Source: Selaginella tamariscina (Eukaryota; Streptophyta; Lycopodiopsida; Selaginellales; Selaginellaceae). From it: a stretch of DNA of 64,000 nucleotides. Position numbers and translations under genes: made by a program. Of the stretch, positions 1 through 64,000 are shown piece by piece. The notes under the pieces are model-generated. The model had not been told where the DNA came from, made no database searches, and saw only the letters and a program-made list of their open reading frames with translations. The DNA is taken from assembly GCA_003024785.1 (NCBI GenBank), contig PUQB01000742.1, forward strand, positions 1-64,000, read 5' to 3'. Within the stretch, counting starts at the first letter, position 1, and every line of letters starts with the position of its first letter.

Positions 1-1353
1 TAACTATTCATAATTTAAAGGAATATAATAAGAACAGATTTCAAATATTATACTCCTTGCCAATCATTTATTTCTCTCTCTATTATAAATTTAAATCTAA
101 ATCAAAATATACCCTTAACCGTTTAAATTATTTAATTTTATTTTTTTAATTAATTAAAATTTAAATTAAATAATTTAAACGTTTTGATTATATTCCAAGC
201 CCATTTTACTTTAAATATATTATCTTTAAGTATAAAAATATAAAGATAATCTAATTTTTTATAAAAGGTTTTAAAGTATATATATTCTTTTATGATTAAT
301 ATGAAAAAGGAGATTCAATCTTCGGATTCTTTGAAGTATATTATTTTGTTCAATATTTAATTACTTTAAGATTAAATTTACAAATTTAGAATAAATTTAA
401 TGTTTGTAGCATATAGCCTAGGATATGAAAAGTCTTAACTCATACTTGGAATCAAATGATATGTTGCATTTAAATAAGTACTTCAGTAAATTTTGAACTA
501 ATATATATAAATTTTTCCTTTGATTTACATATTTATAATAGTTTTGAATGCCTCATATTATAGATTCATTTAATTTATTAGTTTATTTTACATATTAAAA
601 AAATCCCATATATATTGCGTTACAATTTTTAATTTAAATTACAATATTCTGAAATCTCATTAAATTATTATCTCTTTCTTTCTTAGCAAGCAAGGTAAAC
701 TGAAATGTCTAATCCATGGAATATATTGTGCAGAAGGTACAAACTTTAATAATATAATTAGCTGGAAAGCATATAAATTTACACGCAGAGTTTGAAAAAC
801 CTTGCGTGGAAAAACTACACTATATTTGTTAGATTAAGTAAAATATTTTAAACGGTTACATACATATTAAGTTCAAATTCTACATATTACATTATTACGT
901 ATATTAAACCCGGCCCTTTGCTGGCTGATGTGATTGCAATTGTCTGTCTGGATGATAATATTTCAAATATATAAATTTAAGATTTATAATTAATAAAAAA
1001 TATTTTAAACATAATATAGATAAAGAATATTATTGATTGAGAGTATGTTGAGTCATGATTCAAGCCTACACCTACGTATATCACGTAGAGAAAGTACATG
1101 TACTCTGAGTTTATGTTTAAGTATACGTATACTAATGTATAGAACTATATGTATATATATATATACTATATATTAATAAGTTTTAATACGATAAAATATA
1201 CTTTCTTGCATTAAAATTTTTATGTACGGTACACTGGCAGGAATATTTCCATCCTAAAAGTAAAAATCTGTCTGCACAATACAATCACACCTTGGTTTCA
1301 CGTGTATAGCGAGCGTATTATATACATATGTATATATATTTGTGTGTGAAACT
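1..1353. other. AT-rich upstream region of the XTH gene
   Basis: No gene is visible here. The stretch is strongly AT-rich, with runs of TTTAAAT-type words and a TA-rich tract near 1150-1175. It presumably includes the promoter of the XTH gene starting at 1354, but no TATA box can be singled out among the many TA-rich words. Confidence 0.5.
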
Positions 1354-1583
1354 ATGAGAATGTTCGAGTTTGCCTTAGTTTCACTCTTTTGCCTCTCTAA
1401 TGTATTTGCAGCTTCTGTGAATAAGAATTTCATTAAGATTTTGCTGTTACATGGTCCCCTGATCATGTTAACACCTTCTTTGACGGTAAATCGCTCGAAC
1501 TACGCCTCGATAACTCCTCAGGTGTGTGTGTGTGTGTGTAGATATACATTTTGTATTAACCATATGTGAATGGGAAAGTAACA

Positions 1584-1635
<52 letters not shown>

Positions 1636-3409
1636 ATATTATATATATATATCTGTGTGTGTGTGTGTGTGTGTAGTTACATACGTATATGCAAGTGTAT
1701 GTGTATGAATTGAATTCATATCTAACAATGTAATGCATTTTCCGATATATAGACTTCTATATGTCTACTTTGACTCGTATATGCATAATGTATATAACTA
1801 GTTTTATTCACAAGTGTGCCTTTAATATAATACTGTTTAAATGAAATATATATGAAATTATGTTTATTTGAAGTTTACCATTTCAGGCTCTGGGTTTGCC
1901 TCTAAGAGCAAGTTTTTATTTGGAAGTATAAGCATGGATATGAAGCTGGTCCCGGTGATCCGCTGGAACAGTCACGGCATACTACGTCTCTCTCTCTCTA
2001 TATATATATGTGTGTGGTGTGTGTTATAGTAACGTATGAAATATTTCTACAATATAATTTCAATGTTTATCATATAATACAAAGGTTCTGAGTGATTTTA
2101 TTTATTTATTTATTTATTTATATTAATTGTTGCAGTTGACTTCGGGTCAAGCAGACAACAGAGACGAGCTAGACTTTGAATTTCTAGGCAATTTTCCGGG
2201 GAGCCATACGTACTCCAGACAAACGTATATTCCAATGGTGTAGGTGAGAGGGAGCAGAGGATATTCCTCTGGTTTGATCCAACGACCAGTTTCCATTCCT
2301 ACTCTGTTCTCTGGAACCAACACCAGATTGTGTACGTGTATACGTGTGCGTGCGTGTGTTTACATATTGATGTCTATATATGTTTTGTATTAACTCACCC
2401 ATAGTGAATGTGGAAAAGTATAACTCTCTCTCTCTATGCATGTAAATATGCATATGTGTGTGTGTATCTGTTTATGTATAACCATATGTGAATGTCTCTT
2501 TCTGTGTGTGTGTGTGTACATGTGCTCGTGCCGTGTGTCTCACTATGTGTCTGTACATGCGTGTAATGAGTGTGCTTGTATGTGTGTATGTGTCTGTTTA
2601 TGTATAGATGTCTATGTTTTGTATTGACCATAGGTGAATGAGGAAATCTCTCTCTCCCTCTCTGTGTCTCTCTCTCTCTATTATATATATATGTATATCT
2701 ATATATCTATATATGCACACACAGATACATTGTAAATACATACGTGTGCATAATGCGTATATTATACATATATGTTATCTTCCTCTCTCTATATATACGC
2801 ACACAGATACTTTGTATTTATGGTATTTCTCTCTCTCTCTCTCTCTATATATATATACATACATTTTAAGTTATGTGTATATTATACATTTATGTTATCT
2901 CTCTCTATACACACGCACACATAGTTTGTAAGTGCATACGTGCATACGTGTGCATATGTGTATATTATACATTTGTGTATATAAGTATGTATATTACATT
3001 TACAGATTTTCAGTAGACGAGGTTCCGATAAGGGTGTTCAAAACAACGAAGCAAAAGGACTACCGTTCCCATCAAAGCAACCAATGGGAGCATATTCCAG
3101 CATCTGGAACGGTGATCAATGGGCGACACGTGGAGGCTTGGTAAAGATCGATTGGAACAGAGCTCCGTTTATTGCATCGTACCGGAGCTTCGCCGTGGAC
3201 GCTTGTGAATGGAATGCCGGCCAACGGCGACGGTGACAACCTGGAACACTGTGGAGACGTGGCAGCTGGTTCTTGGTGGAACCAGGAACCTTATTATGAG
3301 CTTAATCAGAACCAGTTACACAGGTTAAGGTTAAAATAATTACATGGTTTATGATTACTGTGTTGATTCTACACGTTATCCCACTCCACCACCTGAATGT
3401 AGCATGTGA
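1354..3409 (+). CDS. XTH: Xyloglucan endotransglucosylase/hydrolase (GH16), four exons
   Basis: Secreted wall enzyme that cuts and religates xyloglucan. Exons read as 1354-1521, 1887-1985, 2136-2331 and 3006-3409, each intron GT..AG. Exon 1 starts with MRMFEF and encodes a signal peptide (hydrophobic core ending near VFA). It continues in the next frame as [10 protein letters not shown]. Exon 2 encodes [10 protein letters not shown] and [13 protein letters not shown]. Exon 3 holds the GH16 catalytic motif DELDFEFLG (nucleophile and acid/base Glu) followed by an N-glycosylation site, then [17 protein letters not shown]. Exon 4 starts VDEVPIRVF and ends in the XTH C-terminal block (SWWNQE, then [10 protein letters not shown] and TGA at 3407). 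Reading requires single-base corrections near 1437, 1954, 1959, 2193, 3041, 3218 and 3330, mostly shortened homopolymers, so sequencing error is more likely than a pseudogene. Gene identity is certain; integrity is not. Confidence 0.93.
1522..3005 (+). repeat. Compound microsatellites in the XTH introns
   Basis: All three introns (1522-1886, 1986-2135, 2332-3005) carry CT runs followed by TA and TG runs, for example 1585-1675, 1986-2015, 2425-2600 and 2645-2960. A longer unit with the core TTTTGTATTRACC, then GTGAATG, then GGAAA, then a CT run, appears in intron 1 (~1548) and twice in intron 3 (~2385 and ~2618). Apparent open frames here (poly-CV, poly-SL) are products of the repeats. Confidence 0.85.
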
Positions 3410-4124
3410 ACATTGTAAAATTTAAGTAATTTATTCTTTTTTTGTATATATATATATATATATATAAACCCCCAGAACAATATGAAATCAATACAGTCGT
3501 TTTAGCCCAATGACAATATAAATCAATACACATTCGTTTTAACCTAGTAACAATATAAAATTAATATACATACAGACACACACCCAATAAGAATCACATA
3601 CAAACACAATTCGAGCGTGCACACTTACACCATACATATAAGAACACACACCATAAGTGGGTTAAGAATAATTAAATTGCATGATACATATCAATTTTAT
3701 GCTCTTGAGGGTTTAAGGTTTAATAAACGGCCTTTTGTTAATTATATATATACAGATGTATACCTAACTGGATTAAGAATAATATAATTACATGGTCTAC
3801 ATGTATACATAAATGGGATGTATGTCAACTATAATATAAAATATGCTCTATACTTAAACATTATTAAGTTACTGTTAAAGTTAGGGTTTAGGGTTTAAGG
3901 TTTAAAGTTGTTTTTCACGAGCAGAGGACAAAGCACCAGCCAGCTCCATAAACGGCCATTTGTTAAAACAAGGAAATTGCATATCCACATATACACATTG
4001 TTTAACGTCCTTTTGTGCCTCCTTCCGCATAAGACAGCCCAAATCTGTTTTTTATACACACGCACACACACATACACGTGTGTGTGTGGTAATATATATG
4101 TAGCAAGATATACATTAAACATTG
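3410..4124. other. Intergenic, with short tandem repeats
   Basis: No coding signal. A unit of about 40 bp containing ACAATATRAAATCAATACA and CGTTTTA occurs in three diverged direct copies around 3475-3570. (AT)n lies at 3447-3466. A short (AC)n/(GT)n palindrome at about 4058-4090 could fold into a hairpin. The stretch separates the end of XTH from the start of the LURP-one-related gene. Confidence 0.55.
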
Positions 4125-4917
4125 ATGGATTCTTCTATATGTTCTTCTTCAGTCTCCACTGCTTACTCTTCCTCGTCTAATTACATATTAAAGGAAATAG
4201 TTGATACAAAGTTCTGCTCACACAAGGAAGAGCTTTGTTTAATGTATAAGGAGAGAAATAAGGTGACAGATTTTCGAAATAATGTGGTATTCAGAGTAAA
4301 GCATCACAAATTCAGCCAACAACAATACTTATTAAAGATTCAAAGGATACACCAATACTCAGATTATGTCGAAAAGTAAGTTAAATTAATTCTATATAAA
4401 AAATAATAATATATTAAATTTATTTAAATGTTAATTATGCAGCATTCTTCACTACACACTGTTTGGTTTGGTTACGCTGGGCAGGATATAAATACACGTC
4501 CACTGTTCATGGTGAGAAAACCTATTGTGTTTCATACAGATATGTCAATGCAAGTATACCTTGGGCCTAATCCGGATCCAAATAGTGATGCTCCATATTT
4601 TAAAGTAAAGACAGATGGTTTCCACTTCAAAGTTTTCAAAGACCGACGTGTAGTTGCTAAGGTGTGTATGCATATACAAATACACGTGTTATATTATAAA
4701 AACACGTATTCAAAAAAATATATACAGAGCCACGTACATGCACATGTGGGGTGCGTGTGTGCATATGTTTAATGTGTGTTTTATGGTATATATTCAGATG
4801 AAACAGGTTGCTCCTTGCTGTACATTCAAGTCGGGGTATCGTATCACGGTGTCCTCGGGCATGGACTATGCTTTTGCAGTGGCCTTGTTGCTTATAATAC
4901 ACCACCCTGATAAGTGA
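4125..4917 (+). CDS. LURP-one-related (LOR, DUF567) protein, three exons
   Basis: Exon 1 (4125-4375) starts MDSSICSSS and contains FRNNVVFRVKHHKFS, matching the first beta-strands of the LOR/Tubby-like barrel. Exon 2 (4443-4661) has LHTVWFGYAGQD, LFMVRKP and APYFKVKTDGFHFKVF. Exon 3 (4798-4917) has GYRITVSSGMDYAFAVALLL, the hydrophobic C-terminal helix typical of LOR proteins, and stops with TGA. The ~210-residue length suits the family. Introns are GTAAGT..GCAG (4376-4442) and GTGTGT..CAG (4662-4797). The exon 1/2 join is off by one base, explained if GG at the donor was read as G at 4376. LOR proteins are cytosolic barrel proteins linked to defence in Arabidopsis; the biochemical role is unclear. 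Confidence 0.8.
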
Positions 4918-6542
4918 CATGTACGTGTATTTTTGTTTATGAAAAGTGTATTATCCCTTTGTGCGTGCGTGCGTGCGTGCGTGTGTGAGAGAGAGAAACC
5001 AAATGTGTAAAAACAATCCTTGTTAGTTTACAGACATTAAAAGAAATACACATACTACATACTTTGTAGCATACTTATCATTACATAGTTTGTATTGCAC
5101 AAGCGTATGCATTGAAATATACGGTAATATAATTTAAAGCATTATCATTCTGAAAGAAAAACCTTGTAGTACTATAGTTGCATAAGGTAATTTAATTAAC
5201 GTGGTTAATTTATTTATGGTCTTTTGAACGTTGTAGTTACGAATTTTTACACCATATTTTTAATTGTATTAAATATTTCATAACACATTAATATGTTATA
5301 AGAATTCATAAATTATCGTATAGCGTTGATTTGAGAAGTTTTTATCCATAAGAATTTGTCGCGGTTTTCTTTCCGTTACATATGTATACACGATATATCT
5401 TTAACACACACTAAGAATAAATTAAAAATAACCTGACTAGATACAATGTATTATACTCTTATATATAAAAATAATATTGTTTTTATTATAATAAAGTAGT
5501 ATATTCAAAGCATATACTATATTTATATAAACTATGAGAGAGCTTGAGAGCATGGAACCTTACAAGCTATGGTATATACAAGGATTCTATAGAATATATC
5601 TTATATTATATTCTAAGGTATATATTGAGACTTTATATAAGTGCTGACTTGAATGCCACGTAAGTTGCAAAGGCCGCATGATATAACATAGCCTCATTGT
5701 ATTTAATGAAGATTTTCTAACTTGTAGGTATCTTTTTATTGAATATTAATACTTTTCACAATCCACAATCATTTTCTTAACTTATGATTGATTAGAATAA
5801 AGGTTCATAAGATAATTTCAATACTAATGTTTCATTCCCTTGTTATTTACTTGTTATATTATTAATTGTTCTAGTAAACCACATTATTAATAATAAACTA
5901 AACATTTAATTTTAAATCCTTTTACTAATAAATTAATTATTACCAATAAACCATATTATTAATAGCTGAAAATGCAATTTCAAATCCCTTTATTAATACA
6001 AATTAGTAATAAGGTTATTCATGCAATATTATTCTTAGATGAGTTATATAAGTATTAGTCCCACATGTTCATCATTGGTGGGATTAATTATTTAATAATA
6101 AATTATTAATTAATAAATTTTTAACTTAATTATTATCCTTAACTTGATGAGTTTATACTAAATTGAACCCTTAACTCATATGTGATGAGTTTATTTATCC
6201 ATGCATAAGTTTAACTATTTAATAACCCTTAACATAGTTGTTATTTTAATATGGTTATAAGTTAGACTTTTATCTTTAACCTAATGAGTTTATTCTTAAT
6301 TTGGATAATTATTATTCTTAACTTGATAAATTTATCTTTAAGAAGATCCTAAGCATGGGCTATTTAATGGATTTAATTCAATTATTATCCTTAACCTAAT
6401 GAGTTTATTTTTAAGCTTTTAGATTTACCCATGCTTAGGACTTAACTATTTAAATGACCCTGTAAAAAAGATTATACTTTAACCCACTTATTGTATCAAC
6501 GATGTGACTTATTGGTTGGAGCTTCCTTCTTCAATGCACATC
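4918..6542. other. AT-rich intergenic DNA with local repeats
   Basis: No gene seen. A (GTGC)n run lies at about 4960-4980. Between 6125 and 6420 a degenerate motif (TTATCCTTAACYTRATGAG) recurs about five times in direct orientation. CCTAAGCATGGG at about 6347 and CCCATGCTTAGG at about 6429 form a 12-nt inverted repeat around an ~70-bp loop. The stretch ends at the solo LTR insertion. Confidence 0.5.
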
Positions 6543-8186
6543 TGTCATAGTTTTTACTATGACTCTCCTTTACTTTGGACGTTGACTATTGTTAATAAGC
6601 TCTAGATATAGTAGGAAACAGGCTTGCTTAGTGCACTTGGGTATCTAGTGATGGTCCGGCCGGGTGTCATTAGGTATTTGTAGGAAACTCTAGGCGAAGC
6701 TAGAACTTACCTTTTAGAAAACTCTTACCCTGGTTTTCCGTGTCCGGTTGGGTTAATGGTTAATTCCGGTGAGTTCGGCATGTCGGATATGTTTAGAAAT
6801 ACCCCTAGGTTTGATAGGTTAGGGTTTAGGGGTCGATGGATAACTCACCAAGTATGTTCCCTCTGGGAATGAGATTTCAGTGCTAGCCCACTTATGTAAA
6901 CAAGAAAACAGGGGGGGGCTCTATCACATAAATAAGGTAGTATTAAGAGTGAGGGTTCCTGGGTTCATGACTGAGCTCACACACTTCTGATTGCTTGCCA
7001 GATCGTTCCTGCTTCATCAGACATAAACCCAATGAACTGCACATTGTAGATTCCACCTTCGGGGTAGCATACCCTTAACGTTGGCGAATCCATGCTTAGG
7101 AGGTCTTGTCGGGATGCACGTTCCAAGAGGCAGAGGTTGAGGCTTGTCTCCAGCCTCCTCCTCCACATCAAGCTAGGCGTAGCACTCATGACCAAACAAG
7201 GCACATCCATGTCCTTGACCAATTGTGGATGTGGGATCTTGTTTGACAGGTTCACAGTACCAATTCCTGAGGGTTTACTAAGGGGTTCTAGAGTTGGCAT
7301 TTAGGAGCCACGTTTGTGGCACTTGGTGCGTCTCTTGAATCTAAGGGCTATGGCATGATAGCCCACATCGGGGAAGGCAGTGTCACATGGAGATGTGACA
7401 CTAGGCCAAATGTCACACGATACAACGCTCAAGGCATGCCCTTTGGGTTGTGTCATAGGCTTGTCGTCAAGGGGTTGGATACTCTGACAAATAGGCATGC
7501 TTGTGCTCGCACTAGGGTGCTAAGCCTTAGGCATTTACTCAAAGGAGGTTAGGTCTCGTAACTAGGTGTGCTTAGGAACACTTGGCTAGGGGAGTGTTCT
7601 CCTTGGAATCTAGGGGTTGAACAACCTAAACTTGTTAGCAGGACCCTTTTCGTGAAGCACTCGCAAGGTCATGTACTTAGGGTTATCCAAACCTAGCCTT
7701 AAGGAGTTTACTTAGCAGAACACTCGTGTTTGCTTACGGTGCACACTCGTGTCCTCACTAAGTACTACCCTAGATCTAGGGTATGACTTGGCCTCTCAAC
7801 CCTTAGGGGTTAGTCGTGGTTCAGGGTACCCCTTGTCGCCCTAAAGGAGTTGTACTCCCGAATGATGGTGTTTCCTCAAGGGGTAAGTGACAATGCCTTG
7901 GCTCTGTCACGAGGCTATGTGTGAGACACATCTTCTTTGTGGGGTTAGGGCATGACCTGTCTAGGTCTACTAGGACAAGATCCTAAAGTCTACTTGGGTT
8001 ATCCTCTAGGGTTCAGGGGATGGTCATTCTAGGGACTTAGGGTAGGACTCTAAGTCTTTTGCCTAATTGGCCCCAGAGTCAGACTCTTAGGTTATCTTGG
8101 AAGACTAGTGTTGCTCACACAGGGTGATGACGTCAAATGGCCACTTGGCAGCCACGTTGGCCCTTCGAGTTAAAACTCTGATGACA
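6543..8186 (-). mobile_element. Solo LTR of LTR-A family
   Basis: Starts TGTCATAGTTTTTACTATGA and ends with AACTCTGATGACA, which is the reverse complement of the LTR-A ends seen at 27232-28797 and 48992-50747. It lies in the opposite orientation to those two, and no internal retroelement sequence adjoins it in matching orientation, so it is read as a solo LTR. ACATC precedes the left end (6538-6542) and occurs again at 8184-8188, a possible TSD if the right end has lost or changed a few bases. The LTR holds a poly-G tract (6910-6917) and degenerate telomere-like words. Confidence 0.7.
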
Positions 8187-8480
8187 TCCATCCGGTATTT
8201 CATGTTTTTCTTCTTGAGTAGTATCATTCGAACACACTCCTTAGTCAAACTTTACCACCTCCAACTCCAGTTACAATTGACAATGATTTAGAATATAAAG
8301 TCAGACTTTAAGTTCCTTTACCGCCAACTCTATTACTTGGTTGATTGGGTTGGCTACCCTTCAAGTGAGTGTTCTTGGGAACTCGCAACAAATATGCAAC
8401 ATGTTCATGATGCCATCAATGAGTTTTCATTGCAAGTATTGAACAAGCTCAGCTCTCAAAAAAGGGGATAACAATCTAGC
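8187..8480 (+). pseudogene. Chromodomain segment on the opposite strand to its pol
   Basis: On + this segment reads as the linker LPPPTPVTI followed by LEYKV, then VDWVGYPSSECSWEL and HVHDAINEFSL, a chromodomain tail. The rest of the element's pol (8490-12300) is on -. The equivalent linker in the sister copy at 46195-46330 is on -, colinear with its pol. So this segment appears locally inverted here. An internal stop and frame changes show decay. Confidence 0.7.
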
Positions 8481-8489
8481 TTACAAATA

Positions 8490-11400
8490 AACTCATCATG
8501 ATAAGAATAACAAATAGAGGCGTTGATAGTCAAAACTTTCTACAAGGTTACGTAGTCTTGATGTTGCATCAAAGAAACCAGACTTGCTCACTAACATGAT
8601 AAACTGGATTGTCTTTACGATACTAATTGGTAGTTGTCTTTTGATCCAAAAGATGTTGATCAAGTGTAGCTTGGATAGACTGGAGATGGTCAAGTTGATC
8701 TTTGGTAGACAGATTTATCGAACTCCCAGGCATCCATTGTAAATGTTGACCAATCAAGGCATAGATGGTTGACATACCAGTTGACGCATGTTTGGAATTG
8801 TTGTAGGAGACTTAGCTAAGGGCAGTAGTAGTAATTAATCATCTTGTTGGTAATTGATGAAGCACCATAAATACTATTTGAGGGTTTGGATAGTGCGTTC
8901 CAATTGACCATTAGTTTTTGAATGATAACCCGAAGATAATGACCTCTTGATCTTGAGTAGCTCAGGAAGTCATTGCTAAAACTTGACAATAAATGTAGAC
9001 CATGATTGCTAATAATGTTATCATGGTGGTAGGAAGTGAGCCATCTTAGTAATACGGTTCACATTGACAAGAATAGTGTTAAATTCTTGATTTGGCGGCA
9101 AACCAGTCACAAAGTCTATCAAGATGCAAGACCAAGGCATTATTGGAGCTGGAAGCGGTTGGAGGAGACCATACGAGTGATGATGAGGTTTTAGAGCGAG
9201 CATAGATGTCATAGGTACAAATAAACTCTTCCACCGACTGGCATAGTTGTGGCCACTAATAGTTACGACTGATTAATTCCATTGTTTTTGTAACGCCAAA
9301 GTGATTATGGAGAAGCAGATTGTTGGCTAATCGAAATAGATTGAAGTCAGGTTGTGAGATGGACAAAGTGTTACCTGCAAGGTGAGTCAAGATATCCTGA
9401 GCTAGTGGATCAGAGACAAGTTCAGAGCGGATAATGTCAAGAAGGTTGGAGTCGAAGGGTGCAACATGAACAACGAATGCTTGGAGGCATTTGGGACCAA
9501 GTACCACTTGCTTTTCATGGTCAAATTCGATGTCGCCAGCATAGATGCCAAATATGCTTGTCATGAAAGTGCGTCAGATTAAACTTGCTAAGTGCCATGT
9601 TAATACTTGATCTCAGAGTCGAACCGAGAGAAAATCTGATGGGTCCAACAAACTTGATGTCAATTCTAACTTGAGCCTGAGAAAAGTAAACTAAGTTTTG
9701 ATGATTAGTGAAGACGGTTACTTTGTGCGGGGAGCCTTCAAGAAACTTTTGCCACTCTTGAAAGTAATCCACAATAACTAGAAGTCCCTTGTGATAAATC
9801 TCATAATTGATCTCCCCAATTGTGAACTTGCACGAGTGGAATGCTACATGGTGTAGATCGCTGTCAGAGCTATACTGATAGAAACAAAGCTAGATGCATT
9901 TGTCTCCATCACAAAGGGTTTGACCAGGTTGAGGTGAAGCAAGATTGAAGCCAAGGTAAAAGCAAATTTAAGTGTGATAAACGTGTTCTTAGCCCCATAG
10001 ACCACTTGAATAAAACCTTTTCTTGGTGAGATGATTCAATGGAAGCACAATTTTGGGGAAGTCCTTAATGAAGTGTCGATAGCAATTGGCAAAGCTGAGG
10101 AAACACTGGATGTCTTGAGCTGACTTCGGCATTTTTCATTCAAGAACTTTGTGCACCTTGGCTGGGTTCATGGAGATCCCAGTGTGTGACATCACATATC
10201 CCAGAAACTTGACATGTTCTTAGTGAAACTGATAGTTCTCCAACTTGGTATAGAGATCATGCTGCCGAAGTCTCTCCAGAACCTAATAAACATGTTGTTG
10301 ATGTTCCTCCTATGTTTTTAAGAAAATAAGGATGTCGTCCAAGTAAATAATTATAAACTAGTTAAGAAAGTCGTGAAAGATGTCGTTGGCCATATGCTAT
10401 AAAATTGCAGGGGCATTAGTTAACCCAAAAGGCATCACCATATACTTAAAATGCCCATAGCATGTATGGAAAGCAATCTTTCATTCGTCACCAAGGTGAA
10501 TATGGAGTAGATTGTAGCACTTCGAAGGTCGATCTTCGTAAAGTAACGAGTCTTATGAAGACGCTCAAGAATCTTGGGGATAAGAGGTAGAAAATACCGA
10601 TTATGAATGGTGATCTTGTTCAACTCACGATAGTCGACCACTAATTAAAGAGAGCCATCCTTTTTCTTGATGACACTAGTTGGAGATTTGAAATGACGAA
10701 TGAAACTAGTAGCTAGGTTCTCATTGATGTATTCATGTAAAGCTTTAAGCTCGAGTAGAGAAAGACTATAGATCAGACCAAACAGAGGTGTCTTACCTTC
10801 AATAGTATCAATCAAACAATCATATAGATGATGTTCAAGAAGACAACTAGCTTGGACCTTGTTGAATACATCGTAAACTCGTGGTATGTAGACGACAAGG
10901 AACTAGGAGCAGATGAAGATGGAGTCACCATCATAGCAAAACTATGTCATGTTGAGTATGGCTAGCACAGATAAATTTTGCCAATGAAATAGTTGAGATA
11001 CGGATCAAGGATGTTGTCAGAGTCAAAGTTGAAGATGATGTTATTAGAGATGCAAGACATTGTCAGGCTAGAGTCGTGATTGAAGTTGAAGACAAAGATA
11101 AAGTCAGAGTCAAAGTCGGAGCCAAAGATAGACATGTAGAAGTGCTACCATGAACTAGAGGTGTCAAAATGCAACAAGGAGTTAGAGTTGAAGAGTATTG
11201 CCAAGAGTCAGATTTGTTGAGATATAGCCAAGAGTTAGAGATAAAATAGAAGCTAGAGTAGAAACAACCAGGTACAGTTGTCCAATCAATTTGTGGATTG
11301 AGGGTCTTAAACCAAGGAAGATCAAGAATAACAAGAGTGTCAGGAATTGAAATGATGTTGAAGGAGATCAAGCATAAGATATTATCAAAGATGACCATGA

Positions 11401-12880
11401 GAGGCACTGTTTCTTCAATATTGTCGGACATCATTGGTTTTCCATCAGCAACTATAAACTCAATTGAATCATAATGCAATCAAAGCTTTAGATTATGTTG
11501 TTGGATGAAGAAGCGGTCAATCAAGTTTTTAGTTGCACCACTATTAAATAGAGCTACTACATTAACTTGAATATCGTTAGATGTCGAAATAGTAATTAAA
11601 TGAAGAAAAGGGTTTGCTAGTGTTTGTTGTCAAGATCACAGGTAGAATTGTCATTGAGGAAAGAGATATTTGGAGCAGACTTGCAATGGTCCAATTGGAA
11701 TGTTCTTATTCAAACTAGACCTTTCGTTTTTGACTCAACTGAGGGACCATCCACCACTTTAACTTGAATTTATTGTCAATTTTGGCACTTAGCAATTCGG
11801 TGTTCATCCTTAAAATAATATAAACACAATTTTGCTTGATGATTGTCGCTTGGCTTGTGTCAATGATCCTTGTGGTCAAAGAACATCCACTTGCATCGAT
11901 TCGGCATCAGAAGATAAAGTAGCCAATGACTCTTACACTATTGGAGTTACAATACGAAATACTTGTTTTCTTGATGTCGCTCAAAAAGTGATTGTTGCAA
12001 CAAACTGCCTGATCAATAGACTTGTCCATAGAATTTGGGTTCTTGAGAGTGAGCAGGAGATCCTTGACATTGTTATGAAAACCTTCCCTAAATTGATCAC
12101 GAAGCAACGTCAATGTCACATGAAAGTAATAAAAAATCAGAAGCATATTTGAATGCTATGAGGGAACCTTACCGTAGTCATCAAAGCTTGGTTACTACCA
12201 TGCTTTCATGTTAAGATCGCTGAAGGTAGCTTCAAAGGCTGAAAAAACATATCCCATGATTTCAAAAGTGGTGAGTCCTTCTCAAGGTGCAAACCACTTC
12301 AAAGCTGCACTGGTAGGAGTGTGTACAAGACCCACTTGTGCTGTAGTCGTAAGGGTATAGTGCGGGTGTAAGCAAAAAACCTAATTCATGAAACCTCAAA
12401 ATTGTAACTTGAGCCATAAACTTGGTTGTAGGTTGACTTTTTGGTTTTGAAAAGTGTGATGATGATGACTATTGTTGTAGATCATGTGCAATCGTTAATT
12501 CTCAAGTTGTAACTACTGAAACTATTGTGCGAGGAGTTCTGCATTGATAAAAGACATGTTAAGGAACTTGAAAGTTCGAACCAAGGAATGGAAAGTATTG
12601 ATTCAAACTGTCAAGAACCAAGCTGAGAAGACATGAAACAAGCCTAGAGTACATAGATAAAAATAAGACAAGAGGCTTAGCTCTAAACTGTGTTGAATCG
12701 AAATACTTAACCTTGATCACTATAAGGGAAGCCAAATTTGGACTAAGCTAGTTTTAATGACCCTTATTCATATCCATACCTTATCTTGGACTTGGCTAAT
12801 TTTAATGATCTTTATCTATATCTTATCCTTATTCGTATTCATATCCTATTCATATTTGTATTTGTATCCATATCTATGTG
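8490..12880 (-). mobile_element. Decayed Tf1/sushi/Tcn1-like chromovirus, minus strand
   Basis: Read on -, the order is gag remnants (about 12300-11830), protease region (11479-11063, with VILDLPWFKTLNPQIDW), reverse transcriptase (about 10760-9970, [11 protein letters not shown] and FTKIDLRSA), RNase H (9772-9521, FQEWQKFLEGSPHKVTVF), integrase (about 9250-8700, YGLLQPLPAPIMPWSCILID and ITKMAHFLPP) and the integrase C-terminal module near 8500-8560 (FDYQRLY). All frames are broken many times. Residues match the complete element at 19101-25149 and the relic at 46200-48991, so all three belong to related lineages. No LTR pair can be assigned to it. Confidence 0.8.
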
Positions 12881-12889
12881 ACAAAGTCA

Positions 12890-13806
12890 AATTGTCACAC
12901 TCATCTCCCTTAGGCAGTTACCCAAGGATTAGCACCTTCCAGAACAAGCATGTGCTCACCAAAATCATCAACCCCTCAACTTAAAACTAAGACACGAACT
13001 CAAGGTCATGCCTTAAGTGTTACACTATATGAGATCTATCCTAGTGTCACATGTAATATGACATTGTTTTAAGACATAGGCTATTGTCAAAGCCCCTCAG
13101 AGACTAGGGTTGCCACAAATGTGGCTTGCTAGATGCCCAACCAAGAAGCCCACACTTGGAGACCTGACTTGAGAACCCACACATATACTTAGCCAAGAGC
13201 ATGGACAATTCTCACAATGTGAGTCAAGATGTGTGTTGGCTAGATACTTGTATGTGTGTCCAACTTGGCAACATCACTATAAGGGTAAGCTAACCCCTGT
13301 GTGATGTATCTAGGCAACATAACTAGTATGGCCTAACAACATAAGGTGGAGAGTAGCACCTTGTCAAGCTCTCTTATGTGCTTCTTCCTAATATACTCTA
13401 CCTTAACCCCCTAAAATCCTAGCTCAATATGTGGGTTGGTACTAAAACTTAACAAATTAAGCATTATTAAAGCTAACCCTAGGTTCTAGGAATATTTTTA
13501 GAAACCTACCCCTAAACCTTCCCATGGGTTAGGGCAAACCCAAAGTTAACTCTAGAAAACCCAAAGGGTAAACCTAACACACTAAACCTACATGGGCAAA
13601 TGCAATACTATTCCTTACCCCATTTGATACACCAAACTCACCAAGACCTTAAGGGAGTGCTTTCTAGAAGGTAAGTTTTACCTTCGCCCAAAGTTTTTCA
13701 ATGTGACTAGTGACATCTAGTCGAACTACTCCCAAACACCTAAGTGAACTAAGCAATGTTGTTAAAAGCTTGGCTTCAAACTCAATAGGTAATAACAATC
13801 AATCTC
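12890..13806 (+). mobile_element. LTR-A fragment
   Basis: The order of motifs (short direct words around GTGTCACAT, ATGTGGC, GAGACTAGGG, poly-CTAACCC words, TTTCTAGAAGGTAAGTTT) follows the second part of the LTR at 48992-50747 in the same orientation, with many indels. The 3' end is lost: at about 13808 the sequence switches to a piece of the same LTR in the opposite orientation. Confidence 0.6.
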
Positions 13807-13807
13807 C

Positions 13808-14036
13808 AAAAACACTCGTGTTCACTTATAACACACACTCGTGTAATCGCTACTATAGTTTTTATTTTGATGCTACTTTTTACTTTGGAGGTTGAGTGTT
13901 GCTACTTATTAAATTATGTTCTTAAGCCTATGAATATAGTGAGAAATAACCCCAACCAATGCACTAAGGTCTTTGAGTGTAGTTCGGCCGGGTATCATTA
14001 GATATCTCAAGAAACTCTAAGTGAAGATAAAACTTA
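13808..14036 (-). mobile_element. LTR-A fragment, inverted relative to its neighbour
   Basis: 13808-13850 (ACACTCGTG words) corresponds to 7719-7757 of the solo LTR at 6543. 13852-14036 corresponds to the left end of that LTR (TTTTTACTTTGGAGGTTGA, then TTCGGCCGGGTATCATTAG). The copy stops at about 14036 in a foreign block and the family sequence resumes near 17310, so the block at 14037-17310 appears inserted into this LTR. Confidence 0.55.
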
Positions 14037-14740
14037 CTGTTTGATGGTGGGTGACCACAGTCAAACTGTCAGCTAGCATGATTGAGCAGCGGGAACGAGC
14101 AGCCGAGCCAAAAGGGTACAACATGTATTAATTAATAAAGCCAGCTATCAAGCGATGCTGGTAGTAGGTTGGATCTGATCGTCTAGACCAACTACCACGG
14201 TACATGGGGCAGCATGCGCAAGGGGGGCGCATGAATGCCATAGGACACGAGTTAGTCATAAGGCGGCAGACCAATAGGGGAGCGCCACCTGGACCTAGGG
14301 TCTAGCACAAGCCGACCCACTAAATAAGCATAAAGGGAAGTAGTGGTCGGGTCCTTTTGGTCCATCTTCTTCTTTGTATCTTGCTCCACTGTCTCTTAGG
14401 AAAAGGGCCCTTTTGTATCTCATCAGGCAATATATATCTAGATCTTGTCTATGTCTCCTGCGTCTCCCGCCAGATCTTCTTCTTCTCTTCTCCAGTTGTA
14501 TCCTCCTAAGGAGGCAATACCCTACGGGAACTCCTACTCATTTGCCCATGGACCCTTGCAGCGTTCGGGTAAAGGCCATCACCGCACATTATAGCACCTC
14601 CCAAGGTAAGCTCGAGCCAACTAGTGCGGACCCCTGGGATTGGGCATTGGCAACATCGCCTTGCCAACCACCAAGGCTGCGTAAGTCACCCCACATTTTG
14701 CCTGTGGAGTTCTCGACGACCACTTACCTTTAAGAAATTT
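14037..14740. mobile_element. Possible LTR or other repeat of unknown family
   Basis: Composition changes sharply to GC-rich at about 14040. From 14071 (TGTCAGCTAGC) the stretch looks like an LTR: a TAAATAAGCATAAA TATA-like word at about 14320, then pyrimidine-rich DNA with CAATATATATC. No matching second LTR or internal coding sequence was found. Short open frames here show no recognisable protein. Confidence 0.3.
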
Positions 14741-14844
14741 TCATCTTTTTACTTAGCTCCAACATGGGTTTATGATTTTATTGGGTGCCAATGCGGATGT
14801 GCATGCGTGAGCTTCTGTATACATTTTTGTACACATGTGCATGT

Positions 14845-15570
14845 GCATGTGAGTTCGAACGATAATCGTATTAAAAAACGAGAAAACAAATATACAAGAA
14901 TATTCTGTATGCTAAACTATATACTGTCTCCAAGATACCCAAGAATATTCAAAGAATATCCATATACCTTGGAGTCTTGGACTTGAAAGCTCGAGCTCGC
15001 AGATACCCGGTTTTGTCATGCTTCAGACCTTTACCGATCTCTGTCGGGATACTGTTGCATGCCGGTCCACGAACCAGTCCACATACAGAAACAACCCAGA
15101 TGAAACAACCCAAAGAACCTGCCCCATGTATATACCTTTTGGAGACCTGTATATACTGCAAAACATGCATAAAGCAGCATATTCCATCAGCATATTCCCA
15201 ATAGCATATGCCAAGAATATCCCTTAAGAATATTCATCCCACTCCAAAGAATCTTCAAGATGGTGAACCAAGTAAAAGATATCACCAAGGAGGATGAGAC
15301 CAACTCACACCTCACACCAAGAAAGTACCGGCAAATGCCTAACCCACACCCACCAGCACTGTACACAACCCCAAGAAGCCCACAAGTCCAAGCATACAGG
15401 TGGACATGAAGTGACACCTTCAACCTTCTACCTTGAACAACGACCACATGAGCCAAGCCAATGGATGAATCATCTGGCACACCACACCACACCCAAACGT
15501 GCCACAGTAGCACCAGCAAGTGTCTAACCCACACGAACTAGCACCATCAGAGCAAAAACAAAACCAAGAA
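14845..15570 (+). repeat. Inverted repeat arm, left
   Basis: Inverted, diverged copy of 18330-19045. Shared landmarks in order are AAAACGAGAAAAC, CAAGAATATTC, GTATGCTAA, CAAGATACC, GAAACAACCCA, AAGATGGTGAA, CAAGTAAAAGATATC, CAAGGAGGATGA, CACACCAAGAAAGTAC, CAACCCCAAGAAGCCCACAA and CCAAGCCAATGGATGAATCA. The arms are ~700 bp and enclose the 311-bp periodic repeats and other sequence. Short open frames inside are not conserved between the arms, so they are not called as genes. Confidence 0.75.
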
Positions 15571-16070
15571 AAAAACTGCCACGCAAACTCAATCATCCTG
15601 TGGCAAACAGCAGCTTATCCCAACCTACAGAACCCACCTTATCTTTCACTAAGTGCGTCCACCCATGTTGAATGATACACTCACTTCTAGAACCCACAGC
15701 TGGTAATCGCTCATCTGATAAACAAGTCAGAATGAGTCAATACCGGGTTTCCGTGGTTCCTTCACCGAGGAACTCACGGAAGAGTGCATCCCCCCATTAG
15801 AAGGACCCTACGGTGCGCAACTATCAGAGGATTAAGACAACGGGAGGAGGAAGATCCAGCAGGTGCGAAAGCGGAACAGAAAGAGCCCACGCAGCAAAAA
15901 ACCTAAAAGACAGGCCTTAACCACCGAAAAGACCTGTCAAGATGCTGTTTCAGAACGAAAACATATCCAAAGTCACCACACGTCCAGCCTAGGCAACGAC
16001 CATACATCCCTATACCCTCAATCCCAAACCGAACTTCTGAAACAGCAGCATTTGCGAGAAGCCAAACTCT
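15571..16070. other. Non-coding block between repeat arm and periodic array
   Basis: Moderately GC-rich sequence without a recognisable gene. Around 15720-15850 it has short-motif similarity to the 15-17 kb repeats but no open frame of known family. Confidence 0.35.
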
Positions 16071-16905
16071 CCCCGCAAATGCCCAAAGGGGGAAAATGCG
16101 GTCGTCCATCAAACTGATGTACTTCACTGTTCCCAGAGAAGAATAATCATAAACCGGCTCATGTCTAGCACCTACTAAGCCTATAGAACAACCTTAAAGC
16201 ATCACAAGTACCACTAGACCACTGGAACACCGCTATACATCAAGCAACATGCCCCCCGCACATGCCGAAGGAGGGAAATGCTGTAAAATGAAAACCTGGG
16301 ACCAAATCCAGCATAGACCACAAGCACCACGCCCATACCAGCATACCAAGCCTCATTAACAGCGTACACACTTCAGCAAATGCCCCCACAAATGCCCAAA
16401 GGGGGAAAACACGAATACCTCGCAAACCGAGGTATTTGCTGCTTCTGGGAAAGAAAAAACAAATCCACGCCCATGTCCAGCACATACAATCTCTATTCAT
16501 CACTTGAAAGCATCAAACGTATTGCCAGACCTCAGAACAGCCTTAACGCCTCGGACAAATGTTCCCCGCAAATGCCCGAAGAGGGGAAATGCTGTGACAA
16601 CAACAACGCACAACCAGCAAAGAGGTAACCAAGCACCCATTGGCACACCTTACTGGACCTCAACCACAGCAATATATACTCCAAACAAATGCCCCCTGCA
16701 AATGCCCGAAGAGGGGAAATGCTGCAATCTCACAAACCGAACACATCCAGCACAAACGGCACATCTGCCACCATGACACCGCTCATAACTAGCACAGTGA
16801 TACCCATTTGCCACCATGGGATCACCGGAAAAACACCAGGATGAGAGAATTACAGCAATACTTCAGGCAAATATCCCCATGCAAATGCCCAAAGGAGGGA
16901 AGTGC
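16071..16905. repeat. Periodic repeats with a CCCC..GGGG hairpin motif
   Basis: The motif CCCCGCAAATGCCC, then GAAG, then GGGGAAATG, recurs at 16071, 16254, 16384, 16564, 16693 and 16875. Spacings alternate at about 183, 130, 180, 129 and 182 bp, so the true unit is ~311 bp with two hairpin motifs. Flanks also align in alternate copies: ATGTCTAGCACCTAC after copy 1 with ATGTCCAGCACATAC after copy 3, and AAATGCTGT after copies 2 and 4. Each motif can pair TTCCCC with GGGGAA. Confidence 0.8.
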
Positions 16906-17309
16906 TACGAAAGAGAGAGGAGGCCCGCAGATGAAGAAGAACTCACAATATACATGATCCCAAGATCCCAAAAGCTTTGCCGGTTGAAATCACACACCTG
17001 CACCTATGTGAATCAATCGGAATTGCATACATCCCTCCCACATGAAGCCGCAGCAGCCCATGCTGGAAGGAGATGCATGCAGCAGCCTGATCTTACAAGA
17101 GCGTGCTTCTCCAAGGCACACTCTTCCACTCCCACCGAGCGGCAAACAAAACACTTTGAGAATCAATCAAGACTGCACAAAAGCCCTTCAGATCTAAAGG
17201 AGAATCAAGGATCTACACAGATCGGACACACGATCGTGCATCTGTGCCTTAGCCGCCACAAGGCGCTCCTCAATATCCGGATCACATTTTGCCCTGCCCT
17301 GCCCTGTGC
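16906..17309. other. Remainder of the inserted block
   Basis: No gene recognised. A run of about 170 codons is open on + across 16816-17334, but it starts inside the repeat array, matches no family known to me, and its composition is that of the surrounding block. Recorded as non-coding. Confidence 0.35.
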
Positions 17310-17812
17310 ATGTGGGTTCAATGTGTTGCCCTAACCCCTTGGGGTAAGCTTTAGGGGTAGGTGGCCATTAGGTTAAACTCACCAAGCCCTAATATATTGA
17401 GATTGTAGTTGGTCATACAAAACCTCATGGGTTAATTGCGAATTAGGTTACCCCTCATAGTTTTAGGGTTATTGTACACTTAAGTGAGGGTGATTCCTCA
17501 AGGTTAGGGATGATGCCTTAACCTCTATCATGGGATATGTGGGAACATATAACTCTATGGTAGAGTTAAGGGCATGAACCTATTTTAGGTTTCCAAAAGC
17601 AAAATTTTAAGTCCATTACGGTTATCCTATAGGGTAGAACTTATAATAGGTTTCTAAATCTCTTGCTTACTTGGGCAATTAAGTTAGACTCTAAGAGTTG
17701 TTAAGGGCTGTTTTGGAAATTTTCATGTTGGTCATATAAAGTAATGACATTGGATGGCCACTCGGTAGCCATGTGTTATCATGTGTTAACCTTTGGGTCA
17801 AAACTTTGACAC
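17310..17812 (-). mobile_element. LTR-A fragment, right part of the interrupted copy
   Basis: Follows the solo LTR at 6543-8186 from its middle to its right end: CCCTAACCCCTTGGGG, GGTGATTCCTCAAGG, GGGCATGAACC, TTGGATGGCCACTCGG, then GTCAAAACTTTGACACA. This is the same orientation as 13852-14036, so the two are read as one LTR split by the 14037-17309 block. Confidence 0.6.
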
Positions 17813-18329
17813 AGTAGAAATTCACAAGATCATCGAGTGGTGATTGTATATTGAGTAAATGAGAGGTAATTGCCTAATGCAAGTTGACCTCTCAACCACG
17901 AACAACTCTGACAAACATCTTAGCAATGTCTATTCATCATAATTTTCTTTATGCCTCTTTTTTTTTATTAAAGTTGATTATTATTACTAACTGAAATTCA
18001 TTGTCAAGCTACTGGATATAATAAAAAATAATTTCATTTAGTTCTAGCAAGTTTGACATATCATGTAGGGTTAGATGTACCCCTAAGGCTGATAAAACCC
18101 TAGGGTTTTTAACCCCCCCCTTGGGTAGGGTTTAAGGGTAGTTAGGGTAGGTTAACCAAGGGGCTAACACTTTGTGCTAACCCACTTTTGCTTAATAACA
18201 AGGGGAGGAGGAAGAGCTCCATCATAAAAATTAAGTATATCGCTTATAAGTTAGGATAAGCGATTATTTTGCTAGTTTTGTTGGTTTACTAAGATGATTG
18301 AGTTTACATGGTAGTTTGTTTGTTTTTTG
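17813..18329. other. Retroelement debris
   Basis: No gene. At 18060-18235 there is another LTR-A piece (TAGGGTTAGATGTACCCCTAAGG, poly-C tract, GGGTTTAAGGG words). The rest is AT-rich. Confidence 0.45.
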
Positions 18330-19045
18330 GTTTTTTTTCTTTGCTACGATTAGTGTTGGCTGGTGTGGGTTAGGTGCTTACTAGTACATGTTTGTGTGGG
18401 TTGTGTACTAGATGATTCATCCATTGGCTTGGCTCCTATGGGTTGTTCACATTTTTGATAGCACATGTGGTGATACAGGTTTTGTAAGGGTGTTGGTTGG
18501 TGTGGGTTAGGGACTTCCCGATGCTCTGTGGAAGAAGGAATTGTGGGCTTCTTGGGGTTGGGTTTAGTGTTGGTGGGTGTAGCTAGGCATTTGCTAGTAC
18601 TTTCTTGGTGTGATGACATAAGTTTGTTTTCATCCTCCTTGGATATCTTTTACTTGTTTCACCATCTTTGAAGGATCTCTGGATTGAAGAATATTTTATA
18701 GGGAATATTCTTGGGATATGCTATAGAATATGCTTCTTATGCAATGTGTTTCTCTAGTATATACAAAGTCTCCAAGGGGTTTTGTTAGTGTATATACAAA
18801 GGGTAGGCTTTTTGGGTTGTTTCAATTGGGTTTTTCTTTGTATTTGGATTGGCTTGTGGACAAGTAGTATCTTGGCATAGAGAAGACCTTTGCAAGCTTG
18901 AACTTCATTTACAAGGCTTCTAAAGTATATGGAATATTCTTTAAATATTCCAAGGTATCTTGTAGGCTTAGCATACAAAATATTCTTGTACTTGGTTTTC
19001 TCGTTTTTAATTCAAATATTGTTCAAAAATTAAGTATATTAGGTG
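18330..19045 (-). repeat. Inverted repeat arm, right
   Basis: Reverse-complement partner of 14845-15570 with the same landmarks in reverse order (TTGTGGGCTTCTTGGGGTTG, TACTTTCTTGGTGTGA, TCATCCTCCTTGG, TTCACCATCTTTGAAG, GTTGTTTCA, CAAGGTATCTTG, GTTTTCTCGTTTTTAA). Divergence is moderate with many small indels. Confidence 0.75.
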
Positions 19046-19100
19046 TGTTGAGCATTAGTGTCTCAAAAGAGAACCCATTGCTTCCTATCAACATAAGCCC

Positions 19101-19474
19101 TGTCACGACCTTGTGCAAAGGGCGAAACCTTTAGAACAAGAATGGAACCTTGAAAGGAGGAGATTATATTCAAGAAAGAAATGAATACAAAATGAAACAC
19201 AAGGCCGAAGACTGGTGTTGAATGATTCTGAGAAACCTGGAACTGGAACCCTGTTTATATATCTGAGGTCCTGAGGATTGTATGGTCCACAACTGGTCTG
19301 GAATGTGTGGTTCACACTGGTCTGGAATGTGCGTATGAATATACACCTTGCTGTTGATGGTGTAGTTTAGCATCTAGGATCATATGGACCAGTTGGTTAA
19401 CACATGTGTGTGTTAGTCAAAAGGTCTCGGGTTCAAGTCCTGTGAAAGGCAAAAAATGACCCATGATCCTTACA
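19101..19474 (-). repeat. 3' LTR of the 19-25 kb chromovirus
   Basis: TGTCACGACC at the left end and ATCCTTACA at the right. It is the partner of 24775-25149. It contains, on +, a tRNA-like A box at 19385-19396 and a B box GGTTCAAGTCC at 19430-19440. Confidence 0.93.
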
Positions 19475-19488
19475 CTATCTCCCCCTTT
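19475..19488 (-). other. Polypurine tract
   Basis: On - the sequence directly before the 3' LTR is AAAGGGGGAGATAG, a typical plus-strand primer site for LTR retrotransposons. Confidence 0.85.
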
Positions 19489-19524
19489 GATGACGAGCAC
19501 CGCGCGTCCGTTTTGCAGGATATC

Positions 19525-20290
19525 ATTGATGGAACTCGGCAACAAGATTAGGAGCATGAACAAGATGAACAACAGGCTCCCAAGTGCGTTCGCCAGGTGG
19601 AAAACCAATCTCGGCAACAAGATTAGGAGCATGAACAAGATGAACAGTAGTGCGTTCGTCAGGTGGAAAACCGATGGAACTCGGCAATAAGATGAACAGC
19701 AGGCTCCCAAGTGCGTTTGCCAGGTGGAAAACCGATCTCGGCAACAAGATTAGGAGCATGAACAAGATGAACAGCAGTGCGTTCGTCAGGTGGAAAATCG
19801 ATCTCGGCAACAAGATTAGGAGCATGAACAAGATGAACAGCAGTGCGTTCGTCAGGTGGAAAACCGATGGAACTCGGCAATAAGATGAACAACAGGCTCG
19901 TCAGGTGGAAAACCGATGGAACTCGGCAACAAGATTAGGAGCATGAACAAGATGAACAGCAGGCTCCCAAGTGCGTTCGCCAGGTGGAAAACCGATCTCG
20001 GCAACAAGATTAGGAGCATGAACAAGATGAACAGCAGTGCGTTCGTCAGGTGGAAAACCGATCCAGTCCACGAAATAGTGAAGCTGATCTCGAACAAGTT
20101 TGGAGTCAAAATTGCAGCAACCTCGAACTCAGGTTCACCAGTCAAGAATTGCAGCAACCCGATCCAGTCCACGAAATAGTGAAGCTGATCTTGAACAAGT
20201 TTGGAGTCAAGAATTGCAGCAACCTCGAACTCAAGTTCACCAGTCAAGAATTGCAGCAACCTCGAACTCAGGTTCACCAGCAACTGTAAC
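19525..20290 (-). repeat. Chromodomain with tandemly expanded C-terminal module
   Basis: Read on -, the chromodomain starts EPEFEVAAILDSKLVQDQLH, then YFVDWIGFPP. The C-terminal module (FPPDERT, then optionally WEP, then VHLVHAPNLVAE) is repeated about eight times in DNA units of 66 or 75 bp, with copies at about 19583, 19650, 19711, 19778, 19844, 19894, 19970 and 20037. The longer units keep WEP, the shorter ones lack it. A natural-looking end (EFHRFST, then TGA at 19901-19903) follows the second module, so the outer copies probably lie in the 3' UTR or in other frames. The N-terminal half is itself present in three partial copies (near 20111, 20213, 20250). An in-frame TGA near 20310 separates the domain from the integrase. 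Confidence 0.85.
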
Positions 20291-20311
20291 TGGAGGAGGT
20301 GGTGGAAGAAG

Positions 20312-22073
20312 TCAGCTAGGTTCAGAAGGAGCATGATAAGGCTCCAACAAAGAAACATGGAACACGGGATGGATCTGGATGATTGGCGGAAGCTCGAGAC
20401 GAAATGTCACATCAGAGAGTTTGTTGATGATGCAAAATGGCCCCAAGCGTTGATAGTCCAGCTTGTCACAGGGATGTGTGGTTGGCCAATGACGCCGGAG
20501 GAGCCACACTTGGTCACCAATTGTGAATGCTGGAGGAGAGAGAACGGGTCACAGACTGTGCCAATGATGCAGGAGCCACACTTGTCACCAATTGTGAATG
20601 CTGACGTCAGCTTGTTGTTGCAAATCCCGAGCGTTGAAGATGATGCTGCACTTCTTCATGGACCTGTCGGAGATGCTCAACACGATCATCGGCAGCAGTG
20701 GTGAGGCCAGGAACCACGGGCAAGCTGTAGGACCAGCGAGGATGAACACCAGAGAACGCGAAAAATGGCGACACACCTATGGATGAGTGTGCCGTGTTGT
20801 TGTACGCGAACTCGGCAGCAGGAAGGAGATCGACCCAATCATCTTGCAGATGAGAAATGAAACACCGGAGATATTGTTCCAGAGTCTGAATTGTGCGCTC
20901 CGATTGTCCATCTGTTTCAGGATGATGTGCAGTAGACAGCTTCCCGGTGATACGTAGCCGATCTAGGAATCTCCGCCAGAATGCCGAAGTGAACTGGGGA
21001 CCTCGATCAGTGACAAGTTCATCAGGAAGACCATGAAGGCGGAACACCTCCCGGTACACCAGATCTGCAGCATCAGGACCCGAACATGTCTTGTTGCAGG
21101 GAACAAAGTGCGCCATCTTAGAGAACCGATCAACAATGACTAGGACAGCATCAAACCCTCTAGAAGGCGGTAAATCCGTGAGGAAATCCATGGTGATGGA
21201 TGACCATGGCCGCTGAGCAATAGGAAGAGGCTGTAGTAGTCCAACCGGTCGATGACGAGGAAGCTTTGTACGCTGGCACGTGTCACAAGATCGCACAAAT
21301 CTCTCAACATACACGCGAAGCCGAGGCCACCAGAACACCCGTTGTACCAGCTCGATCGTCTTTCGAATGCCAAAATGTCCTGCAGCTGTGTTGTCATGGC
21401 AGTGTTGGACAGCTCGCAACCTCAGTTCTCCGTCCGGAACATAGATTTGGATGTGGTGGTACAGCAACCCATTATGAAGATGGAAAGCAGCATAATCTCG
21501 TAGTTGTGACCCTGAAGACAATGGCTGAACTCGTCGAACATGTGCAAGGACATCACGAGCAAACTCGTCTTGAGGGAGATTTTCTCGGATTAGATCCAAA
21601 AACGAAGTGTCAACTGGAGCAGAAGAACGGGAAAGCGCGTTTACCAACAACTGGTCGGAGCTCAGGATGACTTGTTCTTGTTGATCAAATCGGATTTCAC
21701 CTGGTACTGGAGCTAGGTAACTGCGACGAGATAAGGCATCTGCTTTGCCATTTAGACGACCGGGACGATGAATAATCTCGTATCGGAACCGGGACAAAGA
21801 CTGTGCCCATCGCGCCTGACGTCGATTGAGAACTCGTGCTGTTGCCCAGTACTGGAGGTTCTTGTGATCACAATACACCTTAACCACATGCGGGGAACCT
21901 TCAAGGAATCTGCGCCACTCCTCAAAGGCATCGACGATCGCCAGGCTCCTTGTTGTAGACATCGTAGTTGATCTCAGGTGCAGTGAACTTGCGGGAATGG
22001 AAAGCAATGGGATGGAGAAGATGATCTGGACCTTCCTGGGACAACACTCCACCAATGGCGAAGTCAGAGGCAT
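20312..22073 (-). CDS. Chromovirus pol: RNase H C-terminus and integrase
   Basis: The first part, 22073-20607, covers the end of RNase H ([20 protein letters not shown], then GKADALSRR) and the integrase: zinc-binding His/Cys region ending CDTCQRTK, catalytic core with [18 protein letters not shown] and GQSERTIQ (the DD-E triad is present). The GPY/F-like C-terminal module ([24 protein letters not shown]) continues in another frame at 20509-20312 after a break near 20610. Integrase inserts the cDNA; the GPY module and the following chromodomain would steer target choice. Confidence 0.9.
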
Positions 22074-23613
22074 CAGCTTCCACGAAATATGGCTTCGCAG
22101 GGTCAGGATGGATAAGAACAGGTGCCGAGGTGAACGCCTTCTTTAGGAACTCGAACGCCTCCTCAGCCTCAGAGGACCAGACAAATGGAACATCCTTGCC
22201 AGTCAACTTCGTCAATGGCAATGCAATCTTGGAGAAATCCCGAACGAAACGTCGATAGAAGTTCGCAAACCCGAGGAAACATCGAACATCACGAACATTT
22301 GATGGTCTCTCCCACTCCAATACAGTCCGGACTTTTGCAGGATCCATGTGAACACCTTCAGCTGAAATGATGTACCCCAGGAACTCGACAGACTGCTGAC
22401 TGAAAGAGCACTTCTCCAACTTGGCAAACAAGTGGTGCTTCCGGAGCCTCTCCAAGACTAACCGTACATGCCGTTCGTGTTCTTCTCGAGTCTTGGAAAA
22501 TATCAGGATGTCGTCTAGGTACATGATGACAAACAAATCCAAGAAGTCCCGGAAAATATCGTTAGCCATGTGCTGGAACACAGCAGGTGCATTTGTCAGG
22601 CCGAACGGCATTACTACGTACTCGAAATGTCCGTAGCGTGTACGGAAAGCTGTTTTCCACTCGTCCCCTTCTCGAATTCGGATGAGATTGTACGCTCCTC
22701 TTAAATCGATCTTTGTGAAGTACCGGGCACCAGAAAGACGTTCGAGCATGTCGGAGACGAGCGGGAGAGGATACTTGTTTGGAATGGTGACCTTATTCAG
22801 ATCTCGGTAGTCCACCACGAGCCGGAGACTTCCATCCTTCTTGGAAACAAAGAATACTGGAGCACCAGCCGGTGATCGCGAATGACGGATAAATCCGGTG
22901 ACAAGATTCTCCTCAATGTCTTCCAACTCTGTTGGTGAGAGACCGTAAATGGGACCGGAGGACGGCTGCTTACCCTCAACGAGATCGATAGGACAGTCGT
23001 ACTCACGGTGCGGTGGCAAGGCAGAAGCTTTCTTTTTGTCGAAGACGTCTGCGAAATCGGCATACTGCTTTGGTAAGGCAGGAGGAACAGAAACATCCTT
23101 AGCAGAGCAGGGATAGACTTTGATCGCGAACACGGATGCTGGGTCATGTCGGCTATCTTTCTTGAACTGCTTCAAGGTGATATGCGAGACTCGAAGTGGA
23201 GGAGGAACTGGAACAGGATCGGAATCAAAGAGTGTGGCTGGAGTTGAAACAGCTGGGAAACTGTTCATGAAACGTTCTCTCCAACCAGGATCCACCAACT
23301 CGATCCACGGCAAACCAAGGATAATCGTAGAGTCTGGAATAGAAACAACACTGAAGGAGATGTTGCACACAGCACCGCAAGCAACGACCTCAACGAACTC
23401 CGTGTCATTTATTACCGCTCCAGATTTGATATCTCGTCCATCAACGACCCGTACAGAACCAGGAGTCTTCAAAGGATGTAGACGGATCCCGTGCCTGACA
23501 GCAAAATTCTTGTCGATGAAATTTGCGTTCGCTCCGCTATCCACCAAAGCTTTACCAGAGAACTCCACCTCTGGTGTCTTCAGCTGCACCGGAACATGGA
23601 ACGGCTTGCACAC
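21922..23613 (-). CDS. Chromovirus pol: protease, reverse transcriptase, RNase H
   Basis: An uninterrupted reading frame of 563 codons. The aspartic protease has ALVDSGANANFID and IILGLPW. RT has VVDYRDLNKVTIP, the catalytic [18 protein letters not shown] and YLDDILIFS, then LGYIISAEG and CFLGFANFYRRF. RNase H begins [16 protein letters not shown]. The frame breaks inside RNase H at about 21940, and the next frame carries on from 22073, so the two overlap. The length of clean frame suggests recent activity. Confidence 0.93.
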   Translation of the reverse strand: MCKPFHVPVQLKTPEVEFSGKALVDSGANANFIDKNFAVRHGIRLHPLKTPGSVRVVDGRDIKSGAVINDTEFVEVVACGAVCNISFSVVSIPDSTIILGLPWIELVDPGWRERFMNSFPAVSTPATLFDSDPVPVPPPLRVSHITLKQFKKDSRHDPASVFAIKVYPCSAKDVSVPPALPKQYADFADVFDKKKASALPPHREYDCPIDLVEGKQPSSGPIYGLSPTELEDIEENLVTGFIRHSRSPAGAPVFFVSKKDGSLRLVVDYRDLNKVTIPNKYPLPLVSDMLERLSGARYFTKIDLRGAYNLIRIREGDEWKTAFRTRYGHFEYVVMPFGLTNAPAVFQHMANDIFRDFLDLFVIMYLDDILIFSKTREEHERHVRLVLERLRKHHLFAKLEKCSFSQQSVEFLGYIISAEGVHMDPAKVRTVLEWERPSNVRDVRCFLGFANFYRRFVRDFSKIALPLTKLTGKDVPFVWSSEAEEAFEFLKKAFTSAPVLIHPDPAKPYFVEADASDFAIGGVLSQEGPDHLLHPIAFHSRKFTAPEINYDVYNKEPGDRRCL

Positions 23614-23714
23614 CTTCGTGGATGGAATGGATCCAAGATGAGGAAGGGAAGATGTTATGAGTGAAGAGCCTTGAGGAACATGAGTTGTTCCACGGCAATC
23701 CAGCCGGACGGCTC

Positions 23715-24621
23715 CTATTCGGGCTGGATCTTCTCGTTTCCCGGCAGCACAGCAAGGGCCACTTCACGAGCTTGTTTTGGACGTCGATGACAATTCTCCA
23801 ACTTGTGGTACGGGTCCCCACAGTACAAACAAAGCTTGTACTGAATCCGCTTCTGACGTTCGGTTGGCAAAAGCTTGCCTCGGCGTGATCGCCCTAATTC
23901 CATCGGGGATGGTTCTACTGAGGAAGATGATGAATCAGCAGATGAGGGAACAGGGACTGCAGAAATGGAAGAAGACGGCACCAAGAAGAAAGAAGGATGC
24001 CGACGTTCTTGTTTCCGCTCGATCAACCGGTTGTCACAACGAATTGCCAACTCGATCATGCTGGTGAGGGTTTCCGGAACCGCAAAATTCAGCAACATGT
24101 CTTTGACCTCGTCCTGCAACCCCGACCGGAAAACCTCCTTGAGAGCACGATCTCCCCATGTGACATCACAAGCAAGAAGTTGAAACTTCGATGCGTACTC
24201 TGCTACCGACATACCCCCTTGGTGAAGCTGACGGAGTTTGGTGATGGCAGCACTCTCACGATCCACGTCACTGAACATCGCCGTGAACCGTTCCACAAAC
24301 TCGTCAAAATTCCCAAGGATCGGATCATTGTTCTCCAGCAAGGCTGAGAACCATGAAAGAGCAGAACCAGAAAGCAGCGACCCGATCAATCCAACCTTAA
24401 TGGGTTCTGTGCTGTAGCGCCTCGGCTGCATCACGATCCGCAGACGAAACTTGATTGAGAAAACCTCGGAACTTCGATCGGGTACCATCGAACTTTTCGG
24501 GCATGCTGATCTTCGGCTCTGGAGAATTCGCACGCTGTCGGAGCTGATCATTCTCCAGGTGTAGTTGTTTGAGCTGCTGCTGGAGGGCAGCAACTTGCTC
24601 ATGAAGAGCATGCTCGGACAT
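23715..24621 (-). CDS. Chromovirus gag
   Basis: Starts MSEHALHEQVAALQQQLKQL, a predicted coiled coil, and goes on to PEKFDGTRSKFRGFLNQV. A one-base length error in a T run near 24445 then shifts the frame to the main capsid part (LIGSLLSGSALSWFSALLE). The nucleocapsid holds a single zinc knuckle of CCHC type, CLYCGDPYHKLENC. The ATG at 24621 is preferred because it opens the coiled coil and has only 5' leader upstream. Confidence 0.88.
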
Positions 24622-24639
24622 GATGAGTCGAAGAAGAAA

Positions 24640-24715
24640 AATCAAAAAAAAAAAGAGAAGAAAAAGAAAAAGAAAAAGAAAAGAAAAAAAAAAAAATTGA
24701 AAAGAGAAAAAAAGA
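24640..24715. repeat. A-rich leader tract between primer site and gag
   Basis: On + this is a long A/G run (AAAAAGAAAAAG words); in the element's sense it is a T/C-rich 5' leader just upstream of gag. The length is probably unreliable because of the homopolymers. Confidence 0.6.
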
Positions 24716-24757
24716 AAATGGGATCGATGACAAGCGGAAACAGAAGCTTGTCACTAC

Positions 24758-24772
24758 CTCAGAATCATTCAA
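24758..24772 (-). promoter_or_regulatory. Putative self-priming site
   Basis: On - the 15 nt TTGAATGATTCTGAG begin 2 nt inside the 5' LTR. They are perfectly complementary to the LTR sense sequence at 24892-24906, which lies where the mRNA should start. The site does not begin with TGG as a tRNA primer site should. This matches the arrangement known from Tf1, where the 5' end of the mRNA folds back to prime reverse transcription. Confidence 0.7.
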
Positions 24773-24774
24773 AC

Positions 24775-25149
24775 TGTCACGACCTTGTGCAAAGGGCGAA
24801 ACCTTTAGAACAAGGGTGGAACCTTGAAAGGAGGAGATTGTATTCAAGAAAGAAATGAATACAAAATGAAACACAAGGCCGAAGACTGGTGTTGAATGAT
24901 TCTGAGAAACCTGGAACTGGAACCCTGTTTATATATCTGAGGTCCTGAGGATTGTATGGTCCACAACTGGTCTGGAATGTGTGGTCCACAACTGGTCTGG
25001 AACATGCGTATGAATATACGCCTTGCTGTTGATGGTGTAGTTCAGCATCCAGGATCATACGGACCAGTTGGTTAACACATGTGTGTGTTAGCCAAAAGGT
25101 CTCGGGTTCAAGTCCTGTGAAAGGCAAAAAATGACCCATGATCCTTACA
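24775..25149 (-). repeat. 5' LTR of the 19-25 kb chromovirus
   Basis: Partner of 19101-19474. In sense orientation a TATA box (TATATAAA, 24935-24928) is followed 31-32 nt later by TCTCAGAATC, a good start-site context. The A and B box pair lies on + at 25060-25071 and 25105-25115. Confidence 0.93.
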
Positions 25150-25154
25150 AGCCC

Positions 25155-25600
25155 TACTTATGTTATGTCATTAAGGCACACCCTTTATCATAATATTTAT
25201 TATGATCCTACTTCTTACTTTGGAAGTTGATTGTTGTGTAATTCATGTCAGACCTTTAGATATGGGAGAAACAAATAAATATTATCCTACTTCTTACTTT
25301 GGAAGTTGATTGTTGTGTAATTCATGTCAGACCTTTAGATATGGGGAGAAACAACCCCGCTTGGTGCACTTAAGTCTTTAGGGGTGGTTCAATCAGCTAT
25401 TGCAAAATACCTCAAGAAATTTTGTGTAAAGGTGAAACTTACCATCTAGAACCCTTCCTTCTTCAATAAACTAAAATCAAGATTCATGGGTTTGTTAGGT
25501 GAGTTTGATGTGTCAAATATGGTTAGGTACATCCCTATAAGGTTGCCCTAATACAACATTGTACATATATAGAGAGCACATATTATGTCTTACCTATAGT
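25155..25600 (-). mobile_element. LTR-A fragment with a 79-bp tandem duplication
   Basis: Similar to the left part of the solo LTR at 6543 (CTTCTTACTTTGGAAGTTGA, GTGCACTTAAGTC, CCATCTAGAACCCTTCC). 25207-25285 and 25286-25364 are near-identical tandem copies of 79 bp, a duplication not seen in the other family members here. Confidence 0.65.
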
Positions 25601-26089
25601 GGCTTAAGTCTATCATGTTGTTCTAGAGGCTGTTTGGATAGTGTTGTTGAGGGTTTGTGAAACTCCCTAAAAGCACCTTTTTTTCGATCAAAATAAAAAA
25701 TTTACTAGTTAACCTAAATTACACGGAAATCATTTTTAGTGATTTAAAACTAATTTTAGGAAAATAGCCGATTCAAGTTCCATGGCCAAGAAAATAACTT
25801 TATAGGACTCCATAGGAGTATTCTTAGTATATTTGTTACTTGGTTTAACTACTAGAATATTCACTTAAGAATATTTATGAATATTTTGTGAACATTAACT
25901 CTCAACTGTTTTGGTCCAACAACTATTGCTTGGGAGGAAAATATTAGGTTTTGTTTCTTCCTTGTGAGAAAAAGGAGAAGGGAAAGTAGAAGAAAAGAAA
26001 AGTAGGAGCACTTGATGCTTATTTGATTAGAGAGCAGGAAGAGTAGGATGATCAAGAAGAAAAAGCATATCAAAATGATTTAATAGGAA
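25601..26089. other. AT-rich stretch without a gene
   Basis: Nothing recognisable. The A/G-rich part at 25970-26060 gives a hydrophobic open frame on -, which is composition and not a gene. Confidence 0.4.
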
Positions 26090-29000
26090 TAGAGCAAAGT
26101 AAATTAGAAGATGCAAGGAAGTGAGTGAATATAGTATGATTGGTTAAGATTTGATCATGATATTGGCAAGGTCTTTTGTAGGGTTTGTGAAGCTGACCAT
26201 AGTATAGAATCTAGTATGCTAGAGGGTTTGTGAATTTAAAAACCTCTTCATTCAAGGATCATGCTAGGAGTATCGCCCATAGACATTCTATTGCTAAGTT
26301 GAGGGGATCAGGTTCATTATATAGAGCCTACAAGAAAAACTAACAAAATCTGATTGATCAAATTTCAATAATGTTCAAAGCATCTTGCTTTATTGCAAAA
26401 GAAGATTTATCCTACAGTAAGTATCCTTCCTTGTTGGAGCTCATAAAGAAATTTAGTTGTGATATTTTAAGCATTTACAATAATGACAAGGCTTGCAAGG
26501 AATTTGTTAGCTGCATCAGTAGGCATTTGGAAGATCAAGATCAAAAACAACACTTGGTGGAGATATGAGTCCACTGGCATAGCATGCATTTAACATCTTA
26601 TCTATTATGTGAGTTTCTTAGGTGAAGCATATATTTTAGGGTTGATTTCACTTCAGACAGCAAATGCTCAGACATTGACAGAAGCTATCTTGAAGAAACT
26701 AGAAGAAGCTGACTTAGATCTGTTGAAGTTCATAGGTTTTGGAAGTGATGGGGCATCTGTCATGATAGGAGGAAGAACTCATGTTACTACAAGGCTTAAG
26801 AAGATCAATCCTTTCTTAACATCAGTTTATTGTGTAGCACACATGAGTAATTTGTGTGTAGGAGATGTTGCTAAAAGTAATCTTTGTAAGACAACATGAA
26901 GAAAATCGACAAGCTAGTGAATGCAATTGCCAACTTTTTTTGTACACAACAGCCAACATATATGTCATTTGAAAGAGTTACAAGAGGAATTTGGTGATTC
27001 CTACATAAGGTTGGAGAATATTCAGGGTACATTGACTTAGTAGGGATGGAGCTTTGTAACAACTTTGAGAGCTTTTTTAAAATAGGGAAGCCTCAACTTT
27101 TTAAAGAGTTACGTGATTTTTTTATTGTTTACATTTTACACTTTTTGGTAGATATTTGGGGATTCTCAGTCAGCTAAATCTAGCATTTCAAAAGGACATG
27201 GTAGATGTACCTTCAGTGAATGGTTTAGTAATGTCAAAGTTTTAACCCAAAGGGGCATAAGAGTCTAACTTAGATGTCCAGATAAGAAGTCCCTTAAAGT
27301 GACTACCCTTTGAACCTTAAAAGATAACTCAAGTAGACTTTAAGGATCCTACACCAGAAGACTTAAACATGCTTATGCCTTAGCCCCACTAAGGAGATGT
27401 GTCCCATATATTCCCCATGACAAAGCTAAGGCATTGCCACTTATCCTTTAAGAAATCCCCCTCATCTGGGAGTACAACCCTTTTAGGCAACAAGGGATAC
27501 CTGATCTACAATTAACCCCTAAGGGTTTGAGTGGCCAAGTCATACCTTAGACTTAGGGTTAATACTTAGTGAAGACATGAGTGTGTGTCATAAGCAAACA
27601 CAAGTATTGTACTAAGTAAACTCCCTAAGGTTAGGATAATCTTAAGTATGCGACCTTCCGAGTGCTTCATAAATGGGCTTTTCATAATAAGCTTAGGTTG
27701 TTCAACTCTTGGACCCCAAGGAGAAGACCCCCTCCTTAGTTGAATATGCTAATACACATTTAATTAGGAGACCCAATCTCCCTTGAGTAAATGCCCAAGA
27801 CTTAGCACCCTAATGTAAGCACTAGCATGCCTACTTGTTACCCCTTAGCATTGAGCCCATGAGACAACCCCAAAGGGTGTGCCTTGGGCGTTGTATGTAC
27901 CATGTGTCATCTAGCCTAGTGTCACATCTTTATGTGACATTATTTTTTTAATGTGAGTTATCATGCCATAACCCTTAAATTCAAGAGTTACAGTAGGTGC
28001 CATGAACATGGCTTTCAAATCCTAACTCTAGAACTTCTCTATGAACCCTCAGAAATTAGATAAAGAAAAACTTATTAATTAAGATCCCAAACCCACAGTT
28101 AGACAAGGACACGGATGTGCCCTACTTAGTTGTGAATGCTACTCTTAACTTGATATGGAGGAGGAGGTTAGAGACATGCCTTAACCTTTAACCCTTAGAA
28201 CTTCACATACATGGATTTGCCAAAGTTAAGGGTAAGTTATAAAAAGGTGGGACATATTGTTTGGAAATTGAGGTGGCACAACATATGATAATGACACAAG
28301 TTAAAGCTTGCATCGGTAGAAGAATAATAAGTTTAGTTATGAACTTAAGAACTCTTACTACATGTATTACTTAATATACGTTATAAAGCCTTCCCCTTTA
28401 TTTTCTTGTTTTGTAAAATGGACTAGCACAGAATCTCATTCTCAATAGGAATATACTTAGTGAGTTTAACCTAACAATCCATTGATCCCTAAACCCTAAC
28501 CCAAGGGGCTTAGGGCATGGGGTTAAGTTAACCCTAGGAGTGTTTCTACCATATTCGATGTCAAACTCACTGAAACTAACTCAATCAAAATAAGGATAAA
28601 AAAATTTCTATACGAAAGTGTTAACTTCACCCAAAGTTTCTTATAAATACATAATAACACCTAATCAAATCATTACTAGATATTTAAGTGCACTAAGCGA
28701 GCTTGTTTCTTTTACACCCAAGACTTATTAACTAGTTCAATAAGTAACAACGATCAACTTTAAAATAAAAGTAAAGGTCATAGTAAAAATTATGACAAGT
28801 AAGGTCAACTATCAAGGAAATCCAAATGGCATTTGTTGGAGGATTAATTTAATCTAAATATTAGACAAACAAATAGCAAAAGGATATCCAAATATTGCTA
28901 GATATCTTGAAATACTCCAAGGAGTTACAAAAAATAGTTTTACAAGAGTTTGAGATGCATAGAAGTTTAAATTCAAAAGATCTAAAAATTACAGTTCATT

Positions 29001-29125
29001 TTCAACAAAATTTTACACAAATAATTATGCAAAATCTAAAGGAATTTGAAGTCCAAGAACTATTGGAGTTAGCAAATTTCTATGGAATGAACAAAGCTGT
29101 TGAAAGTCTTTGTTTTGCAAGTTAA
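26090..29125 (+). pseudogene. hAT-like transposase relic split by a solo LTR
   Basis: Read on + with several frame changes. 26371-26560 (FIAKEDLSYSKYPSLLELIK) and 26609-26899 (LKFIGFGSDGASVMIGG, then VTTRLKKINPFLTSVYCVAH) match the central catalytic region of the hAT-like proteins of the ZNF862/KIAA1586 type, including the FGSDGAS block and the later HxxNL-type block. 27100-27231 continues with a segment like QLNLAFQKDMVDV in mixed frames, then the solo LTR (27232-28797) interrupts. 28803-29125 may be the tail. No terminal inverted repeats were found. It is a dead copy or domesticated remnant; stops and frameshifts argue against function. Confidence 0.6.
27232..28797 (+). mobile_element. Solo LTR of LTR-A family with perfect TSD
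   Basis: Starts TGTCAAAGTTTTAACCC and ends AAAATTATGACA. AGTAA stands on both sides (27227-27231 and 28798-28802), a perfect 5-bp target duplication. At 1566 bp it is shorter than the copy at 48992. No primer site or polypurine tract adjoins it, so it is a solo LTR left by recombination between two LTRs. Confidence 0.9.
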
Positions 29126-29244
29126 TTACTAAAAGCAAATTGCTGTTAATTAATAAAATATTTATTATGTTTAATATATAGCAGAAAATCTAAAGTGTTA
29201 GAAATTGGATATTTAGTATATATTATATAAACATGAATAAAACA

Positions 29245-29362
29245 TGCCACTGCAGGGAATAATCAAATGCTTTACGAGCACATTTAACTGCTAAATTAAT
29301 ATCTTCTTCATCTCCTTCAGCAATGACCTCTGTGCTTGGATCATAAGTTGCAAATCTTTTCC
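29245..29362 (-). pseudogene. Isolated aldehyde dehydrogenase exon
   Basis: On - the translation GKRFATYDPSTEVIAEGDEE, then INLAVKCARKAFD, matches the N-terminal region of the ALDH2-type aldehyde dehydrogenases (family pattern GKxFxTxDPxTxExIAxVxEGDxEDVDxAVxAARxAFD). A splice acceptor TTTAG precedes it at 29363-29367. No other ALDH exon is seen on either side within the window, so it is a stray exon, either a captured fragment or the remnant of a gene. Confidence 0.7.
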
Positions 29363-29399
29363 CTAAATTAAAATATTTAAATATTAAAAGCACCTTTTT

Positions 29400-30045
29400 C
29401 TAAAAGAGGAAATGAATTATAGAAGAGGGCCGCTGAGGAACGCGGGGAATCTTGGAGAACAAGCTATCTGTTCTGAAGAAGTACATGTCGAAAGGTACTC
29501 TCTCTCCACACACACACAGGAGGTTTGATCATTTGATGACCTGATATATATTAATTAGATACATATACAGGAGGCTCTGAAGTGTTGCTGCGAGGATTAA
29601 GCAGTACCTTATCCATTTTGAAATAAATTAACCTTTTCATCATCTTTAAAATATTTTAAGTGTTTGCATAGTTTAAATTGTACTGTTTCACGCACATACA
29701 CTAGGCTAAATATATAAATGTTACCATAGATATAGCTAACCTTCTTTCTAAATTATTGACTTCAAAGATGGTAACTTGTCAAAGTACAAAGAGTTCCATA
29801 CACATAAACATGCGTAGGACGCGGCGTGTGTATAAAACACACATCCAAATCAAAATCTACTTTCACCCGAACTTCTTCAGCCTGCGACTAACACTTGGAA
29901 ATACATATCTTATCTTAGGCACACCAAACGTGACTTTTGACTTCGATAATAAATTGTTTTTGTTTTCTGATTAGTTAAAACAATTTTACATTAAAAAATT
30001 ATAAATTAATATATGACGTGTCCTCTGGAACACGCCGACGTCGCC
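29400..30045. other. Intergenic region before the GH16 gene
   Basis: No gene recognised. A GC-richer patch at 29425-29495 is open in one frame and ends in GGTACT, a possible stray exon, but it matches nothing known to me. Confidence 0.35.
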
Positions 30046-30048
30046 GAG

Positions 30049-30055
30049 TATAAAA
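30049..30055 (+). promoter_or_regulatory. TATA box of the GH16 gene
   Basis: TATAAAA, 112 nt before the ATG at 30167. With a start site about 30 nt downstream the 5' UTR would be ~85 nt and includes a CTCTCTTCTC tract. A second, inverted copy of this promoter lies at 31100-31190. Confidence 0.75.
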
Positions 30056-30166
30056 TGTGTGCATTTAGAAGCATTCCAAGCTTAGGCATTAGCTTAACTC
30101 TCTCTTCTCGAAGCTCAGTGCACATTTACACCACACAAGCGTGCGTGCTCACAACGTTGTTACAGG

Positions 30167-30813
30167 ATGTCTACAGTCAACTTCAGTGGATACACATGGA
30201 CAGTGGCGATCTCAGGGGCTTTCTGGGCCCGGGCCAAACAACTGGAGCAGCAACAATGTATGGGTCCGATACAAGCGGTAGGCTGCACCTGAAGCTTTCT
30301 AAGAGCGGCAACACGTGGTACTGTGCAGAGCTCACCTCCAATCAGAGCTTTGGGTACGGTAAGTACATATGGAACGTAGAAGGCCCTGTTGACAAGCTGG
30401 ACAAGAATGTGGTCCTCGGTCTGTTCAACTACAAGGACGGGGACGACGGACACCACGAGGTGGATATCGAGTTTGCCAGATGGGGAAACGCAGCCTGGGA
30501 CAACTACAATTACACTGTTTACCCTGCTTCTGGCACAGGCAGCGTTAGCAGCACGTACGAACTCGCGCTCAGTGGGACGTATACAACGCACACCTTCACA
30601 CGCAGCAGCACCAGTGTTTCTTTCAAGGGATACCATGGCTTTACTACCACCGACTCCAATTCCTTCTTCCCGTGGACGACGCCCAGTGGGATAACGTGAG
30701 TAAGCTCAACTTGCCTGTTCACATGAACCTGTGGCTCTACAATGGTCTCGCTCCTTTCTAATGGAGCTGAGGTTGAGATAATCATACACTCCTTTAACTA
30801 CGCGCCGGCCTAA
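30167..30813 (+). CDS. Bacterial-/fungal-style GH16 beta-glucanase-like protein, intronless
   Basis: Starts MSTVNFSGYTWTV and continues in the next frames with GPGPNNWSSNNVWV, SGRLHLKLSKSGNTWYCAEL, the catalytic motif HEVDIEFARWG (GH16 ExDxE core), then LPVHMNLWLYNGLAP and the C-terminal strand EVEIIIHSFNYAPA, then TAA. The overall pattern is that of GH16 enzymes of bacteria and fungi, not of plant XTH. No signal peptide is visible, unlike XTH, so either the protein is cytosolic or the start lies elsewhere. Frames change near 30215-30235, 30265, 30670 and 30756; most fit shortened homopolymers (G, C, C and T runs). Substrate unknown; beta-1,3- or 1,4-glucans would be usual for the family. Confidence 0.82.
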
Positions 30814-31099
30814 CCCAGTGCGTCCATTAATAAATAAAGCCTTTGATGGTCTATTATTAATGCTCTTTTTACACAACACACACACACACACATGGTACAG
30901 TGCAGATATAATGCACAACACACAAATGTTATACTAATTTGAGTGACTTTCTGCAAGTACAGGTGTGCATGAATGATAGCGCATAACATTGTTGACTCTT
31001 TACTATATCATTATATTTAAACAGTTTAGTAAACTATGAAGTATAAATATATTAGAATGTTTATAATATTTGGTTAATTGTTTATTTTACGCTCTTGTG

Positions 31100-31190
31100 T
31101 GTGTTGTAAATGTGCACTGACCTTCGAGAAGAGAGAGTAAGCTAATGCCTAAGCTTGGAAATGCTTCTAAATGCACACATTGTATACTCT
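31100..31190 (-). repeat. Inverted copy of the GH16 promoter and 5' UTR
   Basis: Reverse complement of about 30046-30135, with a few differences: the TATA word is changed to TATACAAT, and the block TTCCAAGCTTAGGCATTAGC is kept. The coding sequence is not repeated. The gene is therefore flanked by ~90-bp inverted repeats about 1.05 kb apart. Confidence 0.85.
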
Positions 31191-31199
31191 ATTCCAACC

Positions 31200-32724
31200 A
31201 TGACTTGCTGGACAGATAATATATTTATTTATTAATACTACATAAAGTGAAATATTATATATTGACACAATCTTCTGAAACGTAAATTGATAAACAATTA
31301 ACTCTTATCTAATGCTACCAATAAATGTTAAATATATTTCTAGAAAGTTTATAAAAATTAAATAGTAGTTTATTACTCATTCAATATTATACATCTCTAG
31401 TTATATCTGTTTATTACATATTATCAACTGTTAATTACAAAGTTGGTTTTTTACTTAACGCAAGAAACTGCATCTACACGTGTTTTATATATATAATATT
31501 ATTATAAATTTGTAATTCATAAAATTTAATTTAAACTAATAATTAATAATTAGTGAATACTAATTAAGTTTGTTTACATCCATTCGATCCCCGACACCAG
31601 TAACTACAAGTGTCGTATTTACATACATGTATAAACAACTTAGTTAACATAAGCTTATTATATGTAATAAATATTGATATTTTCTTACTAAAATATAATG
31701 CTATATTATATTATATTATAATCATAAAAAGGTTAAAACGTGGGTTCAATTTTGTTTAGTTACAAATTATTATAATAAGTACAATGAACAAATTATAGCA
31801 AGACGTGTTTGATTAACAGTTACATTTACATATAACACGCCGTACGGAACCTTCTAATTCAAATAAATAATTTAAAAAAATAAATTCAGCAGCTTTAATT
31901 AATTAAAAATACGTTTCTTGCCAGCTTTAAATAAATTTAAATTTTAAATAAATAAGAAGAATTGGCACGTACCTCGTACGACTATAAACATCCGACGGCT
32001 AAGATTAACCAAATTCAAGTATCCACTCGTTCCTTATCAGCTCTACAGTATATAAACCGTAGGATATACAAACAATCGTATGGAGTAGCATAAATGATGC
32101 ATATCTTTGTAAAAAATAAAAAAGATTAATTTTATTAATAAATCTCAGGAAGGAAGCTAACTAAAAACCTTCAGCGTTAATATATATATATAATATATAT
32201 CATAAGAAACTTGTGTCGAAGGCAGAGTACGGGACGTCACGTATTCGATTTTTTCTATTTTTATTTACTTAAAGCATTTTTATTTATTTTTCTATGAAAA
32301 TTTAAAATCAGAATATTTGTTTAATATGAAAGGTTAACGTTTAATGTTTAATATAATTATAATTGACAGTGTCGAATAATTGTAAATTCTGATCGCTGGT
32401 AAAACATTATGTCACATGTTAAATTTTTTATTGAGTAATTTGACATATGTTAATTACTTATTAATTATTATATACTGACATGTTAATTTTAATTTTTTTT
32501 GGCAATCACTGAAAAAAAGTGATTACTGTGATTAGAAAAATGTCATTACTGTAAAGAGAAAGCAGTAAAGATTTTTTAATATTATTTATTATTATATAAA
32601 TAGTTTATATAATTTCCTTTAAGTAATTTTGTGTATAATATATATATATATAATATATATACACACACACACGAATTTATATATACATATACATATACAT
32701 ATATGTATCTATGTATATATATAT

Positions 32725-32761
<37 letters not shown>

Positions 32762-33150
32762 ATATATATTATATATATAATATACGTGTGTGTGTGTGTA
32801 GACAATAATTGTGGTGAAATGATAAATTTAAAAATTAAATGACATATTTTATAACACATGTGATTGAATATATATATATAGGCACACACACACACATCAT
32901 CATCATCATCACCTGTACATGTTATATACTAAGTTATGTAATATAGAATTATGCTGTATAATGTATACAAGCGTATAATTCTTATGCAAGTTATAGCATA
33001 TTAATCTTATATATACTAAAACAATGTACTATAATTATAACATTATATTAATCATATACATATAATAAAGAATTATGTATGCACCTTTTCATTTCTTGAT
33101 GATATTATATATATTAAAACACGTATATATTAGATAATACACAATTACAT
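31200..33150. other. AT-rich intergenic DNA with microsatellites
   Basis: No gene. (AT)n, (AC)n and (TG)n tracts at 32636-32900, including (CATCAT)n at 32896-32910. Short hairpins such as TCACTGAAAAAAAGTGA at about 32507. Confidence 0.6.
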
Positions 33151-33169
33151 CGTTATATAATAGATATAC

Positions 33170-33424
33170 CTTCAAGGTCATCTGGATTATCTTGAAGAGT
33201 GTTTTTATTTCTATGGACAATGGCTTCCTCCTCTTGAGCTCGTGGTAATGCTGCAAGTGCACCATAAACTGATGTCTCCTCGTCTCTATTAGTTTCTACC
33301 CTCCATATGCATCGGCTCTGTTTAAGCATTGGTAACATTAAAATCAAAATGTTTATAACAATTTAGAAAACGTGTGAATACTAGACTACTACGACTAGTA
33401 TACATATACACACACACACACAGA

Positions 33425-33460
<36 letters not shown>

Positions 33461-33645
33461 ATACACACCTTTCTTAGCATTTAATAGCTTGTTCACTTCT
33501 TTCTCACCAATGTCTCTGGGAAAAACAAATAAATAAATAAAATTAAAACTGAAAATCAAAAATTTGCGTGTAACGCCATAAGTGTGTGTGCGTCATATGC
33601 GTAGATAAAATACAAAGAGATTTCATACCTCGACCGCCATTTCCC
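33170..33645 (-). CDS. Possible 5' exons of an unidentified gene
   Basis: On - there are three exon-like segments with splice signals. The first is ATGGCGGTCGAG followed by GTATGA (33643-33632). The second is about 33515-33470, opened by TTTTTCCCAG and closed by AAGAAAG before GTGTGT; one frame reads DIGEKEVNKLLNAKK. The third is about 33322-33173, opened by TTAAACAG and closed before GTATATC. It is open in one frame as ETNRDEETSVYGALAALPRA; a second frame giving RRHQFMVHLQHYHELKRRK is open for most of the exon but has a stop near its start. The correct frame cannot be chosen. No family was recognised and no further exons were found. Confidence 0.3.
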
Positions 33646-33917
33646 AAAAACCCTAAAACAGAAACAGGGCATAACTTAAACATTAGCGCGACGGGTTTAT
33701 CTAGGTGGCAACCATGTAGGCGACAACTGGAGAAGCAAGACAGGGCCACGTGGACGTAATCAATAAGAAATCCAGACAACAATATGGGATATTATTTCCA
33801 AAACCATACGTATCTTAAAATTGTTATACTGTGTTGATGTCATAATGATTTCTCATTTATTTAGAAAAAAAGAACCCATTTAATTCTTGAAAATCAATAC
33901 TTGCTTATATCTTAGTT

Positions 33918-34440
33918 CATGTCTGGTTTGGGTGTTAAATTATCTTGGCATGTATTTATTTGTGAAGTTTATGTTTTATGTACATATTCACGGCTAGTAT
34001 ACAGCTCCTTTTGGCTAGTTATGCATTTATATATACAACGGAAGTCCATTGATATATTCACATTGATATGTGAATACCAGTGTAGTTATTGTGTATCAAT
34101 TTGTATTGTAAACTAAGATATATGTATGTATAAGCAAGAATGGTGTGGACACTGCGGGCGTGTGTTATATATAGCGTGTGTGTGTGTATGATTTGGTAAA
34201 TATATATATTTTTTAAATACATATTTTCCCATTTAATTAAGATTTAATATTATGATAGATTGTCGGCCTGCCACGTGCAAATTTTTTGTTTCCCTTTATA
34301 TTATTATGTACATGTATATTCTTTCATATATATATATATTCACATTGATATATATAGTTATGTATCAATGTGTTGCGTACACTAACAATATGTATGTATA
34401 AGCATAATGGCGTGGGGTTGGTGTGTTAATTATTTGATTA
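33918..34440 (+). repeat. Segmental duplication, copy 1 (contains empty insertion site)
   Basis: Nearly collinear with 38598-38941 plus 46017-46195. Landmarks are GGTGTTAAATTATCTTGG, GCTAGTATACAGCTCC, CAACGGAAGTCCATTGATAT, ATTGTCGGCCTGCCACGTGC and GTATGTATAAGCATAATG. It carries the uninterrupted junction ATTGTCGGCCTGCC near 34258. Confidence 0.9.
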
Positions 34441-34559
34441 AATGGGAATAATATGTATTTGAAAAGAAATATAATTACCAAATCATATATACATAGAAGG
34501 TGATGTGCAAATTTTTTGTTCCCTATATAAGAAGTAACATGGTATATTTTTTGTATCTC

Positions 34560-36340
34560 TATGTGGTGTTTTATAAGTTTTTTTATCTTTTTGACATATT
34601 CATTAAGCTCTCTTTTTATAAAGGTACGATTTTATTAAATGGGTTTGTTTAAATTGTATTTTACATCATTTAAACTACTTTTTTTTGTATAATCTTTACG
34701 ATTTCATTATTAATTTTCTCAGTGTTTTAAATAAATAATTAATTTTGTAAAGAATAAATGTAACAATCACAAAATTTTATTCCGATCCTCTGCGATTGTT
34801 AATTTTTATCAAATATAATAATATGGTAACTACAATATTTAATTCTTTTTTAATTTGTATATTAAATCTTTATATTTATTATAGTTGCAATTGTTATGTT
34901 GGTATTTACAAGTGTGTTAATGGGTATTTAAATGTTATTATGTTTGTATATATTTGATAAACATATATATAAAATTAAATCTTTTTTTCATACACAAATA
35001 CATATGTTATATATGTATGAGTTTGTGTGTATAGTAAGTTTATTGTTATAAAAAGTAATGCTGACATTAACGTGATTGTTTATCTTATTATTTTATTATT
35101 TTGTGGAAAAGAAAAACATTTTCATACATATTTGTGTTAACTTGAAAGGTATATTTCACAATACACACATACATATATGCATTATTTTAAATTAAATATT
35201 ATTCAAATATATAATAAACTATGTAAGAGCGTGCTGACGTAAAAGCAATTTTTTTTAACTATGTTAATATATTCGCTTACAACTTAATTATTTATATGTT
35301 TAAATAAGATTTCGTTTGAAATGTCATTATTTAAAAAGACATATTAACTTTATTTTGAACATTTCTAATATTATTTAATATAACTTATATAACACATGTA
35401 ACTTATACATAACAAATAAATTATAATTATGTGCATATGTATGTGTATGTGTATGTAAATATATGTATTTATGTGTGTTTGTGTAACTATATATATACAT
35501 AATAATGCATTGCAACAAGTAATAATTCATAAGTTTATACAAAAACACATATTATCTTATTTTGAACACTTCCAACATTATTTAGCATAACTTATGTAAC
35601 ACATATAACTTATATATAACAAATAAATTATAAATATATGTTTGTGTGTATATATAACTATATGTATATGTATGTGTTATAAATATATGTATCTATGTGT
35701 GTTTGTGTAATTATATATATACACATAATAATGCATTACAATAAATAACAATTCATATGCATATATGTATGCGTGCATTCTGAAACATACTTTTTAAAAT
35801 TGATACAAATAAATATAAAATGTTTTTTTCCTTACATAAAATGAAAAGATAAACAAACTTATTAATGTCAGTAGCACAAACTCACACATATACAAACATG
35901 TATTTATGTGTGAAGAAAGAGAATTACATGTTTATTAAATATATACAACATATAAATATTTAAATACCCGTTAGCATATTTGCGAATATGAACATAAATT
36001 TTCTTTACAATTACAACTATAATAAAATATAAAATTTAGTATACAATATATATATATATATTTTATTGTATTTGGTGAAAACTAATAATCACAAGAGGAT
36101 TCAAATAAGATTTAATGGTTGTTACGTTCATTTTTTATAAATTTTTTTAAAACATTGAAAAAGATGACAATGAAACCATAAAGATTTATATAAAAAAAGT
36201 AACTTAAAAGATTAAAAAAAGTAATTTAAATAAATTTATTTAATAAATTTCATACTTTTGTAAAAAGAAGAATTTCTTTGAGTATCTTGAGAAGAAATGA
36301 AAACTTATAAAATACTAATAAATGTATAAAAAAATAATAA
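34560..36340. repeat. Long imperfect inverted repeat (fold-back element)
   Basis: Arms of about 600 bp: 34560-35190 against 35740-36340 in reverse complement. Shared landmarks are GGGTATTTAAAT, TTATTATAGTTG, GTATATATTTRATAAACATR, GTTTATCTTWTYATTTTAT and ACATACATATATGCAT. The spacer at 35190-35740 contains a tandem duplication. This could be a non-autonomous Mutator-type or other fold-back transposon. Ends and target duplication could not be fixed. Confidence 0.65.
35339..35757 (+). repeat. Tandem duplication of ~208 bp
   Basis: 35339-35535 and 35546-35757 share TTATTTTGAACA, AACAAATAAATTATAA, TATGTGTGTTTGTGTAA and AATAATGCATT in the same order. It lies between the arms of the fold-back element. 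Confidence 0.75.
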
Positions 36341-37778
36341 TGTTTATATAATTTTATATATACATATGCATATATAATTCATTAAATATATACATGTATA
36401 TGTGCATACATACATGTTTTATGTTCAAATGTGGTTACAAAGAACATTAACAACTATTTATATTCTATATAGATGTAAATATATTCTTCAATATTTCTCA
36501 ATTTAAAAAGTGTAAATATAATAAAATTATAAATATATGCCATAATACTTACAAACTATGTAGTTTAAAAGTGATATAGTATTTGAAACAAATTCATCAT
36601 AAATAAATATATTAAATAGTGTTATACACATAAAGCTTTAATATTTATATGAAACAATATTATAACCAAAATCTTTTACATAATAAACATATAAAAAGAT
36701 TAAATGATTTTAATATAGTTAAAACAAATACAAAACTATATATTTTTCAAAATAAACATTGACATTATTGATTAAATAATATAACACTAAAAATAAAAAC
36801 ACTTTACTACAAGTTAAATTATCATATTTGATATTTTAATTAATAAAAAGAACTGATCATAGATTTAAAAAATTATGTAATATATTTTGTTCTTAAAGTG
36901 TATTTGCATATATAGAGAGACTAAAATGCCCAACATATAAACCTAATGTTAAGTAAATTTTTAGTAAATACTTCAATTAGTACATATCATATATATATAA
37001 TATATACACATATATATAATATTAACCATGTTAAACGTATTAGTTTATGTTGTAAGATAACATTATTTTACATATTACAAATATATAAAGACATTCTAAG
37101 ATTAACATTGAAGAGAATAACTAAAAGTAATATATATAACACCATTTAAAATTATATATATATATAATATAACCTAGAACATAAAGAACATTTATATTAA
37201 AAGTCTAATTTTATAATATACATATATTTACAAAAACATTAGAAATTATATTTATCTATTTGGATGTGTTATTTACAATTACTTACATTATCATTGCATG
37301 TTATGTCAATTTATTATAGTGTTGAAACCATATTTGAAAATTTATATGTATTTAATATATACATATATATATGTGTGTGTGTGTGTGTGTTGTAAATACC
37401 AATATAATAGCATTAAGTATATGTTAAATTATCAATAACCTATGTGATTTTAAATGTTTCAATCCCAAACCGATATAGTATACATATATATCAAAATATA
37501 AATGTAAATTCAAAATTTAAAATATGAAATATATTAAATATGTGTTGAGTACCTAAAACGTTTATGTATCAAGGTAAAGTTAAAAGTATTAAAATTAAAT
37601 ATTTATGAAAATAAGATAAAATCTTTAATCATGATGAAGATTAAGCAATATAATAAAAAACATGATTAGTTTTGAACATGTAACATGTTTATCATGTAAA
37701 TAAGATAATCATTAATAAAGTATACTTAAGATTTTTTTTATAAAATCCAATAAATATTTATTGGCTTAAGCATAAATA
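36341..37778. other. AT-rich intergenic DNA
   Basis: No gene seen. (TG)n at 37370-37390. Many short AT palindromes, none distinctive. Confidence 0.5.
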
Positions 37779-38264
37779 ATGGGGGAAATTTTGTATATAC
37801 CATTGAAATTTATTATATTTACATATATTTATCCCTAGAAATTTTAAATTTATATAAAAACCCTTGAAATATTTTAATCCTTGTATTTTAATTTTTAGAT
37901 AATAACACTTAATAAAAATATGTGTTTAACTTATAATATATTTAGAATGAGATAAAATGAAGTTTATAAATGTTAAATGTTAAAATGTATAAATAACAAA
38001 TGTTAAAAAATGACATATTTTAAAAATAATTATATTGTATTGCAAATATATATGTTTAATTGATTATATTTTGAAAACCAAATATAATAAAATATAAATT
38101 AATCATAAATTTTCTTAATTTTTACAAAAATATGTATTAATTAAATTTTAAAATGTATAAAGTTCTAAATTGAAGTTTTCATGAATATTTATGTAAATTT
38201 AAAATTTCAAGGGATTTATATGTAAATATAATAAATTTCAGGGATGTATATGAAATTTCCCCTA
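37779..38264. mobile_element. MITE-like element with terminal inverted repeats
   Basis: Begins GGGGGAAATTTTGTATATAC and ends with GTATATGAAATTTCCCCTA. The inverted ends extend further through TGAAATTTATTATATTTACA on both sides (~45 bp). About 485 bp, AT-rich, non-coding. A target duplication was not clear. Confidence 0.7.
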
Positions 38265-38299
38265 AAATAAAAATTTATATATGTGTATATATATATATA

Positions 38300-38590
38300 T
38301 ATTAAAATCAAGAAAATTTATGATTAATTTAAATTTTATTATATTTAGTTTCTAAATGCAATCAATTAACATGTATATTGCAATATAATATAATTATTTA
38401 AAAAATATGTTATTGATTCACATTTGCTATTCTAATAGTTTTAATATTTAGCAATTAATAAACTTCATTTTATCTCATTCTAAATATATTGTAAGTTAAA
38501 TAAATAACTTTTATTAAGTATTATTTTAAAATTTAAAATATGAGAATTAAAGGTTTCCAAGGTAGAATGTAATTTAAAATTTTCACAAGG
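38300..38590. mobile_element. Inverted partial copy of the same MITE-like element
   Basis: Reverse complement of the inner part of 37779-38264 (landmarks CTTCATTTTATCTCATTCTA and AATCATAAATTTTCTTGA on the reverse strand). Both ends are degenerate, and it abuts the first copy at a distance of ~35 bp, giving a palindromic pair. Confidence 0.6.
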
Positions 38591-38597
38591 ATACACA

Positions 38598-38941
38598 TGT
38601 TTGGTTTAGGTGTTAAATTATCTTGGTATAATTTAAACATGTATTTATTTGTGAAGTTTATGTTTTATGTACCTATTCATGGCTAGTATACAGCTCCTTT
38701 TGGCTAGTGATGCATTTATATATACAACGGAAGTCCATTGATATATATTCACATTGATATGTGAATACCAGTGTATGTTGGTAAACTAACATATATGTAT
38801 GTATAAGCAGAATGGTGTGGACATTGCGGGGCGTGTGTTATATATATGCGTGTGTGTGTGTGTATGATTTGGTAAATATATATATTTTTAAATACATATT
38901 TTCCCATTTAATTAAGATTTAATATTATGATAGATTGTCGG
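38598..38941 (+). repeat. Segmental duplication, copy 2, left half
   Basis: Matches 33918-34265 up to ATTGTCGG and is cut there by the retrotransposon at 38942. The right half continues at 46017-46195. Confidence 0.9.
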
Positions 38942-39660
38942 TGTCACGGGAAAATTTGGACCATCACCTTGGTAGCCCCTGGTATGCATGTAGTGGACTA
39001 GTCTTCTACTCGTATTATACTAGTCTTCTACTCGTATTATACGTCTACATTTCACTTTACTATTCACCTTCTTTGTCTTTTCTTGCATGGTCAAACTAGT
39101 CAACATTATTATGTTAATCCATATGATTAGTGCCTGCTTTGACCATGCACATTTTCTTTGTCTTCTTCCATGCACCTTCCTAGTCACCTTCCCAAGTCAA
39201 AGTCAAGCCCACCTTCTTCCATAACCCCCATCATTTATGGGTCAAGCCCACCTTCTTCCATAACCCCTACCATTATTCTTATGTAACCCCATCTTACACC
39301 CTCTCTTACATCCCTACCCTACCCTACATGCATTCTTTATATTATTTTGGGTATATAAGGAACCAAGGCTCAAGGGTTTCAGAGAGAGAGAGGACACATA
39401 TATAGATATAGAGAAGAGTCTCTAGTTTCTTTTCTTACTTTGTAAATAGGTGTGATGACATTATTTTGTGTGTGCTCTTATGATGAAATATAAAAATTAG
39501 TTAGTGTATCTTTCGTGTCATGAGTTTCATCTCATGTTTTCCCTTTCTTTTCTATTCTTTTATTCATGTGTGTAATCATTAGCAAGGACTACTACGATGC
39601 GCTATCACTAAAGCCATCAAGTCCCGAACATACGAGTCCCCGAATGATTTTCCTTCGACA
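38942..39660 (+). repeat. 5' LTR of the Tat-like element
   Basis: 719 bp. Contains a TATA-type word (GGGTATATAAGG, near 39350) and a 24-bp tandem word TAGTCTTCTACTCGTATTAT at 38999-39045. Differs from the 3' LTR mainly by small indels. Confidence 0.92.
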
Positions 39661-39701
39661 TGTTTTTGGTGCGGTGAGCGTGGAATGCTAATGTGCATTT
39701 T

Positions 39702-40124
39702 ATGAATGAGCCTGAGCGTCCTTTCTGGAGAAGGTTCTTTCAACTTTCAAGGTCTCTTCAAAATCAAATATTGAAGTGTTGTTTTGAGCATCCACATGGG
39801 TTTGCTTTAAATAACAAGTTGGTGGTCATTCAAGCGTGGGGATTTGAAGAATTCAAGTTTGGAATACAACTTGCAATTGCGAATGTGCTTTTGAGGAGGC
39901 GAGAGGTGAATCGAGCATGGATCAAGATTTGGCACCCATGTGATAGTGGTGATATCGATGAGGCACACCGTTTGTGTATGGATCTTCCATACATTGATCC
40001 TCACATCGCAGTCGTGACAATATCTCGATGGATTCATCCAAGTCTTTGGGAATCTTGTGGAGTGTGGAGTTTGGTGAAGCAAGAGTATTGCGCGCGTTGT
40101 GAGAGGTTCGGTTGTGCTTGTTAA
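39702..40124 (+). CDS. ORF1 of the Tat-like element, unknown function
   Basis: 140 codons from the ATG at 39702 (MNEPERPFWRRFFQLSRSLQ). No family was recognised. It has a Trp- and Arg-rich body and ends in a Cys cluster CARCERFGCAC that could bind zinc. Its stop overlaps the start of the next frame (TAATG at 40122-40126), so either the two frames are translationally linked or one frameshift has split a single ORF1-RNase H protein. An extra ORF before gag is known in Ogre elements of the Tat group, but similarity was not shown here. Confidence 0.6.
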   Translation: MNEPERPFWRRFFQLSRSLQNQILKCCFEHPHGFALNNKLVVIQAWGFEEFKFGIQLAIANVLLRRREVNRAWIKIWHPCDSGDIDEAHRLCMDLPYIDPHIAVVTISRWIHPSLWESCGVWSLVKQEYCARCERFGCAC

Positions 40125-40579
40125 TGTGGCAAGTCAACTTTGATGGAGCATACAAGCCAAAGAAGCAAGTTGCGAGTGTAGGGGTCGTGCTAACTGATCC
40201 AGTAGGGAAGCGAATCAAAATTTCTGAGCCAACTTCTAGTGCTAATTCTTGCAATCAAGCGGAGTATTCTGCATTGATTCGAGGATTGAAGGAGGCAAGG
40301 AAACAAGGAGCGAAAAACGTGGTTGCGATTGGTGACTCTAAGTTGGTGGTGAACCAAGTGCAAGGTCAGTGGAAAGTGAGAAAGCCTGAGTTGTTGGTGC
40401 TTTCTGAGCGTGTTCAAGATCTCAAAAGGGGATTCGACACTTTTGAGATAAAGCACGTTCCTCGAAGAGAGAATCTAGAGGCTGACGAGCTTGCACAGAG
40501 GGGGGCATTGCCTCGTCAAAGTGACGTCTCTTCATCTACTTGTAATCAGGTGAAACCTTTGCCATTTTTACACTTGTAA
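40124..40579 (+). CDS. Archaeal-type RNase H encoded upstream of gag
   Basis: 151 codons from ATG at 40124. Residues D7 (VNFDGAY), E47 (CNQAEYSALIRGL), D71 (AIGDSKLVVNQVQGQW) and D121 (HVPRRENLEADELAQ) make the complete DEDD active site. The HVPR..N.EAD ending is that of bacterial/archaeal RNase HI and of the extra aRNH domain of Tat elements. It would remove the RNA strand during cDNA synthesis. The frame ends 2 nt before the gag ATG. In the Tat arrangement I know, this domain sits after RT-RNase H and before integrase, so this position is unusual. Alternative: a captured host RVT_3-type gene. Confidence 0.85.
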   Translation: MWQVNFDGAYKPKKQVASVGVVLTDPVGKRIKISEPTSSANSCNQAEYSALIRGLKEARKQGAKNVVAIGDSKLVVNQVQGQWKVRKPELLVLSERVQDLKRGFDTFEIKHVPRRENLEADELAQRGALPRQSDVSSSTCNQVKPLPFLHL

Positions 40580-40581
40580 AG

Positions 40582-41726
40582 ATGGTGTCTATTCCAGTAT
40601 ATCATGGTCTGCAAAATGAGGATGCAGATCGGTATTTACGTTCATTTAAGCGAGCATGCATTTCGAATGGAGATAGAAGTTCTACCACTTGGGCAGAACT
40701 TCTACCATCCTTTTTGGAGGATGGAGCATTGAAGTGGTTTGAACGTCAAACTAGTGATGTTAAGGCTAGTTGGGAGAGGTTGAGTGAGGCTTTTCTAGGA
40801 AGTATGGAAAGCCAGAGACATTGGATGAGGTCATGAAGCAATTGGATCAATTGAGGCAAAGTGAAGAAGAGAGTGTCAAGGCATTCAGTGAGCGTGTGTT
40901 GGAACTCCAATGTAAGCTACGAAGTGGTTTGGGAGTGGAGGCCTCCGAAGGACAGGAGGATGCATCCAAGGAGTCCAAACCAGCTGTGGGGATAGATGCA
41001 TTGGTGTTCAACAAGTTTCTTACTGGATTGAAGCCGGTATTACGCCAGAAGGTAAAGAACAAAGAGCCTAGTAACTTGCAGGAAGCTGTGAAGATTGCTA
41101 TGAAAAAGGAGGCACTTCTCATGGATCCTGATGAAGCCTCAATCTCAACGGTAGCACCACAACCAAGGTTGGCACCAATTCTACAAACACCCCAAGTTGT
41201 GATTCCTGCAACCGTTCCAGTCAAATCATCTGAGTTGGAGAGTAGTATTGCCAAATTAACTTCAGATCTCAACGAACTCAAGTTGCATTTGCTTCAAGCA
41301 AAGCCAACAGGACCAAAACCTCCAAGGCCACCTAGGGATCGAGCTAATGTCACTTGTTACATTTGTAAACAACAAGGTCACTATGCCACTGAATGTCAAC
41401 AACCACGACCACAGGTGACATGTTTTACATGTAAACAGGTGGGACACTATGCAAATGAGTGTCCTCAGAAACCTCAATCAACTCCTGCACCACAACAGAG
41501 GGACCAACCTAGTGTTCATTTGGTGGAGTTAACAACCGAGCAAGGTGACTTGGATCTCTTAGGTCTTAAGAGAGCCAGAGGGGAGCAACAAGTGGAGCAA
41601 CCTGAACAAGTGGAGACACGTGCAAGAAGAAAAGGAAGGAAGGTACCAAGCCACGACGTAAGGTTGGTATACAGGATATGGGGATTGGCAAGGGGCAGAA
41701 GGAATATTCAATTGTCGAGGATCTAG
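40582..41726 (+). CDS. Gag of the Tat-like element
   Basis: Starts MVSIPVYHGLQNEDADRYLR; the capsid part contains FLEDGALKWFERQ, then shifts frame at about 40802 (AAA apparently read as AA) into KPETLDEVMKQLDQLRQ. The nucleocapsid has two CCHC zinc knuckles, CYICKQQGHYATEC and CFTCKQVGHYANEC. The last residues overlap the protease frame (41678), where a frame change would be needed to make Gag-Pro. Confidence 0.88.
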
Positions 41727-42235
41727 GAGATACTCGTGCCAACATTACAGTTGCACAATTATTGTCAAAATGCCCAAGCTTGAGGAGAGAGCTTCGACAA
41801 GGGATTAGTACTCGTGCAAAGAAGGTACGTCCTAGTGGTGAGGATGAGGTGATGCGAAATGTACAAGTGATAACAAGAGAATCCAATACGAATGCCGTGG
41901 CACCAATTGTGGATGTGGTAGTAGATGGAATGCGTGTGCAACGTGTTTTAGTAGATGGTGGTGCAGAGATCAATGTCATGAGTAGCTGGTTGATGGAGAA
42001 ACTTGGTCTCAAGTGCAACCAACCTTCAAATTGGAGGATTAGGGTGGCAGATGATCGACGTGTCAAGCCAGTTGGAATGATTATTGACTTGCCGATCACA
42101 GTGCACGGGATAACTACCTCTATAGATGTGCATGTCATGCAACTACGACGGGATGCACATGGTTATCCTATGATCTTGGGTCGACCTTGGCTTTATAAGG
42201 TTGATGCTAAGAATTATTGGAAAAAGGGGAGATGA
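41678..42235 (+). CDS. Protease of the Tat-like element
   Basis: Aspartic protease with active-site VLVDGGAEINVMSSW and the flap/C-terminal YPMILGRPWLYKVDA. The DGG in place of the usual DSG/DTG occurs in other plant Ty3/gypsy proteases. The frame ends in the linker to RT. Confidence 0.82.
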   Translation: MGIGKGQKEYSIVEDLGDTRANITVAQLLSKCPSLRRELRQGISTRAKKVRPSGEDEVMRNVQVITRESNTNAVAPIVDVVVDGMRVQRVLVDGGAEINVMSSWLMEKLGLKCNQPSNWRIRVADDRRVKPVGMIIDLPITVHGITTSIDVHVMQLRRDAHGYPMILGRPWLYKVDAKNYWKKGR

Positions 42236-44425
42236 CTATTGGTCATAAGTCAAGACGAGTGACAATAGCCATCAAGGAGAACACAACAAAGGTTGTAGAT
42301 GAGTCATCTTCCAGTGAGGAATATGATTCTAGCAGTAATAGTGAGGTGACAACCTCAGATTCTGAGAGTGAGCAAGAGGAGAAGGAATTGTATGCCCTCA
42401 AGGCGATTCCTAAGGTTGCTACGCGTGTGGAGCCTCACGATAGACATGAGGTCTATGATCAACAACTCACCCAGGAGCAGGAGGCTCAAGGAGGGGTAGT
42501 AGGGGTTGTTGAAAAGGGGCAGGAAGCAAGTAGTGGCAACAAGTTTGAGGCAAAGGAAGTGGAGCGACGAGCTCTTTTGGAGAAGATGCTTAGTTCAAGT
42601 TTGACTCCTGAGGAGAAGGAGCAATACATGAGCATGCTATTGAAGTTCCCCAAGTTGTTTGCGACATCATATGAGGAGCTTCGTCAAGTAGATATTGTGC
42701 AACATGAGATCCCACTTAAACCAGGTATGAAGGGAGTTGCACAAAAGGCTTATAGGATGGGTCCTTTGAAACAGAGCATAGTTTATGAGGAGCTCATGAA
42801 GCTACAGCGTTCGGATTTCATTTTTAAGGTGGAAACGTCAGATTGGGTTTCTCCTGTGGTGGTAGCCCCAAAGAAAAATGGTAAGTGGCGAGTTTGTGTC
42901 AACTTCAAACGATTAAATGATGGCACACATCGAGATCATCACCCCATTCCTTTCATGGATGAGATACTGATGAAGTGACAGGGCATGAGATGTACACATT
43001 TTGTGATGGGTACTCTGGGTATTTCCAAGTCAGGATTCGAGAAGAGGACCAGTGAAGACTACCTTCACCACACCATGGGGAACCTTTGCGTATAGGGTGA
43101 TGCCGTTTGGACTCACAAATGCTCCAGCAACGTTTCAACGATTGATGAACAAGGTGTTTGAACCATATCTTGGTTCATTCATTAGGGTTTACCTCGATGA
43201 CTTTTGCATCTATAGCGATAGGATGAGCCACTTGGAGAAGGTACAACTAGCATTCCAAAGGATGGATGATGCAAAAGGATGCTTGAACCCGGAAAAATGT
43301 CAGATTGGTAGTACTAAGGGCACCTTAGTAGGACATGTGATCTCAAAGGATGGCATTGAGCCAAGTCAAGACAAGGTGGACAAGCTACTCATGTTGCCAA
43401 CTCCGACTTGTGTCAAGGAGGTACGAAAGTTTGTAGGGTTGGCAGGGTACTATCGTAGATTTGTGGAGGGATTTGCAGAGATGGCATATCCATTGAACCA
43501 GCTACTTCGTAAGGGAGTTGCATTTCAATGGACTTCTTCATGCCAAGCATCATTTGAGAGGCTTAAGATCGCACTAAGTTCACATCCGATTTTGGTGGCA
43601 CCTAAATGGGAGGAGTTATTTTATGTCAATCTCAGCGTTGGAGAAGTTTCAATCACTGTGATCCTGATGCAGAAGGGGAGAAGCGGATACTTGTTTCCCA
43701 TTTATTATGCAGGAAGGCAATTACAAGGGCCAGAGCTCAACTACCCATTGTTGGAGAAGCAAGCAGCAGCAATCATATATGCAGTGGAGAAGTTCAAGCA
43801 TTACTTGTGGGGGCGCCACTTTGTTTTCCTCATCAACAATGCAACACTTAAGTACATTGCCAATAAGCCTGGGCTCACAGGGAAGTTTTCTAGGTGGATC
43901 ACGACCTTGGCTGAGTATGATTTTGAGTTTCAACATGAGAAGAGCACAAGAGCGGGTTTAGCAGAAATGTTGGACCAAGGTGACATTGAGAAGTTCCATT
44001 ATCTCTTGGAAGTTTGTGCTCTTTCACCCGACATGGAGGATTATCAAGAAGTCTACAATTTCTTGATGGATGGGAAGTTTCCAGAAGGATGTACAACAAC
44101 CCAGAAGAAGACGATCATGCGACAATCTCGACCTTATATGGTAATGGGTGAGTTACTTTATAGGATAGGGCGAGATGGTGTGCTTCGACGAGCGGTGGGT
44201 CGTCAGGAGAGAAAACAGATCATGGAGCAATGCCATGAAGGATTTTGCGGTGGACACTTCTCACACGACTACACTTCCAAGAAGATAGTCAATGCAGGAT
44301 ATTATTGGCCGACCCTCTTCAAGGATGTTAAGGAGTGGTGTCGGACTTGCCAGGTTTGTCAGACTTTTGGAAGAAGAGTGTTACAAGGGACCTTTGCATC
44401 CTATTTTACCAACAGGTCCATTTGA
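42217..44425 (+). CDS. RT, degenerate RNase H and integrase N-terminus of the Tat-like element
   Basis: 42217-42978 contains an acidic linker (SSSSEEYDSSSNSE) and the RT start (VSPVVVAPKKNGKWRVCVNF). A frame break at about 42975-43052 follows; the conserved CDGYSGYFQV lies in it. 43052-44425 continues with [25 protein letters not shown] (catalytic YLDD) and FVGLAGYYRRFV. The RNase H that follows keeps the fold pattern but not the catalytic residues: FYVNLSV where D is expected, LEKQAAA for E, FLINNATL for D, RAGLAEML for D. The integrase zinc module has HEGFCGGHF and CRTCQVCQ. A frame change at about 44370 leads to the core. Confidence 0.9.
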
Positions 44426-45284
44426 GAAGTGGGGAATAGACTTTGTTGGTCCCTTGCCAGTGGCTTCTTCACAAAAGAGATACATTATTGTGGGTACTGA
44501 CTATCTAACGAGGTGGGTGGAAGCAGTCTCTGTTCGAGCTTGTACCAAGGAGGTCGCAACAAATTTCATCATCCAGAACATTGTCACCAGGTTTGGGTGC
44601 CCATTAGAGATAGTAACAGATCAGGGTTCTCATTTCTGCAATGAAGTGGTGGAGCTTCTTCTTTCTCAATTGTCCATCACACGGCGACAATCAACAAGTT
44701 ATTACCCTCAAGCTAATGGACTGGTGGAACGAACGAATGGAGTGTTGTGCAATATATTAGCTAAGCTTGCGGTGGATCATAAGAAGGATTGGGACAAGTG
44801 GTTACCAGCAGCACTTTGGGCTTTCAGGACAACACACAAAGTTGCTACCAGGTACACACCATTTCAATTAGTTTATGGTATAGAAGCAATACTCCCAATT
44901 GAGCTGGAGATACCAAGCTTGCGTCTAGCATTGAAGCATGGGCTTGGAGATGGTGAGGACTTGCAAGCAAGGTTGGTTCAGTTGGAGAGCATGGATGAAT
45001 CACGAAGACAAGCCTTGCAACTTGTGGAAGCAATGCAGCAGAAGTGGAAGGCCAAATTCGATAAAAGATTCGAGAACGACCACTCAAGGTGGGTGATTTA
45101 GTGATGCGATATGATAGTCGATTGGATAAGACCTTCTCAAAGAAGTTCTTACCAAGATGGGATGGACCTTTCATCATTGTGGAGGTTTATAAGAATGGGT
45201 CATATCTTTTGCAAACTTGGATGGAGAACAGCATGGCACACGGGTTAATGGTTACAGGTTGAAGCGCTTTCATGTTCGACAGTA
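44370..45284 (+). CDS. Integrase core and C-terminus of the Tat-like element
   Basis: The frame open from 44292 covers GIDFVGPLPV, the first catalytic Asp in VGTDYLTRWVEA, the second in VTDQGSHF, and the Glu in ANGLVERTNG; the DD-E triad is complete. After a frame change at ~45090 the C-terminal GPY-like module follows (PRWDGPFIIVEVYKNGSYLL), ending with a stop at about 45282. No chromodomain was found. Confidence 0.87.
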
Positions 45285-45344
45285 GCTATGAGTTTTCAAA
45301 CAACCCGCATCGCGTGGCAATGCGTGTTGTTTGGGTGGGATTTA

Positions 45345-46016
45345 TGTCACGGGAAAATTTGGACCGTCACCTTGGTAGCCCCTGGTATGCATGTAGTGGA
45401 CTAGTCTTCTACTCGTATTATACTAGTCTTCTACTCGTATTATACGTCTACATTTCACTTTACTATTCACCTTCTTTGTCTTTTCTTGCATGGTCAAACT
45501 AGTCAACATTATTATGTTAATCCATATGATTAGTGCCTGCTTTGACCATGCACATTTTCTTTGTCTTCTTCCATGCACCTTCCTAGTCACCTTCCCAAGT
45601 CAAAGTCAAGTCACCCCTCTTCCATAACCCCCTACCATTATTCTTATGTAACCCCCATCTTACACCCTCTCTTACATCCCTACCCTACCCTACATGCATT
45701 CTTTATATTATTTTGGGTATATAAGGAACCAAGGCTCAAGGGTTTGGAGGAGATAGGATACATATAGATATAAAGAAGAGTCTCTAGTTTTTCTTACTTT
45801 GTAAATAGGTGTGATGACATTATTTTGTGTGTGCTCTATGATAAATATAAAAATTAATTAGTGTATCTTTCGTGTCATGATTTTCATCTCATGTTTTCCC
45901 TTCTTTTCTATTCTTTTATTTATGTGTGTGATCATTAGCAAGGACTATTACGATGCGATATCACTAAAGCCATCAAGTCCCGAACATACGAGTTCCCGAA
46001 TGATTTTCCTTCGACA
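45345..46016 (+). repeat. 3' LTR of the Tat-like element
   Basis: 672 bp, partner of 38942-39660. The preceding TTTGGGTGGGA (about 45329-45339) is the likely polypurine tract. Confidence 0.92.
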
Positions 46017-46075
46017 TCGGCCTGCCACGTGCAAATTTTTGTTTCCCTTTATATTTATTACGTACATGTATATTC

Positions 46076-46116
<41 letters not shown>

Positions 46117-46195
46117 CATTGATATATAGTGTATGTATATTATGTATCAATGTGTATGCGTAACTAACATATATGTATGTATAAGCATAATAGAG
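46017..46195 (+). repeat. Segmental duplication, copy 2, right half
   Basis: Starts TCGGCCTGCCACGTGC, matches 34259-34440. It includes a longer (AT)n run at 46078-46112. Confidence 0.88.
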
Positions 46196-48991
46196 TCTGA
46201 GATTTTGTTAACTTTATATTCTAAATTATTATCAATTGTAACTAGAGTTGGAGGTGGTAAAGTTTAATTAGGGAGTGTGTCCAGATGGTACAGCTCAAGA
46301 ATAAAAACATGGAAAATGGACTAAGGCTTTGATAGTTGAAACTTTCCACAAGGTTGTGTAGTCTTGATGTTGCATTGAAGAAGCCAGACCTACTCACCAA
46401 CATGATAAACCGAACTGTCTTTACGATATCGATAGGCAGCTATCTTCTGATGTTTTTGTGCCTCTAGAAGATGTTGATGAAACATAGCCTAGACAGACTG
46501 AAGACGGTCAAGTCGATCTTTGGCATATGAATTTATCGAACTCCAAGGTGTATCAAAACTCCATCGTGGATGTTGGTTGACATGCCAGTTGATGCATATT
46601 TGGAGTTGTTGTAGGAGAACTCAACTAAGGGTAATAACAATAACCAATCATCCTGTTGGTAGTTAAAGAAGCACCGTAAATATTGTTCGAGGGTTTGGAT
46701 AATGCATTCCGATTGATCATCAAATTCTGAATGATAACTCAAAGATAATGACCTCTTGATCTTGAGTAGCTCGAGAAGTCATTGTTAGAACTTGGCGATA
46801 AACTGCGGACTATGATTGTTGATAATGTCGGGGTGGTAAGAAGTGAGCCATCTTAGTAAAACAATTCACGACAACAAGAATAGTGTCAAATCCTTGAGTT
46901 GGTAGAAAATCAACCACAAAGTCCATCAAGATACAAGACCAAGGTGTTATTTGGAGGTAGAAGAGGTTGGAGAAGACCATACGAGCAATGATGAAGAATT
47001 TTAGAGCGAGCACAAATGTCACAAATACAAATAAACTCTTCCACCGATTGGCATAGTCGAGGCCATCAATAGTTACGGCTGATTAGTTCCACTATTTTCA
47101 TAATGAAAGTGACTAACAAGTGGAGTGTCATGATGAGACTATAGCACTTGAAGTCGAGTTCACTTGGTGGAACATAAACCAAGTTATTACAAAGAAGCAG
47201 ACTATTGGCTAATCGAAACAGATTATAGTCGAGTTGATTAACCCAAAAGGTATCACCATGTACTCAAAATGCCCATAGCATGTCTGGAAAGCAGTCTTCA
47301 ATTCATCACCAGGGCAAAATACATAGCAGATTGTAGGCTCGATCTTTGTAAAGTAACAACCCTATGAAGATGCTTAAGAATCTTGGAGATAAGAGGTAGA
47401 GGATATTGATTATGAATGGTGATCTTGTTCAACTTGCGATAATCAACCACCAATTGAAGAGAGCTATCCTTTTTCTTGACGAAGAAGATAGGGGTAGCAA
47501 CTAGAGACTTGAAATGATGAATGAAACTAGTAACCAAGTTGTCATTGATGTATTCCCATAAGCTTCAAGCTCAAGTAAAGAAAGACCATAGATTGGACCA
47601 AATGGAGGTGTCTTACCTTCAATAGTATCAATCAGATAGTCATACAGACAATGTTCAAGAAGACGACTGGCTTGGAGCTTGTCAAATACATCCATAAACT
47701 AGTGGTATGTAAACAGCAAGGAACTAGAAGTAGATGTCAAAGATGAGTCACCATCATAGCAAAATTATGTCAGGTTGAGTACGGTCAACAGGAATAAATT
47801 TTGCCAATGAAATAGTCCAAAATACGGATCAAGGATGTTGTCGGAGTCAAGTCAAATGTCGTTGGAGATGCAAGACGTTCCCAAGCTGGAGTCGTGATTG
47901 AAGCCAAAGACAAAGACAAAGTCAAAACCAAAGTTGGAGTCAAAGTCAAAGCCAAAGACAAAGATGTAGTAGGTGTTGAAATGCAGCCAGGAGTCAGAGT
48001 TGCAAAGATACTGCTAGGAGCTAGGGTTGCCGAGATATGGCCTAGAGTTGGAGATAAAATAGAAGCTAGAGCAGAAACAATCAAAGTACAAGTTGTCCAA
48101 TCAATTTGTGGATTGAGGGCCTCGAACCAAGGAAGACCAAGAATAACATGAGTGTTGAGAATTGAAGTGATGTTGAAGGAGACCAAGCACAAGATATTAC
48201 CGAGGGGTGACCATGAGAGGCATCGTTTCTTCAGTAATATTGCTGGATGTCATTAATCTTCCATCAACAATCATCAACTCAATTGGATTAGAATACAGAC
48301 AAAGCTTTAGATTATGTTATTGGATGAAGAGGTAGTAAATTAAGTTGCCAGTTGCATCATTATTAAGTAGACCTGCTATGTTAACTTGAATACCGTCAAA
48401 TGTCGAGATAGTGATTGAACGAAAGAAAGGGCTTGCTAGCGTTCATTGCCAAGTATCACATGTAGAATTGTTATCGAGGAAAAGATATTTGGAGCAGACT
48501 TGCAATGGTCTAATCGGAATGCTCCTATTCGAATTGGACCTTTCCCGACTCAACTGAGGGACCATCCACCTTTAACTTGAATTCATTGTCAATTTGAGTA
48601 CTTAGCAATTCAGTGTTTGTCCTTACCACAATATAAACATAATTTTACTTGAAGGCATCATTGTCGCTTGACTTGTGTCAATGGTCCTCATGGTCAAAGA
48701 ACATCCACTTGCATCGATTCGGCATTAGAAGATAGTGGCTGATGGCTTTTGCATTATTGGAGTTAAAGTACGAAATACTTTTTGAGAATGTTTCCCTTAA
48801 TGTTGCTTAAAAAGTCAATTGTCAAAACGAACTGCTTGAGCAATAGCTTTGTCCAAAGAATTTGGGTCCTCGAGAGTGAGCAAGAGATCCTTAACATCAT
48901 TACAAAGACCTTCCTTGAATTGATCATGGAGGGTAGCATTGTCCCAATTGATGTCGCATGAAAATAATCAGAAATTAGAAGCATATTTGAA
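46196..48991 (-). mobile_element. Second decayed Tf1/sushi/Tcn1-like chromovirus
   Basis: On - the order is gag remnant (48984-48763), protease (48192-47785, HVILGLPWFEALNPQIDW), RT (47695-47298, [20 protein letters not shown]) and integrase (47022-46533, TPWSCILMDFVVDF and [13 protein letters not shown]), then the linker to the chromodomain at 46320-46195. RNase H and part of RT are missing at about 47100-47240 by comparison with the copy at 8490-12880. It is cut at 48991 by the LTR-A element. All frames are broken. Confidence 0.8.
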
Positions 48992-50747
48992 TGTTAGAGT
49001 TTTAACCCAAAAGGCCAACACGTGGCAATACGTGGCTGCCAAGTGGCCATTTGGCGTCATCACCCTATGTGAGCAACGCTAAGTCTTTCAAGGTAACCCT
49101 AAGAGTCTGACTCTGGGGCCCAATTAGGCAAAAGACTTAAAGTCCTACCCTAAGTCCTCTAGAATGACCATCACCTGAACCCTAGAGGATATCCCGAGTA
49201 ACTTTAGGATCATGTCCCAGTAGACCTAGACAGGCTCATGCCCTAACCCCACAAAAGAGATGTGTCTCACATATACCCTCGTGACAGAGCTAAGGCATTG
49301 TCACTTACCCCTTGAGGAATCACTCTCATCTGAGAGTACAACCCCTTTAAGGCAACAAGGGGTACCCTGAACCATGACTAACCCCTAAGGGTTTGGGTGG
49401 CCAAGTCATACCCTAGACCTAGGACTAGTACTTAGTGAGGACACGAGTGTGTGCCATAGGTGGACACGAGTGTTCTACTAAGCAAACTCCCTAAGACTAG
49501 GTTTGGAAAACCCTAAGTATATGACCTTGCGAGTGCTTCACGAAAAGGCTCCTATCAGGTTGTTCAACCCCTGGATTCCAAGGAGAACACTCCCCTAGGC
49601 AAGTGTGCCTAAGCACACCTAGTTACGAGACCTAACCTCCCTTGAGCAAATTCCTAAGGCTTAGCATCCTAGTGCGAACCAAGCATGCCTGTTTGTCAAA
49701 GTATTCAACCCTTCGACAAACCCATTACATAACCCCAAAGGGTGTGCCTCGAGCGTTGTTCGTTTGACGTTTAGCCCAGTGTCACATCTCCATGCGACAC
49801 TGCCTTCCCCAATGTGGCTATCATGTCATAGCCCTTAGATTCAAGAGTTGCACCAAGTTGTCACAAACGTGGCTCCTAAATGCCAACTCTAGAACCCCTT
49901 AGTGAACCCTCAGGAATTGGGTAATGTGAACCCGTAAAATAAGATTTCACGCCCACGGTTGGACAAGGACACAAATGTGCCTTGCTTGGCCATGAGTGCT
50001 ACACCTAGCTTGACGTGGAGGAGGAGGCTGGAGACAGCCTCAACCTCTGCCTTTTAGAATGTGCATTCCGACAAAACCTTCCAAGCATGGATTTGCCAAC
50101 GTTAAGGGTGAGCTACCCCGAAGGTGGGACGTACCCCTATCATTTAAAAGTTAGGGTGGCACAATAGAGGGTTGTACCTTAACAACACAAGATGAAGCTT
50201 GCATCATAGAAGAGTAACGAACTCAGTCATGAACCCAGGAGCTCTCCTACTCATACTTACCTTTTTTATGTGACGGAGCCCCCCCCCCGCCCCCCCCCTC
50301 TTTTCCTAAATATGTATGTGGGCTGACATGAATTTAGCTAGCTCCTTATTAAGTTAATGAGAGAGTGTTTAACTTAGCCAAACTTCTAACCCTAAAACCT
50401 TACCCAAAGGGGTGGGGGTTTTTAGGGCGTGGGTTAGGGCAACCCTAGGGTTAGGTCAACCCTAGAGGTGTTCCTAACCCTACTAAACATGCCAAACTCA
50501 TCTGCATTAACCAATCAACCCTAAATGGAGCGTCAAAATTGGGGTGGGTTTTCTAAAAGGTAAGTTATAGCTTCGCTTAGAGTTTTCCTGCAAATACCTA
50601 ATGATACCTGGCCGGACCATCATCATATACCCAAGTGCACTAGGTGGGCCTGTTTCCCTACTACATCTAGGGTTCATCAACATAGTATAGTAGGTAACAA
50701 TAGTCAAAGTCCAAACTAAAGGGTAGAGTCATAGTAAAAACTATGAC
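48992..50747 (-). repeat. LTR-A, 3' LTR of the non-coding element
   Basis: About 1756 bp, TGTTAGAGTTTTAACCC to AAAAACTATGAC. It carries a C-rich run at 50281-50300 and telomere-like words (CCCTAGGGTTAGG, AACCCTAAAACC) at 50390-50480. It is the longest copy of the family in the window. Confidence 0.85.
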
Positions 50748-52077
50748 CCACTCTTTGCCTTTGAAAATGTCAACATCCTCGTTGACGTCTAACTCCAAGA
50801 CTAGATAATATTAAGAAAAATTAACCAAACTAACATATCACTTTATGTGGAGTCAGCCAAAAGTTCACATAAGTTTTATTACCCCCCTTGCATTATGCGA
50901 AACCAAGTACTTTAGAACCATTGTTCACTGAGTCATAAACCCAACTGCTGGAGGCACCACCTGTGACATGAAGTCACCTAGAGACCTTTTGCACGTTGCA
51001 AAGTCTGTCACCTGACGCACACACACAAATGGTTAATTTCTTTACTTAACTAGAATTTATGGAGGCCTCTAGTTAGTGTTGTTGCCGGCCCCTTGGTTAA
51101 TTAAGAAATAAAGACTTGCTTTATTCCTTAATATCAAACATAGTTGACGACCCTGTCGTCTTAGCACACACAAAGCACTTTGATGTCCATCTCAAGTGCT
51201 TAACCAAACACCTTCACGTTTCTCCAATTGTTCTACATTTCCACATGTCACGGATTATAGCCTCACTTTTCTGTATCCCTTGGGTTTCTCACTATCCCTT
51301 TACATAAGGGTCTGCTACTATACCTATCCCTCGTTAGTATATAGTTATGTTAGACTAGGTATGAGACTTTATCGGAATCAAGCTCTTTTCCGATACAAGA
51401 GTACTATTCCCGAAACCCTGTTCTTTGTAAACATGTCAATCTGGCCAGAGACGATCACAGAGGCACATGGTTGTACACATGTATACAACAAGGTCATACC
51501 AATCTGCCAAATGCCATTCACTTGGTGTGTCATTAACAAAATTTATTCCCGATAAAAATCAAATTGACTCAAATCTACAACCAAGTGTGATAGCTCTACC
51601 ATTCGTCTTCGCAACCTAGCTTGTATTCTTTCATAACACCGACCAGTTCAGGACCAAATAAGCTAACATACCTTTCTTACAAACTAATGTGGAAACCAAA
51701 GAAATTCAACCCATCTTTAGTGCCTCAATCAACGATCTTTAGATAACACGTCTCTTAATTGTCACTTTCATTGTACTCATTCCCCAAAGAACACAATCAT
51801 ACTAGATTCCGTTCAATACTTCCTTATCTCATTAAGTTTAAAAATACTACATTTCAAAACTTAGTTTCCACGATAAGAGTCTCCCTGAACTCGTAATACT
51901 GTACGTCTTCGTAACATTATATTCATGTCTAGTTCTCAAACTGATTATGTAAATGTCTCTCAACACTATACCAAAGTATGCATTTTCACTAATTGGAGCA
52001 ACTAGTGTTTTGATAAACATCTTTTAAAAACTAATCCTTATTTTATAAATAGTTGCAATTTTGATATTGATACTCTC
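50748..52077. other. Internal region of the non-coding LTR-A element, left part
   Basis: The first ~350 bp resemble the 3' untranslated region of the nested chromovirus (53061-53440), including CCTCGTTGACGTCTAACTCC. The remainder to 52077 is AT-rich and has no coding signal. CTCTC at 52073-52077 is the target duplication of the nested element. Confidence 0.65.
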
Positions 52078-53060
52078 TGTTCAGAGTTTTTACCTGGTGC
52101 CACAAAGGCGGCTTGCCAGGTGCCAACCTGGAATCCCCTCTCTTGAAAACCCCACAAAACCTGGTAAAGTAACCTGTATTAGGAACCCAAGCCTTAGGAA
52201 GTCAAACCCTAGTTGACTAAGTCCTCGAACGAGACTCACCTTGTGAATCAGGATACACGGACTAGCCGAGCTTTAGGTGTCGTTCCTAGCTTGGCGTGGT
52301 TGAGGCGGCCGGAGCAAGGCCCAACCACTAGTTTTGCAAAACGTGAACTCGGGCAATGCCTTTGAGCTTGCAAGCAGGTTTTCGGACCAAGGAATCTGAC
52401 TAACTCCTTGGAAGTGACGTGCCCCTATCTCAAAGGCAAGATCCTGCCAACGATAAGGATAATCTAACCCTAGGGTGGGTTGTACTCCTGTCGTGTGGAG
52501 TTTGGCCGGCACAACGGAGGGTTGCACCTTGATGACACAAGCTTAGCTTGCACCGGTAGGAGGTTAACGAGATCTTCTTTTGAACCCAGGAAGCCTCACT
52601 ACATATACTCTACCTTATTTATGTGATGGACCGCCCCCCCCCCCTGTTTTACCTAAGTGAGTAAGTGGGGCTGGCACGGAAATGCCATCCCTTAGAGAAA
52701 ATGGTTGTCCTAACCTAATCCTAAACCTAACCCCTAGGGGGGGGGTTTAGGACGTGGGGTTAGGGAAACCCTAGGGTTAGGTCAACCCTAGGGTGTCCCT
52801 AACCCTTATTTTGATAAGCTATAATTTGCAAAGAACCCTAACCTAGAACGTCAAAACGGGGGAGAGTTTCTAGAAGGTAAGTTCTAGCTTTGCCTAGAGT
52901 TTCCTGCAAATACCTAATGACACCCGGCCGGACCATCACTAGATACCCAAGTGCACTAAACAGGCCTGTTTCCTACTACATCTAGGGTTCGTCACACAAC
53001 TCGGTAAGTAACAACAGTCAAACCCCAAAGTAAAGGGTCGTCATAGTAAAAACTATGACA
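52078..53060 (-). repeat. 3' LTR of the nested chromovirus
   Basis: TGTTCAGAGTTTTTACCTGG to AACTATGACA. A poly-C run is at 52634-52645; telomere-like CCTAACCC/GGGTTAGG words at 52715-52810. Confidence 0.93.
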
Positions 53061-53436
53061 CACTCCCCGCCTTTTGGAAATGTCAACGTCCTCGTTGACG
53101 TCTAACTCCAAAGACTAGACTAGGTTAGGAAAAATTAACTGAAAACTAACGCTAATCACTCATGCGGAGTCAGCAAAAAGTTCACAAGTTTTATTACCCC
53201 CCTTGCATTACGCGAAGCCAAATACTTCAGAAACCGTCGTTCACTGAGCAAGAACTCAGCTGCCGGAGGACCACCTGTGACAAGAAGTCATTTGGAGACC
53301 TTTTGCACGTCTACAAAGTCTTCACCCGACACAGACAACAAGTTAGTTAATTTCTTTAAGTTAACTAGAATTTAATTGGAGGCCTCTAGTTAAGTTGTCT
53401 GTCGGCCCCTAGGTTAATAAGAAATAACTTTATTTC
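53061..53436 (-). other. 3' untranslated region with polypurine tract and hairpin
   Basis: Next to the LTR on - is AAAAGGCGGGGAGTG (53075-53061), the polypurine tract. Upstream, GTCAACGTCCTCGTTGAC (53083-53100) is a 7-bp perfect stem with a 4-nt loop. The region is shared with 50748-51110 of the outer element. Confidence 0.75.
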
Positions 53437-54811
53437 TTAATCAGTTTGAGACCTTGCCTCAAACTCATTCACTAACTCCATCGCGTTCTGTAGATTCTCC
53501 AATGGTTCCCATGTCGACTCGCATGCCGGGTACCTTTCCACTTAACAAGATATTCACGTTTACGTTTTCGCGTCCATGAATGTTTCGCCCTTTAATATCC
53601 TCAACTTCAATTCTTTCTTCCTCACCAACTAACTCGGGGCGGACGTAAGTTTGATATCTATGTGGATGTTTCTCATCCTTGTGGAATGGCTCGAGCAAAT
53701 TGACATGAAACACATTGTGTATTGTTCCCAACTCTGGAGGAAGATCTAACCATAAGCCACTTTCCCTACTTGCTTCACCACCTTGTATGGACCTATGTAG
53801 TGCGATAGAAACTTCCTCGAAAGAGTCGTTGGAACCTTCAGGTTTTTGGTACTCAACAATACCATATCCCCAACCTGATACTCTACATCCCGATGTTATC
53901 GTACTGCTGACGATACCTTTCCTGCTGCAGCCATCGCTTGACGAGCAGCTTCCCATGTTCGATACAATTGTCCCGTGAACTCTGCTACAGATGGAACTCG
54001 ATTGCTATCGTCTTTCGGTAACACCATACTCTGAGGAATACCACCCTTATTCCCAGTTAACACTTCCATCGGGCTACATCCGATTGCAGTGTGTATCGAG
54101 TTATTGTAACATATCTCAGCCATATCCAAGTGTTCAGCCCAATCAAGTTGATCACCTTGAACATAGCATCTGAGATAGTCCTCGACTTGTCGGTTCACCC
54201 TCTCCGTTGACCATCAGTTTGCGGATGGTAAGCTGTACTGAACTTGAGCATCGTACCAAATGCTTAAAAACGTTCCCCAAAACTTGCCCGTAAATCGAGG
54301 ATCCCGATCTGAGATCATCGTTTCCGGTAGCCGCGCACTCTTATGACTTCGTGGAAGAACAACTTCGCTGCTTGAATTGCATTCACTGTCTCTACAGTTG
54401 GAATGAAATGAGCAACCTTTGAAAACGATCGACTACCACCATGAGCGCATTAAAACCACAAGATTTTGGCAATCCCATGATAAAGTCCAAAGTAACACTT
54501 TGAAATGGCCGCTCTGGAATCGGTATACACTGCAACTTCCCAGCTCGTTTTTGCGATCGGCTCTTTACTTGTTGACATGTGGGGCATGTCTTGACATACT
54601 TGGCAACATCATCTATCATACCCGGCCAATAGAATCCCTGTTTCAACAAAGCCAACGTCTTATGCCTTCCACCATGTCCTGCCAAAGGAACGTCGTGATG
54701 CTCTCTTAACAGCCTCTCCCTCCATGTCCCTTCTGGAACATAGAGTCTCTTTTCTTTATAATAAAGAACTCCATCTCGTACCGCAAAATGCGCCTGTTTG
54801 AGTGCATCCAT
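53437..54811 (-). CDS. Nested chromovirus integrase and chromodomain
   Basis: The zinc module (HHDVPLAGHGGRHKTLALL, then CPTCQQVK) and the first part of the core (VTLDFIMGLPKSCGFNAL) lie in 54811-54392. The middle of the core is in broken frames to 54200; the later core/C-terminus (VEDYLRCYVQGDQLDWAEHL) is in 54198-53896. GPY-like HNVFHVNLLEPFH lies within 53956-53465. The chromodomain follows in shifted frames (EYLVKWKG, then ESTWEPLENLQNAMELVNEF) and stops at TAA 53439-53437. This single, ordinary chromodomain contrasts with the expanded one at 19.5-20.3 kb. At least four one-base breaks occur. Confidence 0.85.
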
Positions 54812-54819
54812 TCGACTTT

Positions 54820-56209
54820 CTATTCCTGCTGGAATATTACCATCTCTTCGTAATGATGAACTTGTTTCCTCTTTGCCACCAGGCTCAAAGCCTCCTTAGC
54901 AAACTTGTCCTGAGGATACGCCGTCACAAATTCATCCACCAAAGTTGACACGGGTGCTGACATAATACGAAGATGACCCTTTCTACTGAGTGCATCAGCT
55001 ACCACATTGTCCTTTCCCGCTTATGTCTGATTTCAGGCTGAAATCGTGCCAACTTCTGCTGCCATCTAGCATACTTTGGTGATAGCTTCGGCTGCGTTTC
55101 AAAATACCTTAGAGTTACACTATCTGTCCAAACCACAGTGCCATGACTTGGAAGATAATGACGCCAATACTCCAAGGAAGCAACAATAGCATACATCTCC
55201 TTTTCGTGAGTAGGCCATCGAGTTTGCGCGGCATCTAACTTCTTCGAGAAAAAGGACACTGGATGTCCTTTCTGTTGCAATACACCACCAATTGCAAAGT
55301 CGGAAGCGTCACATTCTACTTCAAAGGGATCTTCAAAGATGGGCAACTGCAAAACTGGCTCAGAAGAGATAGCCTCTTTGAGTTTGACGAACGCACGTTG
55401 GCACTCTGGAGTCCAATGCCATGGAATGTTTTCGTAAGATCTGTCAATGGGGCCGCTATTTCCGAGTAACCCTTTATGAATCTTCGGTAATACCCTGTCA
55501 GACCAAGAAATGATCTAACTTCATGCACGTCTTTTAAAGTCATCCACTCAGTAATAGCTTGAATTTTCTTTGGGTCCATGGCAACCTCCCCACCTGAGAT
55601 CAAGTGTCCCAAGAAATCTATCTTGGTTTGACCAAATGCGCACTTGCTTTCTTTAGCATACAACTGGTTCTCTCTCAACCTCTGAAACACTTTTTCTAAG
55701 TGTTCCACATGTTCCTCAATTGTCGAACTGAAAATCAGAATGTCATCAATATACACCACTACGAACTCGTCTAGATAGTCTCTAAACACATCATCCATCA
55801 TTGTGCAAAAAGTTGCTGGAGCATTGCACAACCCGAATGGCAAGACTAGAAACTCAAATGATCCATAACGCGTTCGAAAAGCGGTCTTCTCAATGTCATT
55901 CTCTGCTACCCGAATCTGATGGTACCCGATCTCAAGTCTATTCTTGAAAAATACTTTGCTTTTTGATAGCTCTATCAAATAAGTTCCACTCAAGAGGAAC
56001 GTTATTTGATAGTGCGTTCATCGATAGTCCACACACATTCGCATCGTACCATCCTTTTTCATTACAAACAAGATAGGTGCACCATATGGCGATCGACTAG
56101 GTCGAATGTGTCCTCGACCAATCAATTCTGTCAGCTGTCTCTTCAATTCTACTAACTCTTGAGGATTCAACCGATATGGGGCTCTTGCCGGTGGAGACGA
56201 ACCTGGCAA
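54820..56209 (-). CDS. Nested chromovirus reverse transcriptase and RNase H
   Basis: [22 protein letters not shown], then a break near 56000, [32 protein letters not shown], catalytic [12 protein letters not shown] and [16 protein letters not shown]. RNase H (55352-54999): [44 protein letters not shown] and, after a frame break, VADALSRKG at 55005; all four acidic residues are present. So this element's own RNase H is intact at the active site, unlike the Tat-like element's. Confidence 0.9.
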
Positions 56210-56214
56210 AATCT

Positions 56215-56983
56215 CTATCTGTGGTCCACAGCTCGACGTGGAGGTAACTCGGGCGGCAAGTCTTCTGGCAACACATCCTTAAACATGTTCAAGACTTCCA
56301 AAATAGGTTCAGGAACAGATTCTTGACCATCTCCTATTTTGACTTCACCAGTATCCAAAACCATTGCAAGAAACACACGTTCCCGATGTCTAACTGCCTT
56401 ACGCAACTGAGTTAAGGTAAGGAACATAGGATTCCAATCCTTATCAGTTAGCGTTTCCATTTTGAGCGTGGTCTTTCTAATGTCTCTTTATCTGCTGCAA
56501 GCGTGATTCGATTATCTCCGAACCCCTCATTTCGATTACATGTTTATGGAACCATTCCATACCCAAAACAAAGTCAAACCCCGTCATATTCAAGACAACT
56601 AAGTCTAGCTTAGCCTTCCAATCTTTGATTTGGACAGGAACTGCCCTTGCTATATTATTAGTATTTTGAGAACCTTTGCCAAAATTGATCTTTATTTCAC
56701 ACATCTTTATTACATCCAAATTCAATCGACGAGCTAGACTAGTCGATATGAAGTTGTATGTTGCTCCAGTATCGATCATCATTCGGACTCGGTCCCCTCG
56801 TATCCTTCCTGTCAAATATAGCAAAGGGTCAGTTTTGTCTTGAATAGCGAATAAGGCAGGTTGTGTCTGGCACAACATTACCTCTTCTGACTCATCTTCC
56901 GGATCTTCAAGCGTTTCTGGTTCAGCAACTTCCTCTTCTACCATCGCCTTGAAATGTCCTGATTGTTGTGAGGGTGCCGACAC
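56215..56983 (-). CDS. Nested chromovirus protease
   Basis: Protease with [19 protein letters not shown] and [12 protein letters not shown]. Followed (56460-56215) by the linker to RT ([19 protein letters not shown]), a stretch commonly found before chromovirus RT. Confidence 0.88.
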
Positions 56984-58099
56984 TCTTTAGCAAAATGACC
57001 AGGCTTGTTACAATTATAACATTTCACACCCCGCCTGCGGAACGCGGGGGAGCAGACTTTGGAGCCGATCCTTTGGCTGCTGAGGAGGTGGTAACGCCAA
57101 TGGTTTCCGAAATCCGGTGGGTCTTGATGTGTCCGAAAACTTGGAACTGCCGACAAAGGGACTTGCACTTCGAATTGATGGCGATTGATCTGGTCGCCTA
57201 TCAAACCTTCTGAACCCAGACTTTGGAGGAAACCTCCTTGGTTTAGGTTTTGCTTCCTCCCCTTTGTACAAGTCTTCTAACGACATGCCATAAGCAACCT
57301 TTTGAGCTGCCTCTTGACATTCCCGATAGCTTGTTGGCTTGTACCTTAAGATTTCTCTTCGCGTTTCTCATTCAAGCTAGCCATGAAGCAACTTCGAGCT
57401 TCATCATCGCTCATATTTGGCACCAATCGCCGTACACTTTCGAATCGATAAACGTGGTCCATAGGACTTCCCCGAACTCCCTGTTGACAAAGTGCCAGGT
57501 CAGCACGCAATCGCAAACCGAGATCATCCGGCATATACTGCTTTTTGATCTCCTTTTTCATGTGCTTCCAGCTGTTTCGGTATCCACGTTCACCTTCAAC
57601 AATTCGCCACCAAGTCTTAGCTTCTTCTTTAAGAAACTGCTTGGCACATGCAACCTTTTCTGTCTTTCTCACGGAAGCAGCCTCGAAATAGCTTTCCATA
57701 TCATACAACCAGTCATCCAAAACCTTGTAATCCTTTGAACCCATGAAATTCGAAGGCTTTACCGGTTTGAATTTACTGGGACCTCCACCACCTACTTCCG
57801 TCGAAGAATCTGATTCAGAGGAACCTGACTCTGAGTCATGCTTCTTCTTCTTTTTCCGTGTGTCTGTTGCGGAACATCTGGCACTATTCGTCGGAATCCG
57901 AACGGCAACATTATCGATTCGGTCGTTCAACCCCAAAACATCCCCTCGAAGTTCGTTTAGGGCATCCATCATTATTTCTCGCCAACCAGGTCGTTGCTAA
58001 CTCTAGGGGTCGACCTGGATCAGCCTCATCCATCTCCTCATTTTGAGCCTCTGCGACAGCCCTCTCTGCCTCAGGCTCTGGTTGCTTTCTCTTGCTCAT
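56938..58099 (-). CDS. Nested chromovirus gag
   Basis: Starts MSKRKQPEPEAERAVAEAQN at 58099, with a frame break near 57970. The capsid region is clean at 57972-57346 (MMDALNELRGDVLGL, DWLYDMESYFEAASVRKTEK, AKTWWRIVEGERGYRNSW). The tail has one zinc knuckle, [14 protein letters not shown] (near 57010), in another frame. Basic run KKKKKHDSES lies in the linker. Confidence 0.87.
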
Positions 58100-58348
58100 C
58101 GTATTGAACCCTAGTTTCAACACTCGGAGAATATGCTTGGAATATTCCCAATGTGAACTGGAAACACCCTAGAACTCACGCCGACTCACTGAGCAAGTGT
58201 TCTCCGAAGTTTGACAACTCACAGGATCAAACTCTGCGCAAATACAGACATGTCAACCGAAAGCAATAGAGTATATCAAGAATTTAGAGTTATCTAAACA
58301 TTGAAACACCCTACGACTTAAGGCAGTCCTACTGACCGCAGAGAACTC

Positions 58349-58360
58349 GCTCCGATACCA
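58349..58360 (-). promoter_or_regulatory. tRNA-iMet primer-binding site
   Basis: On -, TGGTATCGGAGC two bases inside the 5' LTR. The usual plant initiator-Met site is TGGTATCAGAGC, so it differs at one position. Confidence 0.85.
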
Positions 58361-58362
58361 AT

Positions 58363-59331
58363 TGTCAGAGTTTTTACCTGGTGCCACAAAGGCGGCTTGC
58401 CAGGTGCCAACCCTGGAATCCCCTCTCTTGAAAACCCCACGGAACCTAGTAAAGTAACCCGTATTAGGAACCCAAGCCTTAGGAAGTCAAACCCCTAGTG
58501 ACTAAGTCCACGAACAAGACTCACCTTGTGAATTAGGATACAGGACTAGCCGAGCTTTAGGTGTCGTTCCTAGCTTGGCGGGTTGAGGCGGCCGGAGCAA
58601 GGCCTCAACCACTAGTTTTGCAACGTGAACTCGGGCAATGCCTTTGAGCTTGCAGTAGGTTTTTGGACCAAGGAATCTGACTAACTCCTTGGAAGTGACG
58701 TGCCCCTATCTCAAAGGCAAGATCCTGCCAACGATAAGGATAGTCTAACCCTAGGGTGGGTTTACCCCTGTCGTGTGGAAGTTTGGGCGGCACAACGGAG
58801 GGTTGCACCTTGACGACATAAGCTTAGCTTGCACCGGTAGGAGGTTAACGAGCTCTCTTTTGAACCCAGGAAGCCTCACTACATATACTCTACCTTATTT
58901 ATGTGACGGACCCCCCCCCCCCCTTTTACCTAAGTGAGTAAGTGGGCTGGCACGGAAATGCCACCCTTAGAGAAAATGGTTGTCCTAACCTAACCTAAAC
59001 CTAACCCCTAGGGGGGGGTTTAGGGCGTGGGGTTAAGGCAACCCTAGGGTTAGGTCAACCCTAGGGTGTCCCTAACCCTTATTTTGACAAGCTATACTTT
59101 GCAAAGAACCCTAACCTGGAACGTCAAACGGGGGAGAGTTTCTAGAAGGTAAGTTCTAGCTTCGCCTAGAGTTTCCTGCAAATACCTAATACACCCTGCC
59201 GGACCATCACTAGATACCCAAGTGCACTAAACGGGCCTGTTTCCTACTACATCTAGGGTTCGTCACACAACTCGGTAAGTAACAACAGTCAAACCCCAAA
59301 GTAAAGGTCGAGTCATAGTAAAACTATGACA
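58363..59331 (-). repeat. 5' LTR of the nested chromovirus
   Basis: TGTCAGAGTTTTTACCTGG to AAACTATGACA; partner of 52078-53060, with small indels and few substitutions. A poly-C run is at 58910-58923. Confidence 0.93.
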
Positions 59332-61660
59332 CTCTCGAATGGATAATGATCGTTTTAACGTTCAAATCCTAAGCTTATCAACTAGTTTTATACTAGTGAT
59401 ATAAACTTATAATCATATCAATCTATCGAATGCTATAACTATAATATAGACATGGTCTTAGTTTATATGAACCGAACTTCAGTTTTGAGATGGAAATATA
59501 ATGTTATAACAGTATTCCAAGGAAATTGGTTCAGAAACTAAGAGAATCATGAACTATGTCTGGTTCATTTAACTGATTTAGTAAGATATCAACCTCCACA
59601 TAAATGTTATCATAACACTGAAGTGTTATATAACTTCATGTTTCAGTCATACCTTATAATTCAATAGATCTTCCCAAATATGAATAAAATATCTAGTTCA
59701 GTACATCGAACTAAAATACATTATTCACTCTAGACACCTAGCAATCATCAACATACCACATTGCTCCTCAGTAATGTATTGAAAACTCCTTATTTCTCAA
59801 CTAACTTGAAAACACATTTCAAGTTATTACACTAAGGTACTACCTAACCAAAGTGTCAACTCAATCCGCTTGAATTTTTATATTTCATAATTATGGCCAC
59901 CTTATGTGATCATAATCAAGTCTTAATATTGAGCTCCAAACTCAATATTCAAGAGATACCATACTATATTTTGACAAGTCATTTATAATTAATCTTAAAA
60001 GACTGTCATAAATACTTTCAAAGCCTAAGATATGAATATCTCAATGAATGAGGTGATAGAAAACTTCAATATTTTCGTACTGAATATTGGACCATATGTT
60101 ATGGACATTGTATATTGATCAAACTCAAGGAACACCATCAAACCTTGAGATAGAACTAACAACTAACCCAAGGAATACAATCAAACCTTGAGTCAAGAAT
60201 AGTTCTATTTTTTGATATTTTAAAGAACTGAAGATACCTACTTGTAAATTCTCTGAGTGCCCACATTTTCGACCAGATGCAAAGTCAAGAAACCATTTTT
60301 GAATAATCGTATTTCAACTTCTAATTCTCATCGAATAATGACTCTCTAAGGAAGTACATGCATTTAAATTTCCAATGGAAATTCGACTGTTACTAGCTCA
60401 TTAGTAATTCTCAACATAAGTTATCAAACTTAGCAAGTTTCCTTATTTAGTCAATAAACAAAGTGGAGAATCCCAAATCATGCTTTTCTTAACCAAGGAA
60501 TCACCCTTGTTCAAGAGCTCATCCCCACATTGCAAACAATGTTACAGATTCCAAGATTAAAGAGTTAACAATGGAAATGCACAAGTGTGCGCGAAACGCC
60601 TTCACTATACAAGTCCTTCATTACTCCGTAAACTGAAAATGTAAACGTATGTTTCCAACATTACTCTTTGTGATAGATCACGCCATCCATCTAAAAGCTG
60701 CATTGATAGGGATGCAACATTAAATTCATTTACTACCAAAATTTATTATTCTATCTCATTTTTATGATCCCACATGAGATAACTTCATAATCAAGTTAGT
60801 TGAGTTAGTTAACTTGAATACAAAGTACGTGCTTACAACCAACTAAGGTTTTAAGTTGTACTTTGTTCAAAATTAGGTAAATTGAACTTAATAAACTATT
60901 TCACCTAATATCTAGCATCATCAAAATATTACGAACATCGGACAATACTTTAATTACATTGGATCTTTAAACCAATTGCTTAACATATTTATCATATGTT
61001 AATATCTAACATTCCGTTGTATTACAAGTTCAACACCATAGTTTGCTTCTAGAGTTATACTCTCGGAAACATGCACTATAATGAAAGCTTATTTTACATT
61101 TTATGTCAAAATGTAGTGTTCCCTCTTATGTTTGAATATGCACATTTAACATAAGCCCCATTTGAACACTATTGTCGAACCTGATATTGAATCTTGCCCT
61201 AAGCCAAAACTCAATGGACACTGTCTGTTTCCAAATCATGTGTTATCCCAAATTCAAACACCTTTAAAGAAAAATAAAAATTTTCAATAATGTGTAGACT
61301 TAGGATATCACAAGACCCACCTCACAAGACTTAGTTTGTAAGCCAGAACAAACTAACATGCTATGTCTTGTAGAAGTATATGGTAAAGGAACCTAGATGA
61401 CCACAAGGTAAAATAACCTAGCATACAACTTGGAAGTTGACTTCCAAGTGTTACCTTTGACATTCAAGTCCATAACTCACCCATTTATGAAGTAGTATAC
61501 TCTGAACAGTTATAGATCTCAAGACCAACTCTCCACGTAGAATTCAAACAATAGCCGAAAATGATAGAGTACTTCAAGAATTTAGAACTAATTAAACCCT
61601 AAAATACACCACACTTTAGGCAGTCCTATTGACCGTAAAGAATAGCTCTAATACCAATTG
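59332..61660. other. Internal region of the non-coding LTR-A element, right part
   Basis: About 2.3 kb of AT-rich sequence without open frames of any family. In the element's sense this is the 5' part, where gag would normally be. The last ~130 bp (61530-61660) resemble the leader of the nested element (GGCAGTCCTA, GACCG, AGAA, CTC) and end in the primer site. Confidence 0.65.
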
Positions 61661-61806
61661 TCAAAGTTTTAACCCAAAGGGCCAACATGTGGTTGCTAAG
61701 TGGCCATTCGGCGTCATCACCCTGTGTGAGCAACGTTAAGTCTTTTAAGGTAACCCTAAGAGTCTGACTCTAGGCCCAATTAGGCAAAAGACTTAGAGTC
61801 CTACCC
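61661..61806 (-). repeat. LTR-A, 5' LTR, truncated
   Basis: Aligns with the first ~165 bp of 48992-50747 and stops at GTCCTACCC, where TGTTACGACC of the next element begins. Confidence 0.85.
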
Positions 61807-62142
61807 TGTTACGACCCGTATAACGAATCAAAGAATATTCCCCAGAAAGTATAAGCTAAAATATTCCTAGAGAGCTATACCTAGATCTAAGAGAATTAAG
61901 GGCACACTAATATGGGAAGCCTTTGGAGAGCAGCGTGTGAGACTAGAGACAGCTCGGGGGAGGTCGGGTGGTTTTGTGAGGGTCTCTAGTTTGTACATAG
62001 TGGTGCCTAACAATTAGTATCGGAGGCAAGTTCAAGATGAGTGACCGGTGGGAAGGAGAGGATAATACACCTGTGTGAGACATTGGACACTAAAAAGCAA
62101 ATTCTCTAAGGAGAAGCAAGCCCAAGGGCAAAAGTTTCAATG

Positions 62143-62319
62143 NNNNNNNNNNNNNNNNNNNNNNNNNNNNNNNNNNNNNNNNNNNNNNNNNNNNNNNNNN
62201 NNNNNNNNNNNNNNNNNNNNNNNNNNNNNNNNNNNNNNNNNNNNNNNNNNNNNNNNNNNNNNNNNNNNNNNNNNNNNNNNNNNNNNNNNNNNNNNNNNNN
62301 NNNNNNNNNNNNNNNNNNN
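62143..62319. other. Assembly gap
   Basis: 177 N. It lies directly before a ~110-bp tandem repeat, which probably caused the gap; the true copy number is unknown. Confidence 0.99.
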
Positions 62320-62829
62320 AGCTATACACAGAGCTATAGTGCTTGTGTGGAGGAGTTACAGCTGGAGGTTGGCAAAACCCAGCTGGTGGAGCTGCATGAA
62401 GAGCCTCAATACGAGATTGAGGGCTCACTATCACAGAGCTACAGTGCTTGTGTGGAGGAGTTACAGCTGTAGGTTGGCAAAACCCAGCTGGTGGAGCTGC
62501 ACGAAGACTGTGCCTCAATACGAGATTGAGGGCTCAGCTATCACATAGAGCTACAGTGCTTGTGTGGAGGAGTTACAGCTGTAGGTTGGCAAAACCCAGC
62601 TGGTGGAGCTGCAGAAGACTGTGCCTCAATACGAGATTGAGGGCTCAGCTATCACACAGAGCTAATTGCTTGTGTGGAGGAGTTACAGCTGTAGGTTGGC
62701 AAAACCCAGCTGGTGGAGCTGAACGAAGACTGTGCCTCAATACGAGATTGAGGGCTTAGTTGTCACACAGAGCTAAATTGCTTGTGTGGAGGAGTTACAG
62801 CTAGAGGTTGGCAAAACCCAGTTGGTGGA
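62320..62829 (+). repeat. ~110-bp tandem repeat in the retroelement
   Basis: Units starting at GCTTGTGTGGAGGAGTTACA at 62341, 62446, 62558, 62668 and 62780 (spacing 105, 112, 110, 112). In one frame a unit reads CVEELQLEVGKTQLVELHEE, then QYEIEGSL, but the indels between units break the frame. Probably an expanded piece of the gag-pro coding region or leader. Confidence 0.9.
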
Positions 62830-63061
62830 GACTTTCTTTCTTGCGAAGCTAGTGCGTGTGGATCCTAAGATCTAGTGGAGCACCAAGCACATGAAGCTTG
62901 AGTATAGTGAAGTGAAAGACACTTGGTTTGGAACAAAGCTTGAGTCTCCAAACAAGTTCTTTTACTGTCACCTTGAGCAAAGCTGTTGTGCGAGGAGTTT
63001 GCTGACGTCTTCCCTCTGAGCTACCTCATATGCAAGAGGTGTGGAGCTGGAATAGGGTACG

Positions 63062-64000
63062 AAAGCCATTTACCGTAAGCCATTCCGACTGAGCCATGCT
63101 AAGGAGCAAGAGGTTAAGAGACAAGTGATGGAGCTATTGGAATATGGCTTCATACAACTGAGCAAGTCTCCATTTGGTGCACCAGTATTGCTTGTCAGGA
63201 AGAAAAATGGCACCATGAGGATGTGCATAGACTACAGAGCTCTCAACAAGCAAACAGTGAAGGACAGGATGCCCATGCCATGTGTGGATACTATCATGGA
63301 TCATCTCGGTGGAGCCAGAGTGTTCACCAAGATAGTTGGGCATTTGAGTTCACTGTTATGCCATTCGGCTTAACAAATGCCCCAGTCACATTCACTCGGT
63401 TGACGACTGAGGTGTTTGGTGACTACTTGCACGACTTTGTGGAGATCTTCCTCAACGATATTCTTATTTACAGTAAGAATATGAAGGAGCATGTGCAGCA
63501 TTTGAAGAGTTCTTCAGTTGTTGAGGGAGAACAAGCTCTATGCAAAGAAGAGCAAATGTGCATTTGCTCAGTGCAAAGTGGAGTATTTGGGTCACATTGT
63601 GACGCCAAGTGGAGTGAAGACTGATCCAAAAGGTGGCAGTGGTGGAGCAATGGCCAGTTCCTAGCAATATAGAAGAGTTACGGAGTTTCTTGGGCATGGC
63701 TGGTTATTACCAGCGGTATGTCAAGGATTATGCCAAGAAAGCTTCTGTTAACTAGGTTGCTGAGGAAGGACGTTCCCTTTGCATGAAGTGCTTCAGGAAG
63801 AGCAGTTTCCAAGCTTTGAAACAAGCTTTGGTACGTGCACTAGTTTTATGTATTGCAGATCCCTCTAAGCCTTATGAGGTATCGTGTGATGCAAGTGGAG
63901 TGGCCATTGGAGTTGTACTTATGCAAGAGGGAAGGCCTATTGCTTATAAGAGTCGTACTTGAATCCTGCAGAGCAACTACTCAACGTATGAGCAAGAACT
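63062..64000 (+). pseudogene. Degenerate RT-RNase H of the right-hand gypsy element
   Basis: RT starts with [20 protein letters not shown] and FTKI at ~63332, then jumps to [14 protein letters not shown]: about 20-30 codons that would include the catalytic DLRSGYHQ region are missing. The second catalytic motif reads [12 protein letters not shown] (FLND in place of YLDD/YVDD). Later parts, in several frames, give FLGMAGYYQRYVKDY and the RNase H start YEVSCDASGVAIGVVLMQEG. Not functional. Confidence 0.85.

Follow-up and report, generated by a model that had tools for sequence, protein, structure and literature searches.

The 64,000-nt stretch of Selaginella tamariscina DNA analysed here, referred to below as the window, carries a chromodomain Ty3/gypsy element of the Tf1/sushi–Tcn1 kind that appears to use its own mRNA's 5′ end as the primer for reverse transcription. 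Judging from the sequence, we put the probability of this reading at roughly 0.9. Self-priming by the element's own mRNA had been proposed in a preliminary description of this DNA, and it is now strongly supported by co-variation of primer and primer binding site across contigs of other origin and across two element families of the same genome.

The element lies on the reverse strand at 25149–19101 and is 6049 bp long. Its 5′ LTR (24775–25149, 375 nt, TG..CA) and 3′ LTR (19101–19474, 374 nt) differ in the alignment by 11 mismatches, all of them transitions, and one gap, and they are flanked by a 5-bp target site duplication, GGGCT, with the upstream copy at 25150–25154 and the downstream copy at 19096–19100. 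A T-rich stretch lies between the 5′ LTR and the gag ORF (23715–24611, 298 aa, matching Retrotrans_gag and Ty3_capsid). An ORF of 563 aa (21922–23613) encodes the protease, the reverse transcriptase (RT) and the start of RNase H, and one of 488 aa (20607–22073) encodes the end of RNase H and the integrase; all of these ORFs are on the reverse strand. The RT motifs named in the preliminary description are present. Because the RNase H–integrase ORF is separate from the RT ORF, the window copy must be regarded as broken. The chromodomain sits after the integrase, although it is duplicated and broken in this copy: its region (19528–20128, reverse strand) has tandemly duplicated tails, and the piece 19904–20128 matched the Pfam Chromo profile with 34.7 bits against a cut-off of 25.1. 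The repeats coding for the chromodomain tail, at 19528–20062 on the reverse strand, have spacings of 127, 66 and 194 nt. A 66-nt duplication with a spacing of 79 nt was also seen immediately upstream of the 5′ LTR, at 25201–25345.

The 15-nt string TTGAATGATTCTGAG is found at 24772–24758 on the reverse strand, 2 nt beyond the end of the 5′ LTR (GTGACA, then GT, then TTG). It had been placed 2 nt inside the LTR before and is in fact outside it. Its exact complement in the LTR sense strand, at 24906–24892, was borne out and recurs in the 3′ LTR at 19232–19218; no further exact copy of this 15-nt complement was found in the whole 64-kb window. The LTR copy is located downstream of the TATA box TATATAAA (24928–24935, reverse strand) as described, but not at the offset of 31–32 nt given for it, since the 15-mer starts 29 nt past the first T of the box and the conserved 12-mer within it, by subtraction, 32 nt past. 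A 15-nt match in a 375-nt LTR has a chance expectation of about 3.5e-7 by arithmetic. When up to 3 mismatches were allowed, the window gave 7 matches against 3.95 expected, and 7 was reached in 8 of 100 shuffles; therefore, only exact window matches are informative.

The genome searched comprised 300.7 Mb in 1391 contigs, with the window corresponding to C1107:1-64000. It contained 26 matches to the chlorophyll a/b-binding profile PF00504, which point to a photosynthetic eukaryote and probably a non-seed land plant; one of 14 control genomes, a cyanobacterium, matched as well. Exact copies of the 15-mer numbered 292 + 295 genome-wide, compared with 0 + 0 for the reversed-pattern control. Sixty short stretches were taken around the first listed places; the leader is covered by 34 of the aligned rows, and 28 of these carry the exact 15-nt copy in the LTR. 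Among the 28, the site opens with TTGAATGATTCT in 21, followed by varying strings and then by the flank GTAGTGACAAG, and the exact 12-nt site was missing in 7. GAG junctions are over-represented in this sample because the stretches were picked for an exact 15-mer in either place. The pairing of LTR and site thus stands, but not its length of 15 nt: the strings past the twelfth nucleotide vary in other copies, and therefore the conserved match is 12 nt. A primer of 15 nt was dropped because its last 3 nt differ between copies. The putative self-primer is AGAATCATTCAA (24892–24903), which would be nucleotides 1–12 of the mRNA, and the core of the primer binding site is its exact complement, TTGAATGATTCT (24761–24772), 2 nt past the LTR, both on the reverse strand. 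Transcription probably begins at A24903, 32 nt past the first T of TATATAAA. The core is followed by a hypervariable junction (24758–24760, reverse strand), which is GAG in the window copy.

Mutated primers or sites were seen in L067/L166, L113, L167, L168, L170, L175 and L220, with two primer substitutions in L167; L166 and L167, whose outer flanks are 96% identical, are perhaps one duplicated locus. Eleven stretches with relatives of 83–96% RT identity (L165–L175) were scanned strictly, and a match of 10–14 nt was found in 5 of them, while no match of at least 9 nt was found in the other 6. Alignment of these 6 revealed substitutions in four and no leader in L171 and L172. Six further stretches gave a match of 13 nt in 4 and one mismatch in L220. 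L219 reads like another element's LTR.

A second family in the same genome, family 2, has an RT 77% identical to that of the window's family, family 1. Its primer, (C)AGTTACTATCAA, and its site, TTGATAGTAACT(G), are changed at 5 of 12 positions, and the changes are compensated. The first nine copies all match over 12–13 nt and all have sites starting with TTG. The exact site was present in 48 of 49 family 2 copies, 45 of which carried the exact primer in the same stretch. In the four family 2 stretches that gave a match in a further scan, the 3′ end of the primer lies 43 nt past a CATAAA.

A scan of GTDB contigs with the RT alignment yielded 57 loci (L001–L057), chromovirus-like elements in prokaryote bins and genomes that are probably eukaryotic contamination and served as a source of relatives. 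An 11-nt scan, in which a TATA upstream and a CA exactly 2 nt before the site were required, was passed by 8 of 58 sequences, namely the window and 7 of the 57 contigs: L002, L004, L007, L008, L030 and L038 from one bin and L003 from another. Across 40 shuffles the same scan was passed by a mean of 0.05 and at most 1, and the reversed order gave 0. A 9-nt scan added L011 and L057, which is near the shuffle level (mean 0.375, maximum 2), and found one locus in reversed order. In all 8 elements the site is located 2 nt after CA, and the primer ends with CAA, 42–44 nt past the first T of the TATA match. L004, L007, L008 and L030 are mutually 68–72% identical over the aligned parts, and L004 and L038 are 87% identical; because of this kinship, five primer types and not eight count as distinct evidence. 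With 5 distinct primers, 88 of 88 primer:site positions are Watson–Crick pairs, compared with a permuted mean of 59.4, and 3 of 5000 permutations reach this value. A single compensated pair distinguishes L007 from L008. The leader is visible in seven of the tree rows nearest the window (window, L002, L003, L004, L006, L007 and L008), and six of them have the full match; L006 has only a 7-nt match, found by eye, at its 5′ end, and the leader is missing in L001 and L005. Among the viral contigs, 81 stretches matched a pattern, and none of them was a relative. A Trichormus bin of run ERR2144891 is the source of the loci L001, L002, L004–L008, L030, L035 and L038. Trichormus is the Azolla symbiont; these contigs may be Azolla DNA, and the run may belong to the Azolla study PMC5901025. 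Co-variation of LTR start and primer site, which had been named as a check on self-priming, was found in contigs of two other assemblies and in two families of the genome.

These results also bear on a tRNA-derived primer. The statement that the site does not begin with TGG was confirmed, the site starting with TTG in all 8 elements compared, and because of this no tRNA CCA end can pair with it. Half-tRNA primers are predicted in plant Ty1/copia lineages, according to the available text of Neumann et al. 2019 (PMC6317226), and a half-tRNA, or a fragment from inside a cellular tRNA, could in principle serve here too, with the LTR match being a coincidence or a secondary structure. We consider this extremely improbable: besides the sites without a TGG start, each family would need a different tRNA piece, yet each site is an exact match to its own LTR, at the same place.

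Folding from A24903 pairs the primer with its site and gives the leader a predicted energy of −56 kcal/mol (z −7.0). The primer:site pairs are in the minimum free energy structures of all 8 elements, with 11 of 12 pairs in L002. An inner stem is predicted beside the primer duplex, pairing about 24886–24871 with about 24789–24776 (arms assigned by eye) and thus bounding the region 24776–24886 on the reverse strand. It was paired in 49 of 54 cells against a permuted mean of 44.2, and 14 of 2000 permutations reach this, a weak statistic because the offsets were the best of those tried. The Tf1 leader is a three-duplex structure in the available text of PMC10085805; our folds show two of the three duplexes, and crossing pairs cannot appear in such folds. 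A leader as strongly structured as this one, inner stem included, would also be expected if the pairing were a conserved stem with a role in packaging, translation or RT docking in an element that uses another primer. However, the stem begins exactly where a primer site should lie, 2 nt from the LTR, and where the transcript is expected to start. In family 1, moreover, copies whose flanks carry no substitutions differ at the edge of the stem. A plain stem predicts none of these features, and we regard this explanation as very unlikely.

A different hairpin of 12–13 bp, formed by the U3 end and the primer (z −4.3 to −7.3) and with compensated changes, was found in L003, L004, L007, L008, L030, L038 and the 3′ end of L006. 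It was missing in the window element, in L002 and at the 5′ end of L006, nine rows besides the window having been examined. As a guess, this hairpin, which in genomic RNA would form only at the 3′ end, could mask the second copy of the primer.

To describe the junction, copies were searched by their exact flanks and not by the junction itself, which gave 122 + 122 copies and 0 + 0 in the control. The first 100 listed of these 244 copies had 16 junction strings of 0–3 nt (GAG 22, GG 19, AG 16, G 13, CAG 6, and others), and 61 of these 100 family 1 junctions were more than plain copies of the LTR sequence preceding A24903. The junction had the highest diversity of 318 leader and LTR sites assessed in the same way on the sampled copies, with 2.86 bits compared with a median of 0.345. 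Across 26 near-full copies, 18 of 71 gap events fell at 3 of 261 columns at the junction edge, the next site having 4. Among 32 stretches there were 14 pairs without flank substitutions (gaps uncounted), one of which was the same locus twice. The junction differs in 10 of the 13 distinct family 1 pairs, which are not independent because pairs share copies. Copies with an equal junction were not closer to each other than other copies (859 of 2000 permutations). In family 2, one junction was found in 39 of 48 copies, and its 30 flank-identical pairs all agree. The idea of a ragged junction as a general feature is weakened by these mostly constant junctions, and so far the junction footprint holds for family 1 only.

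For family 1 we give even odds to the reading that nearly every transposition remakes the outer edge of the primer site from the mRNA 5′ end. Starts would be ragged, bases derived from the cap or added without a template would be included, and each copy would record the 5′ end of the transcript that primed it. In family 2, speculatively, transcription beginning sharply at the preceding C, with one base from the cap, would yield the common GC junction. Slippage during replication, or mutation of the usual kind, could produce 0–3 nt at the junction as well, and would leave self-priming untouched. The small junction variation in family 2 and the richness of the junction strings in G and A speak for it, but slippage does not readily explain why the family 1 junction tops 318 sites exactly at the edge of the 12-nt match, or why it differs between copies without flank substitutions. 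Slippage is therefore possible but doubtful. A prior report of a ragged junction was not found in a literature search that was barely aimed at this subject, and a genomic footprint of self-priming is possibly new.

Self-priming would proceed as follows. Transcription would start at or within about 3 nt of A24903, and the first 12 nt would fold back onto the primer site at 24772–24761, beside the inner stem, in which R/U5 pairs with the end of the LTR. The RNase H of the RT would cut after 24892, between CAA and CACCAG, and the freed primer would be extended through GT into U5 and R. The plus strand would later copy the primer, and each new copy would in this way receive a primer site made afresh from the RNA 5′ end; such copying would account for the co-variation of primer with site as well as for the ragged junction. 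What the sequences show directly is the complementarity, the co-variation, the geometry, the predicted fold and, in family 1, the variable junction; the start site, the cleavage and the use of the fragment as primer, in cis or in trans, are deduced.

The RT tree was built from 86 rows less 12 dropped. The window element fell into a 26-row set (96/83), beside Absidia (27 rows, 94/95), and a wider 53-row set (99/94) takes in amphibian, Anolis, Ustilago and rumen-bin rows. The tree was rooted on the window's other chromovirus, which lies outside the 53-row set, as do Tanacetum and Closterium. No named Tf1, sushi or Tcn1 reference was among the rows, and assignment of the window element to the Tcn1 clade is tentative. 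Likeness to the Tf1/sushi group is seen in a primer site that can pair with the predicted start of the mRNA, in the predicted leader duplexes and in the chromodomain. The Tf1 primer is 11 nt long, compared with 12 nt here; the host belongs to another kingdom, and the mechanism is demonstrated in Tf1 and deduced here. The Tf1 relatives Tf2, Tj1, Tosmo and Tcry likewise have a primer site that complements the 5′ end of the mRNA, according to the available text of PMC4600332 and PMC10085805.

The preliminary description held self-priming to be undescribed in land plants. This was not correct, and the idea is not new, because Neumann et al. 2019 had predicted self-priming for the majority of Tcn1-clade chromoviruses of mosses and club-mosses, which cluster with Tf1/Sushi (PMC6317226, available text). 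To that prediction for plant chromoviruses, the window element adds evidence from co-variation, fold and junction. The same text predicts self-priming in plants for the TAR lineage (Houba, Osr-1), but this belongs to another superfamily, Ty1/copia. SM-Tcn1 of Selaginella moellendorffii (5704 bp, 440-bp LTRs, 5-bp duplication, gag of 323 aa, T-rich stretch between LTR and gag) resembles the window element, which is 6049 bp long, in the 5-bp duplication and the T-rich stretch; Novikova et al. 2010 (PMC2864245, available text) looked at this relative and found no evidence of self-priming, which speaks against the present reading. That text also reports no Tcn1 clones obtained by PCR from the ferns and horsetails tested.

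The window contains other mobile elements. A decayed relative occupies 9132–12730 on the reverse strand, with RT matches at 9132–10670. Its primer site, TTGAATCAATACTT, runs from 12606, 2 nt after TTGACA, and faces the LTR sense string AAGTATT(tc)GATTCAA, followed by CACAG, at 12708–12692, with a 2-nt interruption; this pairing was found by eye, as the ungapped look-up did not list it. A candidate site at 14069 was discarded, having no LTR partner. A third relative of this element type is present in pieces at 46585–47622. A second chromovirus spans 52100–59310 on the reverse strand, with gag at 57972–57346, RT at 55993–55316 and LTR-like repeats at 52127–53036 and 58412–59307. In contrast to the self-priming element, it has TGGTATCGGAGC at 58360–58349, presumably a tRNA-Met-like primer site with 1 mismatch. 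A Ty3/gypsy element at 40112–45101 (forward strand) has a separate RNase H-like (RVT_3) ORF upstream of a zinc-knuckle ORF, and the listed matches of its integrase are metagenomic or labelled PITA, which we take to be Pinus taeda. A 229-aa ORF at 30010–30699 (forward strand) has its best database matches among GH16 glycoside hydrolases of bacteria (Chitinophaga, with 68% identity across 70% of the query) and no Pfam match at 0.1; it is a horizontal gene, a gene piece or a contaminant. The ORF pieces at 26594–26899 and 39693–40124 had no Pfam matches above the cut-off, and neither a tRNA scan nor an Rfam search of the window gave a match.

Self-priming is demonstrated in fission yeast and only predicted in plants in the literature excerpts examined. 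If the Trichormus-bin contigs are Azolla DNA, this element type would extend to ferns, unlike the PCR result of Novikova et al. Junction variability, if confirmed, would allow primer length and transcript start to be read from assemblies alone, and if the family 1 reading is true, the genome sequence by itself would document self-priming, and where transcription starts, in vivo in a plant. With two abundant families, one of them with many near-identical copies and long open frames, self-priming becomes directly testable in a plant.
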